This document shows, piece by piece, positions 1 to 64,000 of a DNA stretch of 64,000 nt (the first letter of the stretch is position 1; every line of letters begins with the position of its first letter). A program made the translations under genes and the position numbers. The DNA is from Meghimatium bilineatum. Taxonomy: Eukaryota > Mollusca > Gastropoda > Stylommatophora > Philomycidae. The notes below the pieces were generated by a model. That model made no database searches. It worked only from the letters and a program-made list of their open reading frames with translations, and was not told the origin of the DNA. The stretch spans positions 18,790,173 through 18,854,172 of the forward strand of contig CM067311.1 in the NCBI GenBank assembly GCA_034231615.1, in the 5' to 3' direction.

Positions 1-734
1 GTTGATGTCTTATAGATATGAAAGTTAGTTCTGGAGAAACCTCAATATTGCACAAAAGAATACAAGAGCCGTCATGATTGTAATTCTCGAGATTGAAACA
101 TAAAATGAACGCAGAATCGGGCACTTCCTGCATCTGACTTCTTCACCTTGTATACCCTTCTCTTTTTTGTGATACGCCGTCTGCTTGTTAGTTGTTTGTT
201 TTCCAACCACAGACTACACTTACTCACACTTCACTCCAGTAACAGTACGTGCCAGGTTAGAGCAGCACCAACTTAAGATTTGACGCGTCGGTAGCGAAAC
301 TCAACACTCAAATGTTTGCATAGCGATGGGAATCGCAGCGTGTATTCATTTTTCATAAAATTCTCACTCAATTAATTTACCACAAAATAAACACAGTATT
401 TCAAACAATACTATATTATTTAACAGCATGTTCAGATGGACAATATAAAGGTGTTGGATTGGGTAGCATGTAGAATCAGAGGTTCGATTGTGTTCAGTAC
501 CGTGACATAATAGTTAAGCCATTTTACTTGTGTCCACGAAGTCGTGGGTTTGATTTTGAGCCGTGATGATTTGTGTATAAGTGTATAATTTCGGAGATTC
601 ATTTGGATTGTTTGATTGAAGCTGCGAAGTTACGTGAAAATGAGTGGTAGTCATGGCAGACGACAGATGGATACTTCCCTCACTTTGCGGGGAATTAACA
701 GACCGTTTATGAAAACTTGTTTTTAAATTAAATG
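1..734. other. AT-rich intergenic DNA, no gene seen
   Basis: No reading frame here resembles a known protein, and no tRNA-like or tandem-repeat signal stands out. The reading frames are short and contain only low-complexity or random-looking peptides. The stretch runs into the foldback repeat that starts near 735. Confidence 0.5.
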
Positions 735-1401
735 TTAGACTTACGTAAAACACTGGTTTATATTCCGTTTCAATGGGACACCACAGACTATATCTAAAAC
801 TAGTGGATAATGATGGGCAATGATGAACACACAAGAAATCATAAAAATTACAATACACAAATCACATTCAACGTTTCAACCAAAAGGCCTTTATCAAGAC
901 ACAAACAAAACATCAAATGACGACGAATGGAAAAATTATCACAACGTCCAACGGAAATATGGAAATGATATGCCGGAATGTCAGAATGTACATAAAAACG
1001 TAAATATATGTGGAAACGAAACAAACAAAAGGATGAGTAAATGACGGAACAAAAAAGAATAAAGACAAAGACCACACCAACCCAGTACTAATTTTTGTTC
1101 CGTCATTTACTCATCTTTTTGTTTGTTTCGTTTCCACATATATTTACGTTTTTATGTACTTTCTGACCTTCCGGCATATCATTTTCATATTTCTGTTGGT
1201 CGTTGTGATATTTTTCCATTCGTCGTCATTTGATGTTTTGTTTGTGTCTTGATAAAGGCCTTTTGGTTGAAACGTTAAATGTGATTTGTGTATTGTAATT
1301 TTTATGATTTCTTGTGTGCTCATCATTGCCCACTAGTTTTAGATATAGTCTGTGGTGTTCCATTGAAACGGAATATAAACCTGTGTTTTACGTAAGTCTA
1401 A
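735..1401. repeat. Foldback repeat, ~310-320-bp arms around a 36-bp loop
   Basis: Bases 735-1055 are an imperfect reverse complement of 1092-1401, so the segment can form a long hairpin. Both arms contain the motif CTTGATAAAGGCCTTTTGG (reverse complement in the left arm, near 880-900) followed by TTGAAACGTT, a type of sequence found in 3' regions of several invertebrate retroelements. A protein is not convincingly encoded: the mirrored frames at 820-1044 (+) and 1144-1326 (-) are the same DNA read from the two arms. A foldback MITE or two tail-to-tail copies of one repeat are both possible. Confidence 0.75.
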
Positions 1402-1883
1402 TTGTTGTTACGTTTCACGCAGTTACCTTGTATTGATTGTTAAATTAAATGTTCAGTATTATTCTGTTTTCTTATTATTATTATATGTTTGTACAGTAAG
1501 ATTTTCCCCTAATGTGTAAGTGACGATGAATCCATTGAAGAGCTACATCTCTATGTTGGTTGTTTTGTTCAGATAGATGATACTTTAATACACTGGTGTG
1601 CAATGTTATTCCATTGACATGAATTTGAACTCAATTCACCAATGCTACCAAAAAGGTATGCAATTCACACCTATTGTGGGAATGCATTCAAATCAATAGT
1701 ACTCTTTAAGCCAATACGTATGGAGAAATTAATGACCAATTGCTGACATTTGTTGTTATAAAATACTTCATAAATTTTAAACTTATACAGACGTAACCAT
1801 TTGCTTCGTTTAACTAACTGTTCTTGCTGCCACAAGTGATTGTTCCAATGGTTGTGGTTATGTGATAATAATAATAATAATAC
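1402..1883. other. Flank of the palindromic element, no gene seen
   Basis: AT-rich sequence with a short (AAT)n run at about 1,867-1,880 just before the insertion point. No coding signal was recognised. This is the left host flank of the palindromic element. Confidence 0.5.
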
Positions 1884-1889
1884 CACCTG
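1884..1889 (+). repeat. Left 6-bp target-site duplication CACCTG
   Basis: CACCTG immediately precedes the AGTAGTATACC terminus and is repeated exactly after the right terminus at 16,928-16,933. Six base pairs is the known target-site duplication length of Maverick/Polinton integration. Confidence 0.9.
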
Positions 1890-2153
1890 AGTAGTATACC
1901 AGGGATGTAATGACCCCCGGATAAGGGTGATAAGGGGTGATAAGGTGATAAGGGTGATAAGGGTGATAAGGGGTGATAAGGGGTGATAAGTGTGATAAGT
2001 GTGATAAGTGATGATAAGGTACCAGATCCAATAAGGCGAGCGGATCGCGTACCGGCGCGGTGTGTGTGGGCCCGGAGCGGGCGCGGCGGGCGGCGCGGGT
2101 GGGGCGGCGAGGCCCCCGACCCTGAAAACTGGAAAAGGGGTGGGTTGTAGCAT
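1890..2153 (+). repeat. Left terminal block of palindromic element
   Basis: Three modules can be seen. First is the terminus AGTAGTATACCAGGGATGTA, followed by ATGACCCCCGG. Second, at about 1,919-2,027, is an array of roughly 9-bp units of the form GTGATAAGG. Third, at about 2,030-2,150, is a GC-rich block that ends in ACTGGAAAAGGGGTGGGT. The Polinton terminus at 44.14-44.42 kb has the same three modules in the same order, with a different short-unit array. An open frame crosses the block on the - strand but is only GC-rich and repeat sequence. Confidence 0.85.
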
Positions 2154-2159
2154 TTTCCC

Positions 2160-3508
2160 TTTAGATTTTGTGATAAAGAAAACGGTTATGGAAAGTTACA
2201 ATGAATGAGGTCATTATAACCAGGTCATACGGTGGGGGGGGGGGTCATATATACCTCTACCATATTTAGATCTAGGTCAATTCCTTAGAAGGCATAGCAT
2301 ACCGGGTGTGCCACTTGTGTTTAAAATTCAAATTCCGACCAGCAAAACACCATAAAACTTTACGATACAAGGTCAATTAACCATCTGTTAGGGCCCGGAA
2401 ACTTACAGTGAATGTTGTCAGCATAACCCGATTACGCCGTCGGGGTCATCCATAATACTACTCTATTTAGATCTGGTTCAAACTGTACGATGACATAACA
2501 CAGATGCACACTTTTCCACAAAGAAAATGGGCTGGAAACTTAGAAAGAATGAGGTCAGCATAACCGGGTTAAAAGGTGGGGGTCATATATACCTCTACCA
2601 TATTTAGATCTAGGTCAATTCCTTAGAAGGCATAGTACTGCCGTGTGTGCCACTTGTGTTTAAAATTCAAATTCTGACCAGCAAAACACCATAAAACTTT
2701 ACGGTTCAAGGTCAATTAACCATCTGGTGGGGCACGGAAACTTACAGTGAATGATGTCAGCATAACCCGATTACGCTGTCGGGGTCATCCATAATACTAC
2801 CCTATTTAGATCTGGTTCAAACTGTACGATGACATAACACAGATGCGTACTTTTCCACAAAGAAAATGGATGGAAACTTACAATGAATGAGGTCAGCATA
2901 ACCGGGTTAAAAGGTGGGGGTCATATATACCTCTACCATATTTAGATCTAGGTCAATTCATTAGAAGGAATAGCACTGACGTGTGTGCCACTTGTGTTTA
3001 AAATTCAAATTCCCACCAGCAAAACACCATAAAACTTTACGATACAAGGTCAATTAGCCATCCGGTGGGGCACGGAAACTTACACCAAATGTTGTCAGCA
3101 TAACCCGGTTACGCTGTCGGGGTCATCCATAACACTACCCTATTTAGATCTGGTTCAAACTGTACAATGATATAACACAGATGCATACTTTTCCACAAAG
3201 AAAATGGGTTGGAAACTTATAATGAATGAGGTCAGCATAACCAGATCATACGGTGGGGGTCATATATACCTCTACCATATTTAAATTTAAGTCAATTCAT
3301 TAGAAGGAATAGCACTGACGTGTGTGCCACTAGTGTTAAAAATTGAAATTCCGACCAGCAAAACACCATAAAACTTTACGTTTCAAGGTTGAGTAGCCAT
3401 CTGTTAGGGCATGGGCTATTTCAATATATGATCATTAGCGAACTTTTCCACAAAGAAACCGATACTGGAATCTTAGCACGAATGATGTCAGCATAATCCG
3501 ATCACGCA
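2160..3508. repeat. ~338-bp tandem repeat array, left arm (about 4 copies)
   Basis: The phrase GGTCATATATACCTCTACC recurs at about 2,243, 2,581, 2,919 and 3,259, giving a period of 338-340 bp. Each unit also contains TCAGCATAACCCGATTACG-like and TTTTCCACAAAGAAAATGG-like segments and a GAAACTTACA..GAATGA phrase that occurs twice per unit, so there may be an older half-unit. Partial units flank the array. No coding potential was seen. Its place, just inside the terminus where the polymerase gene would lie in a full element, suggests spacer or protein-binding DNA. Confidence 0.85.
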
Positions 3509-4280
3509 ACCAGTATATGAAAGCGAACACCCTTTATCTATCTTAGCTGTCTCTGTATATAATCACTATAAGCATGGTTGGTGTCCGAATGTAGGGATAT
3601 CGTTTTGTGATCATGCTATATTATTATTAATGATATTAATATACTGATACAAATGCTATTTAAATTATTAGTTTGAATTTCAAACAGTATTTTACAAAAT
3701 ATTTCCAGCTCTATGAAATAGTTTAAAAGGAAAAATAAATCCCTATATAAACTCCTGTGATAAACCACAGGTAAAGTGTAACGGCTTAATTACTGGCTCG
3801 AGACGGCGTACGCGTGTCAATCGATAATCACCAAGCGTGACGGCTTGACCACAGTGTAAAATGTATTAGAGTAACACAGACACTGACAAAATAATTGGGG
3901 GTAATTATAAGAAACATATATATATGCATGAAGCATACATAAGCGTGAACATGTCGCATTCATAACATTCCTTGAATTACTGAAAACGGTTAAAAATTAG
4001 TCTTACTATTAAAAAATGAAAATTTTTAAAAACTGGTCTGTTAAATGCTTACAATACGGCCACCTGGTAGAGATTAACACCTTCTGTTATGACTAGCGTC
4101 TCTGGCATCTTTATTACCATAATTTTGAATATTTGTAAACCTCACTATACAACACGATTTAGCGCTGTGTTATGAGTGTTCTCAAACTCCCTAAGTCTTC
4201 GTACATATATAGTTAAATATACCTTGGTGTAAGAATTAGAAATTGTACCAAATTAATACAATTTCATTATTACAGGCCCT

Positions 4281-4321
<41 letters not shown>

Positions 4322-5388
4322 TGTTTTTCTTTCCGTTCTTCCTAGCTTCGGCCTTTTCTTTTGTTTATCTTCATGTTAAAGGTTTGGTATGTTTGATGTA
4401 ATCTGGGTGTTTATCTTTGTATGTGTTCTTATGACGCTGGTAGTAGTGATTGGTCGTCTGCGAAGCGCAATTCGTTGAGTTATCTCTTATATTGTTTTCT
4501 TCAGTTGTTTTTGCTGCTTTGGTGATGTGATCTAAGTATGTTATATATAGATGGCCACACACACACACACATACTTACAGATATTTTCAAAGCTCTGTAG
4601 CGTGTTTAAATCTTTACAAAAGAAACATTTGACATATATGCACATTCTCAAACTCCCCCCCTTACAGTTGAGTGATTCTAAGTTGTTATCAAACACGGTT
4701 CGGGGTTGCCACACAATTGGAGTTATTAATAAACAATCTTTTTAATGTTAAATTTTAAAGAAAGGAGCGCATTAATCATAATATGAATAAGGGTCTCCAC
4801 ACATTCTTCTGTGCCTTGGCCAATGGTTCTCATTATTTTATGCTTATATTCAAGTGCTTCTCACATTGTAAAATTGAAAATTATGGTGCTGGGTGGTTAA
4901 TATAACTCATATAACAAAAATGTTCTCAGTATATTCACACTAGCTTCTATCATATTCTACCCTGTTTAATATTTTCTTAGTATGTTCTCACTAGGCTCTG
5001 CAACTATTTTCTCACTTCACGCTTTAGCCATGGTCGCAGGGTGGTCTCTGTATGAGTTTCAACTATGTTCTACCATATTATCAGTATGGTCTCGCTAGCT
5101 TCTAACATTGTCTACTTTGGGTCAATATTTTCTTAGTATATTCTCGGTAGGTTCTTCAATTATGTTTTCAGTCCCCGCTTCAATTATGGTATCTCTCTTT
5201 TAAGTTATTGTTTCTTTGCCAACAGTTCTCATAATAACATATATCCCACACCACAAACGTCATGTTTATCAGTTTTCTGAATTAGCAGTTCTATACCCAT
5301 AATAGTTACCCTACCTTTAAATAACACAGAGGAAAAGGCCAAGGGTTCTCACACCTTTAGGGTGGTTTGGGTGCTTGAATTAACTTGA
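3509..5388. other. Non-coding left-arm region with AT-run and degenerate repeats
   Basis: This stretch contains an (AT)n run at about 4,289-4,319. From about 4,780 to 5,340 it holds degenerate repeats built on phrases such as TTCTCAGTATATTC, TATGTTCTACC and AGCTTCTA. A 65-aa open frame on the - strand (4,371-4,568) has no recognised homology and looks fortuitous. In a full-length Polinton the DNA polymerase gene would occupy this place between terminus and membrane-protein gene. Confidence 0.55.
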
Positions 5389-5640
5389 CTAGCTTATGAC
5401 CCCAAACCATGATGGGGTTTCTAATGTTATCTTGGTCTGTGTATAACCCTTGTATAAATCAGTTCTGGGCTCAGCAGGTCTACCTATATCGAATATATAG
5501 AGAGCGAAGGTTCTGTTCTTCGTGATCTGTGGATAACTTCTGAGTTCTGTACCGGTCAATAACTTGAACCTCTGTAGTTTATAGAAGCTTTCTTTGTAAC
5601 AAGACAAAGCATATAGTACAACGAACCAGACAATACACAT
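5389..5640 (-). CDS. Small membrane protein (TM2-like), left-arm copy
   Basis: From the ATG at 5,640 this frame gives about 83 residues: a hydrophobic N-terminus (MCIVWFVVLYALSCYKES) expected to act as one membrane segment or signal anchor, then a polar tail. The phrase SCYKES matches TCYKES in the equivalent gene at 37,137-37,430 of the larger Polinton, and both lie just after the small basic gene. The right-arm copy has a 4-bp insertion that shifts the frame, so only the left arm keeps this reading frame. The function is unknown. The start is uncertain because the frame stays open a little upstream without an ATG, and the homologue also lacks one. Confidence 0.5.
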   Translation of the reverse strand: MCIVWFVVLYALSCYKESFYKLQRFKLLTGTELRSYPQITKNRTFALYIFDIGRPAEPRTDLYKGYTQTKITLETPSWFGVIS

Positions 5641-5750
5641 ATACAAATATAACAATGATTAAACCCGAACCATAAAAACGTGACAGACATATTTGTTCAG
5701 AGATATAAAACATATTTATTTTATGATTCGCATACCTTTTTCCAAAATAA

Positions 5751-5921
5751 TTAAGAAAGAATAAAAAAAGGTTCATGGTATAATTGACTGTTCATAGGAG
5801 TCACAGTTGTTTGTAGTTTTCGTCTCCTGGTTGGCTTCTTCTTTTTCTGTTCTGGTTGGTTGTGGGTTGCTACAGGCATCTCAGGTACATATGTGGGTTC
5901 GTAGTCGGTCGTGAGATACAT
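5751..5921 (-). CDS. Small basic Polinton protein (MYLT family), left arm
   Basis: A 56-residue frame starts MYLTTDYEPTYVPE and continues into a Lys/Arg-rich stretch (QKKKKPTRRRK). It corresponds to the 45-residue gene at 37,519-37,656 of the larger Polinton, which starts MYLTPDYEPVYVPE and sits in the same place between PC4-like and membrane-protein genes. Conservation of sequence and position in two diverged elements is the evidence that it is a real gene. The left arm has seven A/T in a homopolymer where the right arm has eight, so the two C-termini differ. A basic DNA- or core-associated protein is an inference. Confidence 0.6.
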   Translation of the reverse strand: MYLTTDYEPTYVPEMPVATHNQPEQKKKKPTRRRKLQTTVTPMNSQLYHEPFFILS

Positions 5922-5939
5922 CTCTAGATTACCAAAATA

Positions 5940-6265
5940 CTACTCTGTGGGTGTAGACATTTTGTTGGCTGTATTAGTAACTGTGTTTGCAGCTGGAGCA
6001 GTTGAATCGGTTTTTGTGCCAAAAACACCACACACTCTATCAAATTCTTTCAGAATGACCTCTCGGAGGTCTACGAGGTCTACAAATTCTTGACGACTCA
6101 TTGTGATGCTGGTTCTAGTTGGATACTTTATATTTGCATCACCATAGTAACACCGAACATGGATAAGTGGTCTCTTGAATGATGTTACGGCTACATCATT
6201 AACACCATCACCTAATGGTTTATCATATCATTGCCTCTGGAAAAATAGGTAGTTGAGGACCTCAT
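5940..6265 (-). pseudogene. PC4-like ssDNA-binding coactivator gene, frameshifted, left arm
   Basis: The sequence aligns with the intact 129-aa PC4-like gene at 37,657-38,046: TYFSRGNDMI near the N-terminus, then SFKRPLIHVR and SRQEFVDLVDLREVI, the beta-strand and helix pattern of PC4/SUB1 proteins. The reading frame from the ATG at 6,265 hits a stop after 17 codons (about 6,212-6,214), because one base is missing around 6,215-6,225. After that point the other frame stays open to 5,940. The same lesion is present in the right arm, so it most likely existed before the arms were duplicated. Rescue from an internal start is possible but unsupported. Confidence 0.7.
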
Positions 6266-6273
6266 ATTCCTAA

Positions 6274-6414
6274 TTATTGAAATGACAGTACACCATATTG
6301 AAATGACAGTTTATTTTCCCAGTGTGTGACTGTGAAACGTGGAAATATAAGCGGCAGTGACACATCAAGCCCTTTTAACATTAATAGAGCAAGGACAAAT
6401 GGTGAGTTAGTCAA
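6274..6414 (-). pseudogene. Remnant of adenain-like protease C-terminus, left arm
   Basis: About 46 codons upstream of the PC4-like gene translate to a peptide with LLMLKGLDVS...FTVTHWENKL, which lines up with LMLKARGAS...FTVKQWKNDKL at the C-terminus of the protease at 38,305-38,790. All catalytic residues lie in the lost part. This fossil shows that the arm derives from the protease-PC4-basic-membrane gene order of a full Polinton and marks one edge of the deletion that removed the capsid genes. Confidence 0.6.
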
Positions 6415-6419
6415 CTTAA

Positions 6420-7384
6420 TCATTGGGCTGGCTCAAAGCTTTTTTTGAAATGATGAGGTCTGTCTAAAGTGTAAGCCTGACTATTATTTCTTCCCTGTTC
6501 GTAGTGATCTATGATCTTACGCCTATGGGTGCTATCAAGCAAGGGTGAAATGACTAGCTCAAGCTCATTGACCCGCCTTTGAAACAGTTCCCGGTCTAAA
6601 GCAAAATAACTTCTTGTATAATGATGAGCTTCAGCCACAAAAATATAGGTAGTTATCAATTTACCCCCTGTAGCAAAATGAACCTGTAGAGTAAACAAGA
6701 GGAATATCCATTAGCTCGGCTTGTTACACTTACTTATAGGTTAGCACACTTAAGAAAAGAAAGTTCGCATTAGCTGTACGTGTATATTATTATACACTAG
6801 TTACTCCACCACGGATATAATCCGCCCCCGGTGTAGTGATATAATAGGAAGAAAAAGTACCACGACAAAATAGTCTCTGTTCGGTAATGATATTATTATT
6901 ATTATTTTATTTTTTTTCAAAGGTTAGCCTAAACACAAACAACTAAACTCCAATTACCGCCTTACAACAACAACCAATATATATGTATACATACACATAA
7001 TACCTTTCTACGACCCTGTTTGCTTTCAGTTCCTGAGACAGCGTGACAACGGGCGATGGTAGTGGTAGGATAATCATGCTCCCATTTAGCATTAATCTGA
7101 CTAAGTGATGGTAAACATGATTCTAGACTATTGGTCCCTGACTCACCAGCTAGATGAATGGTTTCTGTCTCGGATGATGGGTCTGATACGGCTTCACTTC
7201 TGGGTTTAAAGAGCGTGGCTAGCGTTAAAGGTGAATTAAAGACAGAGCAGCTTATCGGGGACATCGACATATCTTCATTGTCTGACCACCCATCACTGTC
7301 TTCATTACTACCAACGCCCTCAGTTGCCTCAGAAGCTGAACACCAAGAAAAAAGGCTCCCAAGTGGACATCTATCGAGTTGCAT
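6420..7384 (-). CDS. Two-exon gene of unknown function, left arm
   Basis: Mirror copy of the right-arm gene at 11,438-12,402. Exon 1 is 7,384-7,004 and exon 2 is 6,683-6,420 (minus strand), separated by a ~320-bp intron with GT/AG borders in phase 0. The predicted product is 214 residues: an acidic, Ser/Asp-rich N-terminal half (SNEDSDGWSDNEDMSMS) and a more ordered second half (YIFVAEAHHYTRSYFALDRE). I do not recognise the family, and the larger Polinton in this window has no counterpart. It sits where the capsid genes would be, so it may be cargo gained by the element. Confidence 0.5.
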
Positions 7385-8475
7385 TTTCACTGGCGACGTT
7401 GGTCGTATCGGCTTTTTGTTGTTGGGGTTTAAAAGACACTAATTATGGAGAAGCCACACCTACCAGCTGCCTACGGGTAATGTTAGTGCCTATAAGAGTG
7501 AAGTGTATTATAGGGTTTGTGTGCCGCCTTCAACATTAACCGCTACCAGTAATAATCTGCCGAACTAGCTAAACTCACCCGCACCGCATAAACAATAGCT
7601 AAACATATAGGGTAGCTTGTTATGGGGTTGTACCTGAGCAATACGTAGTGAAAATTTTATTAGTGTGTAACCTATACATAAAGGATGAAAAAAGGCTACC
7701 CTTCGTCATTGTCTTAAACATGCACACCTCTGAGAATGACATCTCAGCACGGGCTATAAATACGAAAGCATATGATTCTGATACTAACAAACGAGCAAAC
7801 ACCTAGTTTTATATACGAACCAGCTACACCAATCGCCTGTATTGCACTATTGAAGCACAACTGAATAGGCAATACAGGTTTGGTACTGTGCACACACTCG
7901 GAGTAACCCATTCACCCCATTGGGTGATGTGTGTATATTTGTAGGACCAAACATTTTAAAAAAATCATACGTTATCGGCACTTACTAATAGAAACTACCG
8001 GAACGTGGTCATTTTGAAGAATGACTTATGTAAGTAATGTTGTTAATATCTGAACAGGTGGTTTGTTATTCTAACAGGATTTTCAATCATAGTATTGTTT
8101 TTGGTTCTTCTTCTTCAGACATGGGTTAACGGGCACATTCGCTACCTTTTCTATGGTATTTTGATGTTAAATTTAATATCTGACATGTGTGAAATTCTAT
8201 AGGGTCTTGGTTGTTGGTCCGTTTTGGTAGTTGCCAGCATGTGGGCGTGGAAAAAAGTTGGTGTAAATGTGAATACATTTGTGTATTTTTGGTGTGTATA
8301 GATACACTAACATCCCGGTGATATATTTGGGTCGTATTTATTACTATTGTTGTGCTCGTTGTATATGTATATTGTTTGAGCTGTGTATGTATATCCTGAT
8401 TATGAGTTAGGGCTAACTATGTTTGTTATCTGCTTGGGAATTGGCTTATTTACGCAGTCCATCTATTTTCCACAG
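7385..8475. promoter_or_regulatory. Divergent promoter and 5' region, left arm
   Basis: This 1.09-kb stretch separates the unknown two-exon gene (-) from the zinc-finger fusion gene (+). A TATA box, TATAAATA, lies at 7,755-7,762 on the + strand and resembles the one upstream of the Polinton polymerase gene at 32,033. By analogy with that gene, whose first exon ends directly after its ATG, an ATG followed by GT (ATG at 8,153-8,155) is a candidate first coding exon, but it could be chance. No other gene was seen. Confidence 0.45.
7755..7762 (+). promoter_or_regulatory. TATA box for zinc-finger fusion gene, left arm
   Basis: TATAAATA lies about 720 bp upstream of the proposed zinc-finger coding exon and is mirrored exactly at 11,060-11,067. 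The distance leaves room for a non-coding or start-codon-only first exon and an intron, as in the polymerase gene of the neighbouring Polinton. Confidence 0.5.
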
Positions 8476-9189
8476 ACTAAGACGTCCACCAAAACCTTCC
8501 GGTGTGTTCAATGCTTGAAACCATTCAGTCGCCTTTACACACTGCAAAGACATACACAAGATCTTCACCTTAAAAAAAGACATAACTGTAATTTTTGTGT
8601 TAATGTTTACACAGACGCTTCAACATTAAGACAGCACAAACAGAAGTGTCATACACCCCAATTAGTAACAACGGATGGGACTTTTAAACCTAGCGAGGGG
8701 CATCATAGTAATTTAACACCAACCAAGAACATGATACTAGTTGATCCCCAGGTGGTCGACACCTTGCTGTATAAAACAGTCTATAAACCACCTGCTTCTT
8801 TAACTGATTCTACGGGTGAGTTGGACCAAGATATGCGGGCGGTTTTATCTCGTGGTGATTTAACCAATCATGAAAAATCTACACTATACCAAAAAACATT
8901 ACAACAGTATTTGAATCGACTCAGTCAATACAAAAACATACCGATGAAGCTATTAGAGAGCACGCAGTGTTCGGTACCAAGTGCCTTAATACAGAAAGAT
9001 GAAGAACCCACTGAGAAAATTCCAGAGAAAGGCGAAGTGATGTCTAAGATGCCACTGCTTCAACATAGGCGGGTATCTAAAAGAACAAAATGTAAAACAA
9101 TGGACAAAAGTCTGATTTGGGATAAGTGGTTGAAAAACTGTAGAAGGCAACGCCCCATTACACAACAACTTATCGCCTGTTTAAACTAA
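8476..9189 (+). CDS. C2H2 zinc-finger / Polinton DPxVL fusion protein, left arm
   Basis: The coding exon begins after a splice acceptor (TTTTCCACAG, ending 8,475) in phase 0, as at the polymerase gene at 32,562. Two C2H2 fingers follow (CVQC...H-X4-H, then CNFC...H-X4-H), matching the finger pair at the N-terminus of that polymerase. From about 8,730 the protein (DPQVVDTLLYKTVYKPP, later LYQKTLQQYLNRLSQYKN) is homologous to the separate protein at 42,622-43,074 (DPRVLETLQQKSTYTPP, LYQQTLQQYLIRLDQYKN). This copy reads through the ancestral stop: TAG after IWDKW in the right arm is TTG here, adding 14 codons. The fingers suggest DNA binding; the other half has no known function. The frame is open upstream to 8,383, but that part looks intronic. 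Confidence 0.7.
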   Translation, partial: TKTSTKTFRCVQCLKPFSRLYTLQRHTQDLHLKKRHNCNFCVNVYTDASTLRQHKQKCHTPQLVTTDGTFKPSEGHHSNLTPTKNMILVDPQVVDTLLYKTVYKPPASLTDSTGELDQDMRAVLSRGDLTNHEKSTLYQKTLQQYLNRLSQYKNIPMKLLESTQCSVPSALIQKDEEPTEKIPEKGEVMSKMPLLQHRRVSKRTKCKTMDKSLIWDKWLKNCRRQRPITQQLIACLN

Positions 9190-9630
9190 TATGATACTTA
9201 TATATATATTACATTAATAAGCAAAATAAAATAAGAAAACCACAACCATGTTGTTGTATTTTGTCTGTATTTGTGTGTATGTGTGTGTGTGCCTGTGTAA
9301 AAAAAAAAAGATTGCTCATAAACATAAAAAAAACTATGCCGATTTCCCTCCTAGCACGGGATCCCGTGTAGGTCCAAGATGAGAAACCAGTGTTACACGG
9401 GCCCGTGCAGCACGGGCCCGTGTAATACGGGTTTCTCATCTTGGACCTACACAGGATCCCGTGCTAGGAGGGAAATCGGCATAGTTTTTTTATGTTTATG
9501 CGCAATCTTTTTTTTTTTTTTTTACACAGGCACACACACACATACACACAAATACAGACAAAATACAAAAACATGGTTGTGGTTTTCTTATTTTATTTTG
9601 CTTATTAATGTAATATATATATAAGTATCA
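9190..9630. repeat. Centre of the palindrome with a GC-rich dyad
   Basis: The symmetry axis is at 9,409. ACACGGGCCCGTG, CAG and CACGGGCCCGTGT (9,395-9,423) form a nearly perfect dyad with no real loop. Flanking sequence is mirrored outwards through a CA/TG-rich stretch and poly-A/poly-T runs of unequal length (about 9,300-9,310 versus 9,510-9,524). Small mismatches (for example CTCA at about 9,317 versus CGCA at about 9,502) show that the arms have diverged since they formed. The mirrored open frames crossing here are repeat sequence, not genes. Confidence 0.85.
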
Positions 9631-9689
9631 TATTAGTTTAAACAGGCGATAAGTTGTTGTGTAATGGGGCGTTGCCTTCTACAGTTTTT

Positions 9690-10346
9690 CTACCACTTAT
9701 CCCAAATCAGACTTTTGTCCATTGTTTTACATTTTGTTCTTTTAGATACCCGCCTATGTTGAAGCAGTGGCATCTTAGACATCACTTCGCCTTTCTCTGG
9801 AATTTTCTCAGTGGGTTCTTCATCTTTCTGTATTAAGGCACTTGGTACCGAACACTGCGTGCTCTCTAATAGCTTCATCGGTATGTTTTTGTATTGACTG
9901 AGTCGATTCAAATACTGTTGTAATGTTTTTTGGTATAGTGTAGATTTTTCATGATTGGTTAAATCACCACGAGATAAAACCGCCCGCATATCTTGGTCCA
10001 ACTCACCCGTAGAATCAGTTAAAGAAGCAGGTGGTTTATAGACTGTTTTATACAGCAAGGTGTCGACCACCTGGGGATCAACTAGTATCATGTTCTTGGT
10101 TGGTGTTAAATTACTATGATGCCCCTCGCTAGGTTTAAAAGTCCCATCCGTTGTTACTAATTGGGGTGTATGACACTTCTGTTTGTGCTGTCTTAATGTT
10201 GAAGCGTCTGTGTAAACATTAACACAAAAATTACAGTTATGTCTTTTTTTAAGGTGAAGATCTTGTGTATGTCTTTGCAGTGTGTAAAGGCGACTGAATG
10301 GTTTCAAGCATTGAACACACCGGAAGGTTTTGGTGGACGTCTTAGT
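9690..10346 (-). CDS. C2H2 zinc-finger / Polinton DPxVL fusion protein, right arm
   Basis: Mirror copy of 8,476-9,189. The coding exon starts after the acceptor at 10,347-10,348 and ends at a TAG (9,690-9,692) directly after IWDKW. The homologous protein of the larger Polinton also ends at this point (PIWESW), so the right arm keeps the ancestral C-terminus. A stop codon (TAG at about 10,427) lies upstream in the same frame where the left arm has TAT, supporting the view that sequence before the acceptor is not coding. Fingers and the DPQVVDTL domain are as in the left copy. Confidence 0.7.
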   Translation of the reverse strand, partial: TKTSTKTFRCVQCLKPFSRLYTLQRHTQDLHLKKRHNCNFCVNVYTDASTLRQHKQKCHTPQLVTTDGTFKPSEGHHSNLTPTKNMILVDPQVVDTLLYKTVYKPPASLTDSTGELDQDMRAVLSRGDLTNHEKSTLYQKTLQQYLNRLSQYKNIPMKLLESTQCSVPSALIQKDEEPTEKIPEKGEVMSKMPLLQHRRVSKRTKCKTMDKSLIWDKW

Positions 10347-10348
10347 CT

Positions 10349-11437
10349 GTGGAAAATAGATGGACTGCGTAAATAAGCCAATTCCCAAGCAGATAACAAA
10401 CATAGTTAGCCCTAACTCATAATCAGGCTATACATACACAGCTCAAACAATATACATATACAACGAGCACAACAATAGTAATAAATACGACCCAAATATA
10501 TCACCGGGATGTTAGTGTATCTATACACACCAAAAATACACAAATGTATTCACATTTACACCAACTTTTTTCCACGCCCACATGCTGGCAACTACCAAAA
10601 CGGACCAACAACCAAGACCCTATAGAATTTCACACATGTCAGATATTAAATTTAACATCAAAATACCATAGAAAAGGTAGCGAATGTGCCCGTTAACCCA
10701 TGTCTGAAGAAGAAGAACCAAAAACAATACTATGATTGAAAATCCTGTTAGAATAACAAACCACCTGTTCAGATATTAACAACATTACTTACATAAGTCA
10801 TTCTTCAAAATGACCACGTTCCGGTAGTTTCTATTAGTAAGTGCCGATAACGTATGATTTTTTTAAAATGTTTGGTCCTACAAATATACACACATCACCC
10901 AATGGGGTGAATGGGTTACTCCGAGTGTGTGCACAGTACCAAACCTGTATTGCCTATTCAGTTGTGCTTCAATAGTGCAATACAGGCGATTGGTGTAGCT
11001 GGTTCGTATATAAAACTAGGTGTTTGCTCGTTTGTTAGTATCAGAATCATATGCTTTCGTATTTATAGCCCGTGCTGAGATGTCATTCTCAGAGGTGTGC
11101 ATGTTTAAGACAATGACGAAGGGTAGCCTTTTTTCATCCTTTATGTATAGGTTACACACTAATAAAATTTTCACTACGTATTGCTCAGGTACAACCCCAT
11201 AACAAGCTACCCTATATGTTTAGCTATTGTTTATGCGGTGCGGGTGAGTTTAGCTAGTTCGGCAGATTATTACTGGTAGCGGTTAATGTTGAAGGCGGCA
11301 CACAAACCCTATAATACACTTCACTCTTATAGGCACTAACATTACCCGTAGGCAGCTGGTAGGTGTGGCTTCTCCATAATTAGTGTCTTTTAAACCCCAA
11401 CAACAAAAAGCCGATACGACCAACGTCGCCAGTGAAA
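10349..11437. promoter_or_regulatory. Divergent promoter and 5' region, right arm
   Basis: Mirror of 7,385-8,475. It contains the TATA box of the zinc-finger fusion gene on the - strand and lies between it and the two-exon unknown gene on the + strand. Nothing else was recognised. Confidence 0.45.
11060..11067 (-). promoter_or_regulatory. TATA box for zinc-finger fusion gene, right arm
   Basis: TATTTATA on the + strand, read as TATAAATA on the - strand; the exact mirror of 7,755-7,762. Confidence 0.5.
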
Positions 11438-12402
11438 ATGCAACTCGATAGATGTCCACTTGGGAGCCTTTTTTCTTGGTGTTCAGCTTCTGAGGCAACT
11501 GAGGGCGTTGGTAGTAATGAAGACAGTGATGGGTGGTCAGACAATGAAGATATGTCGATGTCCCCGATAAGCTGCTCTGTCTTTAATTCACCTTTAACGC
11601 TAGCCACGCTCTTTAAACCCAGAAGTGAAGCCGTATCAGACCCATCATCCGAGACAGAAACCATTCATCTAGCTGGTGAGTCAGGGACCAATAGTCTAGA
11701 ATCATGTTTACCATCACTTAGTCAGATTAATGCTAAATGGGAGCATGATTATCCTACCACTACCATCGCCCGTTGTCACGCTGTCTCAGGAACTGAAAGC
11801 AAACAGGGTCGTAGAAAGGTATTATGTGTATGTATACATATATATTGGTTGTTGTTGTAAGGCGGTAATTGGAGTTTAGTTGTTTGTGTTTAGGCTAACC
11901 TTTGAAAAAAAATAAAATAATAATAATAATATCATTACCGAACAGAGACTATTTTGTCGTGGTACTTTTTCTTCCTATTATATCACTACACCGGGGGCGG
12001 ATTATATCCGTGGTGGAGTAACTAGTGTATAATAATATACACGTACAGCTAATGCGAACTTTCTTTTCTTAAGTGTGCTAACCTATAAGTAAGTGTAACA
12101 AGCCGAGCTAATGGATATTCCTCTTGTTTACTCTACAGGTTCATTTTGCTACAGGGGGTAAATTGATAACTACCTATATTTTTGTGGCTGAAGCTCATCA
12201 TTATACAAGAAGTTATTTTGCTTTAGACCGGGAACTGTTTCAAAGGCGGGTCAATGAGCTTGAGCTAGTCATTTCACCCTTGCTTGATAGCACCCATAGG
12301 CGTAAGATCATAGATCACTACGAACAGGGAAGAAATAATAGTCAGGCTTACACTTTAGACAGACCTCATCATTTCAAAAAAAGCTTTGAGCCAGCCCAAT
12401 GA
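11438..12402 (+). CDS. Two-exon gene of unknown function, right arm
   Basis: Exon 1 runs from the ATG at 11,438 to 11,818 and ends AGAAAG|GTATTATG. Exon 2 starts at 12,139 after TTTACTCTACAG and ends with TGA at 12,400-12,402. Both borders are phase 0, and joining them gives 214 residues. The first half is acidic and Ser-rich (EDSDGWSDNED) with low-complexity character typical of disordered regulatory regions. The second half has a mixed, folded-looking sequence with ISPLLDSTHRRKIIDHYEQG. There is no signal peptide or membrane segment. The family is not recognised. An additional upstream exon cannot be excluded, since the ATG lies close to other GT/AG-like signals. Confidence 0.5.
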
Positions 12403-12407
12403 TTAAG

Positions 12408-12548
12408 TTGACTAACTCACCATTTGTCCTTGCTCTATTAATGTTAAAAGGGCTTGATGTGTCACTGCCGCTTATATTTCCACGTTTCACAGTCACACAC
12501 TGGGAAAATAAACTGTCATTTCAATATGGTGTACTGTCATTTCAATAA
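12408..12548 (+). pseudogene. Remnant of adenain-like protease C-terminus, right arm
   Basis: Mirror of 6,274-6,414. An in-frame stretch ends at TAA (12,546-12,548), nine bases before the PC4-like ATG at 12,557, the same gene neighbourhood as protease-PC4 at 38 kb. The match is to the last ~45 residues of the protease only. Confidence 0.6.
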
Positions 12549-12556
12549 TTAGGAAT

Positions 12557-12882
12557 ATGAGGTCCTCAACTACCTATTTTTCCAGAGGCAATGATATGAT
12601 AAACCATTAGGTGATGGTGTTAATGATGTAGCCGTAACATCATTCAAGAGACCACTTATCCATGTTCGGTGTTACTATGGTGATGCAAATATAAAGTATC
12701 CAACTAGAACCAGCATCACAATGAGTCGTCAAGAATTTGTAGACCTCGTAGACCTCCGAGAGGTCATTCTGAAAGAATTTGATAGAGTGTGTGGTGTTTT
12801 TGGCACAAAAACCGATTCAACTGCTCCAGCTGCAAACACAGTTACTAATACAGCCAACAAAATGTCTACACCCACAGAGTAG
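12557..12882 (+). pseudogene. PC4-like gene, frameshifted, right arm
   Basis: Same gene and same lesion as the left-arm copy. From the ATG at 12,557 the frame closes at TAG 12,608-12,610. One base appears to be missing near 12,600, after which a different frame is open to TAG 12,880-12,882. The matching region (SRQEFVDLVDLREVI) shows the helix that follows the PC4 beta-sheet. An ATG at 12,721, within the open frame, could give only a truncated product. Confidence 0.7.
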
Positions 12883-12900
12883 TATTTTGGTAATCTAGAG

Positions 12901-13107
12901 ATGTATCTCACGACCGACTACGAACCCACATATGTACCTGAGATGCCTGTAGCAACCCACAACCAACCAGAACAGAAAAAGAAGAAGCCAACCAGGAGAC
13001 GAAAACTACAAACAACTGTGACTCCTATGAACAGTCAATTATACCATGAACCTTTTTTTTATTCTTTCTTAATTATTTTGGAAAAAGGTATGCGAATCAT
13101 AAAATAA
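12901..13107 (+). CDS. Small basic Polinton protein (MYLT family), right arm
   Basis: Starts 18 bases after the PC4-like stop. It shares MYLTTDYEPTYVPE and the basic stretch with the left copy, but an extra T in the run at about 13,052-13,059 changes the frame, giving 68 residues with an unrelated hydrophobic tail. The left-arm version, ending soon after the homopolymer, is probably closer to the original. Confidence 0.5.
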   Translation: MYLTTDYEPTYVPEMPVATHNQPEQKKKKPTRRRKLQTTVTPMNSQLYHEPFFYSFLIILEKGMRIIK

Positions 13108-13182
13108 ATATGTTTTATATCTCTGAACAAATATGTCTGTCACGTTTTTATGGTTCGGGTTTAATCATTGTTATATTTGTAT

Positions 13183-13437
13183 ATGTGTATTGTCTGGTTC
13201 GTTGTACTATATGCTTTGTCTTGTTACAAAGAAAGCTTCTATAAACTACAGAGGTTCAAGTTATTGACCGGTACAGAACTCAGAAGTTATCTATCCACAG
13301 ATCATGAAGAACAGAACCTTCGCTCTCTATATATTCGATATAGGTAGACCTGCTGAGCCCAGAACTGATTTATACAAGGGTTATACACAGACCAAGATAA
13401 CATTAGAAACCCCATCATGGTTTGGGGTCATAAGCTA
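13183..13437 (+). pseudogene. Small membrane protein gene, right arm, frameshifted
   Basis: Mirror of 5,389-5,640. The hydrophobic start (MCIVWFVVLYALSCYKES) is intact, but a 4-bp duplication (GTTATCTATCCACAG here, GTTATCCACAG in the left arm, near 13,290) shifts the frame in the tail. This is one of the clearest differences between the arms. Confidence 0.55.
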
Positions 13438-14503
13438 GTCAAGTTAATTCAAGCACCCAAACCACCCTAAAGGTGTGAGAACCCTTGGCCTTTTCCTCTG
13501 TGTTATTTAAAGGTAGGGTAACTATTATGGGTATAGAACTGCTAATTCAGAAAACTGATAAACATGACGTTTGTGGTGTGGGATATATGTTATTATGAGA
13601 ACTGTTGGCAAAGAAACAATAACTTAAAAGAGAGATACCATAATTGAAGCGGGGACTGAAAACATAATTGAAGAACCTACCGAGAATATACTAAGAAAAT
13701 ATTGACCCAAAGTAGACAATGTTAGAAGCTAGCGAGACCATACTGATAATATGGTAGAACATAGTTGAAGCTCATACAGAGACCACCCGGCGACCATGGC
13801 TAAAGCGTGAAGTGAGAAAATAGTTGCAGAGCCTAGTGAGAACATACTAAGAAAATATTAAACAGGGTAGAATATGATAGAAGCTAGTGTGAATATACTG
13901 AGAACATTTTTGTTATATGAGTTATATTAACCACCCAGCACCATAATTTTCAATTTTACAATGTGAGAAGCACTTGAATATAAGCATAAAATAATGAGAA
14001 CCATTGGCCAAGGCACAGAAGAATGTGTGGAGACCCTTATTCATATTATGATTAATGCGCTCCTTTCTTTAAAATTTAACATTAAAAAGATTGTTTATTA
14101 ATAACTCCAATTGTGTAGCAACCCCGAACCGTGTTTGATAACAACTTAGAATCACTCAACTGTAAGGGGGAGTTTGAGAATGTGCATATATGTCAAATGT
14201 TTCTTTTGTAAAGATTTAAACACGCTACAGAGCTTTGAAAATATCTGTAAGTATGTGTGTGTGTGTGTGGCCATCTATATATAACATACTTAGATCACAT
14301 CACCAAAGCAGCAAAAACAACTGAAGAAAACAATATAAGAGATAACTCAACGAATTGCGCTTCGCAGACGACCAATCACTACTACCAGCGTCATAAGAAC
14401 ACATACAAAGATAAACACCCAGATTACATCAAACATACCAAACCTTTAACATGAAGATAAACAAAAGAAAAGGCCGAAGCTAGGAAGAACGGAAAGAAAA
14501 ACA

Positions 14504-14534
<31 letters not shown>

Positions 14535-15309
14535 TGAGGGCCTGTAATAATGAAATTGTATTAATTTGGTACAATTTCTAATTCTTACACCAAGGTATAT
14601 TTAACTATATATGTACGAAGACTTAGGGAGTTTGAGAACACTCATAACACAGCGCTAAATCGTGTTGTATAGTGAGGTTTACAAATATTCAAAATTATGG
14701 TAATAAAGATGCCAGAGACGCTAGTCATAACAGAAGGTGTTAATCTCTACCAGGTGGCCGTATTGTAAGCATTTAACAGACCAGTTTTTAAAAAATTTCA
14801 TTTTTTAATAGTAAGACTAATTTTTAACCGTTTTCAGTAATTCAAGGAATGTTATGAATGCGACATGTTCACGCTTATGTATGCTTCATGCATATATATA
14901 TGTTTCTTATAATTACCCCCAATTATTTTGTCAGTGTCTGTGTTACTCTAATACATTTTACACTGTGGTCAAGCCGTCACGCTTGGTGATTATCGATTGA
15001 CACGCGTACGCCGTCTCGAGCCAGTAATTAAGCCGTTACACTTTACCTGTGGTTTATCACAGGAGTTTATATAGGGATTTATTTTTCCTTTTAAACTATT
15101 TCATAGAGCTGGAAATATTTTGTAAAATACTGTTTGAAATTCAAACTAATAATTTAAATAGCATTTGTATCAGTATATTAATATCATTAATAATAATATA
15201 GCATGATCACAAAACGATATCCCTACATTCGGACACCAACCATGCTTATAGTGATTATATACAGAGACAGCTAAGATAGATAAAGGGTGTTCGCTTTCAT
15301 ATACTGGTT
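13438..15309. other. Non-coding right-arm region, mirror of 3,509-5,388
   Basis: Contains the mirrored degenerate repeats (about 13,480-14,050) and an (AT)n run at about 14,505-14,534. No gene was recognised. The 65-aa frame at 14,257-14,454 is the mirror of 4,371-4,568. Confidence 0.55.
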
Positions 15310-16657
15310 GCGTGATCGGATTATGCTGACATCATTCGTGCTAAGATTCCAGTATCGGTTTCTTTGTGGAAAAGTTCGCTAATGATCATATATTGAAATA
15401 GCCCATGCCCTAACAGATGGCTACTCAACCTTGAAACGTAAAGTTTTATGGTGTTTTGCTGGTCGGAATTTCAATTTTTAACACTAGTGGCACACACGTC
15501 AGTGCTATTCCTTCTAATGAATTGACTTAAATTTAAATATGGTAGAGGTATATATGACCCCCACCGTATGATCTGGTTATGCTGACCTCATTCATTATAA
15601 GTTTCCAACCCATTTTCTTTGTGGAAAAGTATGCATCTGTGTTATATCATTGTACAGTTTGAACCAGATCTAAATAGGGTAGTGTTATGGATGACCCCGA
15701 CAGCGTAACCGGGTTATGCTGACAACATTTGGTGTAAGTTTCCGTGCCCCACCGGATGGCTAATTGACCTTGTATCGTAAAGTTTTATGGTGTTTTGCTG
15801 GTGGGAATTTGAATTTTAAACACAAGTGGCACACACGTCAGTGCTATTCCTTCTAATGAATTGACCTAGATCTAAATATGGTAGAGGTATATATGACCCC
15901 CACCTTTTAACCCGGTTATGCTGACCTCATTCATTGTAAGTTTCCATCCATTTTCTTTGTGGAAAAGTACGCATCTGTGTTATGTCATCGTACAGTTTGA
16001 ACCAGATCTAAATAGGGTAGTATTATGGATGACCCCGACAGCGTAATCGGGTTATGCTGACATCATTCACTGTAAGTTTCCGTGCCCCACCAGATGGTTA
16101 ATTGACCTTGAACCGTAAAGTTTTATGGTGTTTTGCTGGTCAGAATTTGAATTTTAAACACAAGTGGCACACACGGCAGTACTATGCCTTCTAAGGAATT
16201 GACCTAGATCTAAATATGGTAGAGGTATATATGACCCCCACCTTTTAACCCGGTTATGCTGACCTCATTCTTTCTAAGTTTCCAGCCCATTTTCTTTGTG
16301 GAAAAGTGTGCATCTGTGTTATGTCATCGTACAGTTTGAACCAGATCTAAATAGAGTAGTATTATGGATGACCCCGACGGCGTAATCGGGTTATGCTGAC
16401 AACATTCACTGTAAGTTTCCGGGCCCTAACAGATGGTTAATTGACCTTGTATCGTAAAGTTTTATGGTGTTTTGCTGGTCGGAATTTGAATTTTAAACAC
16501 AAGTGGCACACCCGGTATGCTATGCCTTCTAAGGAATTGACCTAGATCTAAATATGGTAGAGGTATATATGACCCCCCCCCCACCGTATGACCTGGTTAT
16601 AATGACCTCATTCATTGTAACTTTCCATAACCGTTTTCTTTATCACAAAATCTAAAG
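15310..16657. repeat. ~338-bp tandem repeat array, right arm
   Basis: Mirror of the 2,160-3,508 array: about four units with a period of 338-340 bp, each holding GGTAGAGGTATATATGACC on this strand. The last unit has a C-run of nine (16,571-16,579), mirrored by a longer G-run in the left arm. Confidence 0.85.
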
Positions 16658-16663
16658 GGAAAA

Positions 16664-16927
16664 TGCTACAACCCACCCCTTTTCCAGTTTTCAGGGTCGG
16701 GGGCCTCGCCGCCCCACCCGCGCCGCCCGCCGCGCCCGCTCCGGGCCCACACACACCGCGCCGGTACGCGATCCGCTCGCCTTATTGGATCTGGTACCTT
16801 ATCATCACTTATCACACTTATCACACTTATCACCCCTTATCACCCCTTATCACCCTTATCACCCTTATCACCCTTATCACCCCTTATCACCCTTATCCGG
16901 GGGTCATTACATCCCTGGTATACTACT
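16664..16927 (-). repeat. Right terminal block of palindromic element
   Basis: Mirror of 1,890-2,153: GC-rich block, array of 9-bp units (TTATCACCC-type, about 16,796-16,900), then CCGGGGGTCATTACATCCCT and GGTATACTACT at the very end. One unit differs by a single G/C indel from the left arm. Confidence 0.85.
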
Positions 16928-16933
16928 CACCTG
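16928..16933 (+). repeat. Right 6-bp target-site duplication CACCTG
   Basis: Identical to 1,884-1,889 and directly abuts the CT-3' terminus of the element. Confidence 0.9.
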
Positions 16934-18861
16934 TAACCCACGCCCGTAAATAGGAGGGAGTGGTGCTCAAACTACCACCCCTTAACAAATCGGAACATGA
17001 TGTTTAGTACTAGAAACTTGGCCAAAAGTCTTACCACAGGCCAATAAAAAAAAAAAAAAAAAAAAACCTCCCGTAGCGATTTTTCGCAGGAGGGTCATCA
17101 AATTTTAATCAAAAATAAGTACTGAAACACGAAAACGTATGGATGATCTTTTTCCCCAGATAATTCCCCATCCATCCCTCCCCACCATGACTAGGCATAT
17201 AATGGAATATTTCTACCTGTATTAACACCTTCATATCTCTGTGTTCACTGCGAGTTTTTATCATCTCCCATTTTCTACATATCTATCATATGACTATTTA
17301 TTTGTTTATATGATTGAAATTGTCCTACATCTTACGATATCATTTTCTCATGAAGTTATGTTCATAATATTAATACCATTTTCCCATAATACCATTTAAC
17401 CATAATGCTATTTAATCATAATACCATATTACAATAATACCATTTTACTACAGTAACATATAATCCAGCTAAGACTTGTTTTTGCAAAAGGTCACAGCAT
17501 TTTCATTGATGTATGTGGACTGATTGTTAGAGGTTTTGCTTGTACTTGTTTGCCCCTAGTGAATTAAAAACATGATCAGCAGGCATGACTATACTAGGAA
17601 AGAGTTTGGTACACGCGAGACTCATATATTTTCCAATTACCTCATCAAAACTGGTTCAAGAACGGGACATCATGGCAACGCTTTTGACAAACGTAATCTG
17701 TCTTGCAAAGCCGTAGAGTGACCTTATATATATATTTAGATGGCCGTAGTTCTTGCTCAAAAAAATGACACCGCTGCTAAGTGAGCCGATCCTTAGATAA
17801 AGCCTGCTGTGAGCAGACAGTTCAAAAGACAACGTGAGCAGGAAATGTAAAATTCGCTGGCAGCTAAACGCACGTGCCTTCTCACTCACAACTCCAGCAT
17901 ATGTGGCACATACACACCAATTATCCTCTCCCTGATTTATTTGTTGTGTTTAAGTGGTTGACATAAGTATTTTGTTGGGGAGTATCATCTCCCCAATATC
18001 CCCCTGAACCAACTTCCTACTCACTGAAACATAAAAACAAAAAATGTCACTGAACACCGCACACACAAAAATCGTCAACGTCTTACGAAGACCCATGTTC
18101 GCAAACAAATTGTGCAAAATAACTCTGTATGTCTATAATCTGAGAATAAATTTGAAATGTGATGTCAACAGAGGAATGCATTGTTAAGTTTCATTCGTTC
18201 TCTGCACGAAGTACCAAGGTTTCTCATAGCCAACATCTTGTAATAATATGTTCTCATTTCTTCTCAGCGTTTACCTCCAATACGGCGTGTGAGATCTGGT
18301 TTCTGATGTTTTAGACAGGTGTTAAGATACCCACAAGCTGAATGACGTTTAGTTTGATTTGTAAATCAATTGATAGAACTAAACGAAAGCTTTAATTGAT
18401 AGTTACCATTGTGCAGAGGTACGAAATCACGTGAACTTACAGCTTCTTTCGTATTAATATTCTTCTTCTATATTATCTCCGACAATCAAGGAATTAGAAA
18501 ATCAATCAAGTGACATGCCGAATTTCGAAGGGGATCATGTTTCTTCACATCTTTCTGTGTCTTGTAATAATTTCAGTTGGTGATGTTCTCTCATGCCACA
18601 GTGACAAACCATCCAGCAACTTAATTTCTCTATTTTGCTTTCCCCTGATTATTCCGATGGTTACTTTATATCTTTTATTCGCTATTTGATGTCTACACTG
18701 TTAGGCACTTCTCATGGATATACTCCATCGTTGTCTGAAGCTCTTCTGTAGATCACTATATCTTTGCTAGCAGAATATCGCCGCTGGACATGCACGTAAA
18801 GAAATCATGATTGTCTGATGAAACCTTATGAGCACCCTAGACATCTTATGAACATGACACA
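16934..18861. other. No gene seen; A-run and short AT-rich repeats
   Basis: A run of about 21 A follows CCAATA at 17,041-17,066 and may be the tail of a small retroposon. Bases 17,370-17,470 hold degenerate ~16-bp units of the form ATAATACCATTTTA. No convincing protein or RNA gene was found in the rest. Confidence 0.5.
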
Positions 18862-19200
18862 TTATGAACGTGACACATTATGAACGTGACACCTAACACT
18901 CATCATCATTAAGTGCCGTCTTCGCATCGAAGGTTGGCTGCAACGGATCTCCAAAATCTCCTGTCTCTTGTCTTGGTGGTGCATTCTGCTAGACTGTAAC
19001 CTGTCCATCGTGTGATGGTACTCTCCCACTTTGTATCTCTGCCTACCTCTTGCTCGCCTCCCCTTCACTTTGCCCTCAAGTATGGTCTTCAATAGGGTGT
19101 CATGTCTTTTACTGTGACCAAAATACTTTATTTCCCTGATCTTTATTTCTCTTAGTAGTTCTTTCTTCATATTAACTGTCTTTAGTACCTCTTTATTTGT
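18862..19200 (-). mobile_element. LINE ORF2 C-terminal fragment
   Basis: On the - strand the sequence encodes MKKELLREIKIREIKYFGH, then LLKTILEGKVKGRRARGRQR, the conserved segment after the reverse transcriptase of RTE-like invertebrate LINEs. A related copy lies on the + strand at 52,980-53,300. The fragment is truncated and frameshifted near its end (the usual WRSVAANLR-type ending is in another frame). Confidence 0.75.
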
Positions 19201-19689
19201 TTCCTTCTCTTTCCATGATGTTCTTCCTATTCTTCTTCTAACACTAAAATGTAGTAAATAAACTCGTTCATTCGCTCACAAGCTCCTGAAGATTAACAGA
19301 ATATACTCTGTAGGAATAAGTGAACTGTGTCATGGTTTACATCTCTACTGCGATACAAGTGCCTTTCGGTATGATACATTCGTTTTCAGCAGCATGGGTT
19401 CAATATGACCCTCTATGGGATAGGACTTCAAACTACACTCCATAATCGCCTCGTGCGACATTACAGCAGTTAAGAATGTTACTAATCTTTGCTACCCTTT
19501 CGAGCTAAACAACACACGGGTTAACAATCACACAAAAATTAAAACACATGGTAATGAATTGTTTTTAATAACTTGAAAAAACAAGCACTCTAACAAAAGA
19601 AAATCACATAAATCGACGTTTCTACCAAATTCCTAGATCAAGAACATAACAAATCACACAACAGTTTAGATGTGTGACTCATTGGCTTT
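19201..19689. other. No gene seen
   Basis: Intergenic sequence between LINE fragments; no coding or repeat signal recognised. Confidence 0.4.
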
Positions 19690-20680
19690 GTTATGTGATC
19701 GTTGAAATCAAATCATCTTCATCATGAAGAGTCATCTCCGCAACGAAGGTTGGCTGCAACAGACTTCCAACATCCACCTGTCTCTGGTTTTGGTGTGCAC
19801 TCTGCTAGAATGTCCATCGTGTGATGTTACTCTTCCACATGTATCTCTTCCTACCTCTTGCTCGCTTCCCTTCAACTTTACCCTGAAGTAACGCCTTCAA
19901 CAAGGCTTCCTGTCTTTTAATGTCTCCAAATTATTTTAATTTCTTGATATTTATTTCCTTTAATAATTCTTTCTTCATATTAAGTGTTGTTAGAACCTCT
20001 TTGTTTGTTTACTTCTCTTTCCTTGTTTTCCCTATTCTTCTATATATCCATATCTCAAAGGCATCACTTTTGTTTTCTAATAAATTTTTAATTGTCCATG
20101 TTTCTGAGCCATATTTTAATATAGAATATGTGTACCATTTTATAATTCTCATTTTATCTTGTTTGTTATTTGCTTAGATGTTAATATTTTCCTCATGTCA
20201 TTGAAAATACTTTTAGCCATTTCTATATTCTCCTTTTAGCTTCTGTTTCACATCTGCCGTCATCTGTAATTATGTGTCCAAGATATTGATAGTGTTCTAC
20301 TTGTTGTAGGTTCTCTCTATATATCTTTATATTTAGCACCTGTTCGTCTGATTTTGCTAAATATCACAGTTTTTTTTAAAATGTTTACATCCAGTCCATA
20401 TTCTTTATTTGATTTATCGAGTTGATCTATTCGTCTTTGTATATATCATGTTCACTTTCTGCTAAAAGTTCAGTGACATCTGCATATCTCAGGTTGTTTA
20501 TTATTTTTCCTTATTGATATACCAGTTCTTTATTTTTACTGATCTTGAGTCCTGACATTCCTTCTATATGTTTAAAGATATTCTCTGTGGAGATCGATAT
20601 TAAATAGGCTGGGTGATAAAATACATTCTTGTATTAACCCACTTCTTATTTCTATGTATGGCGAGTAGCTGTTTTGACAC
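19690..20680 (-). mobile_element. Degenerate LINE reverse-transcriptase fragment
   Basis: The - strand carries scattered, frameshifted pieces of a LINE reverse transcriptase and its C-terminal region. The 3' end (19,730-19,960) resembles the tails at 18.9 kb and 53 kb. Further upstream (20,370-20,520) are pieces resembling the palm and the LAESEHDIQ-type region. There are too many stops and indels for function. Confidence 0.6.
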
Positions 20681-20689
20681 CTTAATGAT

Positions 20690-21990
20690 ACAGTCTGTTC
20701 CCAATGTCCTTGAGTAAACTGTACCTGATTCCATCCGGGCCTGGAGAGCCATCAGCTGTATTCTTAATAGCTAGTTGCACTTCTTCAGCATCTGAAATCT
20801 GGACTTCTTTGGTCCTAATATACGTGACGGATGTCAGGGTAAGCAACATTTCTTTGCGCTGATCTAAGTGACCATGATTAGTTTGTTAAAGATATCTATC
20901 AAAGAAGGCTCTACCTGTGTTCTCATCTGATGTCAGTGTCTGTTCTGAGTCGTCCCTCACACTTTTACTGTGTTTCGTTTCTGTTCTCCGATTCATTGGT
21001 CTATGTAGCTTCCAAAACTTATGTAATGCTTTGTCCGCCATGACCATCTCAGTATTTTTTCCCAACACATCTTCTGTGCTTCTTCGGCAACTTGTTTAAA
21101 AGCCTCACTTATCTTCTTCATTGCACTCTGTTCCTCCCGTATATCATTGAGTGTGATGTGTGCCTGTTTTCTAATGCGTTGTCAGTTCCTGATCGCTTGC
21201 TTTTTGAGTAGCCATGTTGCCGCTGTCTCTTTAGTCCACCATGGGGACTGTTGAATCTTAAGTCTCACCCACGCGTTCACAGGCCTTTTTCCTCAAGTTG
21301 TTAAGCACTGATTCTTTCGTGAGCGCATATCTAAAAGGATGGTGAATCTTGACTAATCTGTCTTGCCGCTCTTTCGAGAAACTTATGGCAAATGGTCGCT
21401 CCCATAGTATTTAAGAGCTGTCCATCTTGCTGCTGTCACTGCATGACCTGATATCAGTACGAGGTCAATGTTGGAATTTGAGTCTGTATCTTTAGTAGCT
21501 AATATAGTCATGTTCACGCAGTTCAGACGATTTAGGTCGGTCTCGGATAGCGCTTGATTAAATGCCAGACTCTGAGGGTTTTTGTTTGGGTTTCCACAAG
21601 AGACATTGCGTGCATTAAAATCCCCGCACACTAGTAGCATTTCTCCAGGGAGATGCTATAGCTTGCTAATGAACTCGTGCTTAATGTGAGAGCAATTTCC
21701 CATGTAGATAGTAACGATATTCCACCTTCTTTCCTGGTATGTGTACTCCCTGCAACACTCTATTCTCTATATCCCACGCTGTAAAGTCCAATAGTGTGTG
21801 TGGTAATACTTGCCTAGCGAGAATGGCTTCACCCTGGTGTGCCTGGCTTACAGGATTGATTTTACACGATTGATTCCCGAAGATCAACACCTGACCGGGA
21901 CTGTGAGGTTGCATACACTGGGAAGGCTGCTGGAACGGAGGGCGGAGCCCTTATGGGAATGTTCCATGGGCCGTGAAGGCAGTTTCTAAT
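20690..21990 (-). mobile_element. Degenerate LINE endonuclease-RT fragment
   Basis: On the - strand, 21,383-21,640 encodes an APE-type endonuclease piece with LLVCGDFNARN (the catalytic GDFN motif) and YGSDHLP (the SDH motif). Bases 20,886-21,068 encode a linker piece with FWKLHRPMNRRT, similar to FWRLHKSMNGLT in the LINE at 56-58 kb. Bases 20,690-20,790 encode a piece ending in the GPDGI motif. The copy is broken by frameshifts. Bases 21,883-21,990 are also similar to 45,747-45,860, suggesting a shared 5' region. Confidence 0.7.
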
Positions 21991-22009
21991 CAAAATCCTA
22001 ACAAGAGTT

Positions 22010-22300
22010 AAGTCTATTCCCAAAAAATATTTCTAATTAGTCTTATATCTTTTCCATCTATTCCTATTTCTTGAAGGCATTACATTAATGTTCAATGTTG
22101 GACTCTGTCAAAGGCATTGCTGTAGTCTATAAAGCAAATATAGATACTTTTTGCACTTGTATATATTTATCTATGAATAGTCAGATACTATGTGTAGCTT
22201 CTCTGGTACCTTTGTTTTTCCTAAAACCGAATTTCTCCTCAGAGACCACGATGATCGTTGACAATGCAATTTTATAAGATTTCATTGAAGCATTGAAATA
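22010..22300 (-). mobile_element. LINE reverse-transcriptase fragment
   Basis: The - strand encodes EEKFGFRKNKGTREATHSI, matching the FGFR-K-GT-EAI region of RTE-like reverse transcriptases just before the palm. Short and truncated. Confidence 0.6.
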
Positions 22301-22319
22301 TCCATAACAGTGGGCCAGC

Positions 22320-22800
22320 TCAAAGACTATAAAGTTCACTATATGAACACCAATACAAACCCAACCTAATGGACCATCTGAGACAACTCGAGAGATCAAA
22401 CCAGAGTCTTACATTCCAACTAAGAACAGGCCACGCCCCCGTTAATAAACACCTGAACAGAATAAATCCATTACACGAGCCAAATTGCAGCCATTGTAAC
22501 GCAAAAGAGGAGACTGTCGAACATCTACTACTGCAGTGCCCAAAACTAATAGATATCCGGCAAGGAATACTACCACCGCTTCCAACTTTACACAACACAC
22601 TCTACACAACTGCACCCCAGCTGAGGAAAACCCGTACATTCGTCAGAAGGGCTATGGGTTGTCAAGAGGTGCCTGCTCACAGCAAAAAAGGGATTGAATC
22701 ATCGTTATCATCATTATCATTTATCAATGTTCCTTCAACGCCGAACATGATGAAATATAGGGCAGAAATCAGAGCTCTCCAGTTCGTGATGTGATGCTAC
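22320..22800 (+). mobile_element. LINE 3' end with CCHC-type finger
   Basis: The + strand frame encodes QLRTGHAPVNKHLNRINPLH followed by CSHCNAKEETVEHLLLQCP, the C-x2-C-x8-H-x4-C motif at the C-terminus of many LINE polyproteins that carry RNase H. The frame then runs into unrelated sequence. Truncated at the 5' side. Confidence 0.75.
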
Positions 22801-22839
22801 TGTGTGTAATTCGTTTATGTTGTTGAGACCAATAGTTAT

Positions 22840-23270
22840 ACCCTCTTTAATGATTGTTTTGCGACGAGTCTCTCTTTGTCTTAGTCTTTTCCTTTTTGCC
22901 ATCTGATACCCATTTGAATGCTTGTAGTGGCAGTCTGTTTTCATTCATTCTAAGTACATGTTCGATATAAGTCTATCGTTTTCTTCTTATTGTTGTAGAA
23001 ACATATTGCTATTTGGTGTCTTCTCTTACATGTTTGACTTGAATTCTGGCAACCAATATTTAAGAGCTATCTAAGACATTTATTTTCAAATGAATTTAAT
23101 TTCTTCTCCAGTGCATTTGTTATCTTCCAACTTTCGCAGTCATATGTCAAAACGGATATCACATTGTTGTTGAACAGTCGTAGTTTTGTATGTTTACTTC
23201 TTGTTTTTATTTTCAGATGTTTTTTTGATGGTGGACCGCACTTGATACTACCGTAAACCATTTCTGTAAA
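22840..23270 (-). mobile_element. LINE ORF2 C-terminal fragment
   Basis: The - strand at 23,067-23,261 encodes TKLRLFNNNVISVLTYDCES followed by W and, later, LNSFENKCLR, the typical region after the reverse transcriptase (LTYGCETW and ENKCLR motifs). Downstream parts continue towards 22,840 with frameshifts. Confidence 0.7.
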
Positions 23271-24771
23271 CCATTATTGTAAACCATTAATGTAAATCAT
23301 TACATAACGCATTCTTCTTCTCGGACATCCTGCTAATCTGCAGAAGTTTGAGAACGAACGCAGAAGTGATAATCCTTTCTATGGTTGTCGCAGACTGAAC
23401 TAGTAAAAACGATTCGTGTCACACTGCTGGTGGTTAAGTGTCTAATGGACGTATCTGGTTACAGTATTGTGCGCAATCTTCCATTGTACTTGTGAAAACT
23501 CTCTTTCTGTGTGTTCAGACAATTCCCATTTTATATTTAAACTGAAAAGTGTGCTTTCTAACAAGCAATTTCACAAGATAATTTAGTTGAAGACATTTCA
23601 ACATTTCACCATGCTAAACTTTCATTTGGTTAATACAGACAGATTTCATGATAGTGGTGAGAACAGCTATCTCCCCTGCGTCCACTCTTGTTTCCTGCGT
23701 ACATGAGCAAAACAACAGAGCCTGCCCTTCTGATTTCAACGTAGCTCGTTTAAACGGCGTTTATTGAGGTGTGAGTCCTTATTTGTTTCTCTCGGGTTCA
23801 CATTCAGACAGGCAGGATTGGTCAATACAATTTGCAGATATCAGGGTTCCCACAGGAGACTCTCTTTTCGTTGCTGTGTGCCGGTTTGAATAGCCTGGGT
23901 CCAATAATTAGCATTCCGCATCCGAATTTTATTAAGAAACCAATGGTCACTTAACTTCCTAACTAGGTTCTGAGCTTAGGAAGGTCAGATAAAAGTCGCA
24001 GTGTCCAACAATGCTTCAAGTACAAGTGCAATAAACAGTTATAAATCCATTTCTTTGTCATTCTTCTGTTAGTATTAGCGCACTTTCCCAAACAAGCTAT
24101 CAAATTAAATTGATTCTTTTCAACTGAATAATGAGAGTCTCGCTCAATCTTACAATGGTCCGAGAGACAAGTCAGTGCATGTATTGAGAACCCTGGTCTA
24201 TAAGATTGTTTTACGACTCAGTTCATACAAAGAGAACCCATACTGAGTTTATGCTGATCTATAAGACTTTTATGCTTCTTCTTTATCGTTCTTCAGTCAG
24301 ATAGCAGGTTACAACGCCAATAGCTTCAATGAATAGTGCGACTCGCTTCAGGTTATCCATGGAATCCCTCAGGTCTGGAAGCAGTGTCATCTCAGTAGGC
24401 CATATTTTCTCACTCTCTCCTTGATAGAGTTGACAGACATGTAGATTGTATTCTGCAGTCTCTGGGCACAGTTGGGTGCATCTGTTTCCACTTTTTTGTA
24501 AATTCTGCTGTTATCACAGTCTACATTATTAGTACCTATTATCACTTTCTTACGAGTCAATGCATGCAAAGAGAACGTTTATTGAGTTTAAACTGATCTA
24601 TATTAAGATCCTTTGTCTTGTGATATTAAATGAAATCGGGCAGAACGAGTTTTGAAAGACAAAATATTAATTGTTTTCTATTTTGGAGAAAAGGTTTAAG
24701 ACGGCAAAAAGGATCAACCTCATTGTACTCGTGCTTACCCCTATACACTCTGTGTCTTCCATGGCTGGCGC
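23271..24771. other. No gene seen
   Basis: Contains a short 16-bp repeat (CTGTAAACCATTATTG-type, 23,255-23,305). Otherwise no recognisable coding, RNA or repeat feature; open frames are short. Confidence 0.45.
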
Positions 24772-24880
24772 ACGATGTTAGATGAGACATCATAGACACA
24801 CTATGTTAGATGAGACATCACAGACACACTATGTTAGATGAGACATCACAGACACACGATACCAGATGAAACATCGCAGA
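24772..24880 (+). repeat. 28-bp tandem repeat (about 4 units)
   Basis: GTTAGATGAGACATCACAG and its neighbours recur with a 28-bp period at about 24,779, 24,807 and 24,835, with a decayed fourth unit. Directly precedes the CATC/ATCT microsatellite. Confidence 0.8.
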
Positions 24881-24892
24881 TGCCAGATGAAA

Positions 24893-25890
<998 letters not shown>

Positions 25891-26620
25891 TATCTAATCA
25901 GTCTGTCTATATCTCTGTACAAAATATAGTATCTCAGTCTGTATTTATATCTGTACGTCCGTTTAATTATATCTATATCAACGTATCTAGATTATTGTCT
26001 GTTTGTCGTAAATCTACTAGACTGTCAGTTGAACCATTTATTCATTCATACATGTATTCCTGTGTCATGCTGTCATACTTTATCAGGGGTGTGCCATCTA
26101 AAGGCAATGATAACTGCACATCAAACCAGTTTAGGATAGAACGGCCCTCAGAGACAGACATTCACAGACAGCTGTAAAGGAATCTTCAGGAGCTGTCAAA
26201 TACAGCAACATTATTCCAGAAATTCGAACTGGCTGTGTGATGATGATATAATTCCATTTAGATGAGTGAATGGGGCTCTTGAGAACCAATAGTCTTTGAG
26301 ATAAAGTACATGTTCTTTTGAACTGTGTAATTTAGGTAATACACTGACTGTTGTAAGTTTGTTTCAAAGGCACGGTTTGTGTAAGGGAGATTTAAAGATG
26401 CATTTTGAGTCTACGATTTTGAGTACCCACTGATCACCACATACTGCCAGGTGCACAGCACACACTTCTGGATCAACTCTCTCATTATTATTTGGTCATA
26501 TTTGTTGACCCATCCACAGTTTTGTAAATTCTAGCATTTCCCGCCATCTTAGAGTGCTAAAAACAAAAATGCAAAGATGCAATGTCCGCTGGCCTGTATA
26601 TTGTCGTCATTCTTGGGCGA
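25891..26620. other. No gene seen
   Basis: Intergenic sequence after the microsatellite; a 60-codon frame at 25,995-26,177 has no recognised similarity. Confidence 0.4.
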
Positions 26621-26625
26621 TCATT

Positions 26626-26935
26626 TGACAGAAGACACAAGAAATTGAGACTAAATGTAATTATGATTACTTTTTGACAGGTGACACAAGAAATTGAGAC
26701 TAAATGTGATTATGATTACTTTTTGACAGGTAACACAAGAAATTGAGACTAAATGTGATTATGATTACTTTTTGACAGGTGACACAAGAAATTGAGACAA
26801 AATGTGATTATGATTACTTTTTGACAGGTGACACAAGAAATTGAGACTAAATGTGATTATGATTACTATTTGACAGGTGACACAAGAAATTGAGACTAAA
26901 TGTGATTATGATTACTTTTTGACAGGTGACCGCTT
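26626..26935 (+). repeat. 49-bp minisatellite, about 6 copies
   Basis: GACACAAGAAATTGAGACTA recurs at a 49-bp period (GAAATTGAG at 26,641, 26,690, 26,739, 26,788, 26,837 and 26,886). The copies differ at only one or two bases, so the array is young or homogenised. Confidence 0.9.
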
Positions 26936-29770
26936 GTCAACCTATGCCCCAGCTTTTCTTAGTCGCCTCCTACAGTAGGGGCCTATGCATGAAAAGAAAA
27001 TAGTGGTACTATTCTTTGCACTCTGATCTAGAATTCTAGGTTGTCACACAGGTGAAAGGGACTTGCTGTGTAAATATATTAAACTGCTAGACTGAAAAAG
27101 AAAATAACAAACACATACATAAATTAGGTCAACAATATCCCCCCGTCCTCCTCTTCGTCAGCAATTGTCAAGAAAACAGGGAGGTCCTCTCCTCTGTGTA
27201 ATTATGTCAAAAAATAATTATCAAATTTATTTGTTTTTTTAAATTTATTTATTTTATTTACAAATTTATTTGGTACAAAATATACAGCAACAAATGCATG
27301 ATTTGTTTAACATTTATAGCAATTTTTCACATTCAAACAATGAAATTGGTATATAAAAACAGTATTGTTGACGTGAACTTTTGTCAACCACTCCATCTCC
27401 CATGTCAACAAGTGACAAACTTTTTCAGATTCACAACGTATCTTCGCCGACCCCCCCCCCCCACCACTTGTTGACATATTTTATTGATAGCCCCTAAAAT
27501 ACAGTGCACGTCTGAATAACTGTTAGTTTCGAAATAATCAACAACAAACTAGCACTTTATATACACATAGATACCCAGTCACTGCCGGCAGATGTCAAGG
27601 AGTGTACCTGCCGCTAACTGTTCTAAAACTCTATCATAATAATGTATGCACAAACCGTGCAGCACGATAGGAAACGCGATGGAGACCTTCTTGACAAGAG
27701 AATCTGGTGGGAGAAAGAAAAGAAAATCATACAAAGAGATTCTGAAGGGCCCTTCTCCTTCCCCCTTCAATCTCGACCTCTTGACTCCTCAAGCTGGTGT
27801 GTTTAGCGGAGAATGGATATATGATCTTCTTCGACAATCGATCGACTAGAGTATTCTAATCGACTCACCGTCAATCTAATATGGGTACATGAAGCAAGGC
27901 CCCATGCAGAACCTCATAAATCTTTCCTCTACACCACACTCCTGGTTGTACTCTTTATGTAGATGTGCCAGAGTTTCTAAAACGTGTGAATCACGATAAA
28001 TCCGACTGCATCATCTGTTCTTATCAAGTTAACCGTAACAATTTATTGTCTTTAATCGTAATTGTTAAAAATAACTTTTTTTTCTACCCGAGTTCCTAGT
28101 ATGATACTCAGTCTTATGGACTTGTCTGAAATCTATATCGGGTATCATCCTTCAACAGTGACGCTATTTGACTTTGTCTATGTTTTAATTGGTCCTTTTA
28201 TGTATACGCCTACTTCGTGGTGACAGTTAATTAGAATCACGAGAAAATTTAAGTATCTTCAGTCTTGAATGATAATTGCGGATGAGTCCATAGGACTGCA
28301 CAATTTACTATGGTTTAGTTTTATCTTCGAAGTTTCTGAGTTCTGCAGTGATAATTTTCATAACTTCTATGTAACATAAAATGCTGATTGTGTTTAGTCG
28401 AACACAATTTTTATTGAACTTGTGCATTCGTTATTAATGGTTCCCAAAAGTAGATAATACACCCCTCCCCCCCCCCCCGATTTCCACGAAGACTTGCACT
28501 GCGAGGGGGTTGGAAGGCTCGATGAGAATTAAAATAGAATTTGGGGGAGGGGGCACAGAAAGGTAGCTACATAACTGAGAAACAACATTAATTTCAACGA
28601 TAAAGTTTTTACAAAATATTGACAACTAGTAAAGAAAGTCAATGAGCTTCATTTAAACATCAGTGGTAAATACTAAATAAAAATAAAGGTTACAATAAAA
28701 TCCTAACTATCAATGTTAAAAATAAATAACTAACAATAAAACAAGAACAAGGACAATTGTCACTTTACGTTCCAGCAGGGACCTTTCTCAAGAAACAAAT
28801 AACAATATAAAAAGCACAAAACCATAACAATATTCAAAACTAGAACGACTTGGGCATGTTTTCCTCACCAAAAAAACAAAACAGTGCCAAATGGAGATTA
28901 AAAAAAGGGTCCAAAAGTCGTAGAGTCGTTGGGGTCCCCTATGAGTAATGTCATGATGGTGGGGGGGGGGGGGCTAGAGAAATAAATAAAGGGGAAGGAA
29001 AGAATATAAAAAAACGTTTTTTTAAAAAAGAACTAAGTAACGGAGGAGGGGGCTACGAATAGACGCAGAGGCTATGGACAATGTGTAGAGGGGTCAGCAG
29101 TTGACAGCGTCTACAATAGAAGATACATCAAAATAATCACACATCCACATACAATCACACAACTCAACACACATACAACGTATATAGCCATCAACTTTCA
29201 TGCCAACTTACAACTTATACAACTTACATGCCATCTATATAAATACAAACACATATACGTGACAAAAATTTGAAATTTTAAGCACTAGGTGGCCACGATA
29301 GAAAATATGTCCCTAAAGGGTGACAGGAGTACAAAATTCAGCTGAGAACCACTGGTCTATGTCAACAATTTAATAGCAATTTCTTCAGAAATAAATAGAC
29401 AATACGACACAATATATATTGTGTTTCTGAATGTAAAAGTAACGTGTGAAATCTGATAAAAAATAGCATATTTAGAAGTTGTGATATATACACATTGGAG
29501 AATGCTCCTTTTTTTTTAGACATGCCGTTCACTTTTTAAAATTATTTTGCAAGGAACATTTAAGAGTAGAAGGAAAAGAGGAGGCCATAGAAAATCGTGC
29601 GCTTACAACATCAAATAATAACTTATAAATAATTAAATAAATTGTTCAACATTCGTCCGACCTCATGCATAAAGTCTGAAGGTTTCACACTAGGCTTATG
29701 AGAACAACCATTACACAACAATAAACTCTCACTAGATGACATGGTCATATATGGCGGCTTTCCTCTTGTG
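26936..29770. other. No gene seen; homopolymer runs
   Basis: About 2.8 kb without a supported gene. Includes AT-rich ATTTATT repeats (27,220-27,270), C-runs (27,452-27,462; 28,468-28,479) and a G-run of about 14 at 28,961-28,974. The 67-codon frame at 27,646-27,849 has no recognised family. Confidence 0.45.
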
Positions 29771-29775
29771 GAAAA

Positions 29776-29965
29776 GAGCCTCATATGCTGAATTACGTTT
29801 CACCTGTAATGTAACATTCACAGAGCCTCATATGCTGAATTACGTTTCACCTGTAATGTAACAATCACAGAGCCTCATATGCTGAATTACGTTTCACGTA
29901 TGGTATAATATTTACAGAGCCTATTATGCTGAATTACGTTTCCTCGGAGGAGTAACATTTACAGA
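29776..29965 (+). repeat. 47-bp tandem repeat, 4 copies
   Basis: GAGCCTCATATGCTGAATTA recurs at about 29,776, 29,823, 29,870 and 29,917 (47-bp period), with the last copy more diverged. Confidence 0.85.
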
Positions 29966-29967
29966 AC

Positions 29968-30115
29968 TCAGTATTGCACATCAAAGAGCCGAACATTGCA
30001 CACTAAAAAGCCCAACAGTGCACACTAAAATGCCTAACATTGCACATCAAAGAGCCCAACATTGCACATCAAAGAGTCCATCATTGCACATCAAGAGTCC
30101 TTCATTGCACATCAC
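29968..30115 (+). repeat. ~18-22-bp degenerate tandem repeat
   Basis: Units of the form CATTGCACATCAAAGAGCC repeat seven or eight times with length variation. It adjoins the 47-bp array. Confidence 0.75.
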
Positions 30116-31174
<1,059 letters not shown>

Positions 31175-31435
31175 GTGCATATATATATATGCATATATAT
31201 TTGTGCATATATATATATATGTATATATATATGTGCACATATATATGCCCTAGGGAAGCATAGGGCCCTCGTTAACAACACTCTTCTTAACTACATAAGT
31301 TATACTCATTCATATACCGGAATTTTCAGAGTATCCATAAAAAAAGAATGCGTTCTGAGAAAAAATATGTTGATTAACTATTATATATGTAAGGCACACT
31401 TAACTATTATATATATATATATACATACATATATA

Positions 31436-31562
31436 CATACATATATATATATACATACATACATACATACATACATACATACATACATACATACATACAT
31501 ACATACATACATACATACATACATACATACATACATACATACATACATACATACATACATAC

Positions 31563-31593
<31 letters not shown>

Positions 31594-31725
31594 CATACAT
31601 ACATACATACATACATACATACATACATACATACATACATACATACATACATACATACATACATACATACATACATACATACACCCATACATACATACAT
31701 ACATACACCCATACATACATACATG
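31436..31725 (+). repeat. (ACAT)n microsatellite
   Basis: About 290 bp of ACAT units with a few variants (CTTACAT at about 31,561; ACACCCAT near the end). It lies about 35-100 bp from the point where the Polinton sequence is first recognisable, so the missing left terminus may have been lost near it. Confidence 0.95.
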
Positions 31726-32032
31726 TGCGTATGTTTGCATTTGTTGTAAGCCAGAATAAAGTTTAAATAATTTGCACTAAGATTTCCCCGATAACGACAG
31801 GTAGCAACATCTGGCATTAATCGCTTTCTCTTCACCCGAGTGCGTGTGAACCACGCCAACGGAAATACTCACCATAAACTTTGATAGAAAAGCTTAGACC
31901 TTGACCTTGTCACTCTGAGAACGCGTTAGTAGTAATTCTGGTTTAACTGGTTGAAACCAGGCTTAGCTGGTTATTTCAGAAATCCACATAGTTGAAACCA
32001 AGAAATTTTTGCTGCGTCAGCCTTCAGCGTTC

Positions 32033-32040
32033 TATAAATA
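32033..32040 (+). promoter_or_regulatory. TATA box of the DNA polymerase gene
   Basis: CTATAAATA lies about 110 bp before the start codon at 32,146. An initiator-like TTCACT follows at about 32,060, a normal TATA-to-start distance for an animal RNA polymerase II promoter. Confidence 0.6.
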
Positions 32041-32145
32041 CCGGCGCAGCACTAATGATCTTCACTATTAAAATCATCAGCTTGTTGATAACACGCCTTT
32101 TGCATTCTTCAGTGAACCAGATCGTGGGAAGTTATTCATAGGAAA

Positions 32146-35100
32146 ATGGTGAGTTATATGTGTTAGTGTGGGTTTTCACTATACTCTTCATGATGTTATC
32201 ATTATATAGCTCTGTTTTATTTATAATTGTGTTTTATTTTATTGTAAGTTATTAATCTTGACCATTAATTAGTAGGAGCACATAGTAACCTTATTACGTT
32301 ATTCAATGTTATGCTATGTATATCGACAACTCCTACCGCTATGTGTTATACTCTTGGTTTTAGTGTTATCATTACAGACCGATGTTTTATTTGAAGTTAT
32401 TTTTACAGTAATAGGGCTTTGTATTATTAATTCAGTGTGTAAATTATCTTAAGTATATCGATAACTCCTACTGTGATGGTATATACTCTATAACTATGTT
32501 ATGTCTATACCTTATAAATAGTGTATTGGTGTCTGACAAGTTATGTTCTATTCGTTCACAGGCCACTATCGCACCAACAAAACCAACTTGTAGTGTTTGC
32601 AGCAAGTCCTTTGCACGACTGTTTGTCCTTAAACGTCATATGGCTAGTGCGCATGGGGGCCAACGATACCCATGTACAATGTGCCCCCAAGTCTGCGCGT
32701 ATTCTTCAGGTCTAGCGCTTCACATTAAGCGTGTGCATTCAAACCCCAAGGTAGCGATGAACAAGACACAAAGGCCAACAACAACTCTTATTGAACAACA
32801 ACCAACGGGGTCCACGCCAATAGATGCCACTGTAACAACTCCACCGATTTCTATGATGTCTACAACATCAGACCCACCACTTACAACCGCAAAACGACCA
32901 GCTGAACCAGAGGTTGGGCTGGTTAAAAAACTTAAAATGGATGAACTTGCCGGGCTACCAGCTGATATTCAACAACTTTATGAAGAAAATTGGGATACCA
33001 TAAAAACGCATTCACGAATACTTACAAAGATGGCACATTATACAATATTTCATTCACCCACAGAACCACACATAAATAACTGGAATGACACATTACTCGC
33101 AATTCACAACGCTCAAACTACACGCTACAAGATTAGTTTAACAAAGCATATCATTCTCCGCCACAAGGAGACCCTAGAACCTCGCTTTTTTCATGGTTCT
33201 ACCAATAATGCGTCTGTATTGGAGAGCCCTGTAATCATAAACAATAGAAGTGACCTGGACCGCTTCATAACTACTATTAATGAGATCGACAATACTAAAG
33301 TCGGCCTAAGTGTGCGACCCGACACTAAGTACAAGCTAGAAAATATTTGTGCCACAGAATGTTATCTATATTTTCTTTCTAACCACACACTAGGCTGCTC
33401 TTTAGACACACTCCCACCACATATCACAAATAATAAATCTATCTTTACATTACAAACCAACTATAAAACAGGCACACCTTATAACGACAATCTCTGTTTC
33501 TTTCGTTGTTTAGCTCTCCATCACAAACACAACATTAGAGCACTCAACATTCCAACACAGAGTTTATTAAGTGACTGGTACACGTATCTTGATAAATATC
33601 GACATAGAACCACAGACCAATTTTTCTGGTGTAACACTTGACATCCTTCCAAGCTTAGAAGACTGTTACCAGCTCAATATTGACGTATACGAATTTGACG
33701 AGTTGAATGTCCTGGTGCCCATAGTACGCAGCGGTAGCACATTTCCTAATATTATGTACCTCCTACAACATAAAGAGCACTTTATGCACATCGATAATAT
33801 TGATCAAGTTAGCCACTCCTTTGGGTGTCCCAAATGTGGGAAAGTCTGGAAAGACAACTTTAAGCTCACCCGCCACGAGAAAACCTGCAAGGGCGGTATC
33901 AGCACTGGGGTCTACCCAGGTGGAGTCTACATCCCATACGACACTGTCTTTGAAGAGCTGGCAAAAATTCTACCACTCGAGTTGGTAGATACGGGTTATA
34001 TCTATCCTTACAGGGCTACATTTGACTTCGAATGCTATTTTGACTCGTCTGATTGTGCTGCAAAGTCAACGAGTAACACGACCTACATAGCAAAACACAT
34101 CCCCATGTCGTGTTCTGTAGCATCCAATGTCCCTGATAAGAAAGACCCAGTCTGTTTCGTCAGCACAGGAGATCCTCAGAAACTGATCAATAGTGTGCTG
34201 AAGTATTTAGTGGAAATCGCTGATGCCGCTGGAAAACTCTTAAAAGAACGTTTTGCCGATCATCTCAAGGTCTTGCGTGATGGTGAGCATTTTTTAGAGT
34301 TGTGTAGACTCGAGGGGTATCTCGCGCAACTGCCTGTGATTGGGTTTAATTCGGGGAAGTATGATGTTAATTTGATTAAACCATATTTCGCCCGGTATTT
34401 TTAAAAAAACCCCGGCGAAGATGGGGCCTTCGACTTCGCTGTCAAGCGAAATAATAATTTTATGTGCATATCCACGGAAAAATTAAAGTTTTTGGATATT
34501 GTCAATTACCTTGCAGTAAGTTTTTAGTTACAGTAAGTATTTAGGTTTTAGTTACAGTAAGTATTTAGCAGCTTACAAGGTAGTCGAACAGAAAGGTTTT
34601 TTCTGTTACGAGTATGTAACAGACCTGGCGCAGTTGAAGGAACCCTGTTTACCTCCACACGCGGCCTTCTACTCAAAACTTAAAAATTCCAACATTTCTG
34701 TTGAAGAATATGCGTACTGCCAAAAAATCTGGCGGGAACATAACATGACGAAATTGCAGGATTTTCTCGAGTGGTACAACAACAAAGATGTCGCTCCTAT
34801 GCTGAAGGCCCTATCCAGCCAGGTTAAATTCTATGCTGCGATTGGGATTGATATGTTTAAGGACGCAATCTCTGTTCCGGGTACACCCTCAGGTACCTTT
34901 TCAAAACCCTACCACGTGGTATAGTATTTACGTTATGTGCCAAGTATGAAAAAGACCTACACAACATCATACGTCACAACATCACCGGTGGCCCGTCTAT
35001 TATTTTTCATCGACACCATGAGATGGATAAAACCAACATCCGCGGTGGTAAGGTGGTTAAGAGCATTAAGGGGTATGACGCCAATGCTCTTTATTTGTGG

Positions 35101-36812
35101 GCATTAATGCAGAAGATGCCCACAGATTTTACAATCACCCTAACACACGATGATGGTTTTAAACAGCACAGGCGAAATCTGTACACCATTCAATGTAGGG
35201 AGTGGTTAGCTTGGATGGCTCACACGAGAACCACAGAACTTATCACCCAATTCAACGGTAAGGAACACCGTGTTGGTGATGCTCATATTCCAGTGGATGG
35301 TTATTGTACTATGACACGCACGGCCTTTCAATTTCATGGTTGCATGTTCCACGGGCATCTCAACTGTCCAATCACCAAAGACCATGTCATCAATCCGGTC
35401 AACAAAAAACCGCTTGCTGATTTGTATTTGGCTACATGTAGAACCAGTCAAACGATAGCTAACGCGTGTGGTGGTGGTATTGTCGAGTGTTGGGAATGTG
35501 AGTGGCAGACATTAAAAAAGACGGAGAAACGTGTCAGAGACTTTCTAGCAACAGCATTTACGAGGCAAAAACCATCCTACGCTAAATACACGAGACCCAC
35601 ACAAACCCAAATTATTACAGCTGTTGTTGATGGTTCGTGTTTTGGGCTTGTTGAATGTGATATTCATGTCCCAGAGTCTTTGAAAGCGTATTTTTCGGAG
35701 ATGACACCCATCTTTAAAAATATTGAGGTCAGTCGGGCAGATATTGGCCCACTGATGGAGAAATACGCAAATGATAACAAGCTATTGACCACACCTCGTC
35801 GAACACTTATTGGGAGCTATATTGGTAACAAAATCCTGTTGGCCACACCCTTGCTAAAGTGGTATCTGGCTCATGGTCTAGTAGTTACATACATCTATCA
35901 GGTTATAGAGTATGAACCGGTAGCCTGTTTCAGCCAGTTTGGTGATACTGTTACTAGAGCTCGTCGTAAGGGTGATCTCTCCCCAGCCGCTTCTATTACA
36001 AGTGATACTATGAAATTACTTGGGAATGCGGCTTATGGAAAAACACTCACCAATAAAGCTAAACATGCTAAAGTGGTGTATGTGGCCCCTACAGCGACCG
36101 ACAAGTTGGTCAATAGCCCTTACTTTAGGAAGATGGTCGAGGTTGGGCCTGCTCTATACGAGGTTGAGTCACGGTATCAGCACACGAAGTGGGATTTACC
36201 CATCCAGATTGGTTTTTTCGTGTACCAATATGCCAAGCTTAGGATGCTTGAGTTTTACTATGACTTCCTCGATAGATTCGTGGACAGGCGTGATTTTGAG
36301 GTGACAGAGATGGATACGGACTCTCTCTATTTAGCCCTATCTGCGGACAGTCTACATGACGTCATTAAGCCTAGCATGAGGGCCGAATATCGACGAGTCT
36401 ACGATCAGTGGTTCCCTAGGGAAACCTGTCAGCCTCATATAGACTCGACCCACCTAAAGACTGTCCCCAATGCATCGAGGCTAGGCTATTCGATAAGCGA
36501 AAGCCAGGTCTATTCAAGCTCGAATATGCTGGTATAGGGATGATCTCACTATGCAGCAAGACATATCACTGCTTTGGACCCTACGACAAGACATCGACAA
36601 AGGGGTTAAGCAAGACGCAAAATAAATTTGACGCAAAGACATTTTCTGACGTTCTGACAACCAGACAAAGTAGTGGGGGTAAAAATCTGGGTTTTAAGAC
36701 GACAGGGACAGCTGTGTACACATACGAACAACATAGGGCATCACTTTCATACTTTTACATAAAACGACAGGTGCAAGCAGATAATGTCTCAACTACACCT
36801 CTCTCTATATAA
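32146..36812 (+). pseudogene. polB: Protein-primed type DNA polymerase B (Polinton), disabled
   Basis: Exon 1 ends directly after the ATG (32,146-32,148, then GTGAGT); exon 2 starts at 32,562 after TTCGTTCACAG. Two C2H2 fingers open the protein (CSVC...H, CTMC...H), followed by a conserved NLCFFRCLALH segment, another finger (CPKCGKVWKDNFKLTRHEKTC), and the exonuclease motif FDFECYF (about 34,022). Polymerase motifs follow: GYDANALYLW (A), KLLGNAAYGKT (B) and MDTDSLYLAL (C). Lesions: frameshift near 33,600; in-frame TAA at 34,402-34,404; a partly duplicated ~50-bp insertion at 34,517-34,565; TAG and frameshift at 34,922-34,945; frameshift near 36,480 before the last ~110 codons. In life the enzyme would copy the linear genome from its ends. 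Convergent with the - strand cluster. Confidence 0.9.
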
Positions 36813-37136
36813 CTATCCTTTTACTCATACTTGGTATCGGGCTTTTTTGTGTGTATAATATCATAATGTATTGGTGTATCTGTAAAAATATGGCCGCGCT
36901 TTTCATAATTTTGTGATCTTTAGAAATGTTTATGTATTTATGGTCTTTATGCAATTGTACATTTTCTATTTGATAAATTTATGCTGTATAAATGATACAC
37001 ACTCGAAATGTTTTATGAAAATACATACCCAGTTTTCATAATTGTATAACTTAGTCCGTCCCAAAATATAAAAAAGGACGTAAATAAAAGTATTTCATAT
37101 GTTTACCCCTTTTTGTTTGTTATATATTTGTGTGTT
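36813..37136. other. Convergent 3' regions of polymerase and - strand cluster
   Basis: AT-rich 324 bp between the end of the polymerase frame and the last gene of the - strand cluster. It contains AATAAA on the + strand at about 37,084 (GTAAATAAAAGT), a possible polyadenylation signal. No gene. Confidence 0.5.
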
Positions 37137-37430
37137 TTAAATGTATATGTCTCCCGAGTCTAACACCCAACACTTAATGGCTTCTTGTCTGTTTTCTGAC
37201 CCATAAACCACGCTTCCCAGCCTGCCCTGTATCTGACCACTGGTGTAACCCGCCTCTGGGTCAGTCGATCTGATTTTATCTGAATTTCTTGACCTGTGGA
37301 TAACGTCTGAGTTCTTGCCCTGGGGATAACCTTGACCCTCTTGTTTGAGAGCTGATTCTTTGTAGCAAGTTAATGAAACACACAGTACAGACAGCACGTA
37401 AAACGAGAACTTGAAAATACTTGACAACAA
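37137..37430 (-). CDS. Small membrane protein (TM2-like) of the Polinton
   Basis: Open frame of up to 97 residues with a hydrophobic start (FKFSFYVLSVLCVSLTCYKE) and a polar, charged tail (STDPEAGYTSGQIQ). It is the last gene of the - strand cluster and matches the gene at 5,389-5,640 in position and in the TCYKES region. There is no ATG at the start of the frame (first codon TTG, preceded by a stop), so the start has been mutated, uses a non-ATG codon, or lies in another exon. Function is unknown; a virion or host-membrane role is an inference. Confidence 0.5.
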   Translation of the reverse strand: MLSSIFKFSFYVLSVLCVSLTCYKESALKQEGQGYPQGKNSDVIHRSRNSDKIRSTDPEAGYTSGQIQGRLGSVVYGSENRQEAIKCWVLDSGDIYI

Positions 37431-37518
37431 ATTGTTTCAGAGATATAAAAAAATATTTATTTATGAATCGTGTACATTTTTCAAAATAAATAAGAAAAAA
37501 GAATGTTCACTGTATAAT

Positions 37519-37656
37519 TCACTGTTGATAAAGCGGTATCAAAACAGGTTGTGTTCTTTGTCTCTTGGCTGGTTTGGGTTTGGCGATTTTCTTTTCTGGG
37601 GCTGATACCGATGGTTCAGGTACATAGACAGGTTCGTAGTCAGGTGTGAGATACAT
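37519..37656 (-). CDS. 45-residue basic protein (MYLT family)
   Basis: The ATG at 37,656 follows the PC4-like stop codon directly (TAGATG). The product starts MYLTPDYEPVYVPE and has a Lys/Arg-rich middle (KKIAKPKPAKRQR). It is too short for normal gene calling, but the palindromic element has the same start, the same basic stretch and the same position, so purifying selection is likely. Possible role in DNA condensation or as a peptide partner of PC4; neither is shown by the sequence. Confidence 0.6.
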   Translation of the reverse strand: MYLTPDYEPVYVPEPSVSAPEKKIAKPKPAKRQRTQPVLIPLYQQ

Positions 37657-38046
37657 CTATAGGTTACCACAACCATATGGGAATGAATCGTCATAGGTGT
37701 TTGAAACTGGAGCCGATGAATCAATGTACGTGTTTGAAACTGCAACTGTTGAATCGTCATATGTATTTGTAACTGGATCATTTGAAGTTTGCTTTGTAGG
37801 AAAAACACTGGAAATTCTATCAAATTCATTCAGAATAACATCACGTAGTTCTACTAGATCGACGAAATCTTGTCGACTCAGCGTGATACCTGTTTTGGTA
37901 GGAAACTTTATGTGTGTATTACCATAGTATCTGCGAATCTGAATAAGAGGTTTCTTGAAGGATGATACAGCCACTGCATTAACACCATCACCTAATGATT
38001 TAATCATATCGTTGGTTCTGGAAAAGTATGTAACTGGTGAAGCCAT
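37657..38046 (-). CDS. PC4/SUB1-like ssDNA-binding protein
   Basis: 129 residues. The core (about residues 20-75) has the PC4 pattern: AVSSFKKPLIQIRRYY, then KFPTKTGITLSRQDFVDLVE and a C-terminal helix ending NEFDRI. PC4 proteins bind single-stranded DNA and assist transcription; in a Polinton this could serve replication or late transcription. The C-terminal ~45 residues are Ser/Thr/Asp-rich with imperfect repeats (VSNTYxDS). It sits between the protease and the 45-aa basic gene. A TATA box (38,125-38,132, - strand) lies about 80 bp upstream of the ATG, suggesting its own promoter. Confidence 0.7.
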   Translation of the reverse strand: MASPVTYFSRTNDMIKSLGDGVNAVAVSSFKKPLIQIRRYYGNTHIKFPTKTGITLSRQDFVDLVELRDVILNEFDRISSVFPTKQTSNDPVTNTYDDSTVAVSNTYIDSSAPVSNTYDDSFPYGCGNL

Positions 38047-38124
38047 CTTCTTGATACAACTGGACTTGGAAATATCACTTCTAGACTGGTAGTGCGATGT
38101 GAGGTTTATATCAAGTGAACTTCT

Positions 38125-38132
38125 TATTTATA
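38125..38132 (-). promoter_or_regulatory. TATA box upstream of PC4-like gene
   Basis: TATTTATA on the + strand, read as TATAAATA on the -, is followed downstream by a GTTCACTTG initiator-like sequence. A GC-rich stretch (CACGCGCGCGCGC, about 38,157-38,170) lies just upstream of it. The 258-bp gap to the protease stop (38,047-38,304) is the largest gap in the cluster and so a natural promoter site. Confidence 0.55.
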
Positions 38133-38304
38133 CACACAGCGGCGGCCGGAGCACCCCACGCGCGCGCGCGGCGGCCGGGCTCCCGATTGGTCGCGTCCCT
38201 GCCATGCCTCATGGATGACCCCACGCCAGTATGGCGTTTCTAGGTCACAGGTGCTGCCAGATTTGATTAATGACTCATGGCGTGGGTACGCTGTGGTATC
38301 TAGG

Positions 38305-38790
38305 TCACAGATGTTGTACTCGTGGCTTTTGTTTGAACTGGTTCCAGACTAGGGCGTATACAAGCTTATCATTTTTCCACTGTTTGACCGTGAAAGGTCG
38401 CAACACACATGCCATGGACGCACCGCGTGCTTTTAACATTAAGAAATACACAACGTATAAGCCGCAAGTAGAACTCAACAAATCTTGTAGTACTCTCGGG
38501 TTGTAAACATAAGGTCTATTTGAATTTCTTTCTAGAAATTTGATAATCTCTGAATGTCTGGGTGGCAGGCCAAACGAATCAAAATATGTAAATGTTCCAA
38601 CACCATCGTAATAAATTGCCACCCAATGGGATCCCGGTCTATAACTGGGGTCTGTATTGACAACAAAAGCAGCTGTCAGAGTTGGGTCAATGTATCTCGG
38701 TAACTTATCCACTGGTACGACTCGTACTAAACCGAGGCGACGAATCCAGATATCCTGTATTAATAGCTCGTAGATTTGGTTAGTGTTCAT
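38305..38790 (-). CDS. Adenain-like cysteine protease
   Basis: 161 residues. The triad is visible: His55 in GSHWVAIYY, Asp71 in YFDSFG and Cys109 in STCGLYVVYFL, with a Gln at 102 in the position expected for the oxyanion hole. This order and spacing is that of the adenovirus endopeptidase/Ulp1-like family; in Polintons it is taken to process virion proteins during maturation. The stop of the capsid gene is four bases before this ATG. The length fits the compact Polinton form. It appears intact. A decayed C-terminal piece of a homologue remains in each arm of the palindromic element. Confidence 0.9.
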   Translation of the reverse strand: MNTNQIYELLIQDIWIRRLGLVRVVPVDKLPRYIDPTLTAAFVVNTDPSYRPGSHWVAIYYDGVGTFTYFDSFGLPPRHSEIIKFLERNSNRPYVYNPRVLQDLLSSTCGLYVVYFLMLKARGASMACVLRPFTVKQWKNDKLVYALVWNQFKQKPRVQHL

Positions 38791-38794
38791 TCTC

Positions 38795-40105
38795 TCAAGC
38801 TAAAAAGTCTGTAAGAATTGATCTGGTCTTGGATACCTCCAAAACACTGTCAACTTCAAAGTAAATTAAAACTTGAATAGCCGATGCAGTCACGGTGGCG
38901 AATTTCAGTTCAATGGCCAGTGGCCCAGTCTTGGCCATCTCAAATTGATCACCATCAAGCAAGCTAGGGGTCAGATCAAAAGCGTAGAGATTATAACCAT
39001 GCTTAAAACCTCTAACGTCAATACCATTTCCAGCATCTTTACCGACAAAACCTAGGGCTGTTAGGCTACCAAAGAACGCTCTGATGTACTGATCATTGGC
39101 GTAATTAATAGTCAGTGGTTTACCACTCACATTTCTACCATCTACCAACAGGTTTAAATACGTCAGATCAAAATGATGAAAATTGAATGGATTTTTCTTC
39201 AGATGACCGTTAAAGGCACCAGCATCAACCAAACCAATAACGACTCTTGTGGGTGTCTGTGATAAAAATAAATTGTCTTGAACGTGTGATAGCATCCCAT
39301 TAGGGATGGAAAATGTTTTCAAACCAACCCGTTTTATCGGGTACTTGGCATTACCTCGCATTAAGGCTTTCTCGTGGGCTAGTGAGATGGCTGGATTAAG
39401 TTTGACTTTTCTAAGTACTAGCGCTGCATGGGTGATAACACTTTTGTAACCAACGGTCCCATCTGTAGCCATCAGGTTAAAGACATCTTTAGATGGTGTT
39501 AGCTTGATCTTTACATCCACACCATTCAACATATATCTGTCTTGTGCGAAAATATCATCGTGTAATTTACCCATCATATCCATTTCTTCACTCGCCGTTG
39601 CCAGTTGGCGGCGAATTTTAAAGCCGTTATTCGTATCCCCCTGCGTATCTTCATGGGCTTTTGGTGTATCTCTGTAGTAGAGGGCGGCACACAAATGACC
39701 CTTTTTAGCATCATCACCATAATTCAAAGTAGCTTCAATATAAGCTCGGTAAGGGTATGTGTTTTCGCTAGCTGTGATAAAAGTATCGTTCAATGAAACG
39801 TCGACTTGAGAAAATAAACTGTGCATGTAATAATTCACAGGACCAACTTCAGTATTGGGTGGTAAACTATCACCGTTAGGTAGTGTCACTTTGGTTCTTA
39901 CGTGTAAAAAGGTGTTGAAAAGATCCAAGTAATCTTCACTATTACCCAAAATAACAAACTCGATGGGTGCCCCTGGTGCTAAAGCAGCCAGGGGATGAAT
40001 TTCCACGTATTGACCCTCGTCAACAGCTGTTTGGGTTGGTGGTACACTAAACAAATCAAGTCCAGAATGAAGACATTCACACGAGTTGGGGTGAATGAGA
40101 GCCAT
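38795..40105 (-). CDS. Major capsid protein, double jelly-roll type
   Basis: 436 residues starting MALIHPNSCECLHSGLDLFS, a start typical of invertebrate Polinton major capsid proteins (also annotated in animal genomes as F54H12.2-like). The beta-strand-rich body (for example HPLAALAPGAPIEF, LTYLNLLVDGRNV) fits two fused jelly rolls that would form pseudo-hexameric capsomers. The frame is uninterrupted. Its ATG overlaps the stop of the upstream gene as TAATG, and the protease follows four bases after its stop. Capsid function is from established knowledge of the family; the fold is inferred here from similarity. Confidence 0.88.
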   Translation of the reverse strand: MALIHPNSCECLHSGLDLFSVPPTQTAVDEGQYVEIHPLAALAPGAPIEFVILGNSEDYLDLFNTFLHVRTKVTLPNGDSLPPNTEVGPVNYYMHSLFSQVDVSLNDTFITASENTYPYRAYIEATLNYGDDAKKGHLCAALYYRDTPKAHEDTQGDTNNGFKIRRQLATASEEMDMMGKLHDDIFAQDRYMLNGVDVKIKLTPSKDVFNLMATDGTVGYKSVITHAALVLRKVKLNPAISLAHEKALMRGNAKYPIKRVGLKTFSIPNGMLSHVQDNLFLSQTPTRVVIGLVDAGAFNGHLKKNPFNFHHFDLTYLNLLVDGRNVSGKPLTINYANDQYIRAFFGSLTALGFVGKDAGNGIDVRGFKHGYNLYAFDLTPSLLDGDQFEMAKTGPLAIELKFATVTASAIQVLIYFEVDSVLEVSKTRSILTDFLA

Positions 40106-40560
40106 TACGCGAATATGTCTCGGGTCTTGTTCTGCTTGGAATGAGCTCGGTGTCGTTTAGCGGCTGGTTTTATTCTTTTCCGGCATGGTGCATCCGGTGG
40201 TGTTGGTCGTTTTCGATGTCTAATACCACGACCCGAGTGGGTAACGTGGTCGACAGCACCAGCCAATAGGCGCTGGCCAGCTACTTTGGCTCTATCTCGC
40301 ATAGAATCACGAATATTCCCACCACCTAAAGCATCCTGTGCCACTTGTAAACCAGAAGTGACACCTTCTCTAAGTAGAGCTTTACCACCTGTTTTTAACC
40401 AGGGTAGTACCATTCTACCCAGACCGCTAAAGAAACTACCTAGCCCGTGTCCTTTTTGATGTCTACCACCGACAAATACGGGTAGCCCATTCCCAGCTTG
40501 GTTACAGAAAAATTCCTCATATAGCTTAGGATTTCTGTGGATTGTTGCGTGTCTAACCAT
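40105..40560 (-). CDS. Small basic virion-core-like protein (pX-like)
   Basis: 151 residues. The middle is Gly-rich and partly hydrophobic (GGRHQKGHGLGSFFSGLGRM, then LPWLKTGGKALLREG), and the C-terminus is strongly basic (RHRKRPTPPDAPCRKRIKPA). Polintons carry such a gene next to the capsid genes; the arrangement resembles adenoviral pVI/pX-type minor proteins, with an amphipathic N-terminal part and a DNA-binding tail. A role in membrane interaction or DNA condensation is an inference. Starts three bases after the penton gene stop and overlaps the capsid start by one base. Confidence 0.65.
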   Translation of the reverse strand: MVRHATIHRNPKLYEEFFCNQAGNGLPVFVGGRHQKGHGLGSFFSGLGRMVLPWLKTGGKALLREGVTSGLQVAQDALGGGNIRDSMRDRAKVAGQRLLAGAVDHVTHSGRGIRHRKRPTPPDAPCRKRIKPAAKRHRAHSKQNKTRDIFA

Positions 40561-40563
40561 TGT

Positions 40564-41319
40564 TTACTCCAAGTCAAACCGTTTGCGAGAACGAAAATGA
40601 AGTGTCACCGTTGACGTCCCAGCTGTAAATGCGATCTTCTTGCCTTGGTCTGTGGTTAAAAGGATTTCAACGGTATCAAACGAGAAGCGACTCAGAGGTG
40701 CATAATGGGGTTTATCATAAATTCGAAACACTGAGGTAGCTGTCTTGTCCAATATGGGTACAGAGCGTAATAGTGGGACCATCGCATCACCCACTGAACG
40801 CGCAGATACAATGTCTGAATACACGTAGACATTTTTCATATCGCGATCCATATCGACCATATCTTGACTGGTTCGATCTGCGTCGTCATAGGTCAGACGT
40901 GTTTTTGGTAGTGCTAAAATGTTTTTCAGCGTCTCACTCAGTGCAAGTTCAGTACCTTCATCGAGAATCTTAATTGTGGCTCTCTTTGAAGCTTTATTGT
41001 AATAAATTTTCGCAATACGACCAGCATTGGTCAGCTTAGAATTGAGTTCGTAGATAAAACCCTCTGGTGAGTCGTATAGACCAGCCGGCATAGTTATTAC
41101 ACCGTTCAGGTTATTAGATGGTGGGTGGACATATGTCAACCACACCTCACCATCAAGAACGTTGAAATATGTGTTTGGAAATTGAATTTCAGCTAGACCC
41201 ACCTCATATTGGGAATTCATCTCTATAGTTTGTGGAAGTTTGACAAAATAATGGCTCGGGTTATTGTCCGGAAAAATGTTCATTGAAGAATTGCTCGGTA
41301 AGGTAACGTAGAAACTCAT
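40564..41319 (-). CDS. Minor capsid (penton-like) single jelly-roll protein
   Basis: 251 residues from the ATG at 41,319: MSFYVTLPSNSSMNIFPDNN, with SQYEVGLAEIQFPNT shortly after, the typical opening of Polinton penton proteins. An in-frame ATG 12 codons upstream exists (41,355), but family members start at MSFYVTL, and the chosen start gives an ATGA overlap with the upstream membrane-protein gene. It would occupy five-fold vertices of the capsid. Intact. Confidence 0.8.
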   Translation of the reverse strand: MSFYVTLPSNSSMNIFPDNNPSHYFVKLPQTIEMNSQYEVGLAEIQFPNTYFNVLDGEVWLTYVHPPSNNLNGVITMPAGLYDSPEGFIYELNSKLTNAGRIAKIYYNKASKRATIKILDEGTELALSETLKNILALPKTRLTYDDADRTSQDMVDMDRDMKNVYVYSDIVSARSVGDAMVPLLRSVPILDKTATSVFRIYDKPHYAPLSRFSFDTVEILLTTDQGKKIAFTAGTSTVTLHFRSRKRFDLE

Positions 41320-41579
41320 CCTAGCTTTGGGTTTGGTAGCATGTAGCCCAAACAACTACTCAGTAAGGCAATCCAGATCTTGGAGCCAGGTGCATCGAGG
41401 TCGACTCGAGACAGATTAAATAATGAAACACCAATCACCACATATATAATAATCATTTGACAAAGGAAAACAATTTCTAAACGTGGGATCAGTTTACCGA
41501 ATAAGACCCAGAGTGATGTTCGTACCCCTGCTCTTTCTTCTTCTGGCCGTAATACCGTTTCAACTTGATCAATTTCCAT
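41316..41579 (-). CDS. Small membrane protein between integrase and penton genes
   Basis: 87 residues with two hydrophobic segments: residues about 34-54 (IVFLCQMIIIYVVIGVSLF) and a weaker one near 67-80 (IWIALLSSCLGYML). The N-terminus is acidic and charged. Its ATG overlaps the integrase stop (TAATG) and its stop overlaps the penton start (ATGA). A membrane protein in this position recurs in Polintons; its role is unknown. Confidence 0.65.
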   Translation of the reverse strand: MEIDQVETVLRPEEERAGVRTSLWVLFGKLIPRLEIVFLCQMIIIYVVIGVSLFNLSRVDLDAPGSKIWIALLSSCLGYMLPNPKLG

Positions 41580-42628
41580 TAGTATCTTGTAATGTCTGTG
41601 GCCGACACCCAGGAATTGAATGAAGAATTATAGCCGAACCACTTGACTAAATACTGTTTCCGATGGCCAGCCCCACGTTCTTCTAGGACTGTTTCGATAC
41701 GAAACTTTGTTTTGTCACCCACTTTTTGAAGTTCTTCTTTGTAAAAGGAACCTTGTACGTCTTCACCCGCGTCATCTTTGATCGTATAAGTTATAGGTGT
41801 TGTCGGTTGTATCTGACTGACGGTAAACAGTTCTTCTGTCCACGCCGGTGTATATCCTTTTTTAAAATTGTGTCTGCCTAGCCCGAGTCTCACCCTATCA
41901 CCAACATTGAAATATACTTTTGTGTCTGATGGTCGCTCTCCATATAACGTATTCCACACTTGGGCTTGATTACCCGTATTAACTTCTACAGGTGCCATCC
42001 GAATACTCCTATGAAATGAATAATTATAATTTCGAAGCAAGGCGTTTATCACATCTACATAACGAGGTTTATTGCTTTTAGTGAAATATCGCCACATTTT
42101 CTCCTTCAATGTACGATTGAAACGTTCGACAACAGCGGCTTTGACATCTTCATTTTCAGTTGTGAAGAAATGAACACCGTTGTCTTTAAGAAACTTGAGA
42201 AATGTTTTATTGGTAAATTCCGAACCCTTGTCGGTTTGAAAATTTATTGGTTTTCTTTGTTCTAAAATACTACTCACAGCTTCGACTAAAGCTTTTCCAG
42301 TTTTGTTCTTGATCGGAACAGCCCAGGCGAATTTACTAAACACATCTATACACGTCATCAAATATGAATATCCATCGTTGTATTTTCTTAACTTTGTAAG
42401 ATCAATTAAATCAGCTTGAAACTGTTGGTCTATACCACCTGTTATGGTTACACGTCTTTTAAAGCGACGCCGAATAGGTTTATGTAAAGTGTAAGTATCC
42501 TGATGACATAACCAGTCTTTGACTTGTTTTGTTTCAAGTTTGGTGGTACGTTGTAAACCACTAACACCACCATACGCTCCAGCTTTCTTAGGATTGTAAT
42601 AATGGCGCGACAACATTTTGTCTACCAT
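41579..42628 (-). CDS. Retroviral-type integrase with chromodomain (c-integrase)
   Basis: 349 residues from the ATG at 42,628. The catalytic triad is Asp73 (FQADLIDL), Asp133 (QTDKGSEF) and Glu168 (VVERFNR), a DD34-35E spacing. An SH3-like segment follows (FNVGDRVRLG) and then a C-terminal chromodomain (about 308-347: RIETVLEE...YLVKWFGYNSSFNSW). It inserts the linear element into the chromosome and produces 6-bp target duplications; the chromodomain may guide it to modified histones. No N-terminal HHCC finger was seen, as is usual in this group. The reading frame is intact, so this copy could in principle act on the palindromic element's related ends. Overlaps the upstream gene by seven bases. 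Confidence 0.92.
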   Translation of the reverse strand: MVDKMLSRHYYNPKKAGAYGGVSGLQRTTKLETKQVKDWLCHQDTYTLHKPIRRRFKRRVTITGGIDQQFQADLIDLTKLRKYNDGYSYLMTCIDVFSKFAWAVPIKNKTGKALVEAVSSILEQRKPINFQTDKGSEFTNKTFLKFLKDNGVHFFTTENEDVKAAVVERFNRTLKEKMWRYFTKSNKPRYVDVINALLRNYNYSFHRSIRMAPVEVNTGNQAQVWNTLYGERPSDTKVYFNVGDRVRLGLGRHNFKKGYTPAWTEELFTVSQIQPTTPITYTIKDDAGEDVQGSFYKEELQKVGDKTKFRIETVLEERGAGHRKQYLVKWFGYNSSFNSWVSATDITRY

Positions 42629-43074
42629 GATTCCCAAATGGGTGTTTTGGTAGGCGTAGGAATTTTACTTTTCCTTTTCTTCCTGAGCGTACGTTTAGGT
42701 GGTTCGGGAGTGACTTCAACCTTGTCTGGAATTTTCGGCGGTGGTTCCTCAGTTTTATGTGGTGGTTCGCTAGGGACCGGCAGAGTTGGTTTTTGATGTG
42801 CTGGTTCTACAGGTGCCAAAGAAGGTGGTTTGAAGTCTAATAAACCCAACGGTCTGTTTTTGTACTGGTCAAGGCGAATCAAATACTGTTGTAATGTTTG
42901 TTGGTAAAGTCTAGCTTTATCAGCGTTAGATAAATCAGAACGATCTAAAACATCACGCATCTGTTGATCCAGATCACGCATGTTATCCGTTAAACTATCA
43001 GGTGGTGTGTACGTAGATTTTTGTTGTAAAGTTTCTAGTACCCGGGGATCGATCAGCAACATTTTCTTGGCCAT
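42622..43074 (-). CDS. Conserved Polinton protein of unknown function (DPxVL family)
   Basis: 150 residues: an N-terminal conserved part (MLLIDPRVLETLQQKSTYTP, then LYQQTLQQYLIRLDQYKN) predicted to be helical, a Pro-rich linker, and a basic C-terminus ending PIWESW. Homologous to the second half of the zinc-finger fusion protein in the palindromic element, including the terminal WxxW motif. Starts at a TAATG overlap with the upstream gene and overlaps the integrase start by seven bases. Placement next to integrase suggests a role in integration or DNA handling, but no function is known to me. Confidence 0.7.
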   Translation of the reverse strand: MAKKMLLIDPRVLETLQQKSTYTPPDSLTDNMRDLDQQMRDVLDRSDLSNADKARLYQQTLQQYLIRLDQYKNRPLGLLDFKPPSLAPVEPAHQKPTLPVPSEPPHKTEEPPPKIPDKVEVTPEPPKRTLRKKRKSKIPTPTKTPIWESW

Positions 43075-43386
43075 TATACACCCAAGAGACTACCCAACAC
43101 ACTCAGGACAGGTTTCAGTAACGCGCCTATGAAACCACCTTGTTGAAGAATATGTTTCCTTCTTTTCACGGTAGTCTTTTTGCGAGTGAGTAGTCTGAGA
43201 TTAGTCTTGTGCCGTTGCAGCCGACTTGGTAAGTCGAACATGTCCTTTTAAGATATTGTGGGAACAATCACACAGGGTGCGTATGAGAGCCGGTGATGCT
43301 GTTTTTATTATACTCTTCACGACAGCTGGTTTTGCACGGCACAGGGTTTTTAACATTGGGCCGTGACGTCTCAAAGTGTCAGTCAT
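43074..43386 (-). pseudogene. Small basic conserved Polinton protein, frameshifted
   Basis: The first ~55 codons (starting MTDTLRRHGPMLKTL; KPAVVKSIIKTASPALIRTL follows) match the N-terminal half of a ~100-residue protein common in Polintons. The frame ends at 43,201. After a shift near 43,215-43,230 a different frame is open to the stop that overlaps the next ATG (43,074-43,076) and carries the usual basic then Gly/Leu-rich C-terminal half. So a single indel appears to split the gene. It starts two bases after the ATPase stop. Function is unknown. Confidence 0.7.
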
Positions 43387-43388
43387 TT

Positions 43389-44003
43389 TTATTTTGGAAC
43401 GTATACGACTTGGTTTTCTCCAGGAAATATATGACTCCGCAATCTCAAATGATCAGGTGTTGCCTGTCTGAGATCTATCAACAAATAACCATGTGGGGCC
43501 GCTGTTGCGTCTTTAAAACTATCTCGCACATAACTATTCTGACCGGGGTACATTTGCTTGGCCAAATGTATAATCTGCGAGCCGTCACGTGGGTTCTTGA
43601 AAAGCACAATATAGTGTGAGTTGAGGCTAATTGTTCTGTGTTCTTTGTTTTTACCAAACAAATTCTGCACAATATACAACACGCTCAGACTCCGATGATG
43701 ACTTCCTTTAGTGAATAATTTAGTAACGCGATCATCTGTTTCAGTCATCAAATCATCAATAACCAACAGTCTTGGTTTATCACCAGTCCATTGCTCCACG
43801 TCTGGTAGACCTTCAATAAATTTAACACCAGGCATGGTCTCATACGCAGCCTGCCACGCCCCATAACACCAGATAATTTCCTCTGGTATCGGATCCACCA
43901 GCTCGTGCATATATTTTAAGAAATTTTGCACAAAAACAGTTTTTCCACACCCGGTCGGACCAGCAATCATAGCTGTAAAATGATGTTTCCACCTTGTATC
44001 CAT
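43389..44003 (-). CDS. FtsK/HerA-type genome packaging ATPase
   Basis: 204 residues. Walker A is GPTGCGKT (residues 15-22) and Walker B is RLLVIDDLM (about 78-86), followed by QNLFGKNKEHRTISLNSHYI. This is the compact packaging ATPase of Polintons, related to the A32-like enzymes, which would drive DNA into the capsid. First gene of the - strand cluster; a TATA-like element lies about 40 bp upstream of the ATG. The frame is intact. Confidence 0.88.
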   Translation of the reverse strand: MDTRWKHHFTAMIAGPTGCGKTVFVQNFLKYMHELVDPIPEEIIWCYGAWQAAYETMPGVKFIEGLPDVEQWTGDKPRLLVIDDLMTETDDRVTKLFTKGSHHRSLSVLYIVQNLFGKNKEHRTISLNSHYIVLFKNPRDGSQIIHLAKQMYPGQNSYVRDSFKDATAAPHGYLLIDLRQATPDHLRLRSHIFPGENQVVYVPK

Positions 44004-44038
44004 TTATGTTAATGAGCATTTTTGTCGTATGTTACATA

Positions 44039-44048
44039 TATTTATATA
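44039..44048 (-). promoter_or_regulatory. TATA-like element before the packaging ATPase gene
   Basis: Reads TATATAAATA on the - strand, about 35-45 bp upstream of the ATG at 44,003, between the terminal block and the first gene of the cluster. Confidence 0.5.
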
Positions 44049-44139
44049 ACACACACACAGCGCACCATAGCCATAGTTTTCAACACAATTTTGCATGGAA
44101 AACACCACCCACCCAGCATACAAACACATATATACTACC

Positions 44140-44419
44140 CACCCCTTTTCCAGTTGTCTGGGTCGGGGACCTCGCCGCCCTACTAGCCGGCTGCCCCTCC
44201 CCGGGCACACACACACCGCGCGGGTTCGCCCGGGTTCGACCGGTTTTGACAGGTTTCACCACCATATTGAATGTGCGAGCACACTCAGCACATTCGATTG
44301 CACACTCGGGCACATTCGGTTGCACATTCCGTTGCACATTCGGTTGCACACTCGGGCACACTCGGCACATCCAGCACACTCAGCACACTCGGGGGTCGTT
44401 CCATCCCTATATAACTACT
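44140..44419 (-). repeat. Right terminal block of the Polinton
   Basis: Read from the outside (- strand) it starts AGTAGTTATATAGGGATGGA followed by ACGACCCCCGAG. An array of ~9-10-bp units follows (GAGTGTGCT/GAATGTGCAAC type, about 44,270-44,395). Then comes a GC-rich block with ACTGGAAAAGGGGTGGGT. Same three-module layout as the palindromic element; the two differ mainly in the short-unit array. Reading frames across it are not genes. Confidence 0.85.
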
Positions 44420-45449
44420 CTACAAGCTCTGTTAGCTCGTGACGAGATTCTAGTTGCTTGCTTTCCTTATAGGCAGAGACCCATACCCAATAATGGGCGT
44501 TCAGCAAAGCAAAAAAACCTGGCCTAACTCTAATGTCGAGTCTTCATATACCGGAAAAATGCTCGCAAACAGAAAGGGTGCTGTAACCAATAGGCTCAGG
44601 CAAAAAAGGGACAAAGATGACAGTCCTGGCCCAACACAACTGTCAAGCTTTCCTATACCGGAAATACACTTGCAGAGAGAAAGGGTTCAGTACCTGATGG
44701 GCTATTGGGACCTATTGGGACAATGTCGCTCAGCTCGAGAACGCCTTGCTCTCAAACTCGTGCTGTGAGACTCGAACTTGGGCGAGGGGTTCACGATGTC
44801 GGTGAATGACACCTCGGCTAAGAGGGCGAACGAGCCAGGGTCCAACTCGTCTGTTGAGCTCTTCCTCTTCAGGAACTAAGCTCACGGATGAGAAACGGTT
44901 TAGTACCCGATGGGCACATGCACAGTCATCCAATTACACGAGGCAAGTTCATAGACAGCGGAACACCTCGTGCGAGACAGACGTGAGCAAAAATCGTCTG
45001 GGCGAAGAGTCACCACACACACGCGTGCCTGGCGACAGATAAAGGAGGCTGTCACCCTATTGTCAATGCATGCCGAAATCGGATGTGCTAGGCCTACAAG
45101 GCGCATAACGGTGGCACAACGTAATCACGCTCCTGTCGGAAATCGCACGGATATCCGTGCTGATTACAATGGAGTAAACGCAAAACAAACAAACTACTGG
45201 TTATGCCGAACTTCTCTATTGCTCCAGACATGCAACCAAATGTTTAAGTCAAAAGGATTGTCATGTCCTGAGTCAATGTATCTATATGATGGGTTTCAGC
45301 CATAGGAAAAAACAGTGCTGTCAGTTTCATCCTCACAAGTGCTGCACAGTACATCTCTGGCTCCCTCCCAACCACAGAGGGTGCATACATATATATTCAG
45401 GTAAACATGAAACACATTTCAAAAACAAAATAAAAGCATAATTGTATAG
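44420..45449. other. Flank of Polinton with degenerate ~100-bp repeats
   Basis: Related phrases occur around 44,540-44,605, 44,650-44,705 and 44,885-44,915 (AAAGGGTTCAGTACCTGATG and variants), suggesting an old repeat. No family was recognised and no gene is supported. Confidence 0.45.
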
Positions 45450-45865
45450 ATGACGTGCCATGACGCTTCTCTAAGAAGAAAACCTCAATATAACGGTATG
45501 TCATCCACTAAGGTTTTCTGTTGCATTGGTGGTATGTCTATTGGGCCATTTTTGAGACTCACAGACGCAACCACATGCGTTCTGAGAAGAGATAAAGCAG
45601 ACTTGATCAAGGCAGTAATAAATTCATTTCAAGATGAAGATGATGTTAATGAGTCTGAGAACGTACACATACAGAGTATATCAGAAATAATAGTATCTAG
45701 AGGGGAGGCAAGAAAAATTAATTTTTTGGAAAGTCCTGAAGATCACACAATCAACACATGGCCGGGACTCTGAGTCTACATACACTGAGATGTCTGCTGA
45801 AACTGGAGGGAGGAGTATTTATAGGAATGCCAAACTTGCTGTGAAGCCAGTTTCAAATCAAGAAA
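45450..45865 (+). other. Unassigned open frame and LINE-like 5' segment
   Basis: A 107-codon frame (45,450-45,773) contains ADLIKAVINSFQDEDDVNES; I do not recognise it. Its end (45,747 onwards) and the following bases to about 45,860 are similar to 21,883-21,990, in both cases next to - strand LINE sequence, so part of it is probably repeat DNA. Confidence 0.35.
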
Positions 45866-45867
45866 CA

Positions 45868-46302
45868 TTAGTATTGGCTGGTAGCTTTTTCCAATTTTGT
45901 TGTTAACTCTTGTAGTTCTTGTTCTGACCCAGCTATAAGATCAATATCATCAGCGAAATGTAAGTTGCAAAAAGGGCGACCTTCCATCGATATGAAAGTG
46001 CTGTAGTCATGTTGTGTCTCCTGTATGATGTGCTCTAGATATATTTTGAAAAATACTGGAGACATTATACATCCTTGCCGAACTCCCACATTTGTTTTAA
46101 ATAACTCTCCTATTGTATTGTTTGATAAGACAGTATTATTTGCATTTTTGTACAATAATTCAACAATGTCTATGATTGCGGTGTAAAAATTAAATTTTTT
46201 CAGTATGTGCCACAGACTATCATGCCAAACACAGCCAAAGGCTGTTGTAAAATCAATGAAATTATGGTACAGATAATATGGGCTGAATAAATTTTTTTCC
46301 AA
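45868..46302 (-). mobile_element. LINE reverse-transcriptase palm fragment
   Basis: 144 codons on the - strand with FTTAFGCVWHDSLWHILKKF, GVRQGCIMSPVFFKIYLEHI and NLHFADDIDLIAGSEQE, covering palm motifs including the FADD catalytic box. RTE-like molluscan LINE; truncated at both ends. Confidence 0.85.
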
Positions 46303-46324
46303 TTAATATATATATATGCAACTA

Positions 46325-46405
46325 CAGTAGACATCCGATTATCCAAATTAATTGGGATCGGGCCGAGTTTGACAATCGAAAATTCGGATAATTGGATATA
46401 GATCA
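46325..46405 (+). mobile_element. pogo/Tigger-like terminal repeat
   Basis: TA then CAGTAGACATCCGATTATCC, followed by an imperfect inner inverted repeat built on ATTCGGATAATTGG, resembles the terminal repeats of pogo/Tigger DNA transposons, which insert at TA. A transposase was not found, and the opposite end could not be placed, though 46,490-46,700 may belong to the same decayed copy. Confidence 0.5.
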
Positions 46406-46899
46406 GGAATGAAGCAAAATAGGGTACATACATACAACATCTGAACTGGGTTCTGGTTCTATTTCACTGCTATTGTGGGTGTTATTGTGAGTGTTTTTAT
46501 GGATTTTCTCATTACTGCTGGTATCATTAAATTTGAAAATGAAAGAGCACGTCGGGCAATTTACAAGCGACGGAAGCGGAAGGACAAATTCGAAAACTTT
46601 CATATCCCAAACCCTCTGCACTCCTATATGCACTGCAGTAGAATTTCCTGGCACGAATCGGACTGATCGGGCTTCTGCGAACTCCCAAACCAAATTTGAC
46701 AATCACAAATGTTTTGTTGTTTTTCTACTTGTTCATCACATTTATTGTGTTTTGCATGTCATGCTCATCTTTGCTTGCGATGAAGGAACATCATCATTTA
46801 TCATGACTGTGGTTGCCATAGAAGATAAGATATTGACAATAGAAAGTCTACTGCTGGTTTATTACTGTCTTCCTCAAACAAATAAAAAAAAAATGCTGC

Positions 46900-47320
46900 C
46901 AATGCTACATCTATTCTATATTAATGTATGGCTCAGAAACATGGACAGTAAAAAAATTAAAAGACAGAAGTGATGTTTCAAAATGTGAATGTGAATAGGG
47001 AGAACATCATGGAAAGAAGAAAAAAAAAGAGGTTCTAACCCTCGTATGAAGAAAGAATTGCTAAAGGAAATAAAGATCAAGTAAATAAAATATTTAGGAC
47101 ATATTAAAAGACTTGACACCGTGTTAAAGACCTTCTTGATGGTAATGTTGGGGTCATGCAAACAAGAGGGAAGCAGATATACAAGGGGGAAGTTAGCATC
47201 GCGGAATGTACAGGTTGTAGTCTAGAAGATTACTCCACCAAGACAAAAGACAAATGATATTGGAGGTCTGTTGTAGCCAACCTTCGGTCCGAAGACGACA
47301 CTTAATGATGATGAGTCCAT
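46900..47320 (+). mobile_element. LINE ORF2 C-terminal fragment
   Basis: The + strand shows YGSETWTVKKLK-type sequence at about 46,925 and, further on, a degenerate KIKYFGHIKR-like segment and tail ending near AACCTTCGGTCCGAAGACG, similar to the endings at 18.9 and 53.2 kb. Several stops and shifts. Confidence 0.6.
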
Positions 47321-47559
47321 TAGCAAGGACAATATCGTAAACTTAATAATCACTAAGCTACCACATATAGGAAAACAAATGGAAATTATATTTAGTAATG
47401 ATATCACACCAAGTGTCTAAAATGGACTCCTAGACTACTATTGACTGGTCTAAAAATACGTTCCATAAACTTCGAGGTCGTCCGATGCTAGTGTTACATA
47501 CTAGTAAATGCGGCAAAAGAATATTGTAATGCATATTAGTAGAACTATTATAAAGAGAA

Positions 47560-48010
47560 CGAAATTATACTGCTTAGATCATACATTTTTTCCAGTTAGA
47601 ACATAAGGCTGCGAGACTTGGACAATAAATAGAACACCGCAAAAAAGAATATCCGCATTCTATCTGAAGTGTTGTATGACAATATTAAGAATTTCCTGAG
47701 CAGAAAAGATAACGAACAGTGAGGTTTTGAATATGCTGAATATAGAGCAAGTATGGTTAGTGAATACAATTTTATATATAAAATTGAAATATTTCGGACA
47801 TATAAAAAGATACAATGGCATAGAAAGGCTCATATTAGAGGGCAGATTTCCGGAAAGTAGAAGAAGAAGTAGACCTAGAAGGAGATAGACAAATGACATC
47901 AATCACTGTATGAAGATATCACTGGAGAGGCAAGCAGATTAGCACAGGATAGCGTCAGGTTCAGGACATCAATTGCAAAGACAACGTTCTGGAAAGAATA
48001 TGTCACGTGA
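47560..48010 (+). mobile_element. LINE ORF2 C-terminal fragment, second family
   Basis: CETWTINR-type sequence at about 47,610, EIFRTYKKI/YFGHIKRY-type at about 47,790, and a SRRRSRPRRR-type basic segment at about 47,860. It resembles the LINE end at 60.67-61.08 kb. Degenerate. Confidence 0.55.
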
Positions 48011-48640
48011 TAATGATGACTATTAGAAAAAAAGAATATAAATGCTGCTTGTTAAAGAAAACTTTTAAATGTTTCTTCTATTTCCCGTGAAATTGTAAAC
48101 TCAAAATAGCTTAGCTAATTTATTAAAATGACTGGGGACTATCATAGTCCTACGAATCAAATGATAACATGAAAATTCAATGTGTACATTGATTTTTATA
48201 TTAAATACCATTTTAAATAAATTCGCAGACCTGCATACCTGTGCACTATTGGCGGGGAATATGGGAACGTCATCATCTTAGAAAAATAATTTCAAACAAA
48301 ACAGAAAACATTCATTTCTGTTTGTAAATAGTTTCCTGCAGATTTGATGACTGAAGTACCCAGTGATAAAGGGTGACAATCTCAGAGAAAATAAAGGGGA
48401 AACCACTTCAACACACCTGACAGTGTCTGCGGTGCAGGTGAGTCTGCTTTAGGGTCAAGAGGATCAAACTCCAAGGGGGACTAAGATTTCTAGAAAGATC
48501 TGTCAAGATTAGTTTTGAGTTTATTGTTTTCTACAAAGATAGCATGACCCATGTTCACGTTCGGTTCCTTAATAGAAACGGATTATTTTTCTTTCTCTAA
48601 CATAAATACAAATACGAAATTATACACACACAAACAAATG
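48011..48640. other. No gene seen
   Basis: AT-rich intergenic sequence with no recognised feature. Confidence 0.4.
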
Positions 48641-48663
48641 GAAAAAATTAAAAAAACAAAACA

Positions 48664-48712
48664 AAATAATAATAATAATAATGATAATAATAATAATAAT
48701 AAAAATAATAGT
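48664..48712 (+). repeat. (AAT)n-like microsatellite
   Basis: AATAATAATAATAATGATAA-type run, interrupted. Confidence 0.85.
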
Positions 48713-48726
48713 GCCGTCATAAAAAG

Positions 48727-49175
48727 TCATTATGTGGCTATACTTTAAACTGTCGTTATACTTCAAATTGTTATACTTCAAAATGTCTTTATACTTCAAA
48801 CTGTTGTTTTACTTCAAATTGTTATATTTCAAACTGTTATATTTAAACGGTTATATTTCAAACTGTTATACTTCAAACTGGTTTGCTTCAAACTGTTATA
48901 CTTCAAACTGTTATACTTCAAACTGATTTATACTACAAACTGTTGTAAAACTTCGAACTGTTGTTATACTTCAAACTGTTATAATTCAAACTGGTATACT
49001 TCAAAGTATCTTTATACCTCAAACTGTTGTAATACTTCAAACTGTTGTTTTCTTCAAATTATTGTTAACATCGAACTGTTGTTATATTTCAAATTGTTCT
49101 ATTATAAAATGATGTTATATTTCGTTATACTTCATACTGTTATACATCAAACTGTCTTTATACTTCAAACTGTTA
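48727..49175 (+). repeat. Degenerate ~15-bp minisatellite
   Basis: Units of the form TATACTTCAAACTGT repeat about 28 times with length and base changes. The reading frame through it (LYFKLLYFK) is a by-product. Confidence 0.85.
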
Positions 49176-49199
49176 GTGCAAGACTTAGAGTTGCAGATA

Positions 49200-51023
<1,824 letters not shown>

Positions 51024-51039
51024 GCAATATATAGATAAA

Positions 51040-51375
51040 TAGATGAATAAGATGATGATGTTTGCAGTGTGTTCGACTATGACTAATGAGCCTATTCGTG
51101 CATACCACACTGTTAGCATGTCTGGGAAGAGTATGTAGGACACTGAGATGCTTTTGCCTATCGTCTAGCGATTTTTGTTGCGCACCATCATGTCTGAGAT
51201 TATCTGCAACTTCTGCACCACTCTTTTATTCTGCGACGCGAGTCTGATGTCTTGTAATGTCTTAACTCCTTAAAAGACGTGCAATGGTGGATATACTCAG
51301 GGAGAGAACGTAGCAAATATGGACGTGTCCAGTTTGCAGTGATGATGATCCGACGACTAACTAACTAACAAACCT
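51040..51375 (+). mobile_element. LINE 3' end, RNase H family
   Basis: Degenerate sequence ending WTCPVCSDDDPTTN and TAA within (CTAA)3 at about 51,315-51,368, almost identical over the last ~45 bp to the LINE end at 58,940-58,985. Confidence 0.75.
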
Positions 51376-51705
51376 CAGGGTTTTCATGATACACATTTCT
51401 TTACTGAATATTTCAAGTGTAAGTAGGTTCACGCGTGTACAGAATGTACCAAAATATTATTGTTTTTATTGGGGAGAGGGGGGTAACATTTGGCTAAACA
51501 AACAGTTTGGTGAAAAATTAGATAAAAACTGAAATCACAAGTAAAATAATATTATATAAAAAAATTAAACATGTTATTGTAGAGAATGAATATCAGAGAA
51601 ATTAAATAAGAGAAATACACATTAAAACATACGCGCCTTTTTATTTACACAATTTATTTTTAAATGGATAAACATTTTTTATGTAAGAATACTAGGTCAG
51701 TGTCA
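51376..51705. other. No gene seen
   Basis: AT-rich intergenic DNA between LINE and SINE-like sequence. Confidence 0.4.
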
Positions 51706-51709
51706 GGAA

Positions 51710-51840
51710 GCCGCGTATTGTATTGGTTGGCGCACTGGCTTCGCATATGAGTGGTCACGGGTTCATTCCCCAGTTGAGGTGAAAAGGTTTTTCCACATCG
51801 CAACGGCTCCCTGGTCGCGGATTGGTACTAGATGGACTGT
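51710..51840 (+). mobile_element. tRNA-derived SINE-like sequence
   Basis: An A-box-like GTTGGCGCACTGG (about 51,725-51,737) and a B-box-like GGTTCATTCCC (about 51,760-51,770) are spaced as in a tRNA, followed by a conserved-looking 3' body (GGTCGCGGATTGGTACTAGA). No intact tRNA cloverleaf is formed, which supports a SINE rather than a tRNA gene. Confidence 0.55.
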
Positions 51841-52975
51841 GTGACATAGGCACATATGTTATAGTTTATGTAATCAATAGTGTAGATAGATCACAGTTTG
51901 ACGAAAACAAACTACATTTTCTTCTCTCCCTCCAACTCCGAATCGAATTAATGCAAATTGTAAATCTTCAAGTCTTCTATTGTGCTCAAGGAAGCCTGTT
52001 TCAAAATGGAGGCAAGCGGTTCTCGTCCCAAAAAGTGATTTTTTCAATCTACAGTCATGCCAGCCTCTCCTCAACCTTGGGTCCACCGAGCCTCGTTTTA
52101 AATTGTAGTCAATGAAGATTCTTCTAAATCTGTAGTCAAGCCGCTTCTCCAATTTTGGGTGCAGCGAACATCGTCTTAAACTTTAGTAAAGCAAGCACCT
52201 TCTCTAAATGGTGTCAGGCGAGTCTCGTCTTATATGTAGTTAAGATAACCTCGTCTTTAATTATATTCAGGTGGGTAATCTAAATTTTCGGTCAAGCAAT
52301 TCTAAGTGCTTGGCTTAGTTTGCAGAAGTTGTATATTCATTCATATAGCATTGGGCGATTGCTTATTTGCCTTCTTTTTCTGACCAGTTTACTCTCACAT
52401 GTGTCTATATATGGTGTCTATAAAGATGCTTTGCACTGAATTTGAAATAAATGTGCTCAACATGCCATGACAGGTGTATATTTCCATTATCAAATATACA
52501 GAGTGGATCTACAAATTACTGTTACCTGAATTGTTAACTTTTTTTTGATGACCAAGAAATAATTGTATCGTGCCACTAGTCAATATAAAAAATATGCCAT
52601 TGCCAATGAACAGTAGTATTTTTTCATAAATGTTGTAGCGTCAACGATGTGACACAGTCCTGTAAGGTATATCAATAACACCTGTGACGTAGTATCACTA
52701 GAAATATTGATGAATAAGGTAAAGGTAGGTCCATAACAGCCTCCTGTCGTCGGGGATGAAGTTAACTCTATATCTACTAGGCCGCATCAGCTATTGGGTG
52801 AGGTGGACAGTTCCCTTTCTTTCTGTGTTTGCCGTCTTTAACTCATGAGTCTAGTGTAAATGAGTACAACGAGACTTTATAGAGACACTGTCCTTATATA
52901 ATGTTTGCTGGCGTATGACTCAAGAGCTGGAGGATGCCTTTGAGATGTGGTAATATAGAAGAATAGGGAGAAATC
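51841..52975. other. No gene seen; degenerate repeats
   Basis: Bases 51,950-52,300 show weak repetition of phrases such as CGTCTTAAACTGTAGTCAAG at ~45-50-bp spacing. No gene or known family was recognised. Confidence 0.45.
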
Positions 52976-53300
52976 ATGGAAAGAGAAGGAAACAAATAAA
53001 GAGGTGCTAAAGACAGTTAATATGAAGAAAGAACTACTAAGAGAAATAAAGATCAGGAAAATAAAATATTTTGGTCACATTAAAAGACATGACACCTTAT
53101 TGAAGACCTTACTCGAGGGCAAAGTCAAAAGGAAGCGAGCAAGATGTATGCAGAGATACAAGTGGGAGAGTAACATCACACGATGGACAGGTTACAGTCT
53201 AGCAGAATGCACCACCAAGACAAGAGACAGGGGATGTTGGAGATCCGTTGCAGCCAACCTTCGCTGCGGAGACGGCACTTATGATGATGATGACTCAGAA
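52976..53300 (+). mobile_element. LINE ORF2 C-terminal fragment
   Basis: Encodes MKKELLREIKIRKIKYFGHI, LLKTLLEGKVKRKRARCMQR and, near the end, RGCWRSVAANLRCGDGT. Same family as 18,862-19,200 but in the opposite orientation and less damaged. Confidence 0.8.
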
Positions 53301-53739
53301 ACATTAGAAGGAGCTTCAGACAGAAGTAATTTCAACATTAACATTTACCACAGGGAAAGACAAAATGAAGAAAATACAGCCTGAAGAAATACTTAGCAGA
53401 GATTTCCCCAAGATTACAAGAAATGAGGGATAAAACCACCAGGGTGCCAGGGATAACAAAACAACCTGGAAATATATGAGCTGTGGTGACTCAGAGAAAA
53501 TGTCAATATGAAAGAAAACATGTCAATTAAAATGTTATCTATAATAAAAAGAATATCTTTTTATTGTCTACGTTCGTCCTGAAGCACCTGCACAAATAAT
53601 AACTAATTGCGAAATGCAAGTACAGATGTCTTTTTTGTGTCTAAAAAGCTATCATCGGGAAGAAAATTAAAAGAATAAATAACGGGAACATGTGATACAG
53701 TGAGGGATGTGAGAGAAGAGATACACAACGCTGACTACC

Positions 53740-54075
53740 GCGCTTTAAACATCAGTGATTTTGTAATCCCTGAACTACACTACTCAGACCAGACTGTGCT
53801 TCTTTCAAATGATATAAAGGGATTATAATAACTAATTAAGAACACAAAATACAGCGAATCGCGAAACTTATATTTAAACGCGCAAATAACAAAAATCATA
53901 TCAACAGATATAACAATACAACAGCTAAAATTCAGAATAAACAATACCGTGATAGAGTCTGTAGATAAATTCGAATACTTAGGTGCAAATATCAACGTTA
54001 CAGGAGACAGCACGGCAGAGATAAGGAAGCGATTGGCAATGGCGTAACGTTTAATAACATGTTTGAAAATAATAT
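53740..54075 (+). mobile_element. LINE reverse-transcriptase thumb fragment
   Basis: The + strand encodes, with shifts, a segment ending KFEYLGANINVTGDSTAEIR, the conserved region after the palm in RTE-like LINEs (FKYLGS/A motif). It ends at the TTTTGTC-type repeat array. Confidence 0.65.
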
Positions 54076-54114
54076 GGAAAAGAAAAAAAAACGAAACTAC
54101 TAATACTCAGAACG

Positions 54115-54480
54115 GTTCCATGACAAAATATTCCCAGACAAAATATACCGGACAAAATATCCCCAAGACAAAATATCCCTAGACAAAATATACCCAGACA
54201 AAATTTCCCAATACAAAATATTCCCAGACAAAATAAACCGGACAAAATATTATTCCAGACAAAATATACCGGAAAAAATATCCCCAAGACAAAATATCCC
54301 TAGACAAAATATACCCAGACAAAATATCCCAAGACAAAATATTCCCAGACAAAATAAACCGGACAAAATATTCCCAGACAAAATATCCACAAGACAAAAT
54401 ATCCCAAGACAAAATATTCCCAGACAAAATAAACCGGACAAAATATTATTCCAGACAAAATATTCCAGACAAAATATCCC
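54115..54480 (-). repeat. GACAAAATAT-type minisatellite array, left
   Basis: About 22 units of 14-19 bp of the form GACAAAATATTCCCA / GACAAAATATACCG. The arrays at 59,535-59,740 and 60,585-60,655 have the same unit in the opposite orientation (TATTTTGTCTGG), so the arrays are inverted relative to each other around the MULE remnant. Confidence 0.9.
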
Positions 54481-54789
54481 TACATAGCCAAAATTATTAA
54501 AAATATTATAGTAATAGTAACATAGAAAAATTGGTATAGTAATTTATAACAATGTCCTAGGAGATATGGCACGCTTTATGCAAACATAAGACGTAAACAT
54601 AGTATGACATCTTGTATACAAACAAACCGTGGAGAGATATGGAGTGACTAAGGCTGTGAAAATAACACATTTGTTGTTCAAATTATTGTTTCCACAAACT
54701 AGAAAAGTAAAATAACAAACATAGACTGGACTCAGGGATTCGATCAACTGTATAAGATTCGTGCATTTGAGGATGGTCAAATAATCCCA
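54481..54789. other. Unassigned, possible 5' part of the MULE copy
   Basis: 309 bp between the minisatellite and the LINE end. No protein similarity was recognised; by position it may be internal sequence of the same transposon. Confidence 0.35.
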
Positions 54790-55803
54790 TGTGTCTTCTT
54801 CTTCTTCTTTCTGTCCTCATGTACCTTTCGGTGTTGAGGGGAGAGTGAGTGTACGGTCTTTTGCCCTTCTATTTGCCTCCTCTGCTGTTATATTTCCGAG
54901 TGTCTCTAATACACTATCTATCCACCTTTTACGAGGGCGTCCAATAGGTCTCCTGTTTTCGTATCGTTTGTTAAGTGTTTTTTGGATAATACTTTGCTCT
55001 TTCTGTCTGGTTATGTGGCCGTACCATTAAACTGTTGTTTCTGTATGTACTCTATTGTTGGTTTGATCCCTAATTGTTTCCTTAGTGCTTCATTCCTGAT
55101 TTTGTCTCTCAAACTAACTCCAATCATACGTCTCACACATTTCATTTCAGTGGTGTTAATCTTATGTATTGTTCTAGAATCTAATGTCCAAGTTTGACAC
55201 TGATAACACAATGTTGGTAAGAAAATGGTGTTGAAAAGCGCTTTCTTTGTTTCTAGTGTAATATCTTTGTTTCTTAGTAAAGGTGTTAATTGACCAATGA
55301 TCTGACAGGCCTTATTACATCTTGCGTTTATTTCTGCTTCTTGTTTGTTGTCATATCTCAATGTGCTGCCCAGATATTTGAATTCATCTACTTGTTTTAG
55401 TTGTATATTATTTATCTGTATGTTGATGTTCTCCTTTTCTCTTGCAATATTCATTACTTTTGTTTTGTCTATGTTGATTTTCATTCCAAATTGCTTGCCT
55501 GCTGTGTCTATTGTGTTTAGGTGGTCTTGCAGGTTTTTAATGATGTTGTGGAATAAAACCTGGTCATCTGCAAAAAGCAGTTCATTTGCTTCATTAGAAT
55601 TTGCTGTTTTGTTTATATGGTCCATGTATGTAATAAAAAGTAGTGGGGATAATACACATCCCTGCTTTACTCCTGTGCTAATCACAAAGTCCTCTGTGTA
55701 GCCTGCAGCTGTTCTTATAGTGCAACTGCTGTTGCTATAGAGACTTCTACAAACGTTAATTAAATGTTGGCATACTCCATACATTTTTATGTGCACTTTT
55801 GTC
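54790..55803 (-). mobile_element. 5'-truncated LINE, RT and C-terminal region
   Basis: On the - strand from 55,803: DQTKVHIKMYG, GVKQGCVLSPLLFITYMDHI, ELLFADDQVLF (catalytic FADD box), DEFKYLGSTLRY, and a basic end with RPIGRPRKRWIDSVLETLG near 54,935. A frame change occurs near 55,010. It starts abruptly beside the MULE sequence, consistent with insertion into it. Confidence 0.85.
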
Positions 55804-55805
55804 TG

Positions 55806-56160
55806 GTCGTAGTGAAGCAATGCTTCAGCATATCATAAAACTGGGAAGTAATGGAAATTCAGCTCCATCTTCAATATTTACTGATTTCGAATTAGCTGCT
55901 ATTAAAACTTTCGAATGTGCATTTCCACGAGCTCAAGTATCAGGATGTTATTTGAACGTTCGGCGAAAACTACAGTCTCGGGGCAAAACAGCGCTGTACA
56001 TCTCTGATAAAAATTATTTAGTCAAAGTCAAACAACTGATGGCTTTGGCATTCGTACCAGAAACAGATTTAATTTATTGTTTTCGAGCAACTCACCAGTA
56101 TTGATAGTTTCTCAGATCTGGATTTCCTCATCGATTACTTCGAGATTTCTACATTGGACG
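55806..56160 (+). pseudogene. MULE-type transposase fragment (5' of LINE insertion)
   Basis: Encodes SSIFTDFELAAIKTFECAFP then AQVSGCYLNV and later LMALAFVPETDL, the catalytic-domain pattern of animal MULE transposases (a conserved Asp in DFE, then the C-x2-H-like segment, here CYLNV instead of the usual CFFH). A stop ends the frame at 56,102-56,104. The gene continues beyond the LINE insertion at 59,004. Catalytic residues appear degraded, so it is inactive. Confidence 0.75.
56147..56160 (+). repeat. 14-bp target-site duplication of LINE, left
   Basis: TTCTACATTGGACG, repeated at 58,990-59,003. Confidence 0.85.
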
Positions 56161-57922
56161 TGTCTCTTGTGCATCCCAGAATGATACACATTGCTGCATT
56201 CTGGACTCTATCCAGTCTTTCGATCTGAGTTTGGCTAAGAGTCAGAATTGCCAGTGCATATTCCACCACAGCCACTACCAAACCCTGGTACAAAAGAAAT
56301 AACAATCTTTGCTCACATTGCGCAGCAGCCATAACCTTCATTGCTGCTAAGCCTTTGCCTGCCCTTATTATAATGTGGTCAACATGTTCCCTGAAACTCA
56401 GACTTCTGTCAAAAAACACACCCAGATATCTCATTGTGCTAGTTCTTTCTAAACTTTTCCCGGACAACGAAACTTGTGGCATGGGTGTCTTTACCATGTG
56501 ATTGTTCAAGGAAAACCACGTCACGAATGCCTTAGACGGATTAACCACTGCTCCCGTATCTCGACACCAATTTGTCAGTCTGTCCAGCTCCTTCTGTAGT
56601 TCCACGACGCACTCTTCTCGATTTCTGCCCTGTCTATACACCAGGATATCATCGGCATATGACATCGTTCTGCCAACACCTGTGATTTGATTGCCAGCGA
56701 TATGTACTGTGTATACATTGAAAAGTACAGGAGATAGAGGCGATCCCTGTGGCAGGCCAGGGCTAATAACCGTTGGTGTAGATATCCAGTTACCACACTT
56801 AAGAACTACAACCCTGTGCATCAGGGCGGCGCCAACCCAACGCACGACAAAAGGATTAACTGCAAGATTTAACAGCTGGTACATCAAGATATCCAAGGAC
56901 ACCCTATTGTACGCATCCTCAAGGTCTATTGCGACCGCACATGTCTCCATGCGCGAATCGAACCCCTCAAAAACATCCTGCGCAAATATGGCTGCATTTT
57001 GCCATGTCTTCTTTCCTGGACGATATCCTCCTAACAATGTTGGTAAACACTTATTTCTTTCAAGATAACACGATACCTTCCGGGCCACAATTTTTTCCAA
57101 AAGCTTGCCAATCGTATTCTGCATAGTTATTATTCTGTAGCCATGTATCCTGGTGTGGTCCTTCCCAGGTTTGTGTAGTGGAACTAAATAGCTGTGCAAC
57201 CAGTCTTCTTTCACTGTGCCCTTTAGAAGGCTATTATTGAACATGTCCGCCAACTCTCCCAACTCCTCATCCGTTCTTCGACTAATGTCATCGTATCTAA
57301 TGCCATCTGGCCCTGGTGCTGTATTTTTTGTACTTTTCAGTGCCTTCCTGATTTCTTCAACTGTGATTAGCATATGGTTTTCCATGCTCAAGTTCTTACA
57401 CGTGTCTGTGAGCGTTTTCCTGATTTCTTGATATGCCTCCACATTTCTCTGACCAATTTGTGCGGTGTAGTGTGCCAGCAATGCCGCACCTTTTGTCTCG
57501 TCCGTCTTCTGCCAGACGGTATCGTCGCTCTGGAAATCGGCAATAGTCACGCGTCTTGTGAGACCATTCATGGATTTGTGTAACCGCCAGAACAATTTTA
57601 GTGACTTTTCGCGTGTTATCTCTTTGCAAAATTCGTCCCATTTTGACGCCTTTGCTGACTTTGCAATATCTTTGAATGTTTGGACTAAGATATCTTTCTT
57701 CCGTTTCCATTGTGCGACCTTCATGGGCTGAGCCGCAACACGTTTCCGTGCCCTTTGCCATAGTGATACTGCTTTCCGTTTCTCGCTCCATGCCCTTTGA
57801 ACCTCTTCGTTCCACCAGGAGGGCCTATCCCACACCAGATTTCCCACTACTTGAGCCGTACGTTTGTCTTGTCGAATTCTGCTCACAACATCCACTCCTC
57901 TTCGATCATATTTAAAGGACAA
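56161..57922 (-). pseudogene. LINE reverse transcriptase (5' part, inverted)
   Basis: About 590 codons without a stop. The linker has FWRLHKSMNGLTRR, then APGPDGIRYDDI, GYRPGKKTWQNA, AIDLEDAYNRV (motif A), LPQGSPLSPVLFNVYT (motif B), MSYADDILVY (motif C with the catalytic YADD) and MRYLGVFFDRSLSFREHV. It is cut at GCTRDT by the inversion; the last few codons read into target DNA. Base quality of the frame suggests recent insertion. The first codon of the open frame is TTG and lies at the inversion junction, so there is no native start. Confidence 0.85.
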
Positions 57923-58980
57923 GAGCTATGCGATACCTACTTGACTGCCCAACAGCTGAGCATAGATTACAGTATTGCCGTGCACGGGCGTACCTTCAAA
58001 TACATGCAGATAAGGAACACCCGTTGCATTCCGAAATATAGAAAGTTAAAGGCAGCAGACTCAAGAGAGGAAGGTCGTGGATGGGACGTGATGAAGATGT
58101 AATACAAAGCGTGTGCCGATTACAGGATGTGGCAGTTGGTGCGGAATGGATAGGTCTACCCACAGATTTCGAAACTTGTTTGAGAGTAGTAATATCACTT
58201 AGCAGGGAATGCAGAGAATGGATCACTTAGCAGGGAATGCAGAGAATGGTGTCCCACAGCTGTGGAGAAAGAAGTGCAGGCTTTAATCAGTGAGAATACC
58301 AAAGAGGGGGATGTGATTATATACACTGATGGATCTGTAATTAGGCATGTTCGCAGTGCTTGGGCCTTTACAGCTCAGTGCGCAGGTAAAACGATCAATG
58401 AGGAAAGTGGTGCCTTTGCGGTCACTACGAGTAGTATGACCATGGAGACTATGGCGGTGACCAAGGCATTTGAGTGGCTACGCACACAGAAAGTAATGCA
58501 GGTCTGCATCTTGAGTGACTCTATGAGTATGATTAAGAAGGTACAAGTGGGTCTCGTTCGCGAACAGTGGATTGAGGCCTTGAGAAATGCGAGCTTGAAG
58601 GCGGTTACATTTATTTTCGTGCCGGGACATGTGGGCGTTCGAGGCAATGAAAGAGCGGATCAACTGGCATCGTGTGCGATTGTGGCAAAGGGCGATGGGG
58701 CAATGGATCGCGCTGACGTTTTGAACTCCTTAAGAGATATAACACGCGAGAGTGAGACGAATGTGGATGATGATTCCTTTTCAATGGCTAGGATTAAAGA
58801 TCAGGGATTGAGATGCGGTGTTGCTAGAGGTGAACATTTTGGAGGGCGCAGAAGAATGATGGTCAACCAGCATAGGACCGGTACTGTCAGCAGAAGTGTG
58901 ATGGCGGATACACCCAAGGAGAGATCGGAGCAACTATGGATGTGTCCAGTTTGCAGTGATGATGATCCGACGACTAACTA
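57923..58980 (+). pseudogene. LINE RNase H and C-terminal region (3' part)
   Basis: Begins RAMRYLLDCPTAEHR, is interrupted by a stop near 58,038, then from about 58,225 is open to 58,981. RNase H residues are visible: IIYTDGSV (Asp), METMAV (Glu), ILSDSMSM (Asp) and NERADQLAS (Asp). The C-terminus is CPVCSDDDPTTN and the stop TAA lies in the CTAA tail. The clade looks I/Ingi-like because of the C-terminal RNase H. Confidence 0.82.
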
Positions 58981-58989
58981 ACTAACTAA

Positions 58990-59003
58990 TTCTACATTGG
59001 ACG
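58990..59003 (+). repeat. 14-bp target-site duplication of LINE, right
   Basis: TTCTACATTGGACG directly after the (CTAA)n tail; matches 56,147-56,160. Confidence 0.85.
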
Positions 59004-59370
59004 GATTCTTCGTGGTCGCCGATCGCAGCCTCGATTTCCAGTGAGCCTTTGAAATCAACACAATCGTGTCATGAATAAACTGCCAAACAGCAACAACGCT
59101 GTTGAAGGTTGACACAATGCATTTTACTCAATGGTAATGTATCTTACCCAACAGCAGCAAGACTTTCCCGGAAGTTACAGCAACAACAACATACATCTGC
59201 ACTTTTGAGAAGTCTGATTTCCACTGGTCAACCAACAACAAAGAAATGGAAAGTTTACCAACTTTGCTATTAAATGATGCTATTAAAACAATGGTTGAAC
59301 GATACAATCCAGAAGAACCTAACAACTTCTTGAAAAACATAGCAAGTGTTTTCAAAATTAATGTTGTATA
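59004..59370 (+). pseudogene. MULE-type transposase fragment (3' of LINE insertion)
   Basis: Continues the gene at 55,806-56,160. Frames give FYIGRILRGRRSQPRFPVSL across the insertion site, then NKLPNSNNAVEG (the usual NNxVEGW-type motif) and a C-terminus with RYNPEEPNNFLKNIASVF ending at TAG 59,368-59,370. Several stops and shifts. Confidence 0.65.
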
Positions 59371-59534
59371 GTTAACTCAATTAAAGAACTTAATTTCGTG
59401 TCTACCATTTATGAGACAATTCATATCATATGAAGTTTTCATTATAATTATTTACTAGCTATATTGTTCATTAATGTTTATTACAGTTTATATGAAATAT
59501 TTAATATATTACCTTTGCATTTAGTCTTGGGGAT

Positions 59535-59740
59535 ATTTTTTTCTCGTATATTTTGTCTGGAATATTTTGTCTGGTATAGTTTGTCTGGAATATTTTGTCT
59601 GGTATATTATGTCTGGTATAGTTTGTCTGGAAATATTTTGTCTGGGAACATTTTGTCTGAAATATTTTGTCTGGTATATTTTGTCCGGGAATATTTTGTC
59701 CTGGGAATATTTTGTCTTGGGATATTTTGTCCGATAAAGA
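59535..59740 (+). repeat. TTTTGTCTGG-type minisatellite array, right part 1
   Basis: About 12 units of 14-19 bp of the form ATATTTTGTCTGG / TATAGTTTGTCTGG, inverse of the array at 54,115-54,480. Confidence 0.9.
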
Positions 59741-59744
59741 TCGT

Positions 59745-60584
59745 GGTATCGAGTGGCTCGGAAATAACAGTCTGGAAGATCTCGACTTTGCAGACGACCT
59801 AACGTTACTTAGCTCAACTCACGAAGATGCCCAAGAAAAAAACAAACAGCCTTCAATTATTCTCTGCACAACTTGGGCTGGAAATCAACACATCCAAAAT
59901 AAAAATATTTGACCTTACTAACAAACCAACGGACATCAAACTAAACGGCAACACTCTTGAAAAAGTGAACAACTTCACATACCTTGGCAACAAGCTATCA
60001 ACAACAGGAGATTCATCAACGGAAATATCACACCGTATTGTACTGGCTGCTAACTCATTCAATAAACTATTAAATATCTGGCATTAAAAAAACACTAAGA
60101 ACTAACACAAAACTCAAAATCTTCAACTCCTGCATAATTCCAACATTAACATATGGATGCAAAAGCTGGAAAGCAACATCAAAATTAGAGCTAAGACTAA
60201 ACACCTTTGAAAATAAATGTCTTAGAAGGCTAGTGAACATACGTTGGTCAGACTTCAAATCAAACACAGTTGTCAGACAAGAATCAAAACAATAATATGT
60301 ATCCACCTATATTAGATAGTGTCGCTGGAATTACATCGGACACGCACTACGAATGGATACTGAAAGACTCCCCTGTCAAGCTTTGATGTGGTCACCAAAA
60401 AGCAAGAGTAACCGAGGAAGACCAAAAGAAACTTTACGCAGAACTATTACAAGAAAATGTTTCACCATAAGTATCAGAAACAATGAAGATCTAAAGCAAA
60501 TTGCAATGAAACGAGAGACATGAAAATCTATGACATCCGCCCGGTGTGCCGTCTTTAGCCCTAGAGGAATAACTAACTAACTAA
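59745..60584 (+). mobile_element. LINE fragment inserted in the minisatellite
   Basis: Encodes LEDLDFADDLTLLSSTHEDA (palm FADD box), later NNFTYLGNKLSTTGDSSTEI, and degenerate C-terminal sequence, ending in (CTAA)3-4 at 60,571-60,584. TATTTTGTC occurs on both sides, consistent with insertion inside the array, though the repeat makes the exact target duplication ambiguous. Confidence 0.75.
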
Positions 60585-60655
60585 CTAATATTTTGTCTAG
60601 GGATATTTTGTCCGGTATATTTTGTCTGGAAATATTTTGTCCGGTTTCCCTCAGA
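60585..60655 (+). repeat. TTTTGTCTGG-type minisatellite array, right part 2
   Basis: Four more units continue the array after the LINE insertion. Confidence 0.85.
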
Positions 60656-60669
60656 ACTTTTATTTTTCC

Positions 60670-61085
60670 GGTTAAACATACGGCTATGAAATCTGGACAC
60701 AAAGTAAAACAGCAGCAAAGAAGATCAATGCCATTGAGGTGAAATGCTACAGAAAGATACTTGAATATCATTGGAGAAAAAAAGAGAAACTCAAATATTA
60801 TAAACGCATTGAAGACGTCAGAGTGTTGGTTACTAAATACAATAGCAAAAAGAAAACTACACATGTTTGGTCATATAAAAAGGAACAAATGTTTAGAAAG
60901 ACAGATAATGGAGGGCAGAGTACATGGACGAAGGAGAAAGGGCAAACCAAGAAGGTGATGAACTCACGGCATTAAAGATAACATGAATATGTCGTTGGAA
61001 AATGCAAGCCGCATGACCCACGACAGAGAAAGATTCAGGGATTTCATTGGGAAGACAACGTTCTGAAGAGACATGTAATATGAGG
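60670..61085 (+). mobile_element. LINE ORF2 C-terminal fragment
   Basis: Frames encode TYGYEIWTQSK-type, AIEVKCYRKIL, KLHMFGHIKRNKCLERQIME and GRVHGRRRKGKPRR, typical of the post-RT region. Truncated. Confidence 0.7.
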
Positions 61086-63480
61086 TGTACCATATTCAAA
61101 TCTCTTCGTGGTCTCACACGCTATTACTCTTTTCTATGCTATAAACCGTGTTCCCTATATTGTCTCATCCTTTTTTCTCTCTTTTCTTAGAATTTGTTAT
61201 TCGTGGTACTTACAATATGTGGGTTTCACATATATTCGGCGTTGTTTATCCGTTGTTGTGATTTGTTATCCAGGTGTTGTTCTAGTTATTGCTTTTTAAA
61301 TCGAAACGTTGTCTATCCTGTTAGACATGAAAAAGGAAACAATGGTTAGATGCAAGATGTCCAAAAACAAATGAAAGATATCTGATTGATGTCCTTCAGG
61401 AAGTTCAACGTTTAATTAAGTTGAAATTGTATGAACTGAGTTTTCTTTTTAACAGTAACTTTGACTGTACAAAGTCAACATTTTCCTGTCGAATAATTTA
61501 GTCACTCGACACGCGCTTGTCCATCAAATGAAACAAACTGCATTCTCGACCACAAAACAAACAAATGTCACAAGGTAAGCAAACATCATTATCTGAACAA
61601 GTCAAATGGTAATATAAAGAAAACGACTTATGTTATCTATCTGTTGGCATGTCATGCATGTATCCTTGTTCGGTGTTACAGATTTTAACTTCCAATGTCT
61701 AGATAATTTTGCAAACGGTCACATCATTGTAAATACATACTGCCTTTCATTTACTCATACATCCGCAGAGGTTTAGGTATATTGATTGTTGTCTGTATAA
61801 CAGAAATTTCCAAAGGTGGTCAGATTTCCCACTCAGTAAATCGCTCAGGTGTAACGGCTGATGGTTCCCGTTCTGTGATGGTTGATTGTTATTTTTTGAC
61901 ATGTTCTCTCCGTACTACACCGATTTTCACTCCAAACGACGCATTATCAATAATGTCTCATTCTCATAGACCTAAAAAAAACCTCCGATAGTACATACTC
62001 TCGTAGAGCGTCTATAAGACCTAGAGTTAACTGCAATAAGTAAACATGCCTTCATTCGGTACATGTTTGATTATTGTCTGGCTATTCGGTGGACACTATG
62101 TATATAATTGAAGTCAGCCACCAAACATAACCAAGGCCTACCAATGAAACTCACGGCAATAATCACAATCAGTCTACTAGGTTAAAAAGTCCACATGTCG
62201 TGCGTGACTTGAGCCCGGTCGTGGCCTACCACTGTGAGTTGTAGTCATCTGGAAATCAAATGAATATCAGGCGTAACGCCCACGTTTTACTGAAGAATAC
62301 AAGAGACTTATTGAATATAAATTTCCGGAGAATTAAACACACTGTTATATATATCATTTCTCTATCGATTTACCAATCCTTTACTACACTACGCATGTAC
62401 GCTACCATCAACTAGTCTATATCATTTGCTCCTTTTCTATTCTGACTTGTCTCCTTCCTTAATGATTCTATGTGAATTAAAGGGATAATGCAATGCCACT
62501 GTGTACGATTTGGTAAATGTATATAAACAACCCAAATGTAGTATATAAACAACCCACATGTATATTAACAACCCAAAAATGAGTTAAAAATCACTTTTGC
62601 ATGCAGAAATACACGGAATCGACGTTTCAGCCAGCACATTTTTATCAAGATCATCATCATTATTAAGTGATGTCTATCCACACGTCGATCCATCCATAGG
62701 TCCATAACCCGTCAGAATCGTAGGAATACTACATCAAAGGACGAACACACAGAGTCTACCAGCGACATCTCTCTCCCTTGATGAGGATGTGTATGTAGGC
62801 AATTATGACCGTTTCAGTTTTGATGTTGTCTGCCTATGATTTTCTTACCCCTCCATGGTTTTGTAGTCCTCGATTAATCCTCTCTGCTTCTTCTAACTTT
62901 ATCTGTTCCTTTCAAGAACATTTTCGACAGATAACCATGTCGGCGTACATGTCCAAACTGTACAGGTTTGAAGAACCAAATTAGCACACAATGGTGCATG
63001 GGAAAACCGAGATACATATGGTGCTCCACAGTAAAAAAAAAAAAACAAAGACATCTTGTGAAAAGTTGAGAAATGAAGCAGTTCAAAAGCGGAGAGTAAA
63101 TAGAAAGTCATGGTAGATCAAACACCATTTACATTGATCATCCCATGCCCGACTTGATCAAGAACATTTGTGGCCATGATAGTGCTTAATAGACATCTCC
63201 GAACTCTTAGTTAAGGACATATCTTTACATGAATTTCATAAAGTGGATGCAACAAATAGTCATCATCATCATGTGATGGACGAACGGCAACAGGATATTC
63301 GTGCAATTCGCGGTCTAACACAGAGAGCAGTGAGCTATGAGAAAAAAAGGTTTAAAAGCCGTAGAAGATTGACTTCACTGTACTCGGTTTCCCATAATGT
63401 ACTCCGTCCCTCTCAACGAAGAGGCACGTCGCCTGCCGAGAGTACCACTCATAGCACGTAACTCCGTAGCTTCAAGTGAT
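61086..63480. other. No gene seen
   Basis: About 2.4 kb with no supported gene. Minor repetition of TATATAAACAACCCA at 62,520-62,575. The motif GGCTGAAACGTCG (minus strand, about 62,616-62,628) with TTGATAAA beside it resembles the motif in the foldback repeat at 735-1,401. Confidence 0.45.
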
Positions 63481-63489
63481 AATCCACAG

Positions 63490-63606
63490 GGAGCTCCGAA
63501 AAAAAACCACCTTTATAAACAAGACGACACGAGCCAGATTCGAACCCGTTATCTCTTGAACACAAGGCGAACAGCTAGTAACCACTACGCCAGGGAGATC
63601 CCCGAG
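63490..63606 (-). mobile_element. tRNA-derived SINE-like sequence
   Basis: On the - strand, an A-box-like TGGCGTAGTGGTTACTAGC (about 63,574-63,592) and a B-box GGTTCGAATCT (about 63,537-63,547) have tRNA spacing, and a run of eight T follows (63,500-63,507), a normal RNA polymerase III terminator. The acceptor stem does not pair (GGATCTCC versus GGCTCGTG), so a SINE or decayed tRNA is more likely than an active tRNA gene. Confidence 0.6.
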
Positions 63607-64000
63607 CTATGAGAGCTAGTCAACAATCACTAATACCTCAGTAACAGATTTCAAGTTGTGAAGAATACATGTTCCCAAGAGAGACATGAACGCAGAACTG
63701 AAATTTGTCATTGTCAGCAAGCTCCACCTTCTAAATTGGTTTGGGTTATTGTGACTTTGGGTATTTCTTTTGGAATTCCGCCCAGAGTTTAGGCAACACT
63801 GCCTGGTTTTGGAGGTGTGACGAATAGTCACATACTTTAACTCACCCGCACCCCCACCAAAATGTGTACAACAGTAGAATTTGAAAGTGAAATTATATTG
63901 AAGTATACTGATAAAATCTATTGTTCTCGTGATTTCTTTTAGTTTATTACAAATTTTCCTTTAAATTTATCGAGTTGTGAGTTACTTTGCTTCTATACAT
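63607..64000. other. No gene seen
   Basis: End of window; no recognised feature. Confidence 0.4.

Follow-up and report, generated by a model that had tools for sequence, protein, structure and literature searches.

A palindromic, Polinton-related element family in Meghimatium bilineatum, probably a snap-back satellite

The window analysed here, a 64,000-nucleotide stretch of the Meghimatium bilineatum genome, carries a 15-kb palindrome, and this raises the question of whether such a molecule was already palindromic when it entered the chromosome, and by which enzymes it was inserted and multiplied. The evidence, taken together, points with a probability of roughly 0.8 to the element being one copy of a non-autonomous, self-complementary (palindromic), snap-back Polinton satellite that uses helper enzymes.

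Structure of the palindrome and its termini

In a BLAST comparison of the window with itself, the element (1890-16927) appears as a single inverted self-match (1888-16929 against 16929-1888) with 99.5% identity over 15,065 columns; this self-match and the alignment of the arms delimit a left arm (1890-9409, + strand) and a right arm (9410-16927, − strand) around an axis near 9409. The global alignment of the two arms with 12 outer bases contains 43 differing columns out of 7,543, 7 of them flank and target-site bases and many of the others microsatellite or homopolymer indels. The initial annotation had described a 15-kb palindrome of inverted arms with AG...CT ends and CACCTG flanks, an architecture that both comparisons confirm; the span it gave, 1884-16933, takes in both target duplications. 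Its statement that the arms have no spacer is nearly true of the window copy, in which the axis region (9330-9485) contains nested GC-rich hairpin motifs (CACGGGATCCCGTG / CACGGGCCCGTG), but does not extend to other copies, where the axis is a short, partly asymmetric loop whose arrangement varies from copy to copy.

The termini read AGTAGT...ACTACT, at 1890 and 16927, and are flanked by the 6-bp target-site duplication CACCTG on the left (1884-1889) and on the right (16928-16933). A 6-bp target duplication and AG...CT ends are features of the Polinton/Maverick family. The left terminal module (1890-2145, + strand) comprises a 31-bp end (AGTAGTATACC...), short tandem repeats of the ATAAGGGTG type and a closing conserved motif, GACCCTGAAAACTGGAAAAGGGGTGGGT (2118-2145), and its counterpart on the right occupies 16671-16927 (− strand); this kind of module is also present on non-palindromic coding elements. 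Further inward, tandem repeats of ~345 bp that contain no long open frame occupy 2175-3414 in the left arm (+ strand), with offset self-matches of 91% between 2175-3072 and 2520-3411, and 15403-16641 in the right arm (− strand), as located by the self-match. Neither Rfam nor a tRNA scan gave any match in the window.

A family of palindromes across the genome

A marker taken from the zinc-finger gene of the palindrome, allowing at most 2 mismatches, gave 213 genome matches (111 forward and 102 reverse), and the reversed-marker control gave none in either orientation. Pairings of this marker and of the terminal motif were counted on 100 places each, among the matches listed, with exact matches listed first. 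The best 100 of the 213 marker matches comprise 45 convergent pairs (90 places) about 1.7 kb apart and 10 singles, which indicates that, among the matches listed, palindromy is the usual state. The terminal motif, again among the matches listed (100 places), forms 36 inward pairs and 28 singles, and marker content was scored for the 32 inward pairs on contigs 1-19, the other four of the 36 lying beyond contig 19. Two zinc-finger markers were found inside 21 of these 32 pairs, one in 3 and none in 8, among the matches listed, with no type assigned to three pairs that have no listed marker (C1:95.6, C2:119.4 and C3:45.1 Mb); the centre of the two-marker pairs lies within 67 bp of the midpoint in 20 cases and 385 bp from it in one. 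The length between module motifs averages 14,211 bp in 21 palindromes (13,277-15,253) and 14,299 bp in five coding elements (12,738-15,755).

The initial annotation had proposed searching the same genome for further copies with different 6-bp duplications, and many were found: the duplication is perfect in 25 of 32 same-module elements, all 25 sequences being different, and a perfect duplication is not shown by the remaining 7. By type, it is perfect in 17 of 23 palindromes, 4 of 5 coding elements and all 4 elements without an assigned type. The next base outward agrees in 5/25 and 8/25 cases, about the level of chance, and the duplication is thus 6 bp long. The recurrence of the architecture throughout the genome, together with these perfect and distinct duplications, excludes chance as the origin of the palindrome, and the many copies at different target sites support the earlier proposal that the element was palindromic before integration. 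Palindromic elements accordingly constitute a large family, for which the term propagating satellite is more apt than occasional defective genome.

Two other origins were weighed against these data. Palindromes are hard to assemble, as the 100-N gap in one arm of 2 of 12 copies indicates, and reads through hairpins, or the collapse of an inverted repeat, might produce false ones; nevertheless, a missed-adapter read would give palindromic flanks, whereas the flanks here differ, starting exactly at the element ends, and the 25 loci whose 6-bp duplications all differ, the substitutions between arms and the non-palindromic midpoints of same-end coding elements in the same assembly all speak against an assembly artefact, which was rejected on the flanks, duplications and substitutions and whose probability is negligible. 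A normal element that was inserted once and later duplicated and inverted, or two elements inserted head to head, finds support only when a single locus is viewed alone, but the near-constant spacing of the 45 convergent pairs, among the matches listed at 100 marker places, and the presence of one 6-bp duplication around the whole palindrome, and not around each arm, refute post-insertion inversion and two nested insertions for the family as a whole, and leave such an origin extremely improbable.

Gene content and Polinton relatives

The same window contains a decayed, non-palindromic Polinton of a related family (32496-44421) with its right terminus at about 44421; no left terminus was found in the window, and the polymerase is broken. 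Polymerase pieces on the + strand are followed by PC4-like, protease, capsid-like, integrase, small-protein and ATPase frames on the − strand. The integrase (41579-42637, − strand) combines an rve core (56.7 bits) with a chromodomain (30.6 bits), both over the cut-off, the PC4-like protein passes the Pfam PC4 cut-off, and the right end is related to the ends of the palindrome.

In the palindrome, a PC4-like frame, putatively encoding a single-strand DNA-binding protein, lies in the left arm (5943-6227, − strand) and in the right arm (12595-12879, + strand); the left one is 58% identical to the PC4-like protein of the window Polinton, and its homology to the Polinton gene runs beyond the stop at 5940-5942. 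A probable protease-gene remnant of 72 bp (6313-6384, − strand) is 71% identical to window positions 38371-38442. Two open frames, of 96 codons (6423-6710, − strand; mirror 12112-12399, + strand) and 158 codons (6965-7438, − strand; mirror 11384-11857, + strand), have no relative in Pfam or in the window Polinton. Closest to the axis lies a chimeric zinc-finger gene, of 256 codons in the left arm (8419-9189, + strand) and 237 in the right (9690-10403, − strand), the product of which has two N-terminal C2H2 fingers resembling those at the N-terminus of the Polinton polymerase, followed by a domain homologous to the small Polinton protein (42625-43089, − strand; 46% identity over 149 columns). 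In 5 of 12 copies, both arms have an identical truncating shift in this frame, so that either the gene is dispensable in some copies or the shift is a homopolymer error; substitutions between subtypes are too few for judging selection, and no relatives of the protein were found in phage records or viral contigs.

Translated comparison of an arm with window positions 28,001-46,000 yielded 90 matches. Eighty of these belong to the PC4-like or small-protein regions, to the terminal module or to a simple repeat; the remaining 10 are short and score no more than 29 bits. In this comparison and in Pfam searches of 7 frames, no family B polymerase (at most 29 bits to the polymerase pieces), RVE integrase, packaging ATPase or capsid gene was recognised in the palindrome, and nothing of a cysteine protease beyond the 72-bp probable remnant. 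The earlier view that the element lacks replication and capsid genes therefore stands for polymerase, integrase, ATPase and capsid, and has to be supplemented with the PC4-like and zinc-finger genes and a likely protease scrap; judged by homology, the palindrome keeps at least two Polinton-derived genes.

The proposal that integration was of the Polinton type is strengthened by the window relative with its rve integrase and by the Polinton-type genes of five non-palindromic elements, whose ends are of the same kind as those of the palindromes and whose midpoints are not palindromic. Integrase was seen only in the window Polinton, the reads from the five same-end elements falling outside the integrase region. 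Parts of a family B polymerase were recognised by motif in 4 of the 5, one of which has genes for a capsid-like protein and a protease as well; a protease scoring above the Pfam threshold is present in one same-end element and in the window Polinton. The motifs used, LLGNAAYGKT and MDTDSLYLA, which are taken here to be polymerase signatures, occur together only in L075, the second being also present in L080 and altered in L074, and the kilobase read from L078 is a region adjoining the polymerase, outside its code. Comparison of the polymerase fragments with Pfam, PHROGs and PDB sequences gave nothing convincing, and a structure prediction for a 288-residue fragment (mean pLDDT 33.9) was too low for use. 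The 19 genome matches to Pfam PF03175 include none at the five coding elements; the only one read with its flanks, at C24:19.4 Mb (L031/L032), has no DNA in common with the arm, and the stretches read there contain no palindrome-type terminus. The single viral-contig match to a polymerase fragment (L083) was rejected, since the contig appears to be that of a phage and the match fortuitous, and no relatives of the window polymerase or of the capsid-like protein were found in viral contigs.

The relationship extends to the exact terminal sequences, since 3 of the 5 coding elements share their 31-base end with a palindrome (L037 with palindrome L011, and both L041 and L043 with palindrome L039). 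A Polinton-independent element, moved by its own proteins and host enzymes and sharing ends through recombination only, would be compatible with the presence of at least two Polinton-derived frames and two open frames that have no known relatives; this is very unlikely, however, given that no polymerase or integrase is recognisable in the palindrome and that both the 31-base ends and the length of the duplication are common to the coding elements.

Arm inheritance, proposed cycle and known systems

Variants specific to a given copy were found on both of its arms, which indicates that arms are homogenised. In three arm pieces, summed within-copy differences were 6, 8 and 16, against permutation minima of 12, 18 and 30 (10,000 shuffles each), and the partner arm was strictly nearest or tied for only 17/18, 20/22 and 19/24 arms, respectively. 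The combination of T at 8394 and T at 9131 is found on a single arm of the window copy and a single arm of L009, and is absent from the 22 other arms read at these positions; these two shared arm-specific differences indicate that the palindrome is inherited as a palindrome.

Such similarity might also be expected of an ordinary non-autonomous Polinton, the terminal repeats of which once grew to full length and the arms of which are kept identical mainly by chromosomal gene conversion instead of snap-back. Long inverted repeats in chromosomes undergo conversion, and at 5038 and 5522 the arms of the window copy have different alleles, of which one recurs in L009 and the other in the remaining copies, which would fit; post-insertion conversion could be a partial source of arm similarity. 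As a full explanation it is rather unlikely: in the 29 elements with both ends read there are 17 distinct 31-base left ends, yet within a single element the two ends agree completely in 22 cases and differ at one base in another 4, which fits a cycle that each time copies one end onto the opposite one, and L009, an outlier in the outer arm piece (with the largest between-copy count, 122), shows no difference between its own arms there.

Under the snap-back satellite reading, a replication cycle can be proposed, every step of which is inferred. A helper protein-primed polymerase would copy the linear palindrome DNA from its ends, and the displaced strand, being self-complementary, would fold into a 7.5-kb hairpin, the open end of which would once more provide an entire origin; synthesis around the axis loop would restore the double-stranded palindrome, and mismatch correction within the hairpin would make the arms alike. 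A helper integrase would then insert the palindrome via its two identical ends. Helper capsids possibly package the satellite, which the similar lengths of satellite and helper would fit. Tentatively, and with somewhat less than even confidence, these elements may represent a new class, a palindromic satellite of a virus-like transposon, with a hairpin genome that has one protein-primed end and one loop end, propagating at many sites of an animal genome, and with a decoy protein, in which zinc fingers resembling the ones in the helper polymerase are joined to a small protein of the helper and which could capture the replication of the helper or interfere with it.

A literature search found no description of a palindromic Polinton-satellite family. 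Self-complementary genomes are otherwise known as infection by-products or laboratory vectors, and the palindromes described here appear to be such a genome that has become a heritable and successful family of large transposons. If this is true, Polintons have satellites of their own, the copies preserve the traces that protein-primed replication leaves in nature (end modules duplicated at either terminus, converted arms and rearranged loops), and the Polinton replication cycle becomes testable via genome sequence and long reads.

Among known systems, Foldback transposons share very long inverted repeats and internal tandem repeats with the palindrome, but have a 9-bp target duplication, in contrast with the 6-bp duplication and Polinton-family ends found here. 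Virophages and other satellites of large DNA viruses likewise depend on another element, as the palindrome presumably does, although virophages retain their own capsid genes, and none was found in the palindrome. The resemblance to Polintons (Mavericks) and polintoviruses covers the 6-bp duplication, the AG...CT ends, inverted terminal repeats, homologous PC4-like and small-protein genes and related ends; the difference is that no gene for a polymerase, integrase, ATPase or capsid can be recognised in the palindrome, whose inverted repeat is the whole element. A 1976 adenovirus study reportedly described an inverted structure of left-end DNA in incomplete particles. Published accounts name a protein-primed family B polymerase as conserved in Polintons (PMC4028283), and describe snap-back (self-complementary) defective genomes of adeno-associated virus (PMC8235507) and, for adenovirus, incomplete particles that contain left-end DNA (PMC5033970, PMC12090768). 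Snap-back defective genomes resemble the palindrome in being a full-length duplex palindrome with terminal sequence at the open end, where in the palindrome it would act as a helper-type origin, and in the loss of replication and capsid genes; they arise anew in replication, however, whereas the palindromes form a family at many chromosomal loci, are inherited as palindromes and carry a chimeric gene.

Structure and gene content of the palindrome

The comparison of the window with itself returns one inverted match, at 1888-16929 (15,065 columns, 99.5% identity), and identical CACCTG hexamers stand directly outside AGTAGT (1890) and ACTACT (16927), which bears out the initial annotation of a palindromic element with the same hexamer on both sides; its coordinates, 1884-16933, located the element correctly, with both hexamers wrongly counted in. 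In a global alignment of the two arms (1890-9409, plus, and 9410-16927, minus) with 12 outer bases, 43 of the 7,543 columns differ, 7 of them being flank or duplication bases and many others microsatellite or homopolymer indels. A second, small palindrome lies just left of the large one at 735-1401 (678 columns, 90% identity, axis near 1068), and no long inverted match to it is present among the matches listed. Elsewhere in the window, long short-unit tandem arrays occupy 24771-25918, 31393-31746 and 49794-51023, and open frames resembling, by eye, a non-LTR retrotransposon reverse transcriptase and RNase H occupy 55011-58981.

About 15.6 kb from the palindrome lies a decayed, non-palindromic Polinton (32496-44421), here called the relative. 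It comprises polymerase pieces (32496-36537; Pfam recognizes zinc fingers only), a PC4-like gene (26.4 bits for Pfam PC4, cut-off 25), a protease (23.8, cut-off 21.3), an integrase whose rve core scores 56.7 (cut-off 32.6) and whose chromodomain scores 30.6 (cut-off 25.1), an ATPase-like frame (Adeno_IVa2, 19.8, below the cut-off of 21), capsid-like frames without a Pfam match, a small protein of 155 residues (42625-43089), and a right terminal module whose outer limit is near 44,421; the left end of the relative was looked for and not found. When an arm was compared in translation with window 28,001-46,000, 90 matches came up. Of these, 80 fall in the PC4-like or small-protein regions, the terminal module or a simple repeat, and the other 10 are all short (at most 29 bits). 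The PC4-like frame of the palindrome shows 58% identity to the protein of the relative, and arm 6313-6384, where one of the 10 short matches points to a probable protease remnant, is 71% identical over 72 bp to window 38371-38442. Given this match to the protease end, arm 5512-6384 keeps the order of the coding elements, five non-palindromic elements with the same kind of ends: polymerase end, PC4-like gene, protease end. Homology ends at 6384.

Residues 108-242 of the zinc-finger protein (numbered from 8404) align with residues 8-155 of the small protein (46% identity, 149 columns), this part being inverted relative to the PC4-like gene when compared with the relative, and the pair of fingers at the N-terminus of the zinc-finger protein aligns with the pair that begins the polymerase of the relative (pairwise E 1.9e-10). 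The protein looks chimeric; since C2H2 fingers are common, a polymerase origin of its N-terminal fingers is likely, not certain. For two further frames of the palindrome, neither Pfam nor the Polinton of the window offers a relative. Both arms were read in 12 copies, and their zinc-finger frame has at least 237 codons on both arms in six, 196 and 239 codons in one, and 55 codons on both arms in five, all five having in common one shift beside an A-run, which could be real or a homopolymer sequencing error.

Copies, insertion sites and terminal modules

Across the 1.61 Gb surveyed (32 contigs), the zinc-finger frame near the axis has matches at no fewer than 41 places (40 of 524 candidates scored), mostly as plus/minus pairs whose frames are some 0.4-0.5 kb apart. 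A 30-base marker within this gene gave 111 forward and 102 reverse matches (at most 2 mismatches; reversed control 0 and 0); the first 100 listed resolve into 45 pairs (90 places) and 10 singles, all 45 pairs reading plus then minus at a distance of 1283-1864 bp (median 1679). The conserved terminal motif (window 2118-2145) gave 111 forward and 92 reverse matches (at most 1 mismatch; none on either strand for the control), of which the first 100 listed comprise 36 inward pairs, spaced 2.2-18.4 kb, and 28 singles. On contigs 1-19, 21 of 32 motif pairs enclose two zinc-finger markers, whose centre lies within 67 bp of the pair midpoint in 20 and 385 bp away in one; three enclose one marker, and eight none among the markers listed. 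We read the zinc-finger marker counts as palindromic copies of the order of a hundred in the genome. At C21:16561195-16563413, two inward terminal motifs are separated by just 2.2 kb and may mark a miniature member of the palindrome family.

Read inward, the terminal module consists of a 31-base end, short tandem repeats of several kinds, and the conserved motif. The first 31 bases vary between elements, with 17 different left ends among the 29 elements read at both ends, and the two ends of one element are identical in 22, differ by one base in 4, and differ by 5-9 bases in 3.

A 6-bp duplication and AG...CT ends are features of Polintons. The initial annotation had called for other copies with different duplications, and the same genome supplies them: a perfect 6-bp duplication flanks 25 of 32 elements (the window copy, 11 copies with both halves read and 20 inward motif pairs with both ends read), all 25 hexamers being distinct and 14 starting with CA. 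The base next outward matches in 5 and 8 of the 25 cases, about as often as chance, so that the duplication length is 6 bp. In the remaining seven, no right end was found for L017 and L019, which have a 100-N gap in that arm, L061 is without a left end, L047 and L053 have duplications with one mismatch, and L033 and L063 have unlike ends and 3 or 4 mismatches. Unlike 31-base ends coincide with imperfect duplications at L033/L034, L047/L048 and L063/L064, which are perhaps products of recombination between copies.

Evolution of the arms and the axis

When each arm is set against its partner in the same copy and the differences are summed, three arm pieces give 6, 8 and 16 (from 9, 11 and 12 copies). 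Across 10,000 re-pairings of arms the sums average 234.8, 97.4 and 83.5, the lowest being 12, 18 and 30; arms with gaps or missing parts were left out (L017R, L019R and L025L in the first piece and, in the second, L025L). As the observed sums fall below all re-pairings, a variant that sets one copy apart from another mostly stands on both of its arms. For 11 of 18, 12 of 22 and 14 of 24 arms, no other arm is as near as the partner, and for 6, 8 and 5 the partner is tied; in the 3420-5000 piece, the copy L009 is an outlier (largest between-copy count, 122), its own two arms being identical there. A single arm of the window copy and a single arm of L009 have T at both 8394 and 9131, a combination absent from the other 22 arms. 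Since these two copies lie on different contigs and have different duplications, both most likely descend from a palindrome with two distinguishable arms, and the shared arm-specific bases therefore indicate that the palindrome is inherited as a palindrome, with conversion acting on the arms.

The axis contains nested motifs, such as CACGGGATCCCGTG, around spacers in an arrangement that differs between copies, being nearly symmetric in the window copy, asymmetric in L002, L004 and L007, extended in L029, and one-sidedly truncated in L076. Such variation is compatible with a fold-back point that is occasionally formed anew.

Coding elements with the same ends and comparison with known systems

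One kilobase was read at the midpoint of each of eight terminal-motif pairs reading GACCCA. Three (L073, L079 and the asymmetric L076) are palindromic there, with the zinc-finger gene at the axis; the other five (L074, L075, L077, L078 and L080) are not, and overlap each other as parts of one related region. The 3′ part of a polymerase extends over 288 codons in L075, 225 in L080 and 179 in L074, and L077 holds just its last codons; L078, covering the adjoining region alone, has no polymerase code within the kilobase read, and the polymerase evidence covers four of the five coding elements. LLGNAAYGKT and MDTDSLYLA in L075, the latter also in L080 and, with one change, in L074, are what we take to be polymerase motifs. 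The fragments were unrecognized in Pfam, PHROGs and PDB sequence searches, and no genome match to Pfam PF03175 falls at the five elements. Part of a PC4-like gene is also present in L077 and L078, and two further pieces of the L077 element (C14:16.20-16.22 Mb) hold an adenain-like protease above the Pfam cut-off and frames that are presumably capsid-like and minor capsid-like. Exact 31-base ends are common to palindrome L011 and coding element L037 (midpoint L075), and to palindrome L039 and coding elements L041 (midpoint L077) and L043 (midpoint L078). The flanks of a different Polinton-like element, L031/L032 (C24:19398600-19420500), contain a polymerase match in a 1350-residue open frame and, judged by eye, ATPase-like and protease-like frames; this DNA shares no sequence with the palindrome arm.

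The length between module motifs averages 14,211 in palindromes (n=21) and 14,299 in coding elements (n=5), a similarity that would fit a shared packaging limit, small as the numbers are. The anatomy of the palindrome suggests that it is copied by protein-primed replication dependent on a helper Polinton, with full-length snap-back of the displaced strand.

The genes of Polintons include a protein-primed polymerase and an RVE integrase, according to PMC4028283 and PMC6431247. Whereas a Polinton has polymerase, integrase and capsid genes, the tests for all three were negative in the palindrome, in line with the earlier claim that replication and capsid genes are lacking; it is therefore not a Polinton proper. 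Titles and opening abstract lines of the papers listed in open-literature searches on Polintons, which leave most subscription papers outside, contain no description of a palindromic family. Snap-back genomes are described for adeno-associated virus (PMC8235507), and left-end DNA for incomplete adenovirus particles (PMC5033970 and PMC12090768). We file the palindrome as a satellite of a Polinton family, one in which the inverted repeat takes up the whole length.
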